Of a DNA stretch of 56,603 bases, positions 1 to 56,603 are shown piece by piece. The notes below the pieces were generated by a model. It worked only from the letters and a program-made list of their open reading frames with translations. It did no database searches and was not told the origin of the DNA. The number at the start of each line of letters is the position of its first letter. Position 1 is the first letter of the stretch. The DNA is from a virus: the IMG/VR virus record IMGVR_UViG_3300013137_000024, positions 1-56,603 of that record; one strand, given 5' to 3'. The position numbers and the translations under genes are program-made.

Positions 1-1
1 C

Positions 2-3000
2 GTTTTGGGCTTGGTCAAGGGCCAACAAGCACCCCGTAAGGCCACGTTCTATACGTTCCAAGGGCCTATCGTCACGGGCGATGGTGGTGGTGTTACTGCT
101 ACCGATCCGTCTCAGGTGACTGTTCGGGTGAATGGAACCCAGGTGATTCCAACGGCTGTAGATGGTGCCAATCGGGCAGTAACCCTCTCAGTGGCTCCGG
201 CCCCGGGATCGGTTGTGTCCATCACCTACTACTTCAACACCTGGCAGGATACGTTTGATTACTTGCCCAACGTTGGAGTTTCTCAGGTGACCTCCTGCGG
301 GGATAGCCCCGGGTCTTCATCTTACATTCAAGGGGCTGATTTCGTTCTCCAGAATGACACCATTGTCTGGGGTACCGCAGTCACAACCGAAAGTGGGGTT
401 CATACCAGCGGGTCTACCTATTTCGGGACCGAGCAGATTTCCACCCTCCTGGTAGACAACCGGACTTTCATGTCTGAATGCTCTGCTGTAGTGGTGACGG
501 GGGCAGCGAGTCTGACCACATTCCAGCTGCCGTTCGATCCGACTCTTGGGAATGGCCGTGATACTCCGTTGGGGCAGTCTTTGTTCCAGACGGTGTCCAA
601 CTCCCGTATTGACCTCCCTGTCAACCGGCCGGACGTGGTGTGGGCATACTGGGGATGGGATGCTCAGGATGCTCTCGAACGTGGTCGGGTGGGGGTGCTC
701 AAAGTCGAAGGCAATGTCGTCACCTTGGCAGAAGCCATCCCAGTGGGTGCTCGGGTTTTCGCGACCTTCTACTACAGCACCCTGACCGATGAAGATTTCT
801 CCCTGACCTGTGTGGTTCCGGGGGCCTCGGGTGTTGGGACCTACACGGTCACGAAGTCTGATGGTTCCGCCGTGTTTGGTCCGACTTTCTCTACAACGTC
901 CAAGGGTCCATCCCTCAATGGAGTCACCATCGAGTTCCCTTCGGGATCCGAATTGACTCCGGATGTACATTTCGAGGGTCTTAGCGGGGCCTATTTCACC
1001 GGTCCTGTTCAGGAAGTGGCGTCCGTGGAATTCGCCACTCGTCAAGCCACTCCCGCTCGGTTCACCTCACCTGGAGCTGGCCCTTACGAGTTCATCAATG
1101 GGAGTTCGGATCATCTCAGAACGGTTGTCCACACGCAGGATATCGGGGCCGGAGGTTTGGACCTTGACAATCCCTCCGATTTCAACGGTGGGTTCTTTGC
1201 ATCCGTTGTGGGAAACGAGGTTGAGTATCCCAATGGTCAGGATTTTGATGTTCCGTTGGGATCGCATGAAGAGATCCTGTTGACCGTCGACAACGTAGAC
1301 ATCCTGGCCAAGACCGATGAAAATCTGACGGATGCCGATATCGGTGTATTTGCCACGGCAATCAATGCGGCTGCTTCTGGCCAGCAAGGCGTAGCAGTTG
1401 CCGGTGGCGCCGCGACAATTACCCTCGCAGCTGCGTCTCGTTCCAACCTCGATGATCGATACATCGGGTGGAGGGTGGTTGTAGGGAACGGGGCTGCCGT
1501 GGCCACGGCGGGGCAGATGCGGACGGTAACGGATTATGTCGGGGGCGCCGGAATTGCCACTGTGGATTCCGACTGGGATGTGGGTCCTATTCAGGCGCCA
1601 GATCCATATTACATTTACGATCCGAATGCTCGGGCAGCCATTGCTGGTACAACCGTATTCTCGGGTCCTGTGACGTTGGCCGCAGGCAAACATGAACATC
1701 TTCAACTCATCTATCACGGGGACAATTCCGGACTCGCGACTTTGGAATTCGTGGTATCCGATCCCGCCGCGGTTGCAACGGCAACAATCACGGTGGATCC
1801 TGCTGTAACTGGTGGTGATAGTGTCACCATTGGCGGATCGGGACCGGGTGCTGGTCCAGCTGTTGTGTTCGATTATGCTGCTGTACCCGACCCGGCGAAC
1901 CGGAAATTCAGCGATGCAGCAACGTTGGCTGCATCCATTACTGATCCGGCGGTGCAACCTTTGCTGGTGGCAGCCTTTGGATACCCGAAATCTCTTCCGG
2001 CAGAAACCATCTCTGCGGTTGCGGTCGGAACCGTTGTGACCATCACGTACAGCGTGGTGGGTTGGCACGGGGTTCAGACGACTTTGGCCAAGGGTGGCGA
2101 TCCCGCGCACATCACTCTGTCGGGGGCGTCTCTTGGGTTCACGGCAGCCGAGTACCAATTCGCGTCTGTAACCACTTTGGCGACGGCTGTTCAGGCCGCG
2201 GTGGACATTGCTGTGGTGGACGCCTGCGATACGGCTGGTGGCAATCCCGATTTCCTTGGTTTGGCCATCGAATGCGATGCCAATGCCAACAACCAACTCG
2301 AATTCCGGATCCAGCTGCCGGGGGTGGACTCCGCCGGATACATCCAGTTTCTGGATTCGACGGGCACTCCGGATGACGATTTCGCCATCCTCGCCGGGTT
2401 GGACACCGCTGCATCTGAAGCTCTCGGTCAGGCGGCCTTGCTTCAAGGGCCGATCGCCAAGACTTACGAATGCCCGGCTAGTGGATCGGCCAAGCCCTAT
2501 GACCGGTTGATTCTCCGCAACCGAATTCTGCCCGGTGGTGGCCCGAATAGCAGCATGAATGCTGCCGCGGTCGTAGCCCAGACGGGTTTGGCGGTTCAGG
2601 CCGCATCCTCTCTGTCTGGACTCGATATCGGGATGTTCGGTTTGGCAGAACGTACTGCCACGGTAAAAGCAGCGACCCTGACAAGTCGGGTGTCCTTGGC
2701 CGGCGGATTTGATGCCAATGCCGAAGTGCAACTCACGTTCTATGATGGTACGGGAACCAAGGCAGCCAACAACACCTTCTCGTTTGTGTTGGATGGCTAC
2801 GCTGTCACGGTTACTTTCGATTCGATCAGCACGGGAACGACTCGGGCGTTGGGTCCGACCTCGGTGGGTGGCCACACCACAGTTCTCGATCAGATCCAGG
2901 ATGCCCTGGCCGCTGTTCCCGGGACTCCTTTTGGGGACCGTGCCACTGTGTATGCGGCAGAATTGATCCGGCAAGAAGGCTGCGGGATCCGCATTATCGG

Positions 3001-4834
3001 AGCAGCCTATGACACGACGGCTGAAGTGACCATCGGTTCGGGCAATGCCAACGCCACATTGGGATTCTCGGCCGGACAGACTTCAGGCCGTTCCCCGGTT
3101 GAAGCCAAGGTTTTGGCCTCGGCCCTCAATGCCAACCGGGATTCCACGAGTTTGCTTTTTTACATGACCGATTTCACCTCGGAGGATCCCGGGGTCAAGT
3201 TTGCCAAGTATGGATTCGCGACGACTGAACTCGATGCCACCGGACTGGAATACCTGTACATCCAGGACGCTCCGACCCTGACCACGGGATTGGGCGCGGC
3301 CTCGACGTTGGAATTCCTGGATGCTTCGGCGGCCAATGCCCTCAATTACGGGACTCAATTGGGCATTCTCGATGGGGATGGGGCTACGGGCGAACCTGCT
3401 CTCAACGGATTTTTCGTCACGTCGAACAATCCGGCGGGATCCGGTTCTGTCAACACCTCCGTTCTCAATGATGGATTGGGCCAGGACGGCATCGTGGGAC
3501 AGACCTATCGGGATGATGTCACCGGATTGACTTTTACTGTCCTTCCCCGTGGATTCCATGACAACCCCACGGGTCCCTGGATCGCGTACCCGACAGGGGG
3601 TAATGCGACGTTCCGGTTTGACGTGAACAGCACGCTCAGGACCAATGTCAACATCCCGGTCAATGTCATCAATGGTGTCGAACTGAAGGTTTCGAACACC
3701 GTTGGGGTCACTGTCGGGGATACCGCAGTGGTTTCAACTCATGAGCGTGGTGGAAACGAACCGGGTATCGGGGATCTGTATTATGTCACCTACTACTACG
3801 TGAAAGAGGATTTCACCACTGCTTTCTACCGGAATTTCAATGTCATCGAGCAGAACTTTGGGCCGATCAACCCGGACAATCCTTTGTCGTTGGCTGCCTA
3901 TCTGGCTATCACCAACGGAGCAGTGGTGGTCGGATTGAAACAGGTTCCTCGGGAGGCAGATTCCATCTATGGGTCCCTGACGAGTTACCGGGATGCCATC
4001 ACTGAGTTGGAAGGGGTTCTTCCCGGTCAGGTGCAGCCGGACATGATCACCCCTCTTCGTGGGGACTCGACGCAATTGTTCCAGGTTCTCAAGAAGTCCA
4101 ATGATATCCAATCGAGTCCTCGGTATCGGGCGGAACGGACCTCGATCATCGGTCTCGCGGCCGGAACTCTTCCGGTAGCCGCTGGGAATCTGGCCCAGAC
4201 TTTGATGCACAACCGTATGCGGTTGGTCTATCCGGATCAGGCGGTGGTGTCACTCCAGGACAACGCGGGGAATACGTCAGATTACTTGATTGATGGCCCT
4301 TACATCGCGGCGGCCCTCACCGGCTCCGTGTGTTCCCCGAACGTCGATGTTGCAACTCCGTGGACTGGCCGGCGTCTTGTTGGATTCACTCAACTGGGTC
4401 GTAGACTCGATGCGGTTGAACAGAACCAACTGGCAATCAAAGGTGTCACCATCCTCGAAGACCAACCCCCCTTCCTGCGAGTTCGTCACGGTTTGACCAC
4501 GGATATCACCGGGGCAACCACAGATGGCAACATTTTGTTGGGTAAACTGCCGACCATCCGTCTGATTGCAGACGAGGTGCAACGCCAGACTCGAAACGTT
4601 CTTGAGAAGTTCATTGGGGTCAAGTTCATCCCCAGTATCCTTTCCCAGATCGAAGGACAACTGGCGGCTCTGCTGCGGTCTCTCGTGGCGGCGCAGATCA
4701 TCACAGCGTACACGGGCGTCAAAGCCGCTATGTCTGCCACAGATCCCACAACTGCGGAGATCTCGGCCTGGTATTCTCCGGTTTTCCCTCTTGATTACAT
4801 CGAGGTCAAGTTCAGGGTCCGTAGCAGCCTTTAG
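2..4834 (+). CDS. Giant contractile tail sheath protein (5' end probably outside the window)
   Basis: Forms the contractile outer tube of the tail. The last ~130 residues look like a tail sheath C-terminal domain: a segment with QRQTRNVLEKFIGVKFIPS, a leucine/alanine-rich helix, and a final strand ending in PLDYIEVKFRVRSSL, the usual way sheath proteins end. The frame is open to the left edge and the first possible start is a TTG at base 5 with no visible ribosome site, so the real start is probably upstream. At 1609 or more residues it is far longer than typical sheaths (roughly 400-700 residues). The extra ~1000 residues are beta-rich, threonine/glycine-rich repeats. At least two end in an LGF-type motif (about residues 596-716 and 900-1030) resembling modules in other proteins of this cluster. 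Sheath identity rests on the C-terminus and on position before the tube gene; the insert functions (outer decoration, adhesion) are inference. Confidence 0.8.
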   Translation, partial: VLGLVKGQQAPRKATFYTFQGPIVTGDGGGVTATDPSQVTVRVNGTQVIPTAVDGANRAVTLSVAPAPGSVVSITYYFNTWQDTFDYLPNVGVSQVTSCGDSPGSSSYIQGADFVLQNDTIVWGTAVTTESGVHTSGSTYFGTEQISTLLVDNRTFMSECSAVVVTGAASLTTFQLPFDPTLGNGRDTPLGQSLFQTVSNSRIDLPVNRPDVVWAYWGWDAQDALERGRVGVLKVEGNVVTLAEAIPVGARVFATFYYSTLTDEDFSLTCVVPGASGVGTYTVTKSDGSAVFGPTFSTTSKGPSLNGVTIEFPSGSELTPDVHFEGLSGAYFTGPVQEVASVEFATRQATPARFTSPGAGPYEFINGSSDHLRTVVHTQDIGAGGLDLDNPSDFNGGFFASVVGNEVEYPNGQDFDVPLGSHEEILLTVDNVDILAKTDENLTDADIGVFATAINAAASGQQGVAVAGGAATITLAAASRSNLDDRYIGWRVVVGNGAAVATAGQMRTVTDYVGGAGIATVDSDWDVGPIQAPDPYYIYDPNARAAIAGTTVFSGPVTLAAGKHEHLQLIYHGDNSGLATLEFVVSDPAAVATATITVDPAVTGGDSVTIGGSGPGAGPAVVFDYAAVPDPANRKFSDAATLAASITDPAVQPLLVAAFGYPKSLPAETISAVAVGTVVTITYSVVGWHGVQTTLAKGGDPAHITLSGASLGFTAAEYQFASVTTLATAVQAAVDIAVVDACDTAGGNPDFLGLAIECDANANNQLEFRIQLPGVDSAGYIQFLDSTGTPDDDFAILAGLDTAASEALGQAALLQGPIAKTYECPASGSAKPYDRLILRNRILPGGGPNSSMNAAAVVAQTGLAVQAASSLSGLDIGMFGLAERTATVKAATLTSRVSLAGGFDANAEVQLTFYDGTGTKAANNTFSFVLDGYAVTVTFDSISTGTTRALGPTSVGGHTTVLDQIQDALAAVPGTPFGDRATVYAAELIRQEGCGIRIIGAAYDTTAEVTIGSGNANATLGFSAGQTSGRSPVEAKVLASALNANRDSTSLLFYMTDFTSEDPGVKFAKYGFATTELDATGLEYLYIQDAPTLTTGLGAASTLEFLDASAANALNYGTQLGILDGDGATGEPALNGFFVTSNNPAGSGSVNTSVLNDGLGQDGIVGQTYRDDVTGLTFTVLPRGFHDNPTGPWIAYPTGGNATFRFDVNSTLRTNVNIPVNVINGVELKVSNTVGVTVGDTAVVSTHERGGNEPGIGDLYYVTYYYVKEDFTTAFYRNFNVIEQNFGPINPDNPLSLAAYLAITNGAVVVGLKQVPREADSIYGSLTSYRDAITELEGVLPGQVQPDMITPLRGDSTQLFQVLKKSNDIQSSPRYRAERTSIIGLAAGTLPVAAGNLAQTLMHNRMRLVYPDQAVVSLQDNAGNTSDYLIDGPYIAAALTGSVCSPNVDVATPWTGRRLVGFTQLGRRLDAVEQNQLAIKGVTILEDQPPFLRVRHGLTTDITGATTDGNILLGKLPTIRLIADEVQRQTRNVLEKFIGVKFIPSILSQIEGQLAALLRSLVAAQIITAYTGVKAAMSATDPTTAEISAWYSPVFPLDYIEVKFRVRSSL

Positions 4835-4880
4835 CCAATAGATCCTGGTACTTACGCATCACCAAGAAATCCCAGACATT

Positions 4881-4909
4881 TTGAGATTGGGGTTCGGTAT
4901 TTCCATTAT
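4881..4909 (+). promoter_or_regulatory. Possible promoter before the small paralogue pair
   Basis: The 113-base gap after the sheath gene contains TTGAGA (4881-4886) and CATTAT (4904-4909) with a 17-base spacer, a partial sigma-70-type match. The -10 box is poor, so this is a weak call. Nothing else is recognisable in the gap apart from the ribosome site GGAGG at 4938-4942. Confidence 0.22.
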
Positions 4910-4947
4910 ACACTTTTCCTTTGTAGGACCTGCCTGTGGAGGCACAA

Positions 4948-5427
4948 ATGTCTTTTGATTTGAAGAACGCCATGTTTGCATCAGTCGGCAAGTACAATCG
5001 GGATCAAGGAAAGCACGCCCACATGGTGTCACACCTAGAAAAACTTTGGGGTCCGACGATTCGTACTGCGACAACTATTACGGTGGGACCTCAGACGAAT
5101 TTCAAGAATCTTCTGGAACAGGGATTCGTAATTCCCCTGCAGGAATTCCTCACAGATCAGTTGGGACCTTTGGTATGGCAAATTCGGCCGTTGGAAGATT
5201 ATTTTGGGGTGAGTGGCGAAGCCCTTTCTGGCTCGGGTCTTTACTTTGAAGTTTATATCACAGGCAAAGAGTTCAGAACCATTACCCTACGTTTTCTGGG
5301 TGAAAACCAATCACGTAAGGAAATCCGGATGCCTTTTCGTTGGGAACAACCTTTGTCCAGGATTTTTCTCCTGATTGGAGACAAGCTGAAAATCTTATGG
5401 TTTGAGGAGGATACCACTTCTGGGTGA
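4948..5427 (+). CDS. Unknown small virion-region protein, first of a paralogous pair
   Basis: 159 residues if translation starts at the ATG at 4948, which has GGAGG at 4938-4942 five bases upstream. An in-frame GTG at 4936 overlaps that site and is less likely. I do not recognise the family. The stretch EKLWGPTIRTA near residue 31, followed by a PLxxxL helix, is repeated in the next gene (EKLWGPVIKVA), and 17 bases are identical at 5038-5054 and 5558-5574, so the two are paralogues. The C-terminus looks altered. In the downstream duplicate copy this frame would end KLKYLMV-stop, but a one-base difference in copy 1 makes the gene read on to end in EEDTTSG. Position after the sheath gene suggests a tail or neck role, which is inference. 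Confidence 0.75.
   Translation: MSFDLKNAMFASVGKYNRDQGKHAHMVSHLEKLWGPTIRTATTITVGPQTNFKNLLEQGFVIPLQEFLTDQLGPLVWQIRPLEDYFGVSGEALSGSGLYFEVYITGKEFRTITLRFLGENQSRKEIRMPFRWEQPLSRIFLLIGDKLKILWFEEDTTSG
5294..5417 (+). repeat. Tandem duplication, copy 1 (124 bp)
   Basis: Starts TTCTGGGTGAAAACC and ends GAGGAGGATACCAC. It is followed directly by copy 2, which differs at a handful of bases and is one base longer. Copy 1 forms the 3' end of the coding region at 4948-5427 and contains a ribosome-site-like GAGGAGG that has no start codon after it. Confidence 0.93.
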
Positions 5428-5542
5428 AAACCAATCACGTAAGGAAATCCGGATGCCTTTTCGTTGGGAACAACCTTTGTCCAGGATTTGTCTCCTGATT
5501 GGAGACAAGCTAAAATATCTTATGGTTTGAGAAGGATACCAC
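5418..5542 (+). repeat. Tandem duplication, copy 2 (125 bp)
   Basis: Directly abuts copy 1 and ends one base before the ATG at 5543, so it supplies that gene's ribosome site (GAAGG). It is otherwise noncoding. In the frame of the upstream gene it would read KLKYLMV then TGA at 5528-5530, which is probably the ancestral end of that gene. Confidence 0.93.
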
Positions 5543-5998
5543 ATGGCACAGCAGATCGAAAAACTTTGGGGTCCAGTGATCAAGGTGGCGAACAACGTAA
5601 TGATCCCGATGACGAGTTCGACCACGTTTGGGGACATCTTGGAAACGACGTTTTCTACGCCACTCCGGGATGCTTTGACGAAAGCTTTGGCAAATTTCGG
5701 ATGGGTGTTCGAAGAGGAACTGGCCAATGATAATCACGGGGTGTACGGGTGGCGGGACTCCGCGGAGGGTGAAGAACGGTATGAACTTGAGGTCCTTCTC
5801 TCCAAGGACTTCAAGGTCATCAATATCAAGTACACTGAACCCACCAAGTCTCCCGTATCCAGCTCCATTCCATTCCTTGCCACTATTCGTCAGCCCCTGC
5901 TCCGTCTATTCTCTTTGATCGTGGGCAAGATTCCGAGGGGTGCTTTCGAGCCTGTTCCTATACCTGAAGAAGATGATGAGGAAATTCTCGATGTCTGA
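5543..5998 (+). CDS. Unknown small virion-region protein, second of a paralogous pair
   Basis: 151 residues, ATG at 5543 behind GAAGG at about 5531-5535. The N-terminus (QIEKLWGPVIKVANN) matches the preceding gene, followed by a similar TFxxILExxFxxPL segment, so this is a tandem paralogue with a diverged second half. The middle has an acidic stretch (DSAEGEERYELEV) and the end is very acidic (IPEEDDEEILDV). No enzyme motif or membrane segment is visible. The stop overlaps the start of the next gene by eight bases, indicating co-translation. Function unknown; a sheath-associated or tail-terminator role would fit the position but is not shown. Confidence 0.8.
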   Translation: MAQQIEKLWGPVIKVANNVMIPMTSSTTFGDILETTFSTPLRDALTKALANFGWVFEEELANDNHGVYGWRDSAEGEERYELEVLLSKDFKVINIKYTEPTKSPVSSSIPFLATIRQPLLRLFSLIVGKIPRGAFEPVPIPEEDDEEILDV

Positions 5999-6374
5999 TG
6001 CTGCACACCGGGTTGCGAACCATTGGGTAAAATGTGCGGGAAGAAACCTTCGGGAACAACTCAAAAGTATTTCAGATCGGGCGGCCCAAGCGGCGTTACA
6101 GACTCAACGTGTTGGCACGATGGCTCTTGAGGAACGTCTGAAACGAGCCCTGGAAAATCGTGGTGGATTCATTGTCCGAAAATTGGAATTCAGGTGGATC
6201 AGGGGGATCGTGTACATCGATATTATGATTGTGGTTCCCGATGCGTTAGGGAAATCGGGGGCCGAGGATTTGCTGACGGAGATTTTAGGGGGGACTTACC
6301 CCTACCGGGTCATTGGACGATTGGATTCTGCTCATTCTGAGCTTTGGGGATATGCGGGCAAGGCAGTAGAATAA
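5991..6374 (+). CDS. Small hypothetical protein (possible tail completion role)
   Basis: 127 residues from the ATG at 5991, which overlaps the preceding stop and has GAGG at 5978-5981. In-frame starts further up lie inside the previous gene and are less likely. The N-terminal half is a basic helical region (AAHRVANHWVKCAGRNLREQ and onward). The second half has strand-like segments (KLEFRWIRGIVYIDIMIVVP). No family recognised. Last gene before a perfect hairpin at 6385-6421, so it probably closes the sheath transcription unit. Confidence 0.75.
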   Translation: MSDAAHRVANHWVKCAGRNLREQLKSISDRAAQAALQTQRVGTMALEERLKRALENRGGFIVRKLEFRWIRGIVYIDIMIVVPDALGKSGAEDLLTEILGGTYPYRVIGRLDSAHSELWGYAGKAVE

Positions 6375-6384
6375 CAGCGGGTGA

Positions 6385-6421
6385 CCGGTTCCGGAGGGAT
6401 GGGGGATCCCTCCGGAACCGG
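6385..6421. terminator. Perfect 15-bp hairpin between convergent genes
   Basis: Arms 6385-6399 (CCGGTTCCGGAGGGA) and 6407-6421 (TCCCTCCGGAACCGG) are perfectly complementary around a 7-base loop. It sits between the stop at 6374 on the plus strand and the end of the minus-strand gene at 6434. The plus strand continues CCCGTTCTT, only moderately T-rich. Best read as a bidirectional terminator. Confidence 0.75.
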
Positions 6422-6433
6422 CCCGTTCTTGCA

Positions 6434-6916
6434 TCAGTGCGCCGCGGCGGTCGGCTCGGCCTTCCGCTTCGTGACCTTGCCGGTCTTCTTCGCGGCCTCG
6501 AGGCGCTCCACGGCGGCCTTCTTCGCGGCGTTGGACGGCTTCTTGCCCTTCGGGATCAGGTCCGAGATGTCCACGCCGGCTCCCTGCGCATCCGCCCACA
6601 GCAGGCTGGCGGACGGCAGATCCGACTTGCGGCGCGGCACCCGCCCCTCCTTGCCGTTCCGCGGCTGGGTGAGGACCTCCACCGCCACCTCGCCATCTTC
6701 CGACACGATCAGCCGGGCCACGCCCGTCATCCCCTTCTGCCGGGCGAGACCATCCGCGATGGTCTGGTACACCGGCCCCTTCAGGCTGTCGTCCACCGCC
6801 TTCTGAGCGGCAGCGTGCGCTGCCGCCGTCTCCTGGAGACGCTTGATCATCGCGTCATCGATCTCGGGCAGCACGTTCTGAGGCACTGCGAATGCGAACA
6901 CCTTGCGATCCATCAT
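6434..6916 (-). CDS. GC-rich minus-strand hypothetical protein, foreign-looking
   Basis: 160 residues, starting at the ATG complementary to 6914-6916 with GGAGG on the minus strand (plus bases 6924-6928) seven bases upstream. It is the only minus-strand gene in the window. Composition is unlike its neighbours: three 60-base lines inside it hold 43, 45 and 42 G+C, against 30 in a line of the preceding gene. The N-terminus is strand-like (KVFAFAVPQNVLPEID), then alanine-rich helices, then a basic lysine/alanine tail (KKAAVERLEAAKKTGKVTKR), which could bind nucleic acid. I do not recognise the family. Composition, orientation and its own terminator suggest a recently acquired moron-type gene. 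An overlapping plus-strand frame was rejected. Confidence 0.72.
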   Translation of the reverse strand: MMDRKVFAFAVPQNVLPEIDDAMIKRLQETAAAHAAAQKAVDDSLKGPVYQTIADGLARQKGMTGVARLIVSEDGEVAVEVLTQPRNGKEGRVPRRKSDLPSASLLWADAQGAGVDISDLIPKGKKPSNAAKKAAVERLEAAKKTGKVTKRKAEPTAAAH

Positions 6917-6948
6917 TTCTGAACCTCCGTTTTTTGGCCTTTTTTCAC

Positions 6949-6968
6949 CCGGGAATCCATATTCCCGG
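6949..6968. promoter_or_regulatory. Perfect dyad in the divergent control region
   Basis: CCGGGAAT (6949-6956) and ATTCCCGG (6961-6968) are perfect inverted repeats around CCAT. They lie in the leader of the minus-strand gene, between its possible promoter and its ribosome site. This could be a MerR operator or an RNA hairpin; the sequence does not decide. Runs of T flank it at 6930-6945. Confidence 0.4.
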
Positions 6969-6980
6969 AAACCAGGGACA

Positions 6981-7008
6981 ATGATAGTGTCATTTTTCTG
7001 AATTGCAA
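6981..7008 (-). promoter_or_regulatory. Possible promoter of the minus-strand gene
   Basis: On the minus strand TTGCAA (plus 7003-7008) and TATCAT (plus 6981-6986) are 16 bases apart, a moderate sigma-70-type match. The -10 box lies in a short dyad, AATGA-N5-TCATT at 6980-6994, which could be an operator for the neighbouring regulator. Confidence 0.35.
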
Positions 7009-7077
7009 CTGTTTCTCACGAACTTTTTGCAATCTTGGGAGAAAAGTTTGCGAGTTGACCCATTTGACACTGACCTC

Positions 7078-7106
7078 TTGACAGTGGATGACAGCATGGG
7101 TATAGT
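7078..7106 (+). promoter_or_regulatory. Near-consensus sigma-70 promoter of the MerR/VWA unit
   Basis: TTGACA at 7078-7083, a 17-base spacer and TATAGT at 7101-7106 form the best promoter seen in the window. The ribosome site of the next gene (GGAGG 7117-7121) follows closely, so the leader would be very short. TGAC recurs at 7056, 7065, 7071, 7079 and 7089, which may be a protein-binding array. The spacer is the normal 17 bases, not the 19-20 of classical MerR-activated promoters. Confidence 0.6.
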
Positions 7107-7128
7107 TGGAAGGTTGGGAGGTATCCCG

Positions 7129-7503
7129 ATGACGATGAACCAGTTGAGTGAAGCGAGTGGGTTGACACCCCGAACTATCCGATACTACGTGGCCAACGGG
7201 TTGTTACCCACCCCGAAACGAGGGACAAAATCCCCGTATTCTAAAGAACATCTCGATGTCATTCGGAAGATCAAGGAGTGGCAGTTTGGGGGGAAATCGT
7301 TGGACGAGATCCGATTTCTGTTGTGTCAACCCCCGGCAGCAGAACCCCCCAAAGAGATTCCCATGCCCGAGTCGGAGACATGGGAGCAGCACCGGTTGGC
7401 AGACGATGTGGTCGTACAGGTGAAAGCAGGGCTCCCCATGGAGCGGTCATTGCGGGTAGCTCAGGCCATGAAAGGGTTTTTCATGGCCCTGAGGGACGAA
7501 TAG
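7129..7503 (+). CDS. MerR-family transcriptional regulator
   Basis: 124 residues from the ATG at 7129, chosen because GGGAGG lies seven bases upstream; the open frame extends back to 7003 but without a ribosome site and across the promoter. The N-terminus is a classic MerR winged helix-turn-helix: MNQLSEASGLTPRTIRYYVA, then GLLPTP, a wing, and a helix ending in SLDEIRFLL. MerR proteins bind DNA as dimers, with the C-terminal part sensing a signal. Here the C-terminal part is short, with a proline-rich linker (QPPAAEPPKEIPMPE) and no conserved cysteine cluster, so no metal or redox effector can be named. It lies 23 bases before the VIT-VWA gene and probably controls that gene and/or the divergent GC-rich gene. 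Confidence 0.88.
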   Translation: MTMNQLSEASGLTPRTIRYYVANGLLPTPKRGTKSPYSKEHLDVIRKIKEWQFGGKSLDEIRFLLCQPPAAEPPKEIPMPESETWEQHRLADDVVVQVKAGLPMERSLRVAQAMKGFFMALRDE

Positions 7504-7526
7504 AGAACAACCCATCGGAGGTCGTC

Positions 7527-10028
7527 ATGTTGGGATCGTATGGTTTGACCTTTTCTTCGGAGTCTTGCAGCAGAGGGAACACTCTGGTGAATGCTGCCAC
7601 GGGTGAAGATTTGCCCTTGGCCATGCAACATCTGTCTCTGTCTGGCCAGGTTTCCCCTGCCGGGGCACTTCTTCGGGCGACACACCAGTTCAAATGCGCT
7701 GGTGCCCAACCCATGGAGGCTCTTTACATTTTCATGCTTCCCCGGGGAGCCATCCTTCGCAGATTCATTGTCAAAGGGGACGGTTTCGAGGTGGAATCCA
7801 AGCTCAGCCCCCGCGAGGAAGCCCGAAAAGAGTACGAGGCCGGAGTGGGAGACGGGCATCTTTCGACTTTGGCTGAGATGAACTCCGATGGGATGGTCTC
7901 GCTGGCCGTTGGGCAGGTTCAGCCGGATGAGATCATTACTGTCATCGTGGAACTGGTTGCCGGTGTTGACGTGTCGGATGGCCATTACCGTTTCCGATTC
8001 CCGTTTACATTGGCCCCCAGTTACCACGCTCAGGCCAAAATGACATCCACGGGGACTGGTGGCAAAGTAGAATTGCCTTCATCCGTGTTCGGGGATTTGG
8101 TACTTCCCGAATGGACGAAGGACACAGAGAATCTGCATTCGGTGTCTTTCAAGATTCAGGTGGATGCAGGAGGACCTCTCGACTCCGTGGCTTCTCCTTC
8201 GCATCGCATTCTGGTTCGTCCTGGGGCTGATGGATCGGCCGAAGTCGAGTTGTCAGCCCTAGGGGACACGCCGAACCGGGATCTCGTCCTCGATGTGGCC
8301 GCCAAGTCCATCGAACCCGTGGTATTCGCGGATCAGAAGCTGGTCAATCAGACCACAGAAGCGGGTGATCCCAACATATCGGTTTTGGCTCCGAGATGGA
8401 CAGCCGTCATTCCGTCGTTGTCTTTGCCCAAGGCGGCAAATAGACCCCGGGAGGTATGTTTCGTGCTGGACCGGTCGGGGTCGATGGCCGGCGACCCTCT
8501 CGAACGGGCCAAGGTAGCATTGAAAGCATGCCTATCGGCTCTTTCGCCTGCGGATAAGGTGGGGTTCGTTCATTTTGGCAGTGACGCCGTGCGATTCGAC
8601 AAAACTCTCTGCCTGGTGACGGATGCAAATCGCAAACGGGCTCAGAAGTGGATCGATGAGATCTACGCGGACGGCGGGACTGAGCTGGCGCCTGCTCTTG
8701 GGGAGGCAGTCGAGATCCTCGAAACACCCGGCAAAGACGTGTTTGTGTTGACCGACGGTCAGGTGTTTGAAACGGGGCCGATCATCGAACAATGCGCCGC
8801 GGCGGGGACCCGGATTCATGTCCTTGGGATTGGATCGGCATCTCAGGACCGGTTCCTAGCGTCTCTGGCACGTCGTACTGGCGGGGTTGAACGGATGGTC
8901 GGTGTGACCGAAGATGTGGCTGCCGCGGCCCTGGGCATGTTCAATGCCATTCGGCAACCGGTCCAGACGGACGTGAAAGCCACTGTCGAGATGGATGGTG
9001 GGGCCCAGGTGCAGGAACACGATATCGGAACCGTGTGGGAGGGCAAGAGCCTGCTCATCACCGACAACGGCCAATCCGGGGAGTTCCGGCCCATTCGGGT
9101 CAACCTGTCATGGGCTCCTGGGCAGGACATCGTGGTTGATCTCCCGAATCCCCGACCAACTCCGAATGGACTCTCCGCCATGCTGTGGGCTGGCCATAAG
9201 GTCGAGGACCTTGAGTCCCAATTGGACATGTCGATAGCGGGGCCGGCGGCCGAGGCCATCGAAGGTGAACTCCGGACAATTTCGACCGACTACGGACTTG
9301 CGAGCCGGGTGATGTCTCTGTGTGCTGTCGTGAAACGACCGGGGGACAAGCCCGGGGAAATGACCCAGCAAATCGTTCCGGTGGGGATGCCGGAAGGCAT
9401 GGGGAACGTTTTCGCCCCTGCTATCTCTGCGGCATTCGTCGCGACATTGGGTGGCTTCTCTTCTTACAATTCTCCTGGGTTGTGTTGTTCTATGGGCACT
9501 GGCAGTAACCACAGCACCCCGACTTTCACGTCTTATCTGGTCAGCAATCAGGCCTCGGGTTCGTGGGAAAGTCGGTCCTTTGGTCTGGTCGAAAGAGAGG
9601 ACGCCCCCATCAGACCCGGGTCCTATGCAATTCGTGGGCTCTCTTGTCAGGGCGCGCAGCCACGAAAGAAACGTATTGGATTCGCAGCCCCGGTGTTCGA
9701 TCTGTTCACCGAACTGGGCAAACTCGAATCTGATGGTGGTCTCCCTGGAAAGACCCCGGAGGATCGATTCGTTCAAACGATCCTTCTGGTCCTGGTGACC
9801 CTGGCGGCTGAAACCGAGAACACCGGTTCGCCCCTGTTCCGATCTCACCTTAATCGCATGGTCGGATTCATCACCGGCCAGGAGAAAGTTTTCAAGGGAC
9901 ACGAGGGCCTCATCCAGAAGGTGTTGGCCGCAGGAAGTGTTCCTGGTGATTGGCAGAAAGAGTACACCGGATACAAGGGTCATTCGGACAAGGTGTGGAA
10001 AGCCCTGGAATCCGCGTTCGGTGTCTGA
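7527..10028 (+). CDS. VIT domain plus von Willebrand A domain protein
   Basis: 833 residues, ATG at 7527 five bases after CGGAGG. Residues ~30-160 match a VIT (vault/inter-alpha-trypsin) domain, with the typical EALYIFMLPRGAIL segment, AxxxYE and GQVQPDE. Residues ~310-480 are a VWA domain with a complete metal-ion-dependent adhesion site: D315-x-S317-x-S319 in DRSGSM, T385 in GGTEL and D410 in LTDGQ. VWA domains with this site bind Mg and mediate protein-protein contacts. A Ser/Gly-rich stretch (near residue 650) precedes a helical C-terminus. No signal peptide is evident, so it is likely cytosolic. It forms a two-gene unit with the MerR gene, inserted between sheath and tube genes. Domain calls are firm; the role in the phage is unknown. 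A virion surface protein or a host-directed factor are both possible. Confidence 0.9.
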   Translation: MLGSYGLTFSSESCSRGNTLVNAATGEDLPLAMQHLSLSGQVSPAGALLRATHQFKCAGAQPMEALYIFMLPRGAILRRFIVKGDGFEVESKLSPREEARKEYEAGVGDGHLSTLAEMNSDGMVSLAVGQVQPDEIITVIVELVAGVDVSDGHYRFRFPFTLAPSYHAQAKMTSTGTGGKVELPSSVFGDLVLPEWTKDTENLHSVSFKIQVDAGGPLDSVASPSHRILVRPGADGSAEVELSALGDTPNRDLVLDVAAKSIEPVVFADQKLVNQTTEAGDPNISVLAPRWTAVIPSLSLPKAANRPREVCFVLDRSGSMAGDPLERAKVALKACLSALSPADKVGFVHFGSDAVRFDKTLCLVTDANRKRAQKWIDEIYADGGTELAPALGEAVEILETPGKDVFVLTDGQVFETGPIIEQCAAAGTRIHVLGIGSASQDRFLASLARRTGGVERMVGVTEDVAAAALGMFNAIRQPVQTDVKATVEMDGGAQVQEHDIGTVWEGKSLLITDNGQSGEFRPIRVNLSWAPGQDIVVDLPNPRPTPNGLSAMLWAGHKVEDLESQLDMSIAGPAAEAIEGELRTISTDYGLASRVMSLCAVVKRPGDKPGEMTQQIVPVGMPEGMGNVFAPAISAAFVATLGGFSSYNSPGLCCSMGTGSNHSTPTFTSYLVSNQASGSWESRSFGLVEREDAPIRPGSYAIRGLSCQGAQPRKKRIGFAAPVFDLFTELGKLESDGGLPGKTPEDRFVQTILLVLVTLAAETENTGSPLFRSHLNRMVGFITGQEKVFKGHEGLIQKVLAAGSVPGDWQKEYTGYKGHSDKVWKALESAFGV

Positions 10029-10067
10029 TTTCTCACTCCTTCGATAGATCGCCTATATCTGTTGAGT

Positions 10068-10105
10068 AGTGTGACCCCGGTTCGTTGTTTTGGGAGGTTC
10101 ACACT
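10068..10105 (+). promoter_or_regulatory. Inverted repeat around the tail tube ribosome site
   Basis: AGTGTGA (10068-10074) and TCACACT (10099-10105) are perfect complements; CC and GG inside extend the stem with a bulge. The ribosome site GGGAGG (10092-10097) lies within the structure and the second arm ends at the base before the ATG at 10106. It could control initiation of the tube gene. A TATATC at 10054-10059 upstream has no convincing -35 box. Confidence 0.45.
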
Positions 10106-10951
10106 ATGGCGAACACGGACAATGGCCCTCAGGCTGGTGTGGGCGGCACTTCGTACATGTACGAGTTCGGTACGAGTCCAAACACCCGGACGGCTGTCAA
10201 CCAGAAGGTGCGAATCCTGGCCCCCCATTATGGGAACAACCAGGCGTTGTATCAGGTGGGAGTTCTCTCTTCCTTCGGACCGTCCGAGAACCGAACGATC
10301 GATGAAGTTCGTGGGATCGGGTTCGGGGACAAGATTGCCGAACTCGTCCCTTCGATCACCAACGCGGCGGGTGGGACTTTCGAGAAAGCTCTCGTTTACC
10401 TTTGCAACATTTGGCAAGCAACGGGTTACGCCTCTGGTGTAGACGGGCCCGTACGGTCATTGTCGCATCATCGCTGGCCTTTCGATCTTGAGATGCAATT
10501 GGTTTTCTCCTCCCTGGCCGATTGGGACCTGGTTGGACGAGACAAGGCCAATGTCGGGGCAGATAACGCGCCCGGCACGTTCAACGGTGGGGTGAAGCGG
10601 GTTACTTACGGTCAGGTAACCGATGATATGGCCAAGGGTGATTACCCGGGTGGCGCGCCTGGAAAGCAGCCAGGACATTCTGCAGTCATTACCATTTGTG
10701 AGGCCTGTTGGTTCGAATCCTGGTCTTTGAACCTCACCAAAGATGCGGGCGCAATCATGGAGCAAGGCAACGTCAAAATCACGGCCATGCACGATTACGC
10801 CTCGATGTATGGAGAGTTCCTGGCTACTGGTAACGATCCGACCATCGGGCAATTGGGTTCCATTCGGTTCGCCAAGGGTGATGGGGCTACTTACGCGAGT
10901 TCTGTGGGCGGGCCGGCCGCGCTGGGTGGTTCTCAGCGGTTTACCGCCTAA
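10106..10951 (+). CDS. Probable tail tube (major tail) protein
   Basis: 281 residues, ATG at 10106 behind GGGAGG. Called the tail tube protein from context: it sits after the sheath region and directly before two chaperone-like genes and the tape measure gene, is single-domain sized, and has its own leader with a structured ribosome site, as expected for a highly expressed structural gene. Composition is beta-rich with glycine and aromatic residues, and no enzyme motif. The N-terminus (MANTDNGPQAGVGGTSYMYE) is flexible-looking. The middle carries LEMQLVFSSLADWDLVGR and a region SAVITICEACWFESWSLNL that could be the tube beta-barrel. No motif proves it; the tube would polymerise inside the sheath around the tape measure protein. 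Confidence 0.6.
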   Translation: MANTDNGPQAGVGGTSYMYEFGTSPNTRTAVNQKVRILAPHYGNNQALYQVGVLSSFGPSENRTIDEVRGIGFGDKIAELVPSITNAAGGTFEKALVYLCNIWQATGYASGVDGPVRSLSHHRWPFDLEMQLVFSSLADWDLVGRDKANVGADNAPGTFNGGVKRVTYGQVTDDMAKGDYPGGAPGKQPGHSAVITICEACWFESWSLNLTKDAGAIMEQGNVKITAMHDYASMYGEFLATGNDPTIGQLGSIRFAKGDGATYASSVGGPAALGGSQRFTA

Positions 10952-11157
10952 TCGGTCGGTAGAGTGATACATCCGGGAACGGCTGGTTGCCGGGAAAATG
11001 AAAGCACAAGAAGAACGTAGAGATTCTTTGCAGGTTCTGGTCCTTCGCATCTTTTGAGAGATGGGGATGGTTAGACCCAGATGAAACCGGATAGCAAGAA
11101 CGAACCTTTCTTGTGCTGTTGAAAGCAACCTGAGCCGTTCCCTCTGAGGAGGGAACG
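10952..11157 (+). promoter_or_regulatory. Structured 206-base leader before the first chaperone gene
   Basis: No open frame with a ribosome site is seen here. Visible structure: an imperfect hairpin at 10973-10993 (CCGGGAAC / GTTGCCGG), a perfect 10-bp pair AGCACAAGAA (11003-11012) with TTCTTGTGCT (11108-11117) enclosing 95 bases, and the hairpin at 11137-11156. It could be a folded 5' leader or a processing region. No promoter is convincing. Confidence 0.35.
11137..11156 (+). promoter_or_regulatory. Hairpin covering the ribosome site of the first chaperone gene
   Basis: GTTCCCTC (11137-11144), loop TGAG, GAGGGAAC (11149-11156): a perfect 8-bp stem ending two bases before the ATG at 11158. 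The GAGGAGGG ribosome site is in the loop and 3' arm, so folding would block initiation. This would set the low level typical of chaperones or make translation depend on another factor. Confidence 0.55.
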
Positions 11158-12294
11158 ATGGACATTACGTTTGATCTTCTTGAGCGCATCTTGGCTCCTA
11201 TCGAGGATCTTGGCCGGGATGAAGTGACCATCCCTGTCGGGGACACCACTGTAACTCTCAAAGTCATTCTTCCCGAACAGGAGAACGAATCCCAACGGGC
11301 GGCGTCGGCGTCCGGAGTAGCCTCGGAGTCAGAAGAGAAAGAGGACACGTCCGAGGTCGCTGGGGTCACTAAGATGGTGGACTACATCCAGCGATTGGAA
11401 GTGGAAGTTCTTTCTCGGGCGATTGTTGCCGTTGGGGACACCGATTTTCGGGCTGTCAAGTATGTCGAGACCGACGAGACTTTGGGGGATGGTCAGAAGG
11501 TCAGGATCCCGCTGCATGCGGCATTGAAGAAGTTCGTTTTGCGTTGGGCCGGGCCAGTGCGAACCCGGATCTATCAGAACTACCATGAACTCCTTACACA
11601 AGTGGAACGCAAAGCAGAAGAGAGGATCAAGTATGACCCCTCGGATGTCACGACCGAGCTTGAGAGGGCCAAAGCCCGGGTTACAAGATTGGAAAAAGAA
11701 CTCGAGCGGCGAAAGAATCCGTCGCTTTCCAGCGTGGTGGGGTCTCAAATCCATGCAATTGCACAGGGGGAACTGACCCGAGAGTCTGAACCTGAAGAAG
11801 AATCCAAACCCCCCACTCCCGAGCCCGTAACACCACCGGCAGGCCGGCCGGTAATGGCCCCGCCTCCGGTTCAACGGGTGACACCACAGACCCCGAAACC
11901 GGTTGTTGCCCAACCCCATGATGATCTGGGGGATGTCGAAGATTCGTTTGCATCTCCGGATGACATGGGCGCCGCAGTTGAGGCCGAGAACCGGAGACTT
12001 TTGGTGGATCGTCGCCGGATCGAAGCGGGTCTCCCACCGATGGCCTCTTCGGTTTCATCGGGGATCGATCATCTCCGGGAGGTCTATGGACATCGGAGAC
12101 CCCCACATGCCGGAGCTGCCGAGGCCGCGGCCGAGGTGTTCACGGAGCCCGATCTTCCCACTGAACCTCCGGTTACGGGACAAGTCGAGGTCCTGACACG
12201 ACGGCAGGAGAGACCACCAACGCATGTCCAAGTGGATGGACCCGCTAAGGGATCCCGGAATCCTCGTTTCAACCCTCCGAAGAGGGTGCCGTGA
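11158..12294 (+). CDS. Putative tail assembly chaperone
   Basis: 378 residues, ATG at 11158 with GAGGAGGG just upstream inside a hairpin. N-terminal ~45 residues are a compact strand-helix unit (LLERILAPIEDL, TVTLKVILPEQ), then an acidic linker (SESEEKEDTSE), a helical domain to about residue 190 with a coiled coil (LERAKARVTRLEKELERRK), and a long proline-rich, low-complexity tail. This layout, between tube and tape measure genes, fits the gene that precedes tape measure genes and keeps the tape protein soluble. No family match was established by sequence alone. The following gene starts ten bases after its stop in a different reading frame, so a frameshift product is possible, but I see no clear slippery site. 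Confidence 0.5.
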   Translation: MDITFDLLERILAPIEDLGRDEVTIPVGDTTVTLKVILPEQENESQRAASASGVASESEEKEDTSEVAGVTKMVDYIQRLEVEVLSRAIVAVGDTDFRAVKYVETDETLGDGQKVRIPLHAALKKFVLRWAGPVRTRIYQNYHELLTQVERKAEERIKYDPSDVTTELERAKARVTRLEKELERRKNPSLSSVVGSQIHAIAQGELTRESEPEEESKPPTPEPVTPPAGRPVMAPPPVQRVTPQTPKPVVAQPHDDLGDVEDSFASPDDMGAAVEAENRRLLVDRRRIEAGLPPMASSVSSGIDHLREVYGHRRPPHAGAAEAAAEVFTEPDLPTEPPVTGQVEVLTRRQERPPTHVQVDGPAKGSRNPRFNPPKRVP

Positions 12295-12303
12295 CGGAGG
12301 GAT

Positions 12304-13479
12304 ATGGTTCTCCCAAACACGACACCCGAACAAAGATCCCCGTTCTATGCGGACGTGGAATCTCTCATATCAGTCGGTTTTCTTAGCCATCCTGTAGAAG
12401 TCCAAGGTATCCCCATGAATCTCAGATCTCTCAGTCCGGGGGATCTATTCCTTCTTCGGACTCGAGTCGGGAATGCCGGAACGGATATTCGATGGCAGGC
12501 TTGGACTGTGGCTTCTTCCATCTGGATGCTGGATGGCTATGTGATTCTTGGGGATACCCACGTAACGGCAGAATTGTATCATCGGATCCTTCGAGTGCCG
12601 AAATCCGTTCTCGAAACCATGTTCTATGTGGCTTTGGGACTCCACAAGAGACAATCCCAGGCAATGGAAGCCGTGGAGTCCTATTGTTTCGAGAGTACAT
12701 CTCGGTTTCGATGGACAGCATTCAAGAATGGGCCTGTTAGTTCTCATGCTGGTATCCCCGGGGCCGAGAAGCTCGGGCTGAACTCCGTTCAACAGATGTG
12801 GGCGGTTTACAACGAAATCGAGGACATTCGCAACAGGGAGGAGTCGCTTTGGGAAGGGCTGAAATTGGTGGCTTCGGCATCGGCCCCCAAGGGAGTGAAG
12901 CAACTCGATGCTGCTGACAAGCGGCGGCGGGCTGCAGATCGGGATCGTCGGCAGTCGTTGATGGATAAGTTCTATTACACCCAGATTGGATACCTTCTTG
13001 AAGGGAAAGCCCCGAAGGATGGGCCTCAGTTCATTCAGCAGTCCAAGACAGTCGAGGATCTCGAAAAGGAGATGTATGACTGGGTTGTTGGGAACGAAGA
13101 CTGGCATGACAAGATCATCAACGCATACAAGAGGGAAGTCGTAGCCAAGTTCGAGAAGGAAAAGGCAGAAGCCAGGGCCAGAGCTGAAGCGTTGGCCAAG
13201 GCTGAAAAAGAGGAGTCCGGGGGGTCTCCGCCATTGGTTGGTTATGCGCCGGATGTCCTGATGGCGATGCTTCGGGAGCGTGATCAGGGCCGTGGTGGGA
13301 CTCGGATGATTTACGATGATCCTCAACGCGAATCCGTCTATCGGAAATACGTCATAGGACAGCCTGATTCCGGGCGTCTTCGTGCCGTTGGAGGCAGATT
13401 GGTCGTAACCGATGGGCCGAGTCCTACGGGTGAACCTGAACCCACGGACGAACCGGTGATGCCTGAGATGGAGTACTAA
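12304..13479 (+). CDS. Second putative tail assembly chaperone
   Basis: 391 residues, ATG at 12304 with GGAGG at 12296-12300, an unusually short spacing. The N-terminal domain (~1-170) contains NLRSLSPGDLFLLRTR and an aromatic helical region (WQAWTVASSIWMLDGYVI, ETMFYVALGL), followed by a charged helical region with RRRAADRDRRQ and a lysine/glutamate coiled coil (~280-310). The C-terminus is a disordered proline/glutamate tail. The N-terminal part resembles the type of small helical protein that recognises baseplate or tape components in contractile phages. It directly precedes the tape measure gene (three bases between stop and ATG). The function is inferred from position. Confidence 0.5.
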   Translation: MVLPNTTPEQRSPFYADVESLISVGFLSHPVEVQGIPMNLRSLSPGDLFLLRTRVGNAGTDIRWQAWTVASSIWMLDGYVILGDTHVTAELYHRILRVPKSVLETMFYVALGLHKRQSQAMEAVESYCFESTSRFRWTAFKNGPVSSHAGIPGAEKLGLNSVQQMWAVYNEIEDIRNREESLWEGLKLVASASAPKGVKQLDAADKRRRAADRDRRQSLMDKFYYTQIGYLLEGKAPKDGPQFIQQSKTVEDLEKEMYDWVVGNEDWHDKIINAYKREVVAKFEKEKAEARARAEALAKAEKEESGGSPPLVGYAPDVLMAMLRERDQGRGGTRMIYDDPQRESVYRKYVIGQPDSGRLRAVGGRLVVTDGPSPTGEPEPTDEPVMPEMEY

Positions 13480-13482
13480 TCG

Positions 13483-16400
13483 ATGGCTAAGGGTCGAAGA
13501 TCAGCAGGTAGGGGGGCGGGTGGTGGGGAAGGTCTGCTCGAATTAGCTGCCTCTTTCAAGCTGGATTTCAAGGAAGCCCAAGAGGACATTGAGGATTTCC
13601 AAAACAAGTTGAAGAAAGGTTTCTCCGACGCCGTAGCTGCCAGCATGGCGTTGGGCCCAAAACGCAACACAAAAATTCATGACGACATCAAAGAATTGGG
13701 ACAGGCGCTCCAAAAAGCTTATGCCGAGTTTCAATCATCCGAAACCAAGGCTCAAGAGACCTTCATTTCGGATACGGAAAGGGCTCAACGACAGGCAGAT
13801 GTCCGCATAGCCAAGGGGAGATATGGGGATCTCAAGAAACGCTGGGACGACGAGATGCGGATCGTTGATCGGCGCAAGAAAGCCGAAGAAGAAGCCGCCG
13901 AACGTCTCAACGGACAGCTCTCCCAAGCGACTCAGACCTTCGGGGAAGGGATGCACGGCGTGTTCCAGGACATCATGTCCAAGGATGTCGGGAACCTGGC
14001 CGGACTTTTCAGCAAATTGGCCAAAGCCAGTCAAACAGCGTCTCACAAAGCACAAGAAGCGGCCCAAGGACGTGAAGGCAAATCCGGCGATCTCATGAAA
14101 GGGTTGGGATCCTTCCTCGCCAAGATCGGACCTACCCTTGCCGCCATTGCCGCGGTCGCTGCTGGATTCGCGGCTGTGATCAAGATCCTGATTGATGCGG
14201 ATGCCCAGGCCAAGGATTTCAACCGGACGCTCATGGAAAGTGGAGTGGCCGGGGGAGGTTTGAGTTCCACCCTGGGGGGCATGGAGGAAACCCTACGTAA
14301 AACTCGAGATCTGTTCATGAATCACCCACTGTACAATTTCAAATGGGGGGTCACGCCCAAGGATTTAGCCAAGATTCAAGGGGAATTCGAAGAAGTTGGT
14401 ATGGCGTTCGGGGAGTACACCCAGAAAGTCGAGAAAGCCAAGACCGACCAAGATGCACTTGGCAAAGCTATTGAGTCGACCCTTACGTATTCCAAGTTGT
14501 TCAACATGTCCACGTCAGAGATTGCCAAGCAGTACAACACTTACATGGAAGACCTTGGAATGACCGTGGGGATCATCTCCGAACGTTTCAGTGAGCTACT
14601 GTCGGTGGCCCGGGAGTCGGGGTTCGGGGTCAAGAGGTTCTTCTCGATGATATCTCAGGCGACATCTGGCATGACCCTTTACAACGTACGGATTGCGGAA
14701 GCGGTCAGTTTGCTCGATGCTTTCGCCAAGGCCGTAGGGAAGGAAAAGGCCGGGGAGTTGTTGAAAACCGTGAACGAACAATTCCGAGATATGGATCCCT
14801 CAGAACGCATCAAGCGCGTCAAGTTGATGGGTGAAAAATATGCTAAAAAGACTCTTCAGACGGATACTCAGAAAATGGCTGCTAGTGTGCTCGAAAGCAT
14901 CAAAGGGGTCATGGCCACTCCGAAAGGAGCTGGTCTGAAACCGATTTTGGAAGAAATGTTCCGGGGGGACAAATTCGGGGGTTACGCCAAAGTTATGTCC
15001 AGTCCCGAGAATTTCAACAAGGCCGTGGGCCAAATGGATGAGGGGGAATTGGCCAAGTTCAATATGGCTATCGGGGCATACAATGAAGATCTCGTTCATG
15101 TAGCGCGTAGTTTCGAATTGTACAGCAAAGCCGTCGCAGGGGGAAATTTGCAAGGTGCTTTGCCCTATGCGGGTTTCCAGGCCAATACCAAAATGGCATT
15201 GGGAGCCTTACAGACATTGTTCAAAGGCAGGAGTATTGGTCAGATCGATTTGGCTCGTGATAAAGGTGAAAGTGAGAAAGCGGCCGAAATGGTTTTGAAT
15301 ATAGGTCCTGGACGTTTTAGGGAATTATTCAATTTGGATCGTCAATACATAGATGCACATCTGACGCTCATGGATGAAGCCACTAAGATATCGAAAGCTG
15401 CCCCCGAAGACCAAGCCAGGATGATCAAGGAGTTCAACAATACATTTGCCAAATCCATGGGTGTAGCATTGGACCTGCAAGATGGAAAAGTGATTCGTCG
15501 CAAGGCCGAGTTTGACAATGAAGGCAAACCCATAGGTGAGATTGTTGAAGACACCAAGGATGCTTTGGTCGATCTCATCAAAGTCAAACCTGCCGAGCTA
15601 AGCAAAGATACACAGATGGCTATACAAATAGCCGAGAATACTCGGGATTTCACGCAGATTCTCGAGACCGGAGTGCAAGCGGTTCTCAATCATATTTACA
15701 ATGTCGTTACAGACATCAGGGACATTCTTTTCATTGGTCGCCGAAAATTGGAAGGTGCAGAAAAAACCGCCCAACAGCAAGCCGCGGATGAAATTGCTAC
15801 TGTCATATCGGATTCACAGAAAGAGGTTATGAAGGCTCAACATGAACAACGGGATCTCGCCAAGCAGCTCAAGAAAGCAGAGACCCCCGAAGAACAGGCT
15901 GCTATCGAAACCAAGATCAGGGATGCCAAACGGCGGGAGGATGAAGCTCGAGGTCGTGAAAGGGTGGGTCGAGAGCAGAGAAGACGGGTTGTGGGGGTGG
16001 CTGAACTTCAGGATGTGGATGAGAAGGTTCGGCCCAAACTGAAAACCAAAGAAGAGTGGTTGGAATTCTCGGCTAGGGAACAAGTCGCCAAACTGGAAGA
16101 AGAAGATCCTTTGCGGGAAGGCGCTGAAATAGCCGGGGAGATTGCAGCCAGGAATGAACGGGAACGACTTCGAGCTCATCCCGAAGAGGTCTATTCTGAA
16201 ACCATCCTAGAAGGCCCATCGTCGTCGCCTAAAACTATCATTGAAAATAAGGTCGAAGAGGCCCGTCAGAAAGCGATGGCCGATTACATTAATCAAGGGC
16301 AGAAGAAATTGATTGCACCTACGGCCACGGCTAATGCCGTGGCTAACTGGGATGAATATGATCGCCGTAAGCAGGCGAAAATCGCGGCCATTCTGAAGGG

Positions 16401-16752
16401 ATCCGATCAGACTATGACCTCAGACATGGCGATCGATTATGGACAAGCTTTGGGGAGGCCTATTCCTGATGTCAAAGTTTGGGAATCCCTGACCGATGCC
16501 CAGCGTCAACTCATTCGTGATTCTTTTGATCCGGGGGACCTTCCGGGTTTGAAAGATGGATTCATCAGCCATGGGGGTGTTACCGCTCGGATTGATACGA
16601 ACGATGACGTGCTCGCTTTCCAACGGGGAGGTCCTATCGCACGGGCTATGGGGACTGGCACAACCGTCAACAACATCACTCTGGTAGGTGCCGGGCCTCG
16701 TGATCTTCTCAACGGTTTGATCAATGCCATGGATGCAGGGGTCATCCACTGA
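13483..16752 (+). CDS. Tape measure protein
   Basis: 1089 residues, ATG at 13483. Sets tail length and is ejected ahead of the DNA. Evidence: long helical, charged, glutamine/lysine/alanine-rich sequence with coiled coils (~20-110 and 760-870), a hydrophobic segment at ~210-235 (IGPTLAAIAAVAAGFAAVIK) of the kind that inserts in membranes, and a typical end: KDGFISHGGVTARIDTNDDV followed by LAFQRGGPIARAMGTGTTVN and a short terminal helix. At about 0.15 nm per residue the tail would be roughly 160 nm, with allowance for processed ends. No peptidase or lysozyme motif is seen in it; that activity lies in the hub gene downstream. Position after tube and chaperone genes supports the call. Confidence 0.88.
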   Translation: MAKGRRSAGRGAGGGEGLLELAASFKLDFKEAQEDIEDFQNKLKKGFSDAVAASMALGPKRNTKIHDDIKELGQALQKAYAEFQSSETKAQETFISDTERAQRQADVRIAKGRYGDLKKRWDDEMRIVDRRKKAEEEAAERLNGQLSQATQTFGEGMHGVFQDIMSKDVGNLAGLFSKLAKASQTASHKAQEAAQGREGKSGDLMKGLGSFLAKIGPTLAAIAAVAAGFAAVIKILIDADAQAKDFNRTLMESGVAGGGLSSTLGGMEETLRKTRDLFMNHPLYNFKWGVTPKDLAKIQGEFEEVGMAFGEYTQKVEKAKTDQDALGKAIESTLTYSKLFNMSTSEIAKQYNTYMEDLGMTVGIISERFSELLSVARESGFGVKRFFSMISQATSGMTLYNVRIAEAVSLLDAFAKAVGKEKAGELLKTVNEQFRDMDPSERIKRVKLMGEKYAKKTLQTDTQKMAASVLESIKGVMATPKGAGLKPILEEMFRGDKFGGYAKVMSSPENFNKAVGQMDEGELAKFNMAIGAYNEDLVHVARSFELYSKAVAGGNLQGALPYAGFQANTKMALGALQTLFKGRSIGQIDLARDKGESEKAAEMVLNIGPGRFRELFNLDRQYIDAHLTLMDEATKISKAAPEDQARMIKEFNNTFAKSMGVALDLQDGKVIRRKAEFDNEGKPIGEIVEDTKDALVDLIKVKPAELSKDTQMAIQIAENTRDFTQILETGVQAVLNHIYNVVTDIRDILFIGRRKLEGAEKTAQQQAADEIATVISDSQKEVMKAQHEQRDLAKQLKKAETPEEQAAIETKIRDAKRREDEARGRERVGREQRRRVVGVAELQDVDEKVRPKLKTKEEWLEFSAREQVAKLEEEDPLREGAEIAGEIAARNERERLRAHPEEVYSETILEGPSSSPKTIIENKVEEARQKAMADYINQGQKKLIAPTATANAVANWDEYDRRKQAKIAAILKGSDQTMTSDMAIDYGQALGRPIPDVKVWESLTDAQRQLIRDSFDPGDLPGLKDGFISHGGVTARIDTNDDVLAFQRGGPIARAMGTGTTVNNITLVGAGPRDLLNGLINAMDAGVIH

Positions 16753-16766
16753 TGATGGGGTGCTAG

Positions 16767-17450
16767 GTGGACGGTCTGAGTGTTTTCCAGTCGGCGTTCC
16801 AATCACCGAGTGATGAATACGACGGATCGGGGAAACGCCCCGTTGTGTTCGACATCCTCGGCCCTGACATGGAAACTTCCATTCTGCCTGATTACCTGAA
16901 AATGGTACTCCACGTCAACCCATCATCCATGAACATTTCCTATCAGAATGTCATTGAACGTATTCAAACAAGGGGTGGATTCGTAGAACAACACTGGGGC
17001 GAAGGTGTCCGATCCTTGGATTTCAACCTGAGCACTGGCGGTTTCATGCGGTTGTACTCGGGCCTATCCAACATCACTGGGGGTCCTGGAGCCATTGATG
17101 TCAGAGGCACCCGACGGCAGACAATTGCCTATGACAAATATGTAGATCTCCTTGCCCTCTTCCACAACAATGGGTCAGTCTATGATCAGGAAGGGCGGAT
17201 CGTGTTTCAAGGTATCATCAAGGTGTCTTTCGATGGGGGCATTTACTTCGGGTGGTTTTCCGATTTCACTGTCACGGACGCCGCGGAGAAACCCTATCAA
17301 TTTGCATTGACAACCAAGTTCACGGTGGATCATGAAATTCAACGTTTCCGATCTCTTCCTTACGGGAGCTCTTTGACTGACATCATTCGAGGTGCCCCCG
17401 CACCGGTTATGACTGCCACCGGAATGTTTGGATTCGAGAAGGGGGTCTGA
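16767..17450 (+). CDS. Tail-end/baseplate protein, paralogue A
   Basis: 227 residues from a GTG at 16767, with GGGG six bases upstream; an upstream ATG pair runs into a stop. The core pattern is NPSSMNISYQ, then a tryptophan/glycine turn (QHWGEGVRSLDF), a helix with LLALFHNNG, and a strand block (FQGIIKVSFDGGIYFGWFSD) ending ALTTKFTVDHEI. The same order occurs in the next gene, so the two are tandem paralogues. NP-motif proteins after tape measure genes in contractile phages are usually baseplate tube-adaptor proteins linking tube to hub; I infer that role. No catalytic motif. Four bases separate it from the next gene. Confidence 0.65.
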   Translation: MDGLSVFQSAFQSPSDEYDGSGKRPVVFDILGPDMETSILPDYLKMVLHVNPSSMNISYQNVIERIQTRGGFVEQHWGEGVRSLDFNLSTGGFMRLYSGLSNITGGPGAIDVRGTRRQTIAYDKYVDLLALFHNNGSVYDQEGRIVFQGIIKVSFDGGIYFGWFSDFTVTDAAEKPYQFALTTKFTVDHEIQRFRSLPYGSSLTDIIRGAPAPVMTATGMFGFEKGV

Positions 17451-17454
17451 CCAG

Positions 17455-18846
17455 ATGGCCGGACAGTTTGCACAAATCAGTACGGTCGAAGGTGCCCCGG
17501 GGGTTCCATCCCCTTCTGAGAAGGCCCAATCGCTTCGTACTACGGGATACAGCAAAACTCGTGACCAAATGCTTTCTCGTGCCGTGGCAAGTCCACCTCC
17601 GCCTGATGCCTATCGCAAAATCGCAACTGGCCCGGCCACCGAGATTGCACTTGACCCAGCCCAAGCTGTTCCCATCTCGGGATCTGATTCGTTGCTCCGG
17701 GGCCTCTCCCCATTCGTCATTCAAATCGAACTCCCTCTCGTTTTCGGGATGGATGGCGGGTTCACCAACCAGGCCCAGAATTCTGTCAACATCAACGCCT
17801 ATGGCAATGCCAACGGACAGGCTGATTTGTATGCCAATGCCCGTTCATCCGTGGCTGCTTCGGGCATTGCCGCCTGGAACGGTGGTGTCTTGGGGATCCC
17901 AGCAGATCCCAATCCTACGGTGGGGCAGACCAATCCAGCCCCCGGTGGGACCAACGTGTCCAATACTGGGGAAGGAAGCAACAGACTGGGTGCTCCGGCC
18001 ATCGCTGACCAATATGCGGCCATGGATGTGGCTTCCCAGTTGCAAGCCATTCTCAATGCTCCCCCATTGGTTTTGCTGATCAACCCTCACCAGTTCCAAA
18101 TGACCTTGTCCAAGATTCAGTCCTATCAGGACAGGACTCGGTTCGGATACATCTTCCACACGTGGGGGGAAGAACAGCCCAAACTCTCCATCACGACCAA
18201 GTGCGGTGCGTTCATCTCTGGGGGTCGAGGGGTTCAATTCGCCAGCAAGAATGATTCTGCCGCCTGGCAGAACCTCATGAACCTCTTGCATTTCTACAAG
18301 AACAACGGTTACATCTTTGATACCATTGGCAAATCCTACGCCCACCATTTTGTGGGAGCCCTTTCCATTACCTATGACGGCTGGATCTACTACGGGCACA
18401 TGGAGTCTTTCGGGTGGAATTACGAGGAGACCACTCAGAATGGTGGAATTGATTTCGCCATTGAGTTCACGGTGTCTTCGGCGATAGACACCACTCCGGC
18501 AACATATGCCATAACGCCCATGACATCTCCTGTTCCGAGTCCCAGTGACCCGAGGTATTTTGGGGCCGCCAGTGTCGGGAGTGATGGGCCGGGTGTGTAC
18601 ACCATCGGTAAGGATGGGATCACCAGTGTGGGCCGGGATGTCGGATGGTCGGGAGTGAATACCCTCGTTCCGGATGATTTGGGCAAAGTATTCACTAGGG
18701 GCGAGTTCCAGCAAGCTGATCCTACGGCCATTGGACAAACATCGGCTTCCATGGGGGCCGAAGGTTTCTATTTCGTGACCGAGCTCGCGGAAAAGACGAT
18801 TCAACAGGGTAGTCCCGGTTCCAATGAACCTTTTGGGTTGGGGTGA
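17455..18846 (+). CDS. Tail-end/baseplate protein, paralogue B
   Basis: 463 residues from ATG 17455, with AAGGGGG upstream; an in-frame start at 17428 lies inside the previous gene. Residues ~205-345 repeat the preceding gene's domain: NPHQFQMTLSKIQ, HTWGEEQPKLSI, LLHFYKNNGYIFD, ALSITYDGWIYYGHMESF, IEFTVSSAID. This copy has a longer N-terminal region that is glycine/asparagine-rich (NSVNINAYGNANGQADLYAN) and a ~120-residue C-terminal extension. Probably an adaptor between the tube end and the hub encoded next. Duplication of a ring subunit could give a hetero-ring or two stacked rings at the tube end, which is inference. Confidence 0.65.
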   Translation: MAGQFAQISTVEGAPGVPSPSEKAQSLRTTGYSKTRDQMLSRAVASPPPPDAYRKIATGPATEIALDPAQAVPISGSDSLLRGLSPFVIQIELPLVFGMDGGFTNQAQNSVNINAYGNANGQADLYANARSSVAASGIAAWNGGVLGIPADPNPTVGQTNPAPGGTNVSNTGEGSNRLGAPAIADQYAAMDVASQLQAILNAPPLVLLINPHQFQMTLSKIQSYQDRTRFGYIFHTWGEEQPKLSITTKCGAFISGGRGVQFASKNDSAAWQNLMNLLHFYKNNGYIFDTIGKSYAHHFVGALSITYDGWIYYGHMESFGWNYEETTQNGGIDFAIEFTVSSAIDTTPATYAITPMTSPVPSPSDPRYFGAASVGSDGPGVYTIGKDGITSVGRDVGWSGVNTLVPDDLGKVFTRGEFQQADPTAIGQTSASMGAEGFYFVTELAEKTIQQGSPGSNEPFGLG

Positions 18847-18849
18847 CAT

Positions 18850-21800
18850 GTGGGGATTCAGAACAGACCCCATGTAGGAACATGGAAAGTCAATGCCAAG
18901 AAGGTGGTTCAGCACACCCCCGACGCTCTGGTGTATATCAATGGGGACATGACGCTTCCGGGATGTCCCAAGTGCAACAGTCGGTTGGACATTCATCAGT
19001 TCTTGACCGATGTGAGCGTGGATGCTGGAGTTGATCTGACGGGCGGGTCTGCATCATTCACTCTGGCAATTCCGATCCATCATCATCAATCCATGGCCCG
19101 AGATGCCCGAATGGTTCTTCGGGCGGGCCTCGAGGTTCACATTTACGAGCGTGGTTATTTCCCGGTCAAGGGTCTCTATTCCAATCTTGAGCAACCGGCC
19201 GGTAACCAGGCTGTTGGGACCAACCCCGATCTGGCCCCCGGTTTCTCCTCCGTGGGTCAAGGGGATCCCTATCGGGATGTTCCTCCCGTTGTGGGCGAAG
19301 CCTTCAATGATCTCAGATTACAAGACGGAGTCAAGAGTACCGCGACCGGCCAGCCTTTCAATCAAAGGGAAAATGCCACTGTTTTGTACAACACCCTGAC
19401 AGATGCCGGTTATGCCCCAAGCACGGCAATGGCGGCTGTGATCAATTCCTGGTACGAATGCAATCTCGATTTGAACAATCCCAATGTCAGCAGTCATGCT
19501 TCTGGTTACATTCATATCATGCCCGATTGGAACATTCCCGGATACAATTCCACTGAACCTGCCGAGAGTGCCCAAGCGGTTGTCCGATACTTGCGATGGA
19601 AAAAATTCCCATCCGGTCAGAGCAATTCAACTGTTGCATCTGAGACCAAACGATTCTCAATCCGGGCTGAAGCTCCGGGCAAAGCCACGTCAGCGATGAA
19701 ACCCGGTGAACGGCAATCCTGGAACATCCCCACCGATGCTGATTGGACGGTATCCCAAGTCAATGTGTGGATTGGGGACCAACGTTCGGGATGGGCCAGT
19801 AAACGAATGGGTTCCCTTGCCAGCGACAAAGGATTCAATGCTCAAGCATCGGCTGAGAGGCAACAACAGGATGCAGCGGCCGAAGCCCAAGCAAAACTGG
19901 AATCCACCAAACCGTCTGGGGACAGGCGGGATGCGGGATTACTGGGGTCCCCCACACTTTCTGATCAGGAAGGGCTTGGTGGTTACGATATAGAAAACAT
20001 CCTGGCTTATCCCTACTACCATGTGTTCCATGGGGTCGTAACCTCAGTGGCCATGGTTTACGATGCCGGGTTCCAGACGTTCACTTGCCAGTGCATTTCG
20101 ATGCTCCAATTGTGGCAATATCTCCCGGTCAGTGTCAATGCTTCTATTTTCGGGGCACGAGCAGTCAACTCCAAAAACCACCCCTCGATCATGGGGCATA
20201 ATTTCACGGGGATGCACCCGTACGCCATCATCTACCGACTTTACGAGGATTTGGCTGGTGCTGGTGCCGGGGTATCCTGGGCTCTTTCCCAAATGACTAC
20301 AACGGATGCTTCTTTTGCTGGCGAGAGTCTGTGGTCCATTTTCCAACGCTATTGGGAACGCAGATTCAGTACCAGCATGATCAAACTCAGGTTGCACGGT
20401 GCAACAGGAGAACTTTTCAACACTTTCTATGCTACTTTGCTTGGAAGAGGCGCTTCGGCTGCTGACCTGACAAACGCTCTCAAAGGACGTTTTGGGGCTA
20501 TCAAAGGAGACCCGTCAGCCCAGATTTTCTCCAAAGGACTTGGGGCGTCCATGATCAACCCGAAACGCCTGGACGCCCTCGTGGTGAACAAGGGTCTCGG
20601 GGCCAATGCTGAAGGGGTGAATGCCAAAGGCTCCGATGGTGATTTCGATTTGAACATGGCCGAAATGATTGCTTTCACAACCAAATTAGGTCATATGGGT
20701 CAGTTCCAAATGTTCGAATCGACCTATGAAACCAAGGGCAATGTGGCTCAGGAGGTCTGCCGAGTAACGGGATTTGAATTCTACCAGGACGTGGATGGGG
20801 ATTTCGTGTTCAAGCCTCCTTTCTACAACTTGGACACCTCGTCTGCCAGGGTGTATCGAATCGAAGACATCGACATCATTTCACTCCAGATGGATGAAAA
20901 GGAACCTCAAGCCACGTATATCGTGGGAAAGGGCAACTGGTTCCAGAACTTGGAAGGTCACGGGGTCGAGAATGAAATGGGTGTGCAGACCACCTACATT
21001 GATTACCGACTGGTAGCTCAGTTCGGGTGGCGGGCAGCTTCTTTCGAATGCCAATACCTGACTGATCCCAAGTCAGTGATGTTCATGTCCATCAATTTCA
21101 TGGATGTTCAGAATGCTCAGATACACTCCGGGTCATTGACCATCCCCATACGTCCTGAGATGCGTCCGGGATATCCTGTATACATTGTGCCTCTTGATTG
21201 TTACTACTATGTGACCAACATCGTCCATGCTTACATTCCAGGTGGTCGATGCACTTCAACTTTGACCCTGACTGCCAAGCGTTCCAAGTTTTTTGCCCCG
21301 GGGGATTACCGCAAGTCTGGGGTTGAAGCAATCGATCTCGGGAACCCCATTTTGCCTGAGAAACCACTCGAGGTGTTGGATGAAGCCGGGAGACCTCGTC
21401 TGGTGGGTTTCCCCAATGTGGTTATGGCTCTGGATCCATATCAGATCAATCCGTTGTTCCTGGTTCTGGGGGCTGACATTGACCTTCTCAACACCCCGCA
21501 GAAAGTTGTGAACCTCATCGAAATGGCAATTCAATTCCGGGTGCTGACGGCGAATCCGGACGGGACATACACCTTCACGACATCGGCTGGCAAGAAGATG
21601 GTGTTTTTCTTTGATGCTAATCAACTGTCGGTCACCGGGGAAGGCACCAAGGATGAGAAATGGACAACATCCGGGGCTGGGCCGTCCGGAACATATCCTT
21701 TGATGGAGGCCGCGAATGCCTGGGCAGCTGCTATGGGCCAACATGCGGAGGCCAAGGACAAAGCGCGGAAAGACCTTTTGGCTTTGGAAGCCAAGATTGC

Positions 21801-23877
21801 CACATTGCAAGCCGAACTCAGAACTGCCCAGGCCCGGGGAAATGACAAGGCTTTGAAGGTGATACAGAAGAACATCAATAGTGTGGTGGACAATCGGGTG
21901 TCACTGAAAAAGACCATTGAGACCCCGGATACAGATGTTTCGTTGGCCGGTTCCAATGAAGGATTGGCTGCTTTGCTACAAGTGATGAATGAACTGGGGG
22001 CCAAGTACCGGCCGGAATCCGGGCAACCCGGGAGCCGGGATTTGGCCTCCACTACTGTTTTGTTGGACATCCTCTCGGATAAGAAAGCCAGCATTTCTAC
22101 GGTTGATGTGCCGGGGGCCTATCGGTACTACTCAGCGTCCCATCCTGACCCCAATCAGCAGGGACAAGCCGAGCCAAACTTTGATGGTTGGGCCAATGCC
22201 CGTAGTAAAACCATTGAGTACAACAACCCTCTTCTGCTCCCCGAGTGGACGAAGGATCCAGTCAAAGGATTTGTCCCATCGAATCGAATCACGCTGTCTC
22301 CGGGTTCCAAGTATCGACCTGAGGCTCAGTTTGGAGATTTGCAACCCACTCGGGGTATTCGGATCCTGACACACAACCCGGCTTTTCCCAATGGGGAGGT
22401 GGTACCGACCAGTGAGATTCGTGATTTCACATGGGCGAGTCATGATTTAAAGGTGCCCATGAAAGGGAATAGTGCCAAGAAGGAAATCCAGGCGTCTGAT
22501 ACCGGGGCACTGCCCAATCTTCGGGGCGGTATGCAACAAACTCTGAGAGTTCAAGCCCAGGAAGTCACCGACCTGGCCACGATACAAGGTACATTCGCCC
22601 CATGGTTGAAAGGGTTCAATGATCAAATTCAGAACGCCATTGTCGCGATGCAGGCAGATCCTGTGCTGGCCCCCTATGTACAACCATTCCCGACAATGAT
22701 AGACCCCAACTATGTTGTCATCCGACGGTTCTCATTCCCGACGAATGACCCGATGGGTGATTACAAGTTTGCTGATACTAATGGAACGTTGACTTCGTTT
22801 TTCAACGCAGACAGCGTGGCATTGAAAGGTTCCACTGGCACCACTGTCTGGATGATGGCGGCAGATGAATATGCCGACGCTATCTACAGTCAATATATCC
22901 GGGCCAAAAACTCCTGGATGGGGGATTTGATGACCCGGTTCACGGGTTCCGAAGATATTGAAAAGATGAACCAAATCAACAGCCTGTTTACAGAAGCCGT
23001 CACTTCCAATCTGGGCAAAGCGATTCCTCGGGATTGGTCGGACGTGTCCAAAACATCGGCCACGGCCAAACCAATTTCGTCGCCCATATTCCCCGTGTCT
23101 GACGCTCAAGGATATGAGGTCGTGGGATCCCTCCGTTATGGGCGGGATATCACTATCGAGCCGGATGGGGTTTTCGACACACTGCACAAACAAGATCCCT
23201 TGTCCATGCTTGATCAAGCATTGGTTGTGAAGGTCCTGGAACAACTGACTAGACGGCAAGGAATCGATGCGGAGACTCAGCATAATGTGGTCAGAAGTCT
23301 GCGTTCCGGGATGACTGATAACCAACTCATTGATATCGGATTGTTGACCCAGAACAGAGATTCCAACATGCTCCAACTCGATTTCATGAACTGGTGGACC
23401 AACCACGGCAAAGATGGGATTCAGAAGATCCCCGTGAACAATGCCGCCTATTCATTGGCTGATCTCAACCTGATAATGAATAAGGGGGTTTGCACTTGCA
23501 AATCCGCCGAGGCCTCCATTGTACTGGAAGCAGCGGGGATGACTGGTTTCGTAAGAGTTGCTTCTCCGACGGATGCAACCCCCAACCAGGGGACAACTGC
23601 GGACAATGTGACTCCTTGGTTGCAATATGCGGCAGATCAAGCGGGTCTTCAATGGAAAATGTCCCAAGACGCTTTGCGCGGGGCTCAACTCAACAAACAG
23701 CCTGCGACTATCGTTCAATCGGCCCAGGGGTTGGTGGATGGAAGCGCATTTGCTACGGCCGAAGCCCAGGCACAGCAAGCAAAGAATGATCTTTGGGCGG
23801 CCAATGAAGCCCGGAAAACTGCGGGGAAGGAGTTTTGGGCGGCCAATGAAGCCCGGAAAACTGCGGGGAAGGAGTAA
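18850..23877 (+). CDS. Giant baseplate hub protein with embedded lysozyme-like domain
   Basis: 1675 residues from GTG 18850, three bases after the previous stop; a nearby ATG is out of frame and soon stopped. Residues 1-130 and ~390-810 look like a split gp27-type hub: SASFTLAIPIHHHQ, VFHGVVTSVAMVYDAGFQTF, GNVAQEVCRVTGFEFYQDVD and YYVTNIVHAYIPGG. Inserted at ~174-240 is a tail-lysozyme-like domain (VLYNTLTDAGYAPSTAMAAV, then WYECNLDL, where E203 is the likely catalytic acid). It would cut peptidoglycan during injection. Residues ~968-1020 form a coiled coil, followed by ~650 residues I cannot assign, including VCTCKSAEASIV. The end is two copies of a 14-residue repeat. Hubs are usually a few hundred residues, so this one is greatly extended. 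Hub role is fairly sure; the lysozyme call is moderate. Confidence 0.75.
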   Translation: MGIQNRPHVGTWKVNAKKVVQHTPDALVYINGDMTLPGCPKCNSRLDIHQFLTDVSVDAGVDLTGGSASFTLAIPIHHHQSMARDARMVLRAGLEVHIYERGYFPVKGLYSNLEQPAGNQAVGTNPDLAPGFSSVGQGDPYRDVPPVVGEAFNDLRLQDGVKSTATGQPFNQRENATVLYNTLTDAGYAPSTAMAAVINSWYECNLDLNNPNVSSHASGYIHIMPDWNIPGYNSTEPAESAQAVVRYLRWKKFPSGQSNSTVASETKRFSIRAEAPGKATSAMKPGERQSWNIPTDADWTVSQVNVWIGDQRSGWASKRMGSLASDKGFNAQASAERQQQDAAAEAQAKLESTKPSGDRRDAGLLGSPTLSDQEGLGGYDIENILAYPYYHVFHGVVTSVAMVYDAGFQTFTCQCISMLQLWQYLPVSVNASIFGARAVNSKNHPSIMGHNFTGMHPYAIIYRLYEDLAGAGAGVSWALSQMTTTDASFAGESLWSIFQRYWERRFSTSMIKLRLHGATGELFNTFYATLLGRGASAADLTNALKGRFGAIKGDPSAQIFSKGLGASMINPKRLDALVVNKGLGANAEGVNAKGSDGDFDLNMAEMIAFTTKLGHMGQFQMFESTYETKGNVAQEVCRVTGFEFYQDVDGDFVFKPPFYNLDTSSARVYRIEDIDIISLQMDEKEPQATYIVGKGNWFQNLEGHGVENEMGVQTTYIDYRLVAQFGWRAASFECQYLTDPKSVMFMSINFMDVQNAQIHSGSLTIPIRPEMRPGYPVYIVPLDCYYYVTNIVHAYIPGGRCTSTLTLTAKRSKFFAPGDYRKSGVEAIDLGNPILPEKPLEVLDEAGRPRLVGFPNVVMALDPYQINPLFLVLGADIDLLNTPQKVVNLIEMAIQFRVLTANPDGTYTFTTSAGKKMVFFFDANQLSVTGEGTKDEKWTTSGAGPSGTYPLMEAANAWAAAMGQHAEAKDKARKDLLALEAKIATLQAELRTAQARGNDKALKVIQKNINSVVDNRVSLKKTIETPDTDVSLAGSNEGLAALLQVMNELGAKYRPESGQPGSRDLASTTVLLDILSDKKASISTVDVPGAYRYYSASHPDPNQQGQAEPNFDGWANARSKTIEYNNPLLLPEWTKDPVKGFVPSNRITLSPGSKYRPEAQFGDLQPTRGIRILTHNPAFPNGEVVPTSEIRDFTWASHDLKVPMKGNSAKKEIQASDTGALPNLRGGMQQTLRVQAQEVTDLATIQGTFAPWLKGFNDQIQNAIVAMQADPVLAPYVQPFPTMIDPNYVVIRRFSFPTNDPMGDYKFADTNGTLTSFFNADSVALKGSTGTTVWMMAADEYADAIYSQYIRAKNSWMGDLMTRFTGSEDIEKMNQINSLFTEAVTSNLGKAIPRDWSDVSKTSATAKPISSPIFPVSDAQGYEVVGSLRYGRDITIEPDGVFDTLHKQDPLSMLDQALVVKVLEQLTRRQGIDAETQHNVVRSLRSGMTDNQLIDIGLLTQNRDSNMLQLDFMNWWTNHGKDGIQKIPVNNAAYSLADLNLIMNKGVCTCKSAEASIVLEAAGMTGFVRVASPTDATPNQGTTADNVTPWLQYAADQAGLQWKMSQDALRGAQLNKQPATIVQSAQGLVDGSAFATAEAQAQQAKNDLWAANEARKTAGKEFWAANEARKTAGKE
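23791..23874 (+). repeat. Two 42-bp tandem repeats at the 3' end of the hub gene
   Basis: Copies 23791-23832 and 23833-23874 differ only in the first codon (CTT or TTT) and encode [LF]WAANEARKTAGKE twice just before the stop. Each copy contains GGGGAAGGAG; in the second copy this is the ribosome site for the spike gene at 23881. Confidence 0.95.
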
Positions 23878-23880
23878 TCC

Positions 23881-26304
23881 ATGCCTGTTCGTGATCCATC
23901 TCGGCGTGGTGCGTTGGCACGGTTGGGGACTCTTTCCCCTGCCCAGATCAATACTTCCCAGGCCAAAATGAAGGCCCAGAAACGGGCCATGAATCCTGAC
24001 ACCAATCTTGGTTTGGGAATAGCCAAGGTCCTCAATATCGATTACGTAGAATTCTATGTCACACTCCGGACACTGACTGGGGTGTCCCAGCAATTCGACC
24101 GGATTCCGGTTCCTCTGACCTTTCCTGGGGGTGGGAATCGACATTTCTTTGGTGCCATGCCCTGCATCGGGGATTACTGCATCGTGGGATGGATTCCTCA
24201 TAACACGGCACCGGGGAGCGGGGAAGGAACCAAGACTCCTGTGATTCTCGCATGGTTGATTCCGGGAGTCTGGACCGGATTGGATTGGGTCATTACTGCC
24301 GAATTTGAAAGGGATGAATTTGACCAGGCGGTGCCTTCCAATCAACAAATCGCGGAAGGTGCCCATAATTTCGTCCGGCACAAACTGCGGCACATTCAGC
24401 CCGGGAACATCGTAGGTTCATCTGCTCAGGGATCCGACATTGTTTTGGATGAAGGAGTCACACTGGCTAACCGCCGGGGAAATGAATTCAGGTTGCGGGA
24501 TCAGGATCAGGCCGTTGTCACCCGGGCATTGCAGCGGTTTGATGCCCTGGCAGGTGCTAGGTTGTACGCCGGCATGGTGCAACGGGATGCAACCTTGTTG
24601 GCGACAACCATGATCTCCGATGGGGGTTTGTGGGACGCTACGCCGCAGGCCGTGGCCGGGATCCCAGTTCAAGGGATACCAAATGACCCATCGGCCCCCC
24701 GAGGATTCTTGACTCCCGCTCGAGTCCTTCGTAAAGGCATTCCTTCCGATGCCACAACGGGTTTCCTTGGCCGAAGTCTTCTTGGAACGGATTCTTATCT
24801 CGATCCCTATGAGTTTTTGAAAGCCGGATTATTTATTGATGAGTCGGGTCAAGTGGTCTCTTCTGCCATTTCGGATGCTGTGTATGGCGGGAAACCCATA
24901 TATCGGGTTGGGACGAATCCGGGGAATGCAGTGGTAGACCATGATGCACCAACGTTCACCGAATACCGGGTCGAAGTCACACACACGTCGGATGGTCGTC
25001 TTCCTGTCACGGAGCAGACTGATCTGTTTGACGCCGAACGGCTTCCTCAATCGGATCCAAAAGCTGCGTCTCCCAGTTTGCCTCCAAACACGCCTTTCAT
25101 CGAATGGGTCCTTGGAACGGTGGTAGGCAATGATCCCTACTCCGAAGATGGTCGCAGAAAGTATGGATTACCCATCAAAGCTGTGATTTTCGATGGGGAC
25201 ACTGTGAATCCCCGATTGGACCCGGTCGTGTCATCCGGAACCAATCCCACGCCTTTGAAGGACCATCTGGCTTCTTTGTTCCGGTTCCGTCCGCCATTGG
25301 CCCAAAGCGGACAAGAGACTTTCTGGGGTGTCAATAAACAGGGGCAACTGAAAGCTTCGATTGGCGGGGATCCCAAGGGCTACTCGGCTGAAGTGGCTTT
25401 GGCCGGAGGTCTCAAACTGGCGATTGGGGGCCGTTTCGAATGGATCGGAGATGGGCATTTTGGTATCGGGACAAAAGGTTCCAACAGCATCTCTCTCAAA
25501 GCCGAGGAAGGCCCCGTAACCATCTATGGGGGGGGTGGCCTCAAAGACGCATCTACAGTGATGTCCAATCTCTCAGGGACGGGCCGAGGATCCGATGATC
25601 TCCCATCTGTTGACATCCAAGGCAAAACCAATGTGTGGGTTCAAAGCCAGAAACAGGTCCGAATCAAAGGGGCCGAGATCGTCGGGTCGGCCTCGAGTAT
25701 CGATCTGACGGGCCAGGATGGGATCGCTCTGAACGGGATCAAACAAGTCGGGGTGGTTACGGAGAATTTCCAAGTGTCGGTCAGTGGCAAATGTTCCGAG
25801 TCATTTGCCGGTCCCAAGTACCTGTTGCCCACCAGTGGGCCTTTGCACGAACGCACTTACACGCCGGCTTTCCCCGGGCTGGTGTGCGAAAAGGTGTCGT
25901 ACACATGGGGAGACCGAGTGGAAACTTTCTACTTGGGAAACCATATGACCGAGATTCTAGTCGGAAATATGGTTTATGCAACGGAGTTGGGCATTTGGTC
26001 GGCTCGGGCATTGTCCAACACATTGCTTGTAGACTCGTCCGGAATCAAGGCCACGGCCACTATCGGGGCGGTGACTATTACAGCTCCGGCCGGGGCTGTC
26101 GCCATTACCGGGACCACGGGAGTCGTTCTGGCTTCTCCGGGGGGTCAGGCAGTGGTACATGGAAGTGCAGGAGTGACTTTGAGCGCCCCCGTGACCGGAA
26201 TCGAAATGGGCCCCATCATCACGGCAGGATCCCGGGATCCTTTGACCAATTTGCCTTTTTTGACCTTCGGGATGGGGGCCCCGGCCCATCAGGTGTTGCC
26301 TTAG
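23881..26304 (+). CDS. Central spike protein (OB fold plus beta-helix)
   Basis: 807 residues, ATG at 23881 six bases after AAGGAG. Residues ~45-130 fit the OB-like domain of contractile-tail spikes (GIAKVLNIDYVEFYVTLRTL, FGAMPCIGDYCIVGWIPHN). Residues ~174-212 (PGNIVGSSAQGSDIVLDEGV, NEFRLRDQDQAVV) match the start of the shaft. From ~460 to the end there are short alternating strands with G/N turns (QSQKQVRIKGAEIVGSASSI and later ATATIGAVTITAPAGAVAIT), typical of the triple-stranded beta-helix that forms the needle. The spike sits below the hub and pierces the outer membrane, which would suggest a Gram-negative host, though that is weak evidence. No separate lysozyme domain; that activity is in the hub. 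Confidence 0.8.
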   Translation: MPVRDPSRRGALARLGTLSPAQINTSQAKMKAQKRAMNPDTNLGLGIAKVLNIDYVEFYVTLRTLTGVSQQFDRIPVPLTFPGGGNRHFFGAMPCIGDYCIVGWIPHNTAPGSGEGTKTPVILAWLIPGVWTGLDWVITAEFERDEFDQAVPSNQQIAEGAHNFVRHKLRHIQPGNIVGSSAQGSDIVLDEGVTLANRRGNEFRLRDQDQAVVTRALQRFDALAGARLYAGMVQRDATLLATTMISDGGLWDATPQAVAGIPVQGIPNDPSAPRGFLTPARVLRKGIPSDATTGFLGRSLLGTDSYLDPYEFLKAGLFIDESGQVVSSAISDAVYGGKPIYRVGTNPGNAVVDHDAPTFTEYRVEVTHTSDGRLPVTEQTDLFDAERLPQSDPKAASPSLPPNTPFIEWVLGTVVGNDPYSEDGRRKYGLPIKAVIFDGDTVNPRLDPVVSSGTNPTPLKDHLASLFRFRPPLAQSGQETFWGVNKQGQLKASIGGDPKGYSAEVALAGGLKLAIGGRFEWIGDGHFGIGTKGSNSISLKAEEGPVTIYGGGGLKDASTVMSNLSGTGRGSDDLPSVDIQGKTNVWVQSQKQVRIKGAEIVGSASSIDLTGQDGIALNGIKQVGVVTENFQVSVSGKCSESFAGPKYLLPTSGPLHERTYTPAFPGLVCEKVSYTWGDRVETFYLGNHMTEILVGNMVYATELGIWSARALSNTLLVDSSGIKATATIGAVTITAPAGAVAITGTTGVVLASPGGQAVVHGSAGVTLSAPVTGIEMGPIITAGSRDPLTNLPFLTFGMGAPAHQVLP

Positions 26305-26318
26305 AGGGGATTGGTGAT

Positions 26319-26921
26319 ATGGCTCTGAACCCGGCTGTGATTCTGACTGCATTGCAAGCCGCCCGGTCTTCGGGGGCACTGCCGCTGTTGGGAATCAACT
26401 ATGACCGGCTGGCCACTGGGATTGCTCAAGGAGTGTCCCAATGGGGGGTGGGTCAACCTCAGAACCTGGCCCTGACGGGGATGGCCACTGGTTTTGGGGG
26501 TGCCGGGACAATTGTTTCCGCCGGGACCAAGATCGTGGTTCCAGCAAACTACGGTGTAGTGCTGGGGGCACTGATTTCAGCTGGGATGGTAGGTCCCGTT
26601 GGGCCTAGCCTGGCCATGGCCGTCACCAACGGGATCTCGTCTGCTTTCACTGTATCGGGCCAATATTCTGGGGTGTCCTCGATGGTGGGATCGGGGAATG
26701 ATGTTGCCAAAGTAACGATGGCGAATGCCGGGACTTTGATAGGTATCCTCAACTCAGTACTGGTCGGTTCTTTGGGGACGGGTTCTTCTATCGGAATGCT
26801 GTCTGCGGGGTTGGGGAATGGTATTGCTTCCCTTCTTTTGCTCGGAACCGGGACGGGTGTCGTGATGGGGACCCCAGGTCCCTATGCGGCAACCGGTCCC
26901 ACTTTGTCGGTGGTGATCTGA
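26319..26921 (+). CDS. Glycine-rich hydrophobic protein next to the spike
   Basis: 200 residues from ATG 26319 (MALNPAVIL), eight bases after GAGGGGA; the much longer open frame is a shadow of the spike gene. After a helical start (ALQAARSSGALPLLGINYDR) it is made of repeated small-residue hydrophobic stretches such as GVVLGALISAGMVGPVGPSL and GMLSAGLGNGIASLLLLGTG, with an internal similarity between residues ~85-135 and ~140-185. Almost no charged residues in this part. I do not recognise the family and see no PAAR motif. Encoded between spike and giant protein, it is probably a small virion protein at the hub or tip; the hydrophobic repeats might contact membrane during injection (inference). 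It ends one base before the next ATG. Confidence 0.7.
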   Translation: MALNPAVILTALQAARSSGALPLLGINYDRLATGIAQGVSQWGVGQPQNLALTGMATGFGGAGTIVSAGTKIVVPANYGVVLGALISAGMVGPVGPSLAMAVTNGISSAFTVSGQYSGVSSMVGSGNDVAKVTMANAGTLIGILNSVLVGSLGTGSSIGMLSAGLGNGIASLLLLGTGTGVVMGTPGPYAATGPTLSVVI

Positions 26922-26922
26922 A

Positions 26923-29900
26923 ATGAGCCGTTTCACGGGTCATGTGCTGCGGGGAGCGAACATCTCTCCAGCAAATGCCACAATCACGAGTGAACCTTCT
27001 ACGGGCGTAGCGCGGGATATTCGCTCTCTGCCCGGACCTGGAATCTATACGTTGACTGCACCTGCTCTGATTGAAGCCAGAGCAGACCAGTATCGTGCTG
27101 CGGTTCTTGAAGCACCCGGAACCACCACCCAGGAGTTTCTCGTATGGGCGGCGAATACGTCCAGTTTGACCATCTTGGACGATCCAAATGATCCTACTTG
27201 GCAAACTGAAACCGGCACCGGCACTTTCTATTCCGGCACTTTGACTGTAACAGATCTCGATCCTCTTGTCACACATACAGACGGGACAAATTATGTCATC
27301 ATCACGGATAACGGGAATCGGAGTCTGTCTGCCATCCTCTATATCGTGGTGGCCAGGGGAGACACCGAATACGACGATGATGGATGGGTTGATCCGGATA
27401 ATCCTTCCGCGGGTCGTAAAGGGACCAATCCATATCTGGTGTTCACCATCAATCCCGCATCCCAGAATCCCGTGTCTGGCAAGGTAACCATCACTGCCCC
27501 TCAGTTGGCGTTGCTTGGAGGCGGGCTGTCATTGGATCGGGGGGATAACGTTGTAATTGTCCGGTATCTGTTGGCGCCTGCTCGGTTCTGGTGGACCAGG
27601 AATGATAGGTACGAGACCCGATTCGGTTGGAATGGGCAAACCCAACGTTGGGAACCCTACAAGGGGGGTTCTCCAAAGGATCTGGGGATTCTTTTGTTGA
27701 ATAGCGGTTACAAGCTGTTCCCCAAAGTGGTGAACCTCCCTGTTGGGGCATATTTGCCGGGAAACGAGACCCAACCCGATGAATACGCCATGATCCGGTT
27801 GGGTTCTGATCCGGGGGTCACAAGTCTTCCGGTGGGGCCGGGGGGATTGTTCCTCGGGATTCAAGTCAAACCAGATGTTGATGTGGAGGCCTTCGATTTT
27901 GCTACGGCTCCGGCTTTGTCCGGCATCATGGGACAGACCAGTGGGGCGCTTCGGTTCAATCCCAGTTTTGCAGAACTATATGCTGGTAGGACTGTCTGGT
28001 ATGTCCCCAAAACCTTTGTGGTGGGATCGAATGGTGTTGTCGGGAAGATGCTCGATGCCGTTACAGGTTCTTTGTTTGTTGCCCCTATTCCGGGCATCCT
28101 GGATTGTCCTCTCATTCGGTTTGGCAACCGGAGGTATCTGCAAGCAACGATCTATCCAAATGACGCTGCAATGAGCCTGGCTCCGGTTCCCACAGCCGGG
28201 TCTGTCCAAGTTTCTGCTTCTACCGGCAGGATCCGACTGAGTTCAGCAGATGTTGACCAAGCAGATCCTTCTTCCCCGAGTTTCAGCAAGCACTATCTGG
28301 GCGAAGATGTGATCTATGATGGGGTGGCACTGAATGCCACTCCACAACCTGTCCAGAAACAGGTTCAGCTCGTGGATACGGTTGGCAATCCTGCCACTGG
28401 GAACAGCAGTGCTTTTTATATTCCCGATGCCGTGACCTTGCCCGATGAGTTCATCAATCTCTCCGAGACGCACCGAGGTCTCGGGATCTCCGGTGTGTTG
28501 GATGTGCCTGATGGCACAGGAGCAATCCCCTCCAATCCTGGAACTCCGGCTTCGGTTCGTCCGGGCGGGGATTCCGAAGTTACTCTCAACACCGGTAGGG
28601 TCCGCCAAGTTTATTCGATAGGTGATACCATTCTGTTCTCTGGCAGATCGGCAATGTTCTCCCTCCATTATGTGGACCGGGAATCTGATCTTCCATCGGC
28701 TAGCAATGTGGGAACAGGAGAGGCTTGGATTGCCCGTGAACGAGGCATCACTGGTTCCAAGGTGATGCTCAACTCAGGAGATCTTGCATCTATCGGGGAT
28801 GGGGCGATTTATTTCCTCCAGACCACTTTCACCCCAGCAGTGTACACCCAGTTGGGACAATTGATATCCCGAAACCGGGATATTTTTCGGTTCGATGGAA
28901 CCGAGGTTTTATACTTTGCTATCGACGGGTCAGGCTATTCTTGGCCGTCTTCGATTCTTTTGGCCGCATTGCCGGGCAGAACATTCTTCACGGCTGCTGA
29001 AGTGGCCAGTAGCATTTTCAGTGTTGTCACGGGAACGGGCCGGGTCTATGCCTCCGCAGGTCGAATCCTGATTGAAGCCGACGATCCCACTTTGGGATCC
29101 GTAGAAATCGGGTTTGGGAATCCCAAGGACCTCTCCGGGGCCGCGGTGTTAGGATTTTTACCGGGATGGCGGGCTGTTGGAGGTGTAGGAACGTGGCTCC
29201 CGGATGCCGGATTGGCCGTGGGACTGTTCCGGACCCCTTACGATCTCGATCGGACTCAGGGCTATGCTGATATTTCTGACGTGGCACGAGTCAATGGGGG
29301 GATTGTTCATTCTAGCGTACCTGCAAGCCCCTTTGTATTCCTGGATAATCCCCCGCTTCAGGATGTGGCCGGGATTGACGAAGGGATTTTCTTTGCCCTG
29401 ACGACACTTATAGATGACGGCACCGGCAATGTCCAAGTAGTGATCAAGCCCCTGGAGCACTATTTGGACATCATTCATCGTTTTGGACAGAAGAAGTTCG
29501 ATTGGATTTCCGATGGAATCACGGAAAATGAATATGTCCAACCCGTGACGATCCTGTCTTTTGACAATCTGAACGTCGTTCCCAAATCTCTGCTGGCGGC
29601 CCCTGGGATTGGGGGCGGTCTGTGGATTGACCCTGACGGAACGGGATACGTATTCCAAGATCAAGGTTCAGATTATCTATTGCCCCAGGAAGGTCAATCG
29701 GGAACGGCCATCCTGACCGAACGTTTTGGCCAACGGATCTTGTTCGGCGCCATGGGCCGTGTGGTGGTTGCTGGTGGAACCACTTTCGAGGATGTAACTA
29801 CGGATTACACCGGGGTGCAACCGGGGTATCGACTCAAGATCACTTCGGGTTCCTGTCAGGGTTCATATCTTGTTCGATCCGTTTTGAGTCCCACGGCCCT

Positions 29901-32900
29901 CGTGGTTTCCCCAAACCTCCGAACGGTGGATGCTTTCCCTGTTACCTGGGAGGTGTACGAAGGCTACTCAACGAGCGTATACGATCCAGCACTTGTGGCC
30001 GATATGTTCTATGATCCATTCTCCCATCTGACGAGTGAACCTTTCAAGGTCCGACTGTTGTCTCCGTTGGGAGCAGTGCCAGACCCAGCAATAGGGGGCC
30101 ATCTCAAAGCCAATATGGCAGGGGCGTTGGCATCTGGGCGGAACATCAATGTCCGTTACGGGCTCACTGCTCCGAATGTTACGAACACGGCAACTTTGGT
30201 TGCCTTGACCCAAACTGTTCTGGGCCCTATTGCCAATGGGTCTCTCATTGTTTCAACCACGGAACCCCGATTCAGCACTGGAGCCTTTGATGTTCAAATC
30301 GGAACCGACAGGTATACCCCCGTGGGTGTGGTTTCGTTCTCACCCGATCCCGTAACCGTTGAATATCTGTTGAATGATGATGGGCCATTCTTGAAAGGAA
30401 CCCTGAAATTCAAACAAACGTTCCTGACGACCTATTCGATGGCTCAAGTGGTTTATGTCGAAACTTTCTTAGCCCCTTCTGATCTCACTGCTCTGACCGT
30501 CGAATATGCAGCTTCTACGGGAGAACTGAGTCTTTCTGAAAACGACATGACGGTTTGGCAAGGGACAACGGCCTATTTCGTGGAACAAATGATTACCGAG
30601 GATAGACAAGATGTGTCATTGAATCCTATCCTCGGATCTTTTGCTTTCAATCAGCCCATCCCGAAGGGGTCCTCAGTCGAAGCGGAATATTGGTTGGCAG
30701 ATCTTGAGGGCCGCAAGGTAGGCAACCCCATCACGGAGTTTCTCCCAGTTTTTGTTCGGAATGAAGTTGCAGTGCGTGTAGATGACCACACCTATACGTT
30801 CAATTCCCAAGCATGGACAGTGGTTTCTGAGGTGGAACCCATTGTTTTCCTTGGGGCCATTATGCAGAATTTCGGCACCTCGGACTGTGTTTTTTCCTAT
30901 CCCGGCGGCCGAGGACAGATTACGTTTCTCAGTCAAGTCGTGACCTCTGACACCATTGTCAAGGTGAACTATGCTGTTTTAGAAGCCCAAGGAGGGGAGC
31001 AGGCTTTCGAAACGAGTTCCAAACCGGTTTATCGGCCCCCATTTTACATCAAGGCCAATCAAAGTCGTTTTGGATTGCGGGGGAATAGGGCGGCTGATTT
31101 CCAAGCCGGACAGATGTTGCGCTTCGGGGAGGACTGTTTCTACATTCGGGGGACGCAATATTATCCCACGAGTGCCAATGGTCCTGTCACGTCGGTAGAG
31201 ATTTTCCCTACGACCATCAATGAGGTGGGTTCGCGAGCTCCCGCCAATGATGTTCTATCTTTAGTCACGGATCAACCGATCACGACGGTCGTAGATCCAG
31301 ATGGGGCCGCTATTCCAACCACGGCCCCGGCTGGATTCATGCAAAGTCTCGATCTCAATACGTTCCCGTTTGAATCCGTGAGTCGAGGTCAACGGACAAT
31401 TGTGTTTTTGGGGAACCTGATGCAATTCGCGGTTCCCGGGCATATTTTTGAAATCGGGGGCCATCCCCACACGATTTCCCAAGCCCAATTGTCTGAAGAT
31501 GGGATGAGATCCCGGATTACTATGACGGCTCCTTTCCGGACGGGATTCTCGATGGATTCCCCGCCCACAGTGAAGTTGTCCTATCGGCCAGTTTATCCCC
31601 CACAGACGGTTGATTTCATAGGGGTGGGTCCTCTTGTCTCCACAGAATCATCCGAGTTGGTTCTGTTTGGCCGGACAGATGGTGTTGGGGAACTTCCTGG
31701 TGAAACCCTGGTTCCCGGCATCGATTACACCCTGGATGCTTCTACGGGGGCAATCAAGATCCTGGCTCCTCGTCAGGAACCCCTGGATGGATCCGAGAAG
31801 CTTCTTCTCTCATTCACACGAAATAGATCACTCCAACCGGCCATTCAGAACGGATTGGTGGTTACGCCCCGGATGTCAGCAACGTATTTGTACACGGATG
31901 TCCCGACCGAACAGAATGGGCTCTTGGGGGCACTTCTCACCGGGACGTATACGTTTTCCAATCCTGACACGTTCTATTTCCGTGCGGTGCCTATAGCATC
32001 TTTCCTTGGGGAAATGGCACAAGAAGCCATTCGAGAAATCGCGGCCACCCAACCAGCGGGAGGCCCTTATCAGCCCAGTGACAGCACCAAGAATTGGGAC
32101 CAAGGCCGTGTTGGTCTGTTGTCACAACGTAAGCATTTACAAGACAAGGATCGGGCATCCAGGGCTTTTCTCGATTTCTACAACTCGACCATCTTGGCTT
32201 TTGAACAGATCGAAGAAACCTGTTCGGGGGGCTTTATCGGGGATCGGGATGGGAAGTTTCGTTTCTGGGTGGGGCTGGATCGGGAGTATCCCACGCCCGG
32301 TTATGAAGACCCCATCACTGGTGTTTTGATCTCGCGGTTTGTTTGGAGTGATGCTTTTAACGGGCAGGCAGCAGACCCGTTGAATCCTAATTTCATCACA
32401 GTGTTGCCTTCCGATTATGTCGTAACACCGGACTCTTTCATCCTGGCAAGCGGTGTGATGGACGGCCAAATCCCCAACCCTGATCTCATGTTCAGGCTCA
32501 TGTCCGAGCAGGAACAAATGATCCTCAATGACGTGGACGATTTGGTTCTGGTGCGCCTTGGTGAACCAGATGTGTCCAGCACGTGGACGTATCCATTTTT
32601 CCATTTCAAAACCAAAGGGAATGTTGCGCGGATGGTCGATTCACATCGATTTTCGCGCCTGTTCCCGACATTGACCCGGGCTTTTTTCATGACTTATCCC
32701 GGGATCAATAGCACGGGAGATGCGGTTCCGGGGGCCTATACCTGGGGACGATACACCGACACCGGGGATTGGGAAGAAACGCACGGGCACGGGATTGGAC
32801 AGCTTCATAATCCGGCCATTGGGGATTTGGACAACGTGAGGACAGCCAAGTTGTCCAAACGACGGGCCAGGGCTCGAATCTGGGGCTATTTCCCGAACGG

Positions 32901-35900
32901 AATCCCAGCTGGGGTGTTCGATGGGGGAACGTCTCCGATCATCACGGACCCGTGTGTGATTGCATCTTCTGTCCTGTTGCGGGATCTTCAGGTGGATCCT
33001 GACACCGGCTATCCAGATCAGAATCAATTCATCTCCCAAAGTCCGACTGGCACTGTCCCCGACTTGGAATCGGGAGATCCAGAATTGGTGGTTCCGCCCT
33101 TCAAAGCAGGGAATGAGATCGAATGGGGCAAACCGGATGGTACCACTAAACGAGCCTTGTCCCCATTGGGGGTGAGTATTTTCGGGATCCCCATGCTCAC
33201 CGGAGTGTATATCCGAGATGTTCTGTATGGATGCGTGATTCGATTCAAGAGCGGTGCAGGGAATATCTCGAGCCCCGATCAACTTCTGGTGGGTACAGGC
33301 AACACCACGGGGATCCCGGCCCATTTATACCCCATTGAAACCGGGGACACCATCTATGCCGGTCCCAATATCGGGACGGATCAAGAGCCCGCCGATCCTC
33401 CGACTCGTGAAACGATGATGTCCTTGGCATCCAATATTGATGCCTATCGAGACGGGTTTGACCTTGAAGTGACCGCCGATGGGGTTATCGAGGATAAGAC
33501 CTATCCTTCAATGAATGACCCGTCATTTCTCCCCATCAGAGAGATCCTTGGACAAAACCCCCCCGACCCTCTAACTCCTTTGGAGGGTCTTGTTGAGTTC
33601 GTTTACGTCAACGAGAATCCGCTCGAATTGCCGGCCCTCAGGGGGGAAGCCAAGGACGATTCTGGGGACTATCAGATTCCGTACATTCGGACGACGAATA
33701 CAGAGTTGGATCGTTTTGCCCAAGTGTTCACCGGCATGACTAATCTCATGGACCTGGATGATCTGGGAACATCCGCCGTATACCCCGATGAGATAGTCAG
33801 TCCTTTCTGTGATGTCGTGACCGGAACCCTGCATTTCCCGATTGACATCACCCCCGCTCCCGCTCTCGGGGTGGGACCTATTCAAGAGTATGATTTGTTA
33901 TTGGTGCAAACATATCCCGATGCAGGGCCATTCCCTGTCCCCGGCCCGCAAGGAATCTTCTCGGTCGGGGGATATGATGTTATCGGGGGAGAAGGTTTCA
34001 TTGGTGTACCCCGATTTGTCACTGAAACAACACCTCCGGCCGTTCCCGGAGGGCCGACGGGTTCCCCGATTCAATACACGTTTGATCGGGCAATGGCCTA
34101 CATTGACACCACCCCGGGCTATCCTTATGCGGGAGATCCCCAGGCCCAAGTACCCCCGCCTCCAGGGGTGGAGTTCTTTGAAGTGGCGTCGGAAGGGGCT
34201 ACCTATCTGAAGTTTACGTCCATCGGACAAATTGTGCTCAATGATGGTGTCATGGCGTCCGGTAATCTGAATGACATCTGGGCCGCCAGTGTCAACAATT
34301 CCGTAACGGTCACTGTCTACTCGAGATGGGATGACACCGTCACGGATGGTCCTGGATTCCCATTGCCCACGGTCAATCCGGGGGGTGCAATTTGCCTGCA
34401 ACTAGTCATTTCCCAAAATACTGTGTTGGTTATTCCCTATGCAGGAGTGCCTTTTATTGTTGGACTGTTGACCCCGCCCGTTTCGGGCGGGGATTGTCCG
34501 CTCGATCCGGATGGGCCTGATCCAAGCTATCGGTATATCAAAATCCCGGCCACGGGGATCATCCCTTGGGGGGTTCCTCCCATCCCCAATCAGTGGTTTT
34601 TGCCGTACGAGATAGTCAATCCCGGGCCGAATCAGGTCACCAAGACGTTGTATGGATTCGAATTCACCGTAGGTGTTTACACTGCTGCTGGGGGACATTC
34701 GGAGACAGCCTGGATTTCTTCTGATCGTCTGACATTCAACGAAGTCATTGACATGCGGCTTGCCAAATCCAGGGACACAGTACATCCGCAATCCGGATTG
34801 CCACTGAATGCCAGATTGACGGTAGATGTCGTCACTATCGGAGGTGGAACAGAATCCAATGTGAACTCTTGGTGTAATGGGGTGATAGGATTGATCCCCG
34901 ATCCATTTACCTTCCCAAGCCCGATGAATGGAACATGGTCTATTGCGGCTAAACACGGTTCAATTCGGGTGTGCGGTTACGAAGGATGGAACAATACTCC
35001 GGTTACCGGATCGGGAATTTCCGCTTCTCTGCTTCCATCAAGCGAGCGCATGGAGACAGACGCCATTCTGACAGCCACCGGCAAGACCGCTAGCAAGTAC
35101 AATGCGGGACTCGTTGCCCCCGAAATGTGGGATGACCGGTTTGTCGAACTCAGTGTGACCCAAGGAGCCGTTACCAATGTCGTTCCCGGGGACATTGTGG
35201 TCGTAGAACGATCTTCGAATGCGACCCATTTTGCAACCACGATGGCCGGAACCTATCTGGTACGACATGCCGTAGAGGCCACTCCGGGTGAAAAGTTCCG
35301 GGCAGTGTCCCTCAGATCCTATGCTGGATACGGTGCCGGTTGGTGTCCGGTGCATTTCCCCACGGTAGAGAATTACGATTCGGCAACCCATGTCTTGACC
35401 CTGTCCGATCTGGCTCCGGTTAATCAGGGAACTCCAGTCGGGGCTCTTCAGTCCGGATTTTTACCGGTAGGGAGGTTGTACGTCATTCGAGATGTGGCCG
35501 GGTTAGCATCCCCTGACGAGACTACATTTAGGGCGGCGGTTGTCAGTGCTATGGTCGTAGCAATTGCCACGGATCCCGATTCCAAAGGATTGTTTACTCT
35601 CAATCCGGTGTTGTGTCGAGATGCAGCCGGGGATCTTATCTCGGAGGCCGAATTCGAAACCGCCCTTGAAACTGGAATGCCCGTCTCCGGTATGGTTTTT
35701 TGGCCTGTGACAGTGGGTGGGGAGCAGGGTCTGCCATCGAATAACTGTGTGGGGTATCACACAGATGCAGATCCCCCAGCTCCCGCATTGGGCCGGGCAG
35801 TGTTCGGATTCCGTTGGGTGTCTATTGTACCGCCCCCCCAACTGAATGAAGATCCGACGGTTCAGAACGCAGTTTTCAGTGGAAATTTGGTGGATCCTCT

Positions 35901-38118
35901 TAAAATCGATGTTCCGGCTGGAGCGGGGCCCGATGTCCTGATTCCTTTGGTCAGCCCACTGGAGATCTCCAATGTGTTCCTTCCAGACATCACGGATCCC
36001 ATCTATTCTTGGGTAATAGACACCCTGGATGTATCTTGGGTTCAACCTTCTACCTGGACAACAATCAACATTCCAGCAACCTCCTGGGGGGCAGGTCCAG
36101 GAACCAGTTTCATCAGGTGTGTCCTTCCATTTTCTACATTAGCTTTGGAAAATATGGGATCCGCGCCTCCGGCAGATCCAGAAGGATTTTTTGCTCAGGC
36201 CGGTCTGTTCCTCGAACCCTCATTCCCGAGAATGGCAACTAACTTGGCCACTGCATATCGACATATTGTAGATACAACCTGGGATTTTCCCGACCCGTCT
36301 GCTCTTCCGGACCTGGATCGTGAGTTGGGGATGCGGGACACGGATACCTATGTGATTGGGGCACCTACAGGAATTCCCGAAGAAGTTACATTGACCGTCC
36401 GGAGGATTCGGAGATTCCATCAAACCGAAATCTATCAGAACCTCAGGCCTCTTCGATTCGCGTATGAGATCCGTCGAGGAATCATTATGTCTTACACCCC
36501 TGAGGGCACTCGGCAAACTGGGGTCGTGGACACAACGGATTTCTTCATGAACTGGGTGGCCCCTCCCGGCTCCCCTAAACCCGCTGATGTGTGGACAGAC
36601 GGATCGGGGCCTTACCTTGGAACAAATTTGGGAACCTTCGACAATGCGGATGTGAACATACATCCCGGAGATCTTTTCCGTTTGCTGGGGGATGATGGTC
36701 AACTCATCGAAGAAATCCCGATTGCCTCCGTGTTGGGGACTTCCCAGATCCTGTTGGCCATCCCCGGGATCACTCAAGTTCCGAACCCCGATGGATATCG
36801 GTTCGAAATCTATCTCCGCAGGCCACCAGTTCCACATGAACAATCCAATGAACAACTCTTGGGAATGATTACAGACCGAGAGATTTTCAGGACCGATGCC
36901 GATTGGGCAACCGATAAGAATAAAGGTGGCTATGTTCCAGATACGGGGACTGACACGTATGAAGATGTCGTAAACCATCTCTATGATGATTCTCTCATCC
37001 AAAGTTTCTCGACCCTGGGGGCTAGAAAAGGGGACATTGTAATCGTGGATCCGGCGGGAACCATTCCGCAGGATGGGGGTCTGCCGATATTGCCGGAGAA
37101 AGGGGGGCGGCCTCTCGGGGATTTGGGCGTTCCCGGTCGGTTGGATGCGGGCGGGAATCCAGTGTACACAGCGGGGCGTCCCACTCCATTGGACGACAAT
37201 CGAGGGTTCTACCGCGTCAAACAAGTAGTGGAAAACGTGGTACCCCCGTATATGTTGGTAGACCGAATCAACACTTTTGCGGGAGAGGCCGGGACTCCGG
37301 AAATCTTTGCCCAGACCAACAATCATAGGGCCTATGCAGTCTATCCGACGATTGATGACTCTGCTCTGGCCGTGGGATTGCAAGAGGGTCAGATGGATCT
37401 TCGACCCACAGCAGTACGAGACCCCGTGACCAAGAAATTTGATGACCGAGTAGGGCTTCTGAGATTCCATTCCATTCGGCCCTTCTCGTATAGGGTGATT
37501 CGGCCTTCCAAACTTTTCACAGACGAAACCATCGATCTCGTCTTGATGCACCGGGAACGGATGCTGTCTCTCATCGAGTTGCTCCGCAGGTTGATCTCGG
37601 GATACAAGAGTGGCACCTACTACGTATTCCAACGGGATGACCAACTCGATGAATTGGGGGACCCCCGAGATCCGGACATCGGATTGGGGGTGATCTCCAA
37701 TCCGTACCTCCTGGCTGTGATTGGCCGAACCGATGTGGTTCCATTCTCTAACAATGAATATGCACTGTCGCTTCTGGATCGTCGGTTCTGGATCTACGAC
37801 CGCAGATTGGATTCACTCACTACAGATCCTACGAATCCATTCAACATGAAACTCGGTGTGCCTGCTTATACAGCCTATACCGTGGATCCAGACGGGATTG
37901 ACGTGAATCCCGTTTTGCCAGAGCGGGTGGAACAGGTGCTGAACACTAGAGATCGATTTCGGCCATTACGATACACTTGGTTAGCATATCGGACTAACCG
38001 AGTGTATGGAACCCTCGCCGCCATTGCACGATTTGACACGGAGTTGCCAAGACGTTTGGTGGAACAATTCCAAGCCGTTGAACGATCGAGATCTCTGGAC
38101 AAGGTGCAACAGTCATGA
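26923..38118 (+). CDS. 3731-residue giant virion protein
   Basis: One uninterrupted frame from ATG 26923 to TGA 38116-38118. No strong ribosome site is visible, so it is probably coupled to the preceding gene, whose stop lies one base upstream. It is a chain of beta-rich modules without catalytic motif, signal peptide or membrane segment. Recognisable units: a module ending LGFLPGW at residues ~656-752, similar to modules in the sheath and gp25-like proteins; a short GYRLKITSGSCQGSYLVRSV unit near 955-1015, similar to units in the I-like and LamG-type proteins; and repeated phrases such as GRIRLSSADVD. The last ~150 residues (DRFRPLRYTWLAYRTNRVYG and on) are helical and may anchor it. Location between spike and wedge genes suggests a baseplate or tail-fibre-scale structural protein. 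No family recognised. Confidence 0.85.
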   Translation: MSRFTGHVLRGANISPANATITSEPSTGVARDIRSLPGPGIYTLTAPALIEARADQYRAAVLEAPGTTTQEFLVWAANTSSLTILDDPNDPTWQTETGTGTFYSGTLTVTDLDPLVTHTDGTNYVIITDNGNRSLSAILYIVVARGDTEYDDDGWVDPDNPSAGRKGTNPYLVFTINPASQNPVSGKVTITAPQLALLGGGLSLDRGDNVVIVRYLLAPARFWWTRNDRYETRFGWNGQTQRWEPYKGGSPKDLGILLLNSGYKLFPKVVNLPVGAYLPGNETQPDEYAMIRLGSDPGVTSLPVGPGGLFLGIQVKPDVDVEAFDFATAPALSGIMGQTSGALRFNPSFAELYAGRTVWYVPKTFVVGSNGVVGKMLDAVTGSLFVAPIPGILDCPLIRFGNRRYLQATIYPNDAAMSLAPVPTAGSVQVSASTGRIRLSSADVDQADPSSPSFSKHYLGEDVIYDGVALNATPQPVQKQVQLVDTVGNPATGNSSAFYIPDAVTLPDEFINLSETHRGLGISGVLDVPDGTGAIPSNPGTPASVRPGGDSEVTLNTGRVRQVYSIGDTILFSGRSAMFSLHYVDRESDLPSASNVGTGEAWIARERGITGSKVMLNSGDLASIGDGAIYFLQTTFTPAVYTQLGQLISRNRDIFRFDGTEVLYFAIDGSGYSWPSSILLAALPGRTFFTAAEVASSIFSVVTGTGRVYASAGRILIEADDPTLGSVEIGFGNPKDLSGAAVLGFLPGWRAVGGVGTWLPDAGLAVGLFRTPYDLDRTQGYADISDVARVNGGIVHSSVPASPFVFLDNPPLQDVAGIDEGIFFALTTLIDDGTGNVQVVIKPLEHYLDIIHRFGQKKFDWISDGITENEYVQPVTILSFDNLNVVPKSLLAAPGIGGGLWIDPDGTGYVFQDQGSDYLLPQEGQSGTAILTERFGQRILFGAMGRVVVAGGTTFEDVTTDYTGVQPGYRLKITSGSCQGSYLVRSVLSPTALVVSPNLRTVDAFPVTWEVYEGYSTSVYDPALVADMFYDPFSHLTSEPFKVRLLSPLGAVPDPAIGGHLKANMAGALASGRNINVRYGLTAPNVTNTATLVALTQTVLGPIANGSLIVSTTEPRFSTGAFDVQIGTDRYTPVGVVSFSPDPVTVEYLLNDDGPFLKGTLKFKQTFLTTYSMAQVVYVETFLAPSDLTALTVEYAASTGELSLSENDMTVWQGTTAYFVEQMITEDRQDVSLNPILGSFAFNQPIPKGSSVEAEYWLADLEGRKVGNPITEFLPVFVRNEVAVRVDDHTYTFNSQAWTVVSEVEPIVFLGAIMQNFGTSDCVFSYPGGRGQITFLSQVVTSDTIVKVNYAVLEAQGGEQAFETSSKPVYRPPFYIKANQSRFGLRGNRAADFQAGQMLRFGEDCFYIRGTQYYPTSANGPVTSVEIFPTTINEVGSRAPANDVLSLVTDQPITTVVDPDGAAIPTTAPAGFMQSLDLNTFPFESVSRGQRTIVFLGNLMQFAVPGHIFEIGGHPHTISQAQLSEDGMRSRITMTAPFRTGFSMDSPPTVKLSYRPVYPPQTVDFIGVGPLVSTESSELVLFGRTDGVGELPGETLVPGIDYTLDASTGAIKILAPRQEPLDGSEKLLLSFTRNRSLQPAIQNGLVVTPRMSATYLYTDVPTEQNGLLGALLTGTYTFSNPDTFYFRAVPIASFLGEMAQEAIREIAATQPAGGPYQPSDSTKNWDQGRVGLLSQRKHLQDKDRASRAFLDFYNSTILAFEQIEETCSGGFIGDRDGKFRFWVGLDREYPTPGYEDPITGVLISRFVWSDAFNGQAADPLNPNFITVLPSDYVVTPDSFILASGVMDGQIPNPDLMFRLMSEQEQMILNDVDDLVLVRLGEPDVSSTWTYPFFHFKTKGNVARMVDSHRFSRLFPTLTRAFFMTYPGINSTGDAVPGAYTWGRYTDTGDWEETHGHGIGQLHNPAIGDLDNVRTAKLSKRRARARIWGYFPNGIPAGVFDGGTSPIITDPCVIASSVLLRDLQVDPDTGYPDQNQFISQSPTGTVPDLESGDPELVVPPFKAGNEIEWGKPDGTTKRALSPLGVSIFGIPMLTGVYIRDVLYGCVIRFKSGAGNISSPDQLLVGTGNTTGIPAHLYPIETGDTIYAGPNIGTDQEPADPPTRETMMSLASNIDAYRDGFDLEVTADGVIEDKTYPSMNDPSFLPIREILGQNPPDPLTPLEGLVEFVYVNENPLELPALRGEAKDDSGDYQIPYIRTTNTELDRFAQVFTGMTNLMDLDDLGTSAVYPDEIVSPFCDVVTGTLHFPIDITPAPALGVGPIQEYDLLLVQTYPDAGPFPVPGPQGIFSVGGYDVIGGEGFIGVPRFVTETTPPAVPGGPTGSPIQYTFDRAMAYIDTTPGYPYAGDPQAQVPPPPGVEFFEVASEGATYLKFTSIGQIVLNDGVMASGNLNDIWAASVNNSVTVTVYSRWDDTVTDGPGFPLPTVNPGGAICLQLVISQNTVLVIPYAGVPFIVGLLTPPVSGGDCPLDPDGPDPSYRYIKIPATGIIPWGVPPIPNQWFLPYEIVNPGPNQVTKTLYGFEFTVGVYTAAGGHSETAWISSDRLTFNEVIDMRLAKSRDTVHPQSGLPLNARLTVDVVTIGGGTESNVNSWCNGVIGLIPDPFTFPSPMNGTWSIAAKHGSIRVCGYEGWNNTPVTGSGISASLLPSSERMETDAILTATGKTASKYNAGLVAPEMWDDRFVELSVTQGAVTNVVPGDIVVVERSSNATHFATTMAGTYLVRHAVEATPGEKFRAVSLRSYAGYGAGWCPVHFPTVENYDSATHVLTLSDLAPVNQGTPVGALQSGFLPVGRLYVIRDVAGLASPDETTFRAAVVSAMVVAIATDPDSKGLFTLNPVLCRDAAGDLISEAEFETALETGMPVSGMVFWPVTVGGEQGLPSNNCVGYHTDADPPAPALGRAVFGFRWVSIVPPPQLNEDPTVQNAVFSGNLVDPLKIDVPAGAGPDVLIPLVSPLEISNVFLPDITDPIYSWVIDTLDVSWVQPSTWTTINIPATSWGAGPGTSFIRCVLPFSTLALENMGSAPPADPEGFFAQAGLFLEPSFPRMATNLATAYRHIVDTTWDFPDPSALPDLDRELGMRDTDTYVIGAPTGIPEEVTLTVRRIRRFHQTEIYQNLRPLRFAYEIRRGIIMSYTPEGTRQTGVVDTTDFFMNWVAPPGSPKPADVWTDGSGPYLGTNLGTFDNADVNIHPGDLFRLLGDDGQLIEEIPIASVLGTSQILLAIPGITQVPNPDGYRFEIYLRRPPVPHEQSNEQLLGMITDREIFRTDADWATDKNKGGYVPDTGTDTYEDVVNHLYDDSLIQSFSTLGARKGDIVIVDPAGTIPQDGGLPILPEKGGRPLGDLGVPGRLDAGGNPVYTAGRPTPLDDNRGFYRVKQVVENVVPPYMLVDRINTFAGEAGTPEIFAQTNNHRAYAVYPTIDDSALAVGLQEGQMDLRPTAVRDPVTKKFDDRVGLLRFHSIRPFSYRVIRPSKLFTDETIDLVLMHRERMLSLIELLRRLISGYKSGTYYVFQRDDQLDELGDPRDPDIGLGVISNPYLLAVIGRTDVVPFSNNEYALSLLDRRFWIYDRRLDSLTTDPTNPFNMKLGVPAYTAYTVDPDGIDVNPVLPERVEQVLNTRDRFRPLRYTWLAYRTNRVYGTLAAIARFDTELPRRLVEQFQAVERSRSLDKVQQS

Positions 38119-38339
38119 CGAATGAAGAACTTGAACAATTGATGGCCCGGTTGGGGATCAAACCCGGGGATTGGGCGAGTACCACGGAGCGGCCTACGCA
38201 TATGCCTTTTGTACAGGCCCAGATGGATAATTTGGTTAAACTTAGAGACTATCTCGAAGGATTGGTTGCAACAGACAATCAGTCTCTTGCCCGACTGCGA
38301 GAACAGCTCACTCGGCTGCAACGTGGGGGAGGTTGCTAA
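38115..38339 (+). CDS. Small coiled-coil protein
   Basis: 74 residues. The ATG at 38115 overlaps the preceding stop (ATGA), and its stop overlaps the next ATG (TAATG), so it is locked in translational coupling on both sides. The sequence is helical: EELEQLMARLGIKPGDW, a short linker, then heptad-like LVKLRDYLEGLVATDNQSLA and REQLTRLQRGGG. Too small to identify. It may trimerise or act as a chaperone or clamp between the giant protein and the next one. The GGGGGAGG at its end is the ribosome site of the next gene. Confidence 0.75.
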   Translation: MTNEELEQLMARLGIKPGDWASTTERPTHMPFVQAQMDNLVKLRDYLEGLVATDNQSLARLREQLTRLQRGGGC

Positions 38340-41191
38340 TGGCTGCCGGACAGTGGGGGACGATTGAGATCCAAGTACCCGATTTTCTGGAACCCATCCG
38401 GGATGCTATCAATTTTGTGGCTGAGTTTCTGGTGGCGGTGTTGGATATCGTTTTGGCTGCTCTTCAGCTAGTCAAAGCCTATCTTGTTGGATTTCTGGAT
38501 CCTATCCTCGCATTCCTTCAGCAGATCATTGATTACATAACGACACTACTAAGAGATTTACGACAACTGGGTTTGTATATCACAGGGGATTGGAAGCAAC
38601 TCGAGTATCCTTTCGGAGAATTGCGCGGGGGATACCAGGCTTACGAACAACGAATGATCGCTCGTATGGCAGACCGGACTGACCCCACCCGGCCGGATCT
38701 GTCTGCCAATACCAAGATGTTCAGTTTGTGGTTCTATCTCTCGGTAGACATTTCTGACATTGAACGCCTTATTGAGTTTGTCCGACAGCTCATGCAATTT
38801 TTCGGACACCGGTTCAATCCGGTAGGGACTCCACCGATTCCGTCTATTACGAGTGTCACATACAACGCTGATGCCATTTCGATTCTGCAGCCTCAGGTAA
38901 TGGGTGAATATTTCAAGAAGAATCTGGGATTGCCCTCGGTGGCCGTTGTCAAATGGAAAGTTAACTCAACGGCTTCGACCAATTTGTTCAATCCGTTCCC
39001 GGCTCTACCTCCGGATGGATTCATTGTCACGGTATCGACCTTCCCTGATGGGATCCCGGTTTTTTATGACAGGCCTCAAGGCGGGGCAGGGACTCATCCC
39101 AGTGCCTACGATTCCACCAAACGGGTCCAACCTCGGGACTCGGGTCGGGTCTACGGGCCAACATCCCAACCTCTTGTGCTCCATGGCGGGGCCGAGATGT
39201 TGGCTTTCTTTGGGGATCAATATGGTTATAACGCTTCTATGAACAAGGGGGTGGTGAAACCCAATCGCACCAGAGCGTATGGGGTTCTCTCCCCGAGTGC
39301 CCGAACGGTTGTCCCCCTCGAATTCTTGGAAACCTCTGGTTGGTACAACTTCCAACGGACCTTCTATGTGTCTTCCGCCATGCGTGGAACCCAATTCATG
39401 TCCGGTGAGTTCCAACTGGCTTTGTCCCTGAATGACATGCCACGTTCGGCATCTATCGTGGCCAATCCAGATGGAACGATGTCCATCGTTCCATCTGAAG
39501 AACATACTTCGTTGGTGTACGTCCGAGTCGCTTCTTGCACCAAGAACGTGGCTAACCAGAACCCAAGGTTCAAATACGATTTCACTACTTTGGCCAGTGC
39601 CCCATCTCCGACATCTCTGGTGTGGCGGGTGGCAACCACTGTTCCGGCTAACTCGGTGAGTCCTTTCTCGGCCCCCGCCAGGGTTCTTTTCCCAAACGCT
39701 AACACGGTCAAATATTTCGAAGCGGTTCAGACGGCATTGATTATCCTGGCTTTGTGCCGCCCCGATTTTCAAACCCTGGCTGAGATCCTGCCAAACCTCC
39801 CGCAAGAAACTCGGGATCTTATTGAACATAACAAGCTCATCCTTCGGGACATTGCCGCGAAACCCTGTGGTTTGGAGACCTTCCAGCATCTCGTAGGGTT
39901 CGTGTTCAAGGATCCGGCCAAAGAGTATGCTGCCAAAGGAGTGTTTCCCCTCGAGTTCCGCCAACATGTTTTCGACAAGACGCAACAATTGGTCTATGAC
40001 TTGTATGACAAAACGGGCCCAATGCCCGATGTTGAACGGTCTGTGGTTCTTCGCACGGAGAAACTCCGTTGCGTGAAAATGTCGGAGTTATCGGTGGATG
40101 TTCCCTCGAACTTGAGGGACTACACTCTTCTTCAGATGTTCAATACCTCACAAGGGGGCCAGGTCCTGGATAGTGGGTTTGCCCTCAATCGGTATTCTAT
40201 GGGCGTCCCCGAGGACATCTCGGACCAACTCCTGGATCAAGCCGGGGTTTACCAGATGCGGACTCCGCAATTCATGGAAGCCCCCATGAATCCCACTGAC
40301 GATTCGACTTTTGATGTGGGAGAACGATATTTCCCCACGGATGCGGCCTATCAAACCGCTTTAGAAGCGGCAGGTCCGGGACTCAAGATCATCTATGAGC
40401 ATGCCCAACGTGATCCCGCTGGGGGATGGATTGTTCCATCCGAGTATCTGCCTTTCCTCGATCGGATCAGTCGGGGTGGGATGCAAGGCTCTGCCGATGA
40501 TGATGCTCCCGTGTTCTACATCAATCGAAGCGGGCTCAACGAAGGATTCACTCCGGTCCCTTCCAAACGGGCCGTGTTGTTTGCCCGGGGGATGCTGACA
40601 GACTATCGAGGGGGTCAACTCCTGTCCGAAGCTTTGTTCGCCCTGAGTGCTGCCGGTTCTGTTGTGAACCGGTCCCCAAAGGACGGTGAATGGCTTGCCT
40701 ATCGGTTCATGGATTCACTCGTAGGTATCGAAGATTTCCTTTGGGCTTTGGAGAACTGGTTGCAATCCATCAAGAATGCTATTCAGTCTATCATAGACAC
40801 GATCAGGAAGTACATCGAGTACCTCGAAGCCCGCATCATCGAGATGCAACAGTTCATCCGGAGGATCAATGACCTCATTCAATCGATTCTTCAGAACATC
40901 TTTGTGATACCCAAATGTTCCGCCATGATGTTGTATTCCAATGGAACGGGGGGAATGCTTGCCGATTTCGTGGCGGCCAAAAACAAGCCTGCTGATTCCC
41001 CATTGGCTTTTGGAGCGGGTGTGGGGGTGGTATTCCCGATTCCGCTCATTGGTTTGATTGGGGACATTCTCATGGCTCTGTTCAACACGGATGCGGAGGC
41101 GCCGGATGGCATCGCTGGACCTTTGCCGCCTCCGGCGGTCATCCCGAATCCACCCCAACCGATTGATCCGGTGGAACCTGATGTTTTGTGA
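38339..41191 (+). CDS. Large virion protein with hydrophobic helices at both ends
   Basis: 950 residues from ATG 38339, behind GGGGGAGG (38325-38332); an upstream TTG in frame is less likely. Residues ~12-85 are a continuous hydrophobic/amphipathic helical stretch (FVAEFLVAVLDIVLAALQLV, GFLDPILAFLQQIIDYITTL). Residues ~805-860 form another helix region (LQSIKNAIQSIIDTIRKYIE), and ~895-925 is hydrophobic (VGVVFPIPLIGLIGDILMAL). The central 700 residues are mixed, probably globular beta-rich. A proline-rich tail ends it. No enzyme motif seen. It could be a baseplate protein whose helices bundle around the hub, or one that interacts with membrane; the sequence cannot separate these. Family not recognised. 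Confidence 0.8.
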   Translation: MAAGQWGTIEIQVPDFLEPIRDAINFVAEFLVAVLDIVLAALQLVKAYLVGFLDPILAFLQQIIDYITTLLRDLRQLGLYITGDWKQLEYPFGELRGGYQAYEQRMIARMADRTDPTRPDLSANTKMFSLWFYLSVDISDIERLIEFVRQLMQFFGHRFNPVGTPPIPSITSVTYNADAISILQPQVMGEYFKKNLGLPSVAVVKWKVNSTASTNLFNPFPALPPDGFIVTVSTFPDGIPVFYDRPQGGAGTHPSAYDSTKRVQPRDSGRVYGPTSQPLVLHGGAEMLAFFGDQYGYNASMNKGVVKPNRTRAYGVLSPSARTVVPLEFLETSGWYNFQRTFYVSSAMRGTQFMSGEFQLALSLNDMPRSASIVANPDGTMSIVPSEEHTSLVYVRVASCTKNVANQNPRFKYDFTTLASAPSPTSLVWRVATTVPANSVSPFSAPARVLFPNANTVKYFEAVQTALIILALCRPDFQTLAEILPNLPQETRDLIEHNKLILRDIAAKPCGLETFQHLVGFVFKDPAKEYAAKGVFPLEFRQHVFDKTQQLVYDLYDKTGPMPDVERSVVLRTEKLRCVKMSELSVDVPSNLRDYTLLQMFNTSQGGQVLDSGFALNRYSMGVPEDISDQLLDQAGVYQMRTPQFMEAPMNPTDDSTFDVGERYFPTDAAYQTALEAAGPGLKIIYEHAQRDPAGGWIVPSEYLPFLDRISRGGMQGSADDDAPVFYINRSGLNEGFTPVPSKRAVLFARGMLTDYRGGQLLSEALFALSAAGSVVNRSPKDGEWLAYRFMDSLVGIEDFLWALENWLQSIKNAIQSIIDTIRKYIEYLEARIIEMQQFIRRINDLIQSILQNIFVIPKCSAMMLYSNGTGGMLADFVAAKNKPADSPLAFGAGVGVVFPIPLIGLIGDILMALFNTDAEAPDGIAGPLPPPAVIPNPPQPIDPVEPDVL

Positions 41192-41200
41192 GGTGCTGGC

Positions 41201-42094
41201 ATGACTTTCGACAAGATGAGTGTTTGGCCCACGGGCTATTTTCGATCCACCACCTCGTGGTTGTTGCAAGCACGTCGGGATGTTCCCAAACGTTTGGCTG
41301 TGATCAATGCTGAAATTCAAAGGATTGGATTCGTGACCGTGACCTATCGGACTCAGTCCCAAGGGGATAGCGTCATGGCTACCGAAGAACGGGTTGGGAT
41401 ATCGGTGACTCATGGGTCCTCTCTGGGACGATTACTCCAAGCGTACATTGCTCAGGGGGGGAATCCTTTCGACATCTCTCCATTTTCACATTTGAAAGGA
41501 CGCCAGATTGTCAGTGTCGATGCGGACGGCAACCAGACCATTTCGGACACCTATCCCAACGGTGGAGTGGTAGCTCCCATCTCCGTCAATTACAATGACC
41601 CTCTCCCAATCAGAGGCGAAGACACCGGATTCGGGACCTATCGAGGAGGTTACCTGAAGACAGATCGGTATTTCCCGCCGAGGCAGGGGGGAAAAATGGA
41701 TCGGGGCAGTACGGACTCCGACATTGTGGTTCGGACCATGCAGCAGATTCGGGGGTGGGCCAACCAGGATATCAAAGAACGTTTGCAAAACATTGAATGG
41801 CGAATCATCAAACTATGTGACCTTCGGGAACAACTAGAAAAAGAGCGGGATGAAATCCTGGTTCAAGCCTTGGGTGGGGGTTCAGTTATAGAAGTCGGGC
41901 AGTTGGATCCGGTTCGATTCAATCCTGGGTTGCAGATTCAAGTGCTCATCCAAGACATGAATCAAATCCTGTTTGAGATGGCCGAAGATGGTTCGGTTCC
42001 TTCGTATGGACAGCCCAATGCAACTTTGAATTTCCTCGGGTTCACTTTCCGAGATGCAGTGTCAGAAGTAGCTCGAGATGCCATGGGATGTTGA
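41201..42094 (+). CDS. Unknown baseplate-region protein
   Basis: 297 residues, ATG at 41201 with GAGGTG just upstream. N-terminus helical (WLLQARRDVPKRLAVINAEI), then a strand-rich part (VTVTYRTQSQGDSVMATEER), a glycine/proline-rich middle with charged turns, a coiled coil at ~200-230 (IEWRIIKLCDLREQLEKERD), and a helical end. No motif identified. Its position next to the gp25-like wedge gene suggests a baseplate component. Confidence 0.7.
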   Translation: MTFDKMSVWPTGYFRSTTSWLLQARRDVPKRLAVINAEIQRIGFVTVTYRTQSQGDSVMATEERVGISVTHGSSLGRLLQAYIAQGGNPFDISPFSHLKGRQIVSVDADGNQTISDTYPNGGVVAPISVNYNDPLPIRGEDTGFGTYRGGYLKTDRYFPPRQGGKMDRGSTDSDIVVRTMQQIRGWANQDIKERLQNIEWRIIKLCDLREQLEKERDEILVQALGGGSVIEVGQLDPVRFNPGLQIQVLIQDMNQILFEMAEDGSVPSYGQPNATLNFLGFTFRDAVSEVARDAMGC

Positions 42095-42139
42095 TTCGGT
42101 GCTTTGTCAATAGTCTGACCCTGAGGGGAGGTTTGCGCT

Positions 42140-43270
42140 GTGTCCCAGGATGTTCGACTCGGTTGGCCATGTCCGCATCAGACTCTGGAAGAGGTGGTGC
42201 ATCTCGACCAGGACAGAAGAAGCCTTTACACTCGTCAACCCATTGGTGGCGTTGGGACGGTACGAATCACGGTCAATGATGAACTGCTGATCCCCCAAGG
42301 GGGTTTGTTCTCTCCGGCCCAACTGTACGGTGCTCTATCTGGACCTTTCGAACTTGTAGAAGATGAAGATATCCTGACCGTGACTACCTCGGCCGGCACG
42401 GATTCTATTTCGTTTCAGATTCGGGGCATCGTGAGGCTGAGTTCTTCTGACGTTCTCCAGCGCATCCGGGCGGGGATCTCAACGTCCAAGGCCAACATGG
42501 AGACGGAAAATGGGCATCTCCTGTTCACGGACACCACGGCCATAGGACCCGATGCATTTGTGCAGATTGGGGGAACGGCCGCCGCGGCATTGGGGTTCGG
42601 AAATGGTTATCAGCAGGTCACCCACGGCAAAATGGTCTATCCTGGTTGGGGTGTCTATGATAGGCCCATCGAAAGTAAAATCGATGCCCAAAGTGTGTTC
42701 CGGTATCCCAAATTTGCTTTGCCGGTGCGTACCAATCCGGTTTTCAAGGTCTCTTATACGGTTCCCCCCAATCGGTGTCTCCGATGCCGTGGGGGTTACG
42801 TCGAGAATGATCTGAGGCTTGACCCCACAGGTCAGACCATCATGGTTCAGAATGAAGACCTTCTCTACCAAGCGGCTTTGAAGATCATACTGACGGACAG
42901 GGGCAGCAATCCTTACCAGCCCTGGTATGGGACTCAATTGAGATCCCGCATCGGATCAAAGATCCTGGCAGGTGCTGCCGCAATGATCAGTGAAGATGTC
43001 CGTCAGGCCCTGGCCCGGTTTCAATCGTTGCAAGAAGCCCAGTCCAAGTACCAGAAGGTTACTTACAAAGAACGGCTGTACACGGTTCTGAGCGTGAATG
43101 TGAAACCTCATGTACAGAATCTGACTGCTTTCACTGTCGAAATTGTTGTCCAGAACGCATCCGGAGAGCCGGTTAATCTGACAACAGTGTTTACAGTTCC
43201 CGGTGTTGTAGCATTGATGGGTTCCAATGGATTGGCCTTGGGAACCCAATGGGCCGGAGTGGTGAAGTAA
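42140..43270 (+). CDS. gp25-like baseplate wedge protein with extra N-terminal module
   Basis: 376 residues from GTG 42140, eight bases after GGGGAGG. Residues ~235-355 fit the GPW/gp25 family: QNEDLLYQAALKIILTDRGS, then NPYQPWYGTQLRSRIGSKIL, ISEDVRQALARF and a strand block VLSVNVKPHVQNLTAFTVEI. gp25-type proteins close the inner baseplate wedge and have the sheath-like handshake fold. The first ~225 residues are added: residues ~70-157 form a module ending AAALGFGNGYQQ, like modules in the sheath and giant protein, followed by a CxxC-type pair in NRCLRCRGG. Standalone gp25 proteins are about 100-150 residues, so this is a fusion. The next gene starts directly after the stop. Confidence 0.75.
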   Translation: MSQDVRLGWPCPHQTLEEVVHLDQDRRSLYTRQPIGGVGTVRITVNDELLIPQGGLFSPAQLYGALSGPFELVEDEDILTVTTSAGTDSISFQIRGIVRLSSSDVLQRIRAGISTSKANMETENGHLLFTDTTAIGPDAFVQIGGTAAAALGFGNGYQQVTHGKMVYPGWGVYDRPIESKIDAQSVFRYPKFALPVRTNPVFKVSYTVPPNRCLRCRGGYVENDLRLDPTGQTIMVQNEDLLYQAALKIILTDRGSNPYQPWYGTQLRSRIGSKILAGAAAMISEDVRQALARFQSLQEAQSKYQKVTYKERLYTVLSVNVKPHVQNLTAFTVEIVVQNASGEPVNLTTVFTVPGVVALMGSNGLALGTQWAGVVK

Positions 43271-46200
43271 ATGGCAATGTCCCCCCAAATTCTCGGACCC
43301 GATGGTCAGTACCGAACAACCTTTGCATATTCTACTGACACGGCCGATCAGTTTTTCTCGGGGCGATGTGACCCGGACACAGCAGATATGCAGATTGCGC
43401 TGCGAAGTGACGATTTTCAGTCTGATCCGGATCTTGTAACTTTTGAGGGTGAGACCTTCATCATCCCCAATCCCGCTGTATACCCTGATGGAATCACCCT
43501 TCTCCCCGGGTCCAATCTGATTCAAGTGCGTTCGGTATTGTCCAATGGGGACAGCACTTCACCGGCCAGTTTGGATATCACGCTGTCTCTTGAACGTGAT
43601 GTCAAATCGGGTGTTCTTGCCCCCACAGATGTCTCTGTGGAACGAATGGATCGCACGGTAAAGATTGCTGTCCGTGGCGGAACTGATCCTGCCATCATGG
43701 GGTACAACGTTTATGGTTCTGCGGCCCCTGGCGGGGGTCTAACCGGGTACAAACGAATCAACCCTTCCCTGATAACAGCCGGGGCAACAGAAGATGCCAC
43801 CAGCACTCTTGGGGAAATGACCGCCGACGCTGTTGTGGCAACCAATCCGGATGGGACCCCGATAGCGGATCCAACGTACCTTCAGGTTCTAGGGGTGGAA
43901 ACCAGTCGTCCCGTTGCTTCAGATCTTCTTGGGGACACTCTTAGCATTCCCGAAGTAATCAAGACCGATTACCACCAGGTGATAGTCATTCCCGATACTA
44001 CGAGCCGAGTACGGACTATTTTGACTGTCGAATCTGTAGATACAGTGCAAATCTATTCGTTTGTCCATGACCGGAGATCTGTCGCCACGTCATCTCTGAA
44101 CCCGGCCATTCCCAACTCTGAGTTCTTGACCCTGGCGGATTCGGACCCCATTTATTATGTTGTCACTGCGTTGTATCTGATTGACAACCAACAGTATGAA
44201 TCCCCATATTCGCCCGAATTGGCAGCTGCACCATTGGTGGTGACTCCGGTCATTGCATCTCTTCCTTCGGTGTCGCATGCCCAGATCGTACAAGACTTCT
44301 CGTTGTCCATTTTCCGGACACATCCTGAGGCGGGGATTGCACCAGGATCATTTCTTCGAGACACCACGATTGATCCATTTGCCACCGAAGCTGAACGCAT
44401 CCGATTCATTGTTGGGTTTGTGCAGAACTGTCAATCGTTCGCCACTCTTCTGGCAATCGATGATCCGGGATATACGGGGACATCGGTTCCGGTGGCTCAA
44501 TCCCCTTATAAACAAGCTATCAAACAGGCTTTTTATCTTCAATCGGATCAGGATGTTCAGAACATCATTGACAATGCTTTCGACCGATTGGCTTCATCTA
44601 GGGGTCAGACTCGGTCTTCAGGTAAACGTTCTCGGGGAGAAGTGACCATCTATACGATTTTCCGGCCTACAACCACCTACAACATTCCTATCGGGACTGC
44701 CATGACAGGTGGTGGAATCACTATTCGTAGTACCTCCACGGGACAGATTACATCGACAGGGGCCGGGAGTTCTTACAATCCGGCAACGGGTCGGTATATG
44801 ACCCGGGTTTTCGTACAAGCAGATCAACCCGGAACTGCTGGAAATGTGGCAGAAGGTCAAATCCGAACCTTGATGAACGGTTCGGCGGGGCTCCAGGTAA
44901 TCAATGAAACCAAACTCTATGGGGGATACAACGCCGAAAGCAATCGGGACCTGGCTGTTCGATGTGATCGAATCATCGCTTCGGTTGATTCAGGTACGGC
45001 CGAGGGCCTGTACCAACGAGCGATTGGGGTGCCCGGTGTTCGGGAGGTCAATATTGTTGGGGCTGGTAATTCATTGATGATGCGCGACCTCGATGCTACC
45101 GGTCGGCATACCGGAGGCAAAGTCGATATCTGGCTCCGAGGAGACAACCTTGCTCGGATTACAGACAGGTTTGCTTTCTCGTTTGAATTGGTGATCAACG
45201 GGCAATTCGAGCCCGTGGGCTCACTGAACGATTTGCGTTTCCGGGTCATCAATGAATCGGTGACCGAATCCAACCCCATCATTCAGATGATAGAGAACGC
45301 GGCGTGGGGTTACGTGTTCAAAGATCTCGATACTGGTAAGGTGTTCGATCTTACTGATGTGCTGATTGAAAGTCCGGATACCATCGTGTTGTCTCCGGAT
45401 TACAACACTCCCGCGAGTGTCAGTCTGACAGATCGTTTTGTCGGAACTTACAGGTTCCGCACAAGTGACAAGCATGTTTTCGCGCGGCAACCGGTGGATT
45501 CAATCGTGTCCTTGGTGGGAGACCAATCTGGTGTCATTCTGTCAAGCGACTATGCTTTGTACCCCGGGAGTGTCCCCCTTGAGTTAGGCCGTTCAATCGA
45601 AGCCGGGGACTATCTTCAGGTTTCCACGGATGCCACGATTCCGTCTTCTGAGGCCCTGTCCACTCCTTCTACGGGAGAATCCCACACACTCATAGACCGA
45701 ACAGAATACCTCAACAATTTGGGGATCAATCCCATTACGGTCAGGGTGTGGGACACCCAACGGGTTACCGAATATTACGGTCCCTACTATCCCACAAGTT
45801 CTCCTGATTTCAGTTTCATCCCCGAGATGGGGGAAACGCCTCTGGCTTTGTATCTCACTGCGGGGTCACGTCTTGAAGCAGGTATGACGGTATTGGTGGA
45901 TTACGAATACGATGAGAACTTCACTGTAACCTACGTCACTGATTCGATGGTGAGCAGTGTTCAGAACGCCATGGATCCTCATCTTCATGTTACGGCCGAT
46001 ATCTTGTCGAAAGATGCCTTGGCGACGGGGATAGATCTCGAAGCCACTATCGTTTTGCAACCGGGATACACCCAATCCTCTGTGGATGGGCCGGTTCGTA
46101 CTGCTCTGGCTCGTTTTTTTGGTTCTTTGAAGTTGGGTCAGGCTTTGAGACAATCCGATGTCGTGGGCGTGATCGAATCAGTGATGGGTGTCTCCTATGT

Positions 46201-46810
46201 GGTAATTCCTATCATACGGATGACCAAAACCGATGGTTCTATGGTTCTCCGTGAGGATATTGTTACAACCAATGCTAAAACGGACTACACTTTTATTGAA
46301 CCCTGGTCCACGGTCGCTGTAGATGTCTATCTCTTAACCAACCCCCTGAGTTATGGAACTGTGGGCGGGGGTGGGAATCTGAATGACTCCAAAGGGGTTT
46401 TTGTCACCACTTTGGACCCCAACCTGGTGCCTCATACGATTGACTTGGAATGCTACTCGGCACCCCCAAATCCCAACGGGATTCCCATCAGGGAAGTGTC
46501 CAATGCGGCTTTCATCATTGGAAATGAAGGACTGTGGATTCCCGGATACAGCGACGACGACACACTCAAACAGAGATATCCTTTTGCAACGGATGAAGAA
46601 CGTTCTTTGCATCGGGTGCAGATAACCGCAAATCGGGTTTTGGTGGCGTTGCCCAAAGGCACAGTGCCCAGCGAAGGTACTTATCAGTTAACCTATGTGG
46701 TTTATGGTGATTCCGGGGTCAAGAACATTGAACCCAGTGCGGTGGAATATCTTGAGTTGGGCACCTTGAACTTCGTGTATGACGAAGATCGTTGTGGCAG
46801 GAGGGTTTGA
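43271..46810 (+). CDS. Baseplate J-like wedge protein (gp6/gp47 type)
   Basis: 1179 residues; its ATG follows the previous TAA directly. The N-terminal ~350 residues contain Ig/fibronectin-like material (TDPAIMGYNVYGS). From ~350 it follows the baseplate J pattern: a segment with GSFLRDTTIDPFATEAERIR, then PGTAGNVAEGQI, a YGGYNAESNRDLAVRCDRII block and PGVREVNIVGAGNSL. J-like proteins form the wedge that transmits the contraction signal. Residues ~802-878 are a 77-residue block that recurs, gap-free, in the next gene. Typical J proteins have 300-500 residues. Order gp25-like, J-like, I-like is the classical one. Confidence 0.82.
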   Translation: MAMSPQILGPDGQYRTTFAYSTDTADQFFSGRCDPDTADMQIALRSDDFQSDPDLVTFEGETFIIPNPAVYPDGITLLPGSNLIQVRSVLSNGDSTSPASLDITLSLERDVKSGVLAPTDVSVERMDRTVKIAVRGGTDPAIMGYNVYGSAAPGGGLTGYKRINPSLITAGATEDATSTLGEMTADAVVATNPDGTPIADPTYLQVLGVETSRPVASDLLGDTLSIPEVIKTDYHQVIVIPDTTSRVRTILTVESVDTVQIYSFVHDRRSVATSSLNPAIPNSEFLTLADSDPIYYVVTALYLIDNQQYESPYSPELAAAPLVVTPVIASLPSVSHAQIVQDFSLSIFRTHPEAGIAPGSFLRDTTIDPFATEAERIRFIVGFVQNCQSFATLLAIDDPGYTGTSVPVAQSPYKQAIKQAFYLQSDQDVQNIIDNAFDRLASSRGQTRSSGKRSRGEVTIYTIFRPTTTYNIPIGTAMTGGGITIRSTSTGQITSTGAGSSYNPATGRYMTRVFVQADQPGTAGNVAEGQIRTLMNGSAGLQVINETKLYGGYNAESNRDLAVRCDRIIASVDSGTAEGLYQRAIGVPGVREVNIVGAGNSLMMRDLDATGRHTGGKVDIWLRGDNLARITDRFAFSFELVINGQFEPVGSLNDLRFRVINESVTESNPIIQMIENAAWGYVFKDLDTGKVFDLTDVLIESPDTIVLSPDYNTPASVSLTDRFVGTYRFRTSDKHVFARQPVDSIVSLVGDQSGVILSSDYALYPGSVPLELGRSIEAGDYLQVSTDATIPSSEALSTPSTGESHTLIDRTEYLNNLGINPITVRVWDTQRVTEYYGPYYPTSSPDFSFIPEMGETPLALYLTAGSRLEAGMTVLVDYEYDENFTVTYVTDSMVSSVQNAMDPHLHVTADILSKDALATGIDLEATIVLQPGYTQSSVDGPVRTALARFFGSLKLGQALRQSDVVGVIESVMGVSYVVIPIIRMTKTDGSMVLREDIVTTNAKTDYTFIEPWSTVAVDVYLLTNPLSYGTVGGGGNLNDSKGVFVTTLDPNLVPHTIDLECYSAPPNPNGIPIREVSNAAFIIGNEGLWIPGYSDDDTLKQRYPFATDEERSLHRVQITANRVLVALPKGTVPSEGTYQLTYVVYGDSGVKNIEPSAVEYLELGTLNFVYDEDRCGRRV

Positions 46811-46812
46811 CT

Positions 46813-48384
46813 GTGATCGCAGATCCCAAGGATATCCTGCCAGGAATGGACCCTCAAAATCCAGCCCCATTCACGGCCAAGACCCAGGATCATATGACGG
46901 CTGTCAGGTCTCAGGTGGACCGTATCGTGGCCGAGCTCATGCGGGTTCTCCCTTCCAACTATGTGTCCCAGACGACAGGACCTTTCTACACCATGGAATT
47001 CCAGGCGGCCGCTGAGCAATTGGCAGAATTTCAAATCACGGCCCAAGAACTGTTGGCGGATTGGTCTACCGATTTCACTAGGTCTGAAGTTTTGTTCCAA
47101 ATTTTGGGGGCGTTGGTCTTTCCCAATGCCACAACCGCAGACGGATGGCCCCAAATCAGCGGTGACGTGTCCTACAGAACTTTCCTGCAACGAATGGTAA
47201 CCTTGCTCCTCCAAGGATCAACCAAAGACTCAGTGAAAGGGGGGGTGGAGGCACTGACCAACGCCACGGTAGAAATCATTGAACGGGCGTTGGCTGCTCG
47301 ACAGATGAAAACAGGATGCGCTTGGGGGCCCGCGGATCAATTTACTTTCGAGATTAATGTCAGTGACCAGCGGCCACTCGAAGTTACGGGGGAAACGCAT
47401 ACCTTCACTGGATATACGGAATCCTTGAATTATCTGGGGATTGATGCCCAAACTGTTCAGGTATTCAGCCTAGACAGGTCTATTCGTTATTACGGTCCTT
47501 CCGACTTTGGGGTCACCCAGGATTTTGATTTGATCTCGGAGATGGGTTCGACTCCGTTGATGTTGGAACTTACCCCCGAATCTCGTCTTGTGATTGGTTC
47601 TTCTGTCCTGGTCGATTACATTAGGCACATCCCCAGCTTTCCTGCTAACCCATTCACATTACAACACAATGTTCAGATTGTTTTGCGGGCATTGAGACCT
47701 GCACACACTTTGTACGACTATCGGTATCTTTTCCGTGAGATCATGTCCTCTTTGATTCAAGCTGATGTGCAAGTCTGGGACATGTCCCGGTTTGAGTACG
47801 AGGACTCCCGTAGGTATTGGCTGGGGGTATATGCCATTACGGGTTCCGATGGGGTGACTCTTTCTGACAGGTCCCTTTTCAGGGATTACTCTCGAGATTT
47901 CAGTGCCGTACCTACGGGGGCGACACTCAGTGTCTTGACGGGGGCCAATCAAGGGGAATATCAGGTGCAAGAAGTCCGAGTATTCCCGGTGGGGGATGAC
48001 CCAACCCCAAGATTGTATACAACTATTCCGACCGGGTTGACGGGGTATGCCACGGTGCTGGGTTCAGATGTGTTTGACATCGATCCCACACATGATTTCT
48101 CGGCCATTGAAGAAAATGAGATCCTGGTATTTCATACCGGACCCAATGCTGGGAGCTATCGGATCAGCGTTCTTTTGGGTCTAAATGGTGGTGTGGTGGG
48201 CCAGTTCTCTCCTCCACCGGGGTCCCAATACACGAGTGTTCGATTGTCGGCTTCTCTGTTGCGGGTGAAGGGCTGGATGTCTTCGGCTGCCCGTAATCAA
48301 GAGTACCGGGTCACGGTAGACCGATTGGGGGTTCAAAGTCCCAATCATGAAAATGAAGATGCCAGTGCTTTTTTTTGTAGGTGA
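46813..48384 (+). CDS. Tail protein I-like wedge protein
   Basis: 523 residues from GTG 46813, which follows the previous stop by two bases and has GGCAGGAGGG upstream; an earlier GTG at 46792 is inside the previous gene. The N-terminal ~160 residues fit a P2 gpI-like protein by context and pattern (MTAVRSQVDRIVAELMRVLP, FQAAAEQLAEFQITAQELLA, LFQILGALVFPN). gpI-like proteins connect the wedge to the tail fibres. Residues 193-269 are the 77-residue block shared with the J-like protein. Two short GxYxV-type modules follow (~361-400, ATLSVLTGANQGEYQVQEV; and ~426-460, ILVFHTGPNAGSYRISVLLG). The ending DASAFFCR is cysteine-containing and unremarkable. Confidence 0.7.
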   Translation: MIADPKDILPGMDPQNPAPFTAKTQDHMTAVRSQVDRIVAELMRVLPSNYVSQTTGPFYTMEFQAAAEQLAEFQITAQELLADWSTDFTRSEVLFQILGALVFPNATTADGWPQISGDVSYRTFLQRMVTLLLQGSTKDSVKGGVEALTNATVEIIERALAARQMKTGCAWGPADQFTFEINVSDQRPLEVTGETHTFTGYTESLNYLGIDAQTVQVFSLDRSIRYYGPSDFGVTQDFDLISEMGSTPLMLELTPESRLVIGSSVLVDYIRHIPSFPANPFTLQHNVQIVLRALRPAHTLYDYRYLFREIMSSLIQADVQVWDMSRFEYEDSRRYWLGVYAITGSDGVTLSDRSLFRDYSRDFSAVPTGATLSVLTGANQGEYQVQEVRVFPVGDDPTPRLYTTIPTGLTGYATVLGSDVFDIDPTHDFSAIEENEILVFHTGPNAGSYRISVLLGLNGGVVGQFSPPPGSQYTSVRLSASLLRVKGWMSSAARNQEYRVTVDRLGVQSPNHENEDASAFFCR

Positions 48385-48390
48385 TTCCCA

Positions 48391-51300
48391 ATGGGTTTGA
48401 TCATTGTGCCCATCAATGCTGAGACACTGCAAGTGATTTTCTCGGGAGTTCCAGACCCCGCCGTAGCGAATGTTTCAAATTGGTTCTTTGCTCCTACTAC
48501 ATACTATCCAGTACCTCTTACGGCACTCTCGGTGACTTACCCTTATGCGGGAGATCTTCTTCAAGCTCAGGTGACTGTTCAGGGAATGACCAGTATTTGG
48601 TATCAGGGCCAAGTAACAACTCCCGGACCGGTCATTTGGGATGACATTTTCATGGGCCTGGGGGATTTGGCCCAGGATGTTTTTTGGACTCGTAAAGGGC
48701 CTTTGGTGAAAGATTGGGGGGATGAAACCCCTGCCACTGTCAAGGATGTTCATGTTTATGTGGGAATATCCCAAACCGAAGTCGAAATCACTGATGTCAA
48801 TCCTTACACCGGGCGTGTTCAGACGGCCATTCCTATTCCATTGTTGCCATCGGGGGATCCGAACGGTCTGGTCACAGTAGATTACCGATGGATAGCCACC
48901 CCGATTATGGAACTGTCTGGTCTCAATACAGAGGGGTTGGTTCTCAATAAATGGGATAGGTCAGGTCGAGCAGCAAGGTCCGGGCAATTCCCCATGGCGG
49001 TTGTATTGCCTCAAAGGCATCGCCCGGATCCTCTGTTGATCGGATGGAGATTTATGGGGTTCGAGCGGGCAGCTTCAGCCTTGCTGAATGCCCCCACTAC
49101 TTTGACTTTGAATCAGAATCCGGCCGCAGACTGCGTGCCCGTATTTACTCGTAACCAACTTAGTAGTTCAGGGTCTTTTGAAGCTACTTCGGCACCCGCT
49201 GACGCTAATTCTCCTTGGATTCTTACGGGATTGGATTCCGGGTACCCGGTTTTGTCTGGTGAATTTGTAGGGACTTATGTCCTGGAAGATGCCCATTCGG
49301 GCATTTATGATCCTGAAGGGACCAACCTTTTCATCGCTAAGTACACCCAACCCGTACAACTGCATGATCTCGATCCCGAAGGTGTTTCGGGATATCTTAC
49401 TGTCAGATTTGAAATCCTGGACTATGAACTCGATGGGGTATTTACCGGGATTGGATTTGGACTGTGCGGCAATGCCAAATTCGGTTTGATTGGGGCAGTC
49501 CTAATCAATGGTCTTCAACATATAGGTTGGTTGACTGACATTGCCCGGCCCGATCTCGAAACATCCTGGATTTTGGGTCCTCAAGTCCAGGGAACGATTT
49601 TGACCCCCACGTCTCCGGAATTCTCCAACAATCGTGTCAGTGTTACGACCTCCGAAATCCCAGTCGGATTGTCTTCCGGTAGTCGTTTTCAGATATTGGA
49701 TGGGGTCCAAAGTGGTGTATACACGATCATTTCTGCAACGGGGCATACTGATCGGACCACCACACTGCTGGTAACACCAGATTTTTCTACTCGGCCGGGT
49801 TTGGTTGGGACCAAGTATCCCCTTTTGGTATTCGAGACCCCGTGGCAGGGAACACCTTCCACGTATCGACTAGCTATCGACCCGGATGATCAGGCTGTAA
49901 CTTTGTGGATGGCCGGTTCGGTATCCATGCCCGGTGGGCGGCCCATTCTGAACATGGAAGCAGACGCTGCGTGGGTGCTTCAGGCGGAAGATTCACCTGT
50001 TTTCGGAATGTCTGAAGATGGGGTCTTCTGGGGTTCCCTATCATTTGCTGCCACCAACAACAGTCGGTGGTCTTTTGTTCGTTACCATATCGTCCCCCAT
50101 GTTCCTCGATTTCGAGCTGTCAGTTTGAATCGGAATGCTCTGAATGTAACTGATTCCGTTTTGGATGATGGATTTGCTTGGTTTGCCCGTTTCGGATATT
50201 CATGGTGGAAAGCATCGGATTTGGTCATACAAAGTTCGGGGTCAACATATCTTAATGGCTTCAATTCCCCCTCCACTTTCACGGCGGAGCTACCCGAGAT
50301 TTTTCTCGACCGGCAAACCAATTTTGATTTGACAACGGAATTCATTCAGGAATTCACCAGTCTAGGATGTTCCCCTATCATAGAGTTTGCAGATCCTGAA
50401 CGGTTGATGTGGTTCGGGACCTTAAGTTATGTTGCCAAAGTGTCGCCCGGATTGGATTATCGGAGGTTGGTGTCCCCACCCAGCGCGAGTATGGAAGGGT
50501 TTGCTCTTCCTACGGATGCCGGGGGTTGGTTTGCGATGCCAGCCACGTTGACATCTGGGATAACTATCACTCAGTTGAATGGGCAAGAAATCAGTTATAC
50601 GGGAGACATTGACGATCCCGAAGCTATCAACCCCAACTCTCCTGTTGGACGTGTGTTTTTTGCGGTTTTGCAAGTGACCGCTGTCATTTCTGGAGAAGAT
50701 GCGTTAGCACCCTTCTATTTTGGGGCTGATGTGGGTCGGGATGCCCATCTGAGGGTGCGATTCAAGGATGCTTTAGAATCATCCGAACGCAAAATCATGT
50801 TGACCACATTATCGGACACGCCTGTTCAAGAGGTGCTATTCGATTGGAATGATTCAGCGGCCCACACCTATCAATTGGTAGCCAATGGTACGGGGGCCAT
50901 TCGATTGACTGTAGATGGTGAACCACTGGGATCAGCGGTTCAAGCGGAAACGTGTCCTGGCCATCGGGGCGATTTTCTTCATGACCGCTACGAGTATGGA
51001 ACGTTTGCCATTCGGGGAAGCAAGAGTGTTACCATCTGGGATGACATCGGATATGAAACCACATCCCCTGTAGATCCTTTGGGTCCTGATGTCAGGATTA
51101 CCCAATCCGAAAATCAACGTTTGGTGTACCGAGCATTTGTTCACGGATCCTACAATGATGTTGTAGATGACGGCGGACGGGTTTTGACTGCCCGTTTGGC
51201 CATAACAGATGCAGAATTGGTGGCTGATCTGACCAGTGTGTTTGTGGCGGCAGATGTGCATCCTGTATCAGGGCATGTTCAGATTCGGTTTGGTGGTTCA

Positions 51301-53205
51301 ACCAATCCCCACGTGGACCTGACTGACATCACTGGAATAGTGGCCGGTTCCTATTCTTTTGATTGGACAGATGGGGAACCCCATACCTATCAGGTCAAGG
51401 TCACAAATCTGGGGGTGGTGAGCCTACTGATTGACGATAACCTACAGATTCCCACCCTAACTTTGGCTTCTTTCCCCGGACGGGCCAGTCCAACAACTGA
51501 AGATGTGTGTGATTTTGGAACTTTGGGGGATCCCAGTTGGACTAGCATTTCTTTATGGCAGTTCGTGAATCTGATTACCCTGCCCGGATCAGAAGTGCTC
51601 AAAACCGTAGGAATCTATCGAGGTAACACTTTTGATACATTGATGGATATTGATTGTTGGGAGTTGCCTCGTGCAGATAGTTCTACTGCAGCCAATTCCT
51701 CGGATGACATCTCGGTAGATATCCGGGAGGTGGATTGGTCAGTCCGTCAAGATTATCGGATCCTCCGAACACCCGAATGGGGTGTGACGGTTTTCATTCC
51801 GTCTTTGGGTTCTGCTCCTTGGCATGTTGGAAAACGGCAAGGATGGGTCAATCCTAAATCAGAACCATCTGCTGGATGGATCAATGTCGAATACGAGGAC
51901 CTGTTACCTAATTGGGATCAGATACCGAGTCATGTGAGATTTGGATCCTCCGAAACGGCTCTACAACGGTGGTCTCAATTTAGGTACCGGTTGTTCCGGC
52001 CACAGGATCCTGATCTCATTGCGCCTCCCAGTATGGTGCTGAATCGTGGGAACATGTTGACCAGTGGTGATCTGGGCAAAGACACATCATTGGAGATCGT
52101 GGCTATCCAATCTTTGGACACACGCCGAGTTACTCTCAAATCCACGCACATTTATGCTCAATCGGTGTACAAGATCATCGACGGAACTAAGATCATCACT
52201 CGAGAATCATGGGATTTTGACAAAAAAGCCCAATTGATTACGCTCAAAGATCCCATCTATCAGCCCACTGGGGGTACGGCGGAGTTCTCATCAGAGCATG
52301 CAAATCTCACTGTGGTTTTCATTCCCGGCTTGCCCGTCACTGAGACCTACCTGACCAATCAGGCCCTGCTTGAAAGCGCCCTGCTACTCAATGAAAGAAC
52401 TCCTCCGTTCCAGAAGGACCAGTTTGGTAAATCCGTTTTGACAGTGAAGGAAATTGTCACCGCCACGGATGTCACTCATGTTGATTTGACCCCCACGGGC
52501 AATCCGGCATCCCAGGTTATCCGTATCGAAGACGGAGCTCAGATCTTTGTCTCTGCAGATTACCAAGCGACATTTGCACCGCCGGTACAACCCCCTGTTC
52601 CTGCCGATTTCACGTTTGATCCGGGAACGCAAATCGTGACTTTGGCCTCTGGGAGGTCGTTCTCCGACCCGGCCGCTTCATTGATGGTGTGGTACACGCC
52701 CGTAGCTATCAATGTTGAGAACGGAGACCCGACAGCGGCCCACATAGATCCTCCGGGAACTCGTTTCCGGGATTTGAAGTTTATCACCGTGGACAATGAT
52801 GGGGACACCGATCTTATCACCACTGTGAGCGACTGCACACTGCCTTTGGGGCAATCCGGGTTCATTCCCGGTGAAGGTGGGGATCCTGTCTACAGTCTCA
52901 CCGGGACGGGAGATCCGTTGGGAGCCGCTCATCCCTATGACGGACTTCGGGATACCAAAACTACTGTCGGGGCACCCGTGGGAAGTCTGGTGTTTGAGTA
53001 TCGCGGGTCTCTGTTCAACGAACAGAACCCAATTGTAGAGACGGCTCGGGTGACTTTCGATCTCATGAAGCCGGACGGCACTCCGATTACTCGATGGGAA
53101 CGTTTGGATAACCGACCCATCCAACAACTTGTTTCAGGCGTCTTCTTGTTTGCATCCGGAGGTTCGACAGATGGGGGTTTCCTGAACGATGCTGCTCTGT
53201 ATTGA
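48391..53205 (+). CDS. Giant LamG/jelly-roll-containing virion protein
   Basis: 1604 residues, ATG at 48391. It contains repeated concanavalin/LamG-like units: ~759-890 (FDWNDSAAHTYQLVANG, then VDGEPL, PGHRGDF, EYGTFAI) and ~935-1064 (FDWTDGEPHTYQVKVTN, IDDNLQ, PGRASPT, DFGTLGD), clearly tandem copies. A third at ~335-568 is interrupted by a GSRFQILDGVQSGVYTIISA module at ~417-470. LamG-type folds often bind glycans, so adhesion to host surface sugar is plausible but unproven. The N-terminal ~330 residues probably attach to the baseplate; the C-terminal ~400 are beta-rich. Its position directly after the I-like gene is where fibre or receptor-binding genes usually lie. No enzyme motif was found. 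Confidence 0.78.
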   Translation: MGLIIVPINAETLQVIFSGVPDPAVANVSNWFFAPTTYYPVPLTALSVTYPYAGDLLQAQVTVQGMTSIWYQGQVTTPGPVIWDDIFMGLGDLAQDVFWTRKGPLVKDWGDETPATVKDVHVYVGISQTEVEITDVNPYTGRVQTAIPIPLLPSGDPNGLVTVDYRWIATPIMELSGLNTEGLVLNKWDRSGRAARSGQFPMAVVLPQRHRPDPLLIGWRFMGFERAASALLNAPTTLTLNQNPAADCVPVFTRNQLSSSGSFEATSAPADANSPWILTGLDSGYPVLSGEFVGTYVLEDAHSGIYDPEGTNLFIAKYTQPVQLHDLDPEGVSGYLTVRFEILDYELDGVFTGIGFGLCGNAKFGLIGAVLINGLQHIGWLTDIARPDLETSWILGPQVQGTILTPTSPEFSNNRVSVTTSEIPVGLSSGSRFQILDGVQSGVYTIISATGHTDRTTTLLVTPDFSTRPGLVGTKYPLLVFETPWQGTPSTYRLAIDPDDQAVTLWMAGSVSMPGGRPILNMEADAAWVLQAEDSPVFGMSEDGVFWGSLSFAATNNSRWSFVRYHIVPHVPRFRAVSLNRNALNVTDSVLDDGFAWFARFGYSWWKASDLVIQSSGSTYLNGFNSPSTFTAELPEIFLDRQTNFDLTTEFIQEFTSLGCSPIIEFADPERLMWFGTLSYVAKVSPGLDYRRLVSPPSASMEGFALPTDAGGWFAMPATLTSGITITQLNGQEISYTGDIDDPEAINPNSPVGRVFFAVLQVTAVISGEDALAPFYFGADVGRDAHLRVRFKDALESSERKIMLTTLSDTPVQEVLFDWNDSAAHTYQLVANGTGAIRLTVDGEPLGSAVQAETCPGHRGDFLHDRYEYGTFAIRGSKSVTIWDDIGYETTSPVDPLGPDVRITQSENQRLVYRAFVHGSYNDVVDDGGRVLTARLAITDAELVADLTSVFVAADVHPVSGHVQIRFGGSTNPHVDLTDITGIVAGSYSFDWTDGEPHTYQVKVTNLGVVSLLIDDNLQIPTLTLASFPGRASPTTEDVCDFGTLGDPSWTSISLWQFVNLITLPGSEVLKTVGIYRGNTFDTLMDIDCWELPRADSSTAANSSDDISVDIREVDWSVRQDYRILRTPEWGVTVFIPSLGSAPWHVGKRQGWVNPKSEPSAGWINVEYEDLLPNWDQIPSHVRFGSSETALQRWSQFRYRLFRPQDPDLIAPPSMVLNRGNMLTSGDLGKDTSLEIVAIQSLDTRRVTLKSTHIYAQSVYKIIDGTKIITRESWDFDKKAQLITLKDPIYQPTGGTAEFSSEHANLTVVFIPGLPVTETYLTNQALLESALLLNERTPPFQKDQFGKSVLTVKEIVTATDVTHVDLTPTGNPASQVIRIEDGAQIFVSADYQATFAPPVQPPVPADFTFDPGTQIVTLASGRSFSDPAASLMVWYTPVAINVENGDPTAAHIDPPGTRFRDLKFITVDNDGDTDLITTVSDCTLPLGQSGFIPGEGGDPVYSLTGTGDPLGAAHPYDGLRDTKTTVGAPVGSLVFEYRGSLFNEQNPIVETARVTFDLMKPDGTPITRWERLDNRPIQQLVSGVFLFASGGSTDGGFLNDAALY

Positions 53206-53228
53206 CGGTAAAGTCTCCTCCGGTAAAA

Positions 53229-53266
53229 GCCCTATCCGTCTGAGAAGGTAGGGCATCCGGTCTTTT
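53229..53266 (+). terminator. Possible terminator or attenuator hairpin
   Basis: GCCCTATC (53229-53236) pairs with GGTAGGGC (53247-53254), including one G-T pair, with a 10-base loop. A T-rich run (TCTTTTTG) starts seven bases later. It lies in the 81-base gap before the gene at 53287. The distance from stem to T-run makes a classical terminator uncertain. Confidence 0.35.
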
Positions 53267-53286
53267 TGTTGTTGGAGGCCCCTACA

Positions 53287-53934
53287 ATGCGTTTTGCCGA
53301 AAAGATCAAGGCCCCGACGGGGGATCGTCCCCAATTTGCATTCCAGCAGATGTACTATGAGTCCATTCGGGACCGGGCCAAAGGATCTGTGGTACTGCAT
53401 CTCACTTGGCCTGATGGAACTGTCATTGACCATCGCGAAGTCCCAAACATTATTGTGTACGACTGTGGCGTTCTGGTCGGGCGATTGTTAAAGAACTCAC
53501 TGGTGCCGGTCCTCGCCCGGTCTAACGGAATCAACATGTTGGCCGTCGGTACGGGAGCATTGGGGGATCTTCTCAATCCGGATGCTCCGAAACCCGGACA
53601 ACGCAAGCTCAATCATGAATTGGCCCGAAAAGCCGTTACTGCTCAGTATCGTACTGATGGTGGAATAGCGGTTTCATACCCAACCCATATTGTTGATTTC
53701 ACGGTAACGTTTGGGGAAAGTGAAGCCAATGGCCCTTTGAATGAGATGGGATTGCTGAGCGCCTATGACCTCTCCGAAACCACGGACGCCAACACGATCA
53801 ACAATGGTCCGGATGATTACGACCCGACCATCGATGTGACAAACAAGGATTTGTTCCTGAATTATCTATGCTATCCAGTTTGTACCAAACCTGTGGGTTC
53901 TATCCTGGCGATCACTTGGAGAGTTACGGTCTAG
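53287..53934 (+). CDS. Tail fibre/baseplate attachment-type protein
   Basis: 215 residues from ATG 53287, eight bases after TTGGAGG; upstream in-frame TTG codons overlap the hairpin and are less likely. The pattern NMLAVGTGALGDL, then RKLNHELARKAVTA, strand-rich IVDFTVTFGESEANGPLNEM and GLLSAY is common in small phage baseplate or fibre-attachment proteins, where a stretch like VGTG...L..EL.R is followed by a beta sandwich. Exact family not established. The gene follows the possible terminator, so it may start a new transcription unit together with the next two genes. Confidence 0.65.
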   Translation: MRFAEKIKAPTGDRPQFAFQQMYYESIRDRAKGSVVLHLTWPDGTVIDHREVPNIIVYDCGVLVGRLLKNSLVPVLARSNGINMLAVGTGALGDLLNPDAPKPGQRKLNHELARKAVTAQYRTDGGIAVSYPTHIVDFTVTFGESEANGPLNEMGLLSAYDLSETTDANTINNGPDDYDPTIDVTNKDLFLNYLCYPVCTKPVGSILAITWRVTV

Positions 53935-53937
53935 TAC

Positions 53938-54288
53938 ATGACTGACATCGACACTCGATGGGGAAAGGTTGCTTTCGATACCGTGACTTATAAGATTACT
54001 GTTCCAAGTAGTATGCAGAACAAATTCGAGCATTTCCTATCATTGTTGGTTCGCAATGGGGGGCATTCCGGTACTTTCGGTTTGCATTTCGATGGCGATG
54101 GGATGGATGGGCTCGAGGTCGAACCGGGGATCCTCAGGTTTCCAGGTGTAGGTGCAATCGGAGGTTCCGGATCAGATTTCGAGATTGCTACCGGAGAAGG
54201 TTACACCGGGTTTTTCCGGGATGTTACCCGGGATCACCCCGGAGGGGAACTGGTTAAAATACCAGCCCAAGATGCAGATAAGAGGTAA
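53938..54288 (+). CDS. Small hypothetical fibre-region protein
   Basis: 116 residues, ATG at 53938, three bases after the previous stop. It starts with a strand/helix unit (GKVAFDTVTYKITVPSSMQN and KFEHFLSLLVRNGG), followed by glycine-rich strands (GTFGLHFDGDGMDGLE). No motif recognised. The ribosome site for the next gene (AAGAGG) overlaps its last codons. Confidence 0.7.
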   Translation: MTDIDTRWGKVAFDTVTYKITVPSSMQNKFEHFLSLLVRNGGHSGTFGLHFDGDGMDGLEVEPGILRFPGVGAIGGSGSDFEIATGEGYTGFFRDVTRDHPGGELVKIPAQDADKR

Positions 54289-54291
54289 TCC

Positions 54292-56603
54292 GTGGGCACG
54301 AAGGACCTGGATAGACTCTATGGTGCTTTGAACGATCCGGCGGCAGTCATTCAGACTCCGAATACGGTTTCCCGTAATATCAAAGTGGGGGACCGGGCTT
54401 TTGCTACAACTGTTCAGGAGAGTGGCAAGGTCATTCTCGATGCCGAACTCCAACTGCATCAAGATTCGATTTGGTGGGAAAATCTGTTACTCAAAGGATG
54501 GCAAATTCCTTCGGGGTGGCTACGAGGACAGAATCGGAATGGGCCGCATACGAATTTCATTTACACGGCACCTCTCGGATTCGATGATTCTTCAGGTCGG
54601 ATTCCGGTCCCGATTCAACCAGATGGGACACTCCTGAATGCCCTCATCATGCCCCGTGTTGAAGCCGTGGTTGCGGGGCACCCGGTTGTTGTGGAATACA
54701 CCAACACCACCACGGAAGGCGGCAACCTCATCCTCTTCGAGGACCCGCCCAGTCCGGCAGATGACCCACCCGTGATCAAACGGACGGATTTCGTATTTCT
54801 CGAGGTCTGGCTCGCTCTCGTGGCCCCAAGTCCACGGGCCAGGGGAACCGTCGTTATCAATGATTCCACGAAAATCGTTCCGGGGGTTGATCAAGTTCTT
54901 ATCGGGGGTGTTCCCCTGACCGCATCCCTACTGCCCGGCCCTGGTTTGTTTGTTGTGGTGGCGGGGGATAATGCCGCGACGGCTACGAACCTCGCCGCTG
55001 CGATTACTGCGACCCTTCCTTTGGTTGCAACGGGATCTTCCTCGGGCAATGTGGTCACAGTAGTAGCCACACCTCCCGGGGTAGCCGGCAACGCTATCAC
55101 ACTGGCAACAGTCGTTACGGAGCCTTTGAGCATCACGGTTTCTGGTCCTAACCTGACTGGTGGGATAGACTACTTCAATAAACCAGATCAGTCTACGTTG
55201 TATCGGCATGGAAACGTGTTGTCGCCTCTTATGGTAGCACTCCCCGACGAGTTTTTGGATGCCAGGCTTCTTTCGGAAACCAGTCAGAGGATCCAAGTCC
55301 AATACCGGATTCGGGTCACGGGGGCGACTGAGGCGGTCAATTACAAGACCCATCCGGACGGGTTCTCCTCCGCGGGAGTTTTGGCACAAGGAGCAGGACC
55401 AACGCCCGTGGTGGACTATCCCTTCGTGCCAGCGGACAGAGCATCCATCCGGAACAATTCATCGGCTGTTGCTTACGGCATGGCGGATGATGGTTTGTGG
55501 ATTGCTGGGGATGGCAGTTCGACTTCGGCCCAGGCTCTCGGGACAGTCGATGGCTATGCTTATGCCATACCCCTTGCTTTCGTGTTCCGGCACAATGATG
55601 CTGGGTTGTCTTCTCCCCGAGGTTTCGACCCGGCCGCGAATGCCAATGGTGCATTGAGTTATCTGCACCCCGATTACCTGGTCTTTCCTTATTGTGCCAC
55701 TGGTCCCGTACCTGCCGGATTATCCGACCGACCCGACAAGGAATTCTGTGACGTGATTGGTCTCAGTCGAGTAATGGATCTTCGGAGGCATGTGGTATTC
55801 CCCGGTGTGGACTTGGCCGGGGAGGTGGCTTTTCAAATCCAATCCCTTCTCGACGGGTCTCTCAAAACCTGGTCTGTGGATACGGCTGACCAACAATGGC
55901 TGGGGGATGAATCGGGGGATGTCTCTCCAACGTTTCTGATTTGCGATGAAATCGGACGGACTGCTGCCAAAGAAGGGGCCGACCCCATCTCGGGGGATAC
56001 CAAACGCGGAGTCTGTATCCGTAATTTCGACCACATTGCTCGGAGATTTGCAGACCAGCCTGTGGTGGAACGGGTTGTGTTCTCTTTCTATCCCGGAGAT
56101 CGTCAGGTAGCCCCTCCGGTTGCACCGGGATTGGTGAATCCCGGCAAGTATGTTGTGAAGAATCCGTTAGACCCGGGAATAGGCGATGCCTGGTATGAAG
56201 ATGACGTTCTTCATTTGGACTTGGCCAACCTGGATGCCACGGGGCAAAGCTGTCTGTTTGATGGTCGGGACGGTGGAACCTCGGGAGTCGGTCTCGCTGG
56301 AACCTCTGTGGTTTACTTTGCCCCTCCTGGGACAACAATCACGGATGTTCTGTCCGCTTATCATGATGATGGGCATTCCGTAGTCCCCATTGATCAGCAG
56401 GTGCAAGTCAAGTTGATTCAAGGACTGGGGACATCACATCTGACTGTGACTTTGGATGCCAATGATCAGACAGCCAATAATGGTGGTGTTCCAGCAATAA
56501 ATCATCCGGTAATTGGCTATGACATCATCAACCAAGGATCACAAAGACGCATTTTCCTCGAAGTTGAAATCACCTATCCCATTGGGGTGGGTGCAACCCA
56601 TAC
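54292..56603 (+). CDS. Large fibre-like structural protein (3' end outside the window)
   Basis: Open from GTG 54292 (AAGAGG upstream) to the right edge, at least 770 residues. I translated it directly and found no stop. The N-terminus is helical then beta-rich, with two tryptophans (SIWWENLLLKGWQIPSG) that may form an attachment domain. Residues ~197-293 look like the common phage module with GGVPLTASLLPG, AATATNLAAAITATLP, VVTVVATPPGVAGNAITLAT and GPNLTGGID, similar in plan to modules in the sheath. The remainder is glycine- and aspartate-rich beta sequence typical of fibres or baseplate plates. Probably a tail fibre or peripheral baseplate protein; no depolymerase motif is visible in the part present. 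Confidence 0.75.
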   Translation, partial: MGTKDLDRLYGALNDPAAVIQTPNTVSRNIKVGDRAFATTVQESGKVILDAELQLHQDSIWWENLLLKGWQIPSGWLRGQNRNGPHTNFIYTAPLGFDDSSGRIPVPIQPDGTLLNALIMPRVEAVVAGHPVVVEYTNTTTEGGNLILFEDPPSPADDPPVIKRTDFVFLEVWLALVAPSPRARGTVVINDSTKIVPGVDQVLIGGVPLTASLLPGPGLFVVVAGDNAATATNLAAAITATLPLVATGSSSGNVVTVVATPPGVAGNAITLATVVTEPLSITVSGPNLTGGIDYFNKPDQSTLYRHGNVLSPLMVALPDEFLDARLLSETSQRIQVQYRIRVTGATEAVNYKTHPDGFSSAGVLAQGAGPTPVVDYPFVPADRASIRNNSSAVAYGMADDGLWIAGDGSSTSAQALGTVDGYAYAIPLAFVFRHNDAGLSSPRGFDPAANANGALSYLHPDYLVFPYCATGPVPAGLSDRPDKEFCDVIGLSRVMDLRRHVVFPGVDLAGEVAFQIQSLLDGSLKTWSVDTADQQWLGDESGDVSPTFLICDEIGRTAAKEGADPISGDTKRGVCIRNFDHIARRFADQPVVERVVFSFYPGDRQVAPPVAPGLVNPGKYVVKNPLDPGIGDAWYEDDVLHLDLANLDATGQSCLFDGRDGGTSGVGLAGTSVVYFAPPGTTITDVLSAYHDDGHSVVPIDQQVQVKLIQGLGTSHLTVTLDANDQTANNGGVPAINHPVIGYDIINQGSQRRIFLEVEITYPIGVGATH

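Follow-up and report, generated by a model that had tools for sequence, protein, structure and literature searches.

The window, as the whole analysed stretch is called here, is a 56.6-kb IMG/VR virus contig, probably a fragment, in which a gp25-like gene, a J-like and an I-like baseplate wedge gene follow one another (Table 1), the adjacency of J and I being kept in relatives. The J-like protein matches Pfam Baseplate_J (PF04865, E=1.1e-15, 58 bits, passing the curated cut-off of 21.1) and the PHROG of baseplate wedge subunits (phrog_6, E=1.1e-20), and Foldseek aligns it with J-type wedge proteins, those of T4 (gp6), phi812 and Mu among them, as well as with gp188 of Bacillus phage G. Upstream of the baseplate genes, an open frame of 3731 residues extends from 26923 to 38118. 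Another frame (7278-10028), in the phage structural gene region, carries what appears by eye to be a putative von Willebrand factor A-like stretch (FVLDRSGSMAGDP) together with an N-terminal VIT-like part, an unusual cargo.

Table 1. Features of the baseplate locus, with their positions in the window
Feature	Position	Strand	Length	Remarks
gp25/sheath-initiator-like gene	42140-43270			27.6 bits, under the 32.9 cut-off
J-like baseplate wedge gene	43271..46810	+	1179 aa	family from which the block comes
J copy of the block	45674..45904	+	77 aa	J residues 802-878
I-like wedge gene	46813..48384	+	523 aa	directly 3' of J; 66 distinct orthologues
Whole I loop	47362..47646	+	95 aa	flanked by strand FTFEINV and helix NPFTLQHN
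I copy of the block	47389..47619	+	77 aa	I residues 193-269 of 523, counted from GTG 46813

The I-like gene most likely starts at GTG 46813 and not at TTG 46792, from which its frame can also be read; AGGAGG lies about 8 bases upstream of the GTG, and the relatives of the protein begin MADxP. The I-like label comes mainly from gene order, because Pfam Tail_P2_I (PF09684) gives this protein no match at E<=1 and matches none of 21 family members, and it is complemented by a weak profile similarity to P2 gpI. When the I family was compared with a profile of twelve gpI-type proteins across the strand and the helix lying next after the helix-turn-helix, the score with the loop left out was 22.2 (E 0.0022, above all of 200 shuffles; hhalign probability 13%), and the E value rose to 0.052 with the loop included. 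This weak alignment (hhalign probability 13%) sets FTFEINV against TFRLDI and LRALRPAHTL against LIADAKPASRHL, so that the insertion described below would map to the turn between the strand and the helix carrying KPASRHL in P2. Members of the gpI group (P2 gpI, R-pyocin PA0619, XM1 gp17, T4 gp7) are likewise encoded directly after J, although the window protein is much longer and has a loop of 95 residues where P2 and PA0619 have a short turn. No PDB match to the fold of I was obtained at E<=0.001, and its structure model is poor at the block (pLDDT 23-35). In several relatives (L007, L009, L016, L040, L085, L087, L089 and others) the I-like frame runs on into an open frame of 1550-2040 aa that appears to take in the large tail gene downstream; the window has them apart, as the I-like gene and the gene at 48391-53205 are separated by 6 bases.

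A preliminary description of this DNA, made from the letters alone, had pointed out a block common to the J-like and I-like proteins, 231 bases long in each, gap-free and identical at 40 of 77 residues. These values were confirmed, both copies being in frame, and the identity lies far above a shuffle control (mean 5.5, maximum 14 in 2000 shuffles); BLASTP of J against I gives an E value of about 5e-16. At the nucleotide level the copies share 128 of 231 bases, with 45, 53 and 30 identities out of 77 at the first, second and third codon positions. Homology begins a few residues upstream of the block, at about 47374, where I reads PLEVTGE and the J relatives PIEV.GE, and it ends downstream with VDY. 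These are the only two copies in the whole record, and none of the window's other tail proteins gives a significant match.

Relatives of J and I were gathered by scanning viral contigs, with sizes of up to 536 kb, and a block HMM was applied to every open frame of 60 codons or more in their loci. In this profile search, which the preliminary description had suggested, the block was matched by J-like proteins and, among I proteins, by that of the window only; the sole other match, at 12 bits, is a reverse-strand frame overlapping the window's I copy. The block stands at the same place in 68 of 69 distinct near-full J proteins, the exception being J of Tunturiibacter phage Tunturi_5, to which the C-terminal half of the block still aligns. 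Twenty large records searched whole held one copy in 18 cases, two in one (L070) and none in Tunturi_5, and a pattern scan of bacterial and archaeal genomes found none. This distribution marks the block as a native part of J within a clade of large phages with contractile tails. The J model (pLDDT 85) shows it as a compact, strand-rich unit (model residues 383-459, pLDDT mostly 85-91), flanked by a low-confidence linker and by the conserved C-terminal part. Its boundaries agree with those of the predicted structure, and it is predicted to be a small accessory beta domain. No named domain corresponds convincingly to it among Pfam, PHROG or PDB profiles, and as regards an Ig-like or other named beta-sandwich fold, the model shows predicted strands only. 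Comparing the block's profile with the adjacent J domains returned no sign that it is one of several tandem homologous domains. The core and the C-terminal part of window J are alike by profile and fold to those of P2 gpJ, Mu gp47, T4 gp6 and phi812 ORF62, but the two parts are separated by about 46 residues in the solved phi812 J as against about 325 profile positions here, the block included.

The situation in I is different. The 66 distinct I orthologues, that of the window included, were aligned and the loop was read between FTFEINV and NPF.L: it is 7-42 aa long in 52 of them, and the J block occupies it in the window protein only. In another 12 the loop, which follows FTFEVNV, contains a His-rich insert of 69-76 residues with the pattern HYHTV..G.G.T...GSGP.H.H.I..F.V....HTHDLLS; its bearers (L085, L087, L089, L091-L094, L096-L098, L125 and L075) form one clade, which includes LR745208, plus L098. 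Metal binding by this insert is conceivable. It has no PHROG match and no convincing PDB match, and the four carrying records searched for its source hold one copy each. An unrelated insert of 88 residues (GVPYTVASGTLVFNGVASVIS...), one sequence found in L079 and L080 (I open-frame residues 199-286), has only a very weak match to phrog_6 (baseplate wedge). A decayed remnant of the block was sought in the 42-aa loop of I from L003 and L004, where similarity does not go beyond that of shuffles.

The presence of the block in nearly all J proteins and in a single I protein implies that it is native to J and was copied into the strand-helix loop of I in the lineage of the window. The I tree, built without the loop columns, points the same way: it takes 4 changes to account for the four loop states, grouping all insert-bearing proteins in one clade is rejected (p = 0.0004) and window I is placed among short-loop proteins, so that the block is a gain in I. 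A one-way copy from J to I is therefore well supported by the sequences. The preliminary description had proposed the exchange of a whole module between two wedge proteins that touch each other; whole-module transfer between neighbouring wedge genes stands, and mutual exchange does not. It had also considered that the block might be an intrinsic part of both families, which holds for J in this clade and fails for I. As to the donor, the tree supports a placement of the I copy beside window J no better than one beside J of L003/L004 (AU p = 0.51). No close relative with the block in its I loop was found, so that the insertion is known from one contig.

The copy is old. Its divergence from the J copy is about that between window J and its nearest known relatives, and synonymous sites are saturated (dN 0.44, dS not computable). 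Nevertheless, all 14 positions conserved in at least 85% of the 68 J blocks are kept in the I copy, including the polar residues E, H, E and D; the kept residues fall in GE.H, E.L..LG, YYGP, D and VDY. Of the five J-conserved residues immediately outside the block, in contrast, I has changed four (P, S, E, N). This pattern, kept inside and mostly changed outside, shows that a single domain was copied and that selection has acted on it ever since. The same retention despite saturated synonymous sites speaks against an assembly error; indeed, an assembly artefact or chimaera, which the single contig might suggest, is extremely improbable, since 48% of the residues and 45% of the bases are not shared by the two copies, and the frame of I stays open to either side. 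Hardly more credible is that J and I are related and that the block is an inherited common part, lost by most I proteins. In XM1 the J-like and I-like proteins do have a homologous domain I (PMC10457771), but the block lies in an insert before the C-terminal part in J and in the strand-helix loop in I, a single I protein of 66 carries it, and this copy resembles J of close relatives.

The block has also moved within J. J of L154 has a second copy at residues 1124-1205 (53 bits to the block HMM), and J of L070 has one at about 1134-1200, which aligns locally to the block of that protein with a score of 108 (shuffle maximum 59). In both proteins the second copy sits in a C-terminal hairpin, whose length elsewhere in the J family is a few residues. 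With two sites of relocation, the I loop and this hairpin, the domain has moved at least twice among the wedge genes of the clade.

The favoured explanation, which we regard as probable though well short of certain, is that an accessory domain of J was copied in frame into the I loop and serves there as an extra bracing or docking module on the wedge. The coding sequence of exactly the J block was copied, in the lineage of the window, into a surface loop of I, the one joining strand FTFEINV to helix NPF...LRALRPAHTL, in which other lineages have put other domains. If each wedge is built, by analogy with other baseplates, of two J and one I, the I copy would lift the number of blocks from two to three per wedge, and from 12 to 18 per baseplate. 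Since it keeps every residue that is nearly invariant in J, the I copy would bind a partner similar to that of the J copy, probably through the contact surface used in J. Candidate partners are an adjoining domain of the wedge and the protein that comes next in the baseplate or fibre; the contact between J and I presumed for this phage is taken from other baseplates. The retention of conserved residues may reflect folding instead of binding.

Other contractile systems offer precedents for such a role. The XM1 wedge consists of two J-like chains and one I-like chain, and two parts of the I-like gp17 hold the tail spikes, namely the C terminus and the flexible loop 80-106, which binds one set of six of them (PMC10457771). 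This is a variable loop of an I-like protein, as in the window, although the two loops may lie on opposite sides of the strand, no sequence alignment of window I to gp17 having been obtained. In AlgoCIS, the gp7-like part of Alg12 has been named a hotspot of re-engineering (PMC8894135). The wedge thus changes with the lineage at its I/gp7 side in both cases; in Alg12 the change concerns entire domains of a fused protein, whereas here a traceable copy of a J domain lies in one loop. By analogy with these two precedents, an added contact or docking surface on I would be the most likely role of the I copy. The preliminary description had suggested a docking domain, perhaps for the same fibre or plate protein, and such docking becomes more plausible because all 14 conserved residues are kept, because three different domains are found in the I loop and because the gp17 loop holds a spike.

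Taken further, the same analogy would make the I loop an attachment point for a spike or fibre, with the domain exchanged to change the fibre. The docking envisaged in the favoured explanation includes this case, so that the confidence placed in the two overlaps. The XM1 loop and the three kinds of insert in one I loop are in keeping with this idea, but the uncertain correspondence of the two loops and the presence of the block in nearly every J, where nothing links it to fibres, make it rather unlikely. A role without any specific partner, in which the loop takes any small fold and the J domain landed there by recombination as a harmless, tolerated passenger, is slightly less likely still. 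The content of the loop does not seem critical, since it may hold the unrelated His-rich or 88-residue inserts or be only 7 aa long; a passenger, however, would be expected to erode or be deleted, and the I copy has kept every J-conserved residue while its synonymous sites became saturated. Somewhat ahead of both, although doubtful as a general rule, is the possibility that the strand-helix loop of I serves these large phages as a general docking slot, into which lineages plug small domains, the J block among them; if so, domain swaps would change the cargo of the baseplate or how its wedges are tied together.

Phage structural proteins carry mobile Ig-like domains, small beta domains that move between virion proteins, and the movement of such domains is thus already known as a kind of event. 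The block is likewise a small, predicted beta domain that has moved between virion proteins, but it is found only in wedge proteins and has no convincing Pfam or PDB match. Neither a copy from J to I nor a slot in the I loop was found in the open-access full-text literature searched. Judged from sequence, the domain copy is real, directional and lineage-specific, it took place within the wedge genes of a large phage, and its target loop hosts inserts elsewhere too. No part of a contractile tail is more conserved than the baseplate wedges, yet swollen versions of them occur in large phages; for one step of this enlargement, the source, the target site and the direction can now be read from sequence. 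An insertion slot that is fixed in place and filled differently by lineage, together with two separate relocations of one domain family, would portray baseplates as machines rebuilt from swappable parts, and specific residues and loops are now available for tests of assembly or of fibre docking.
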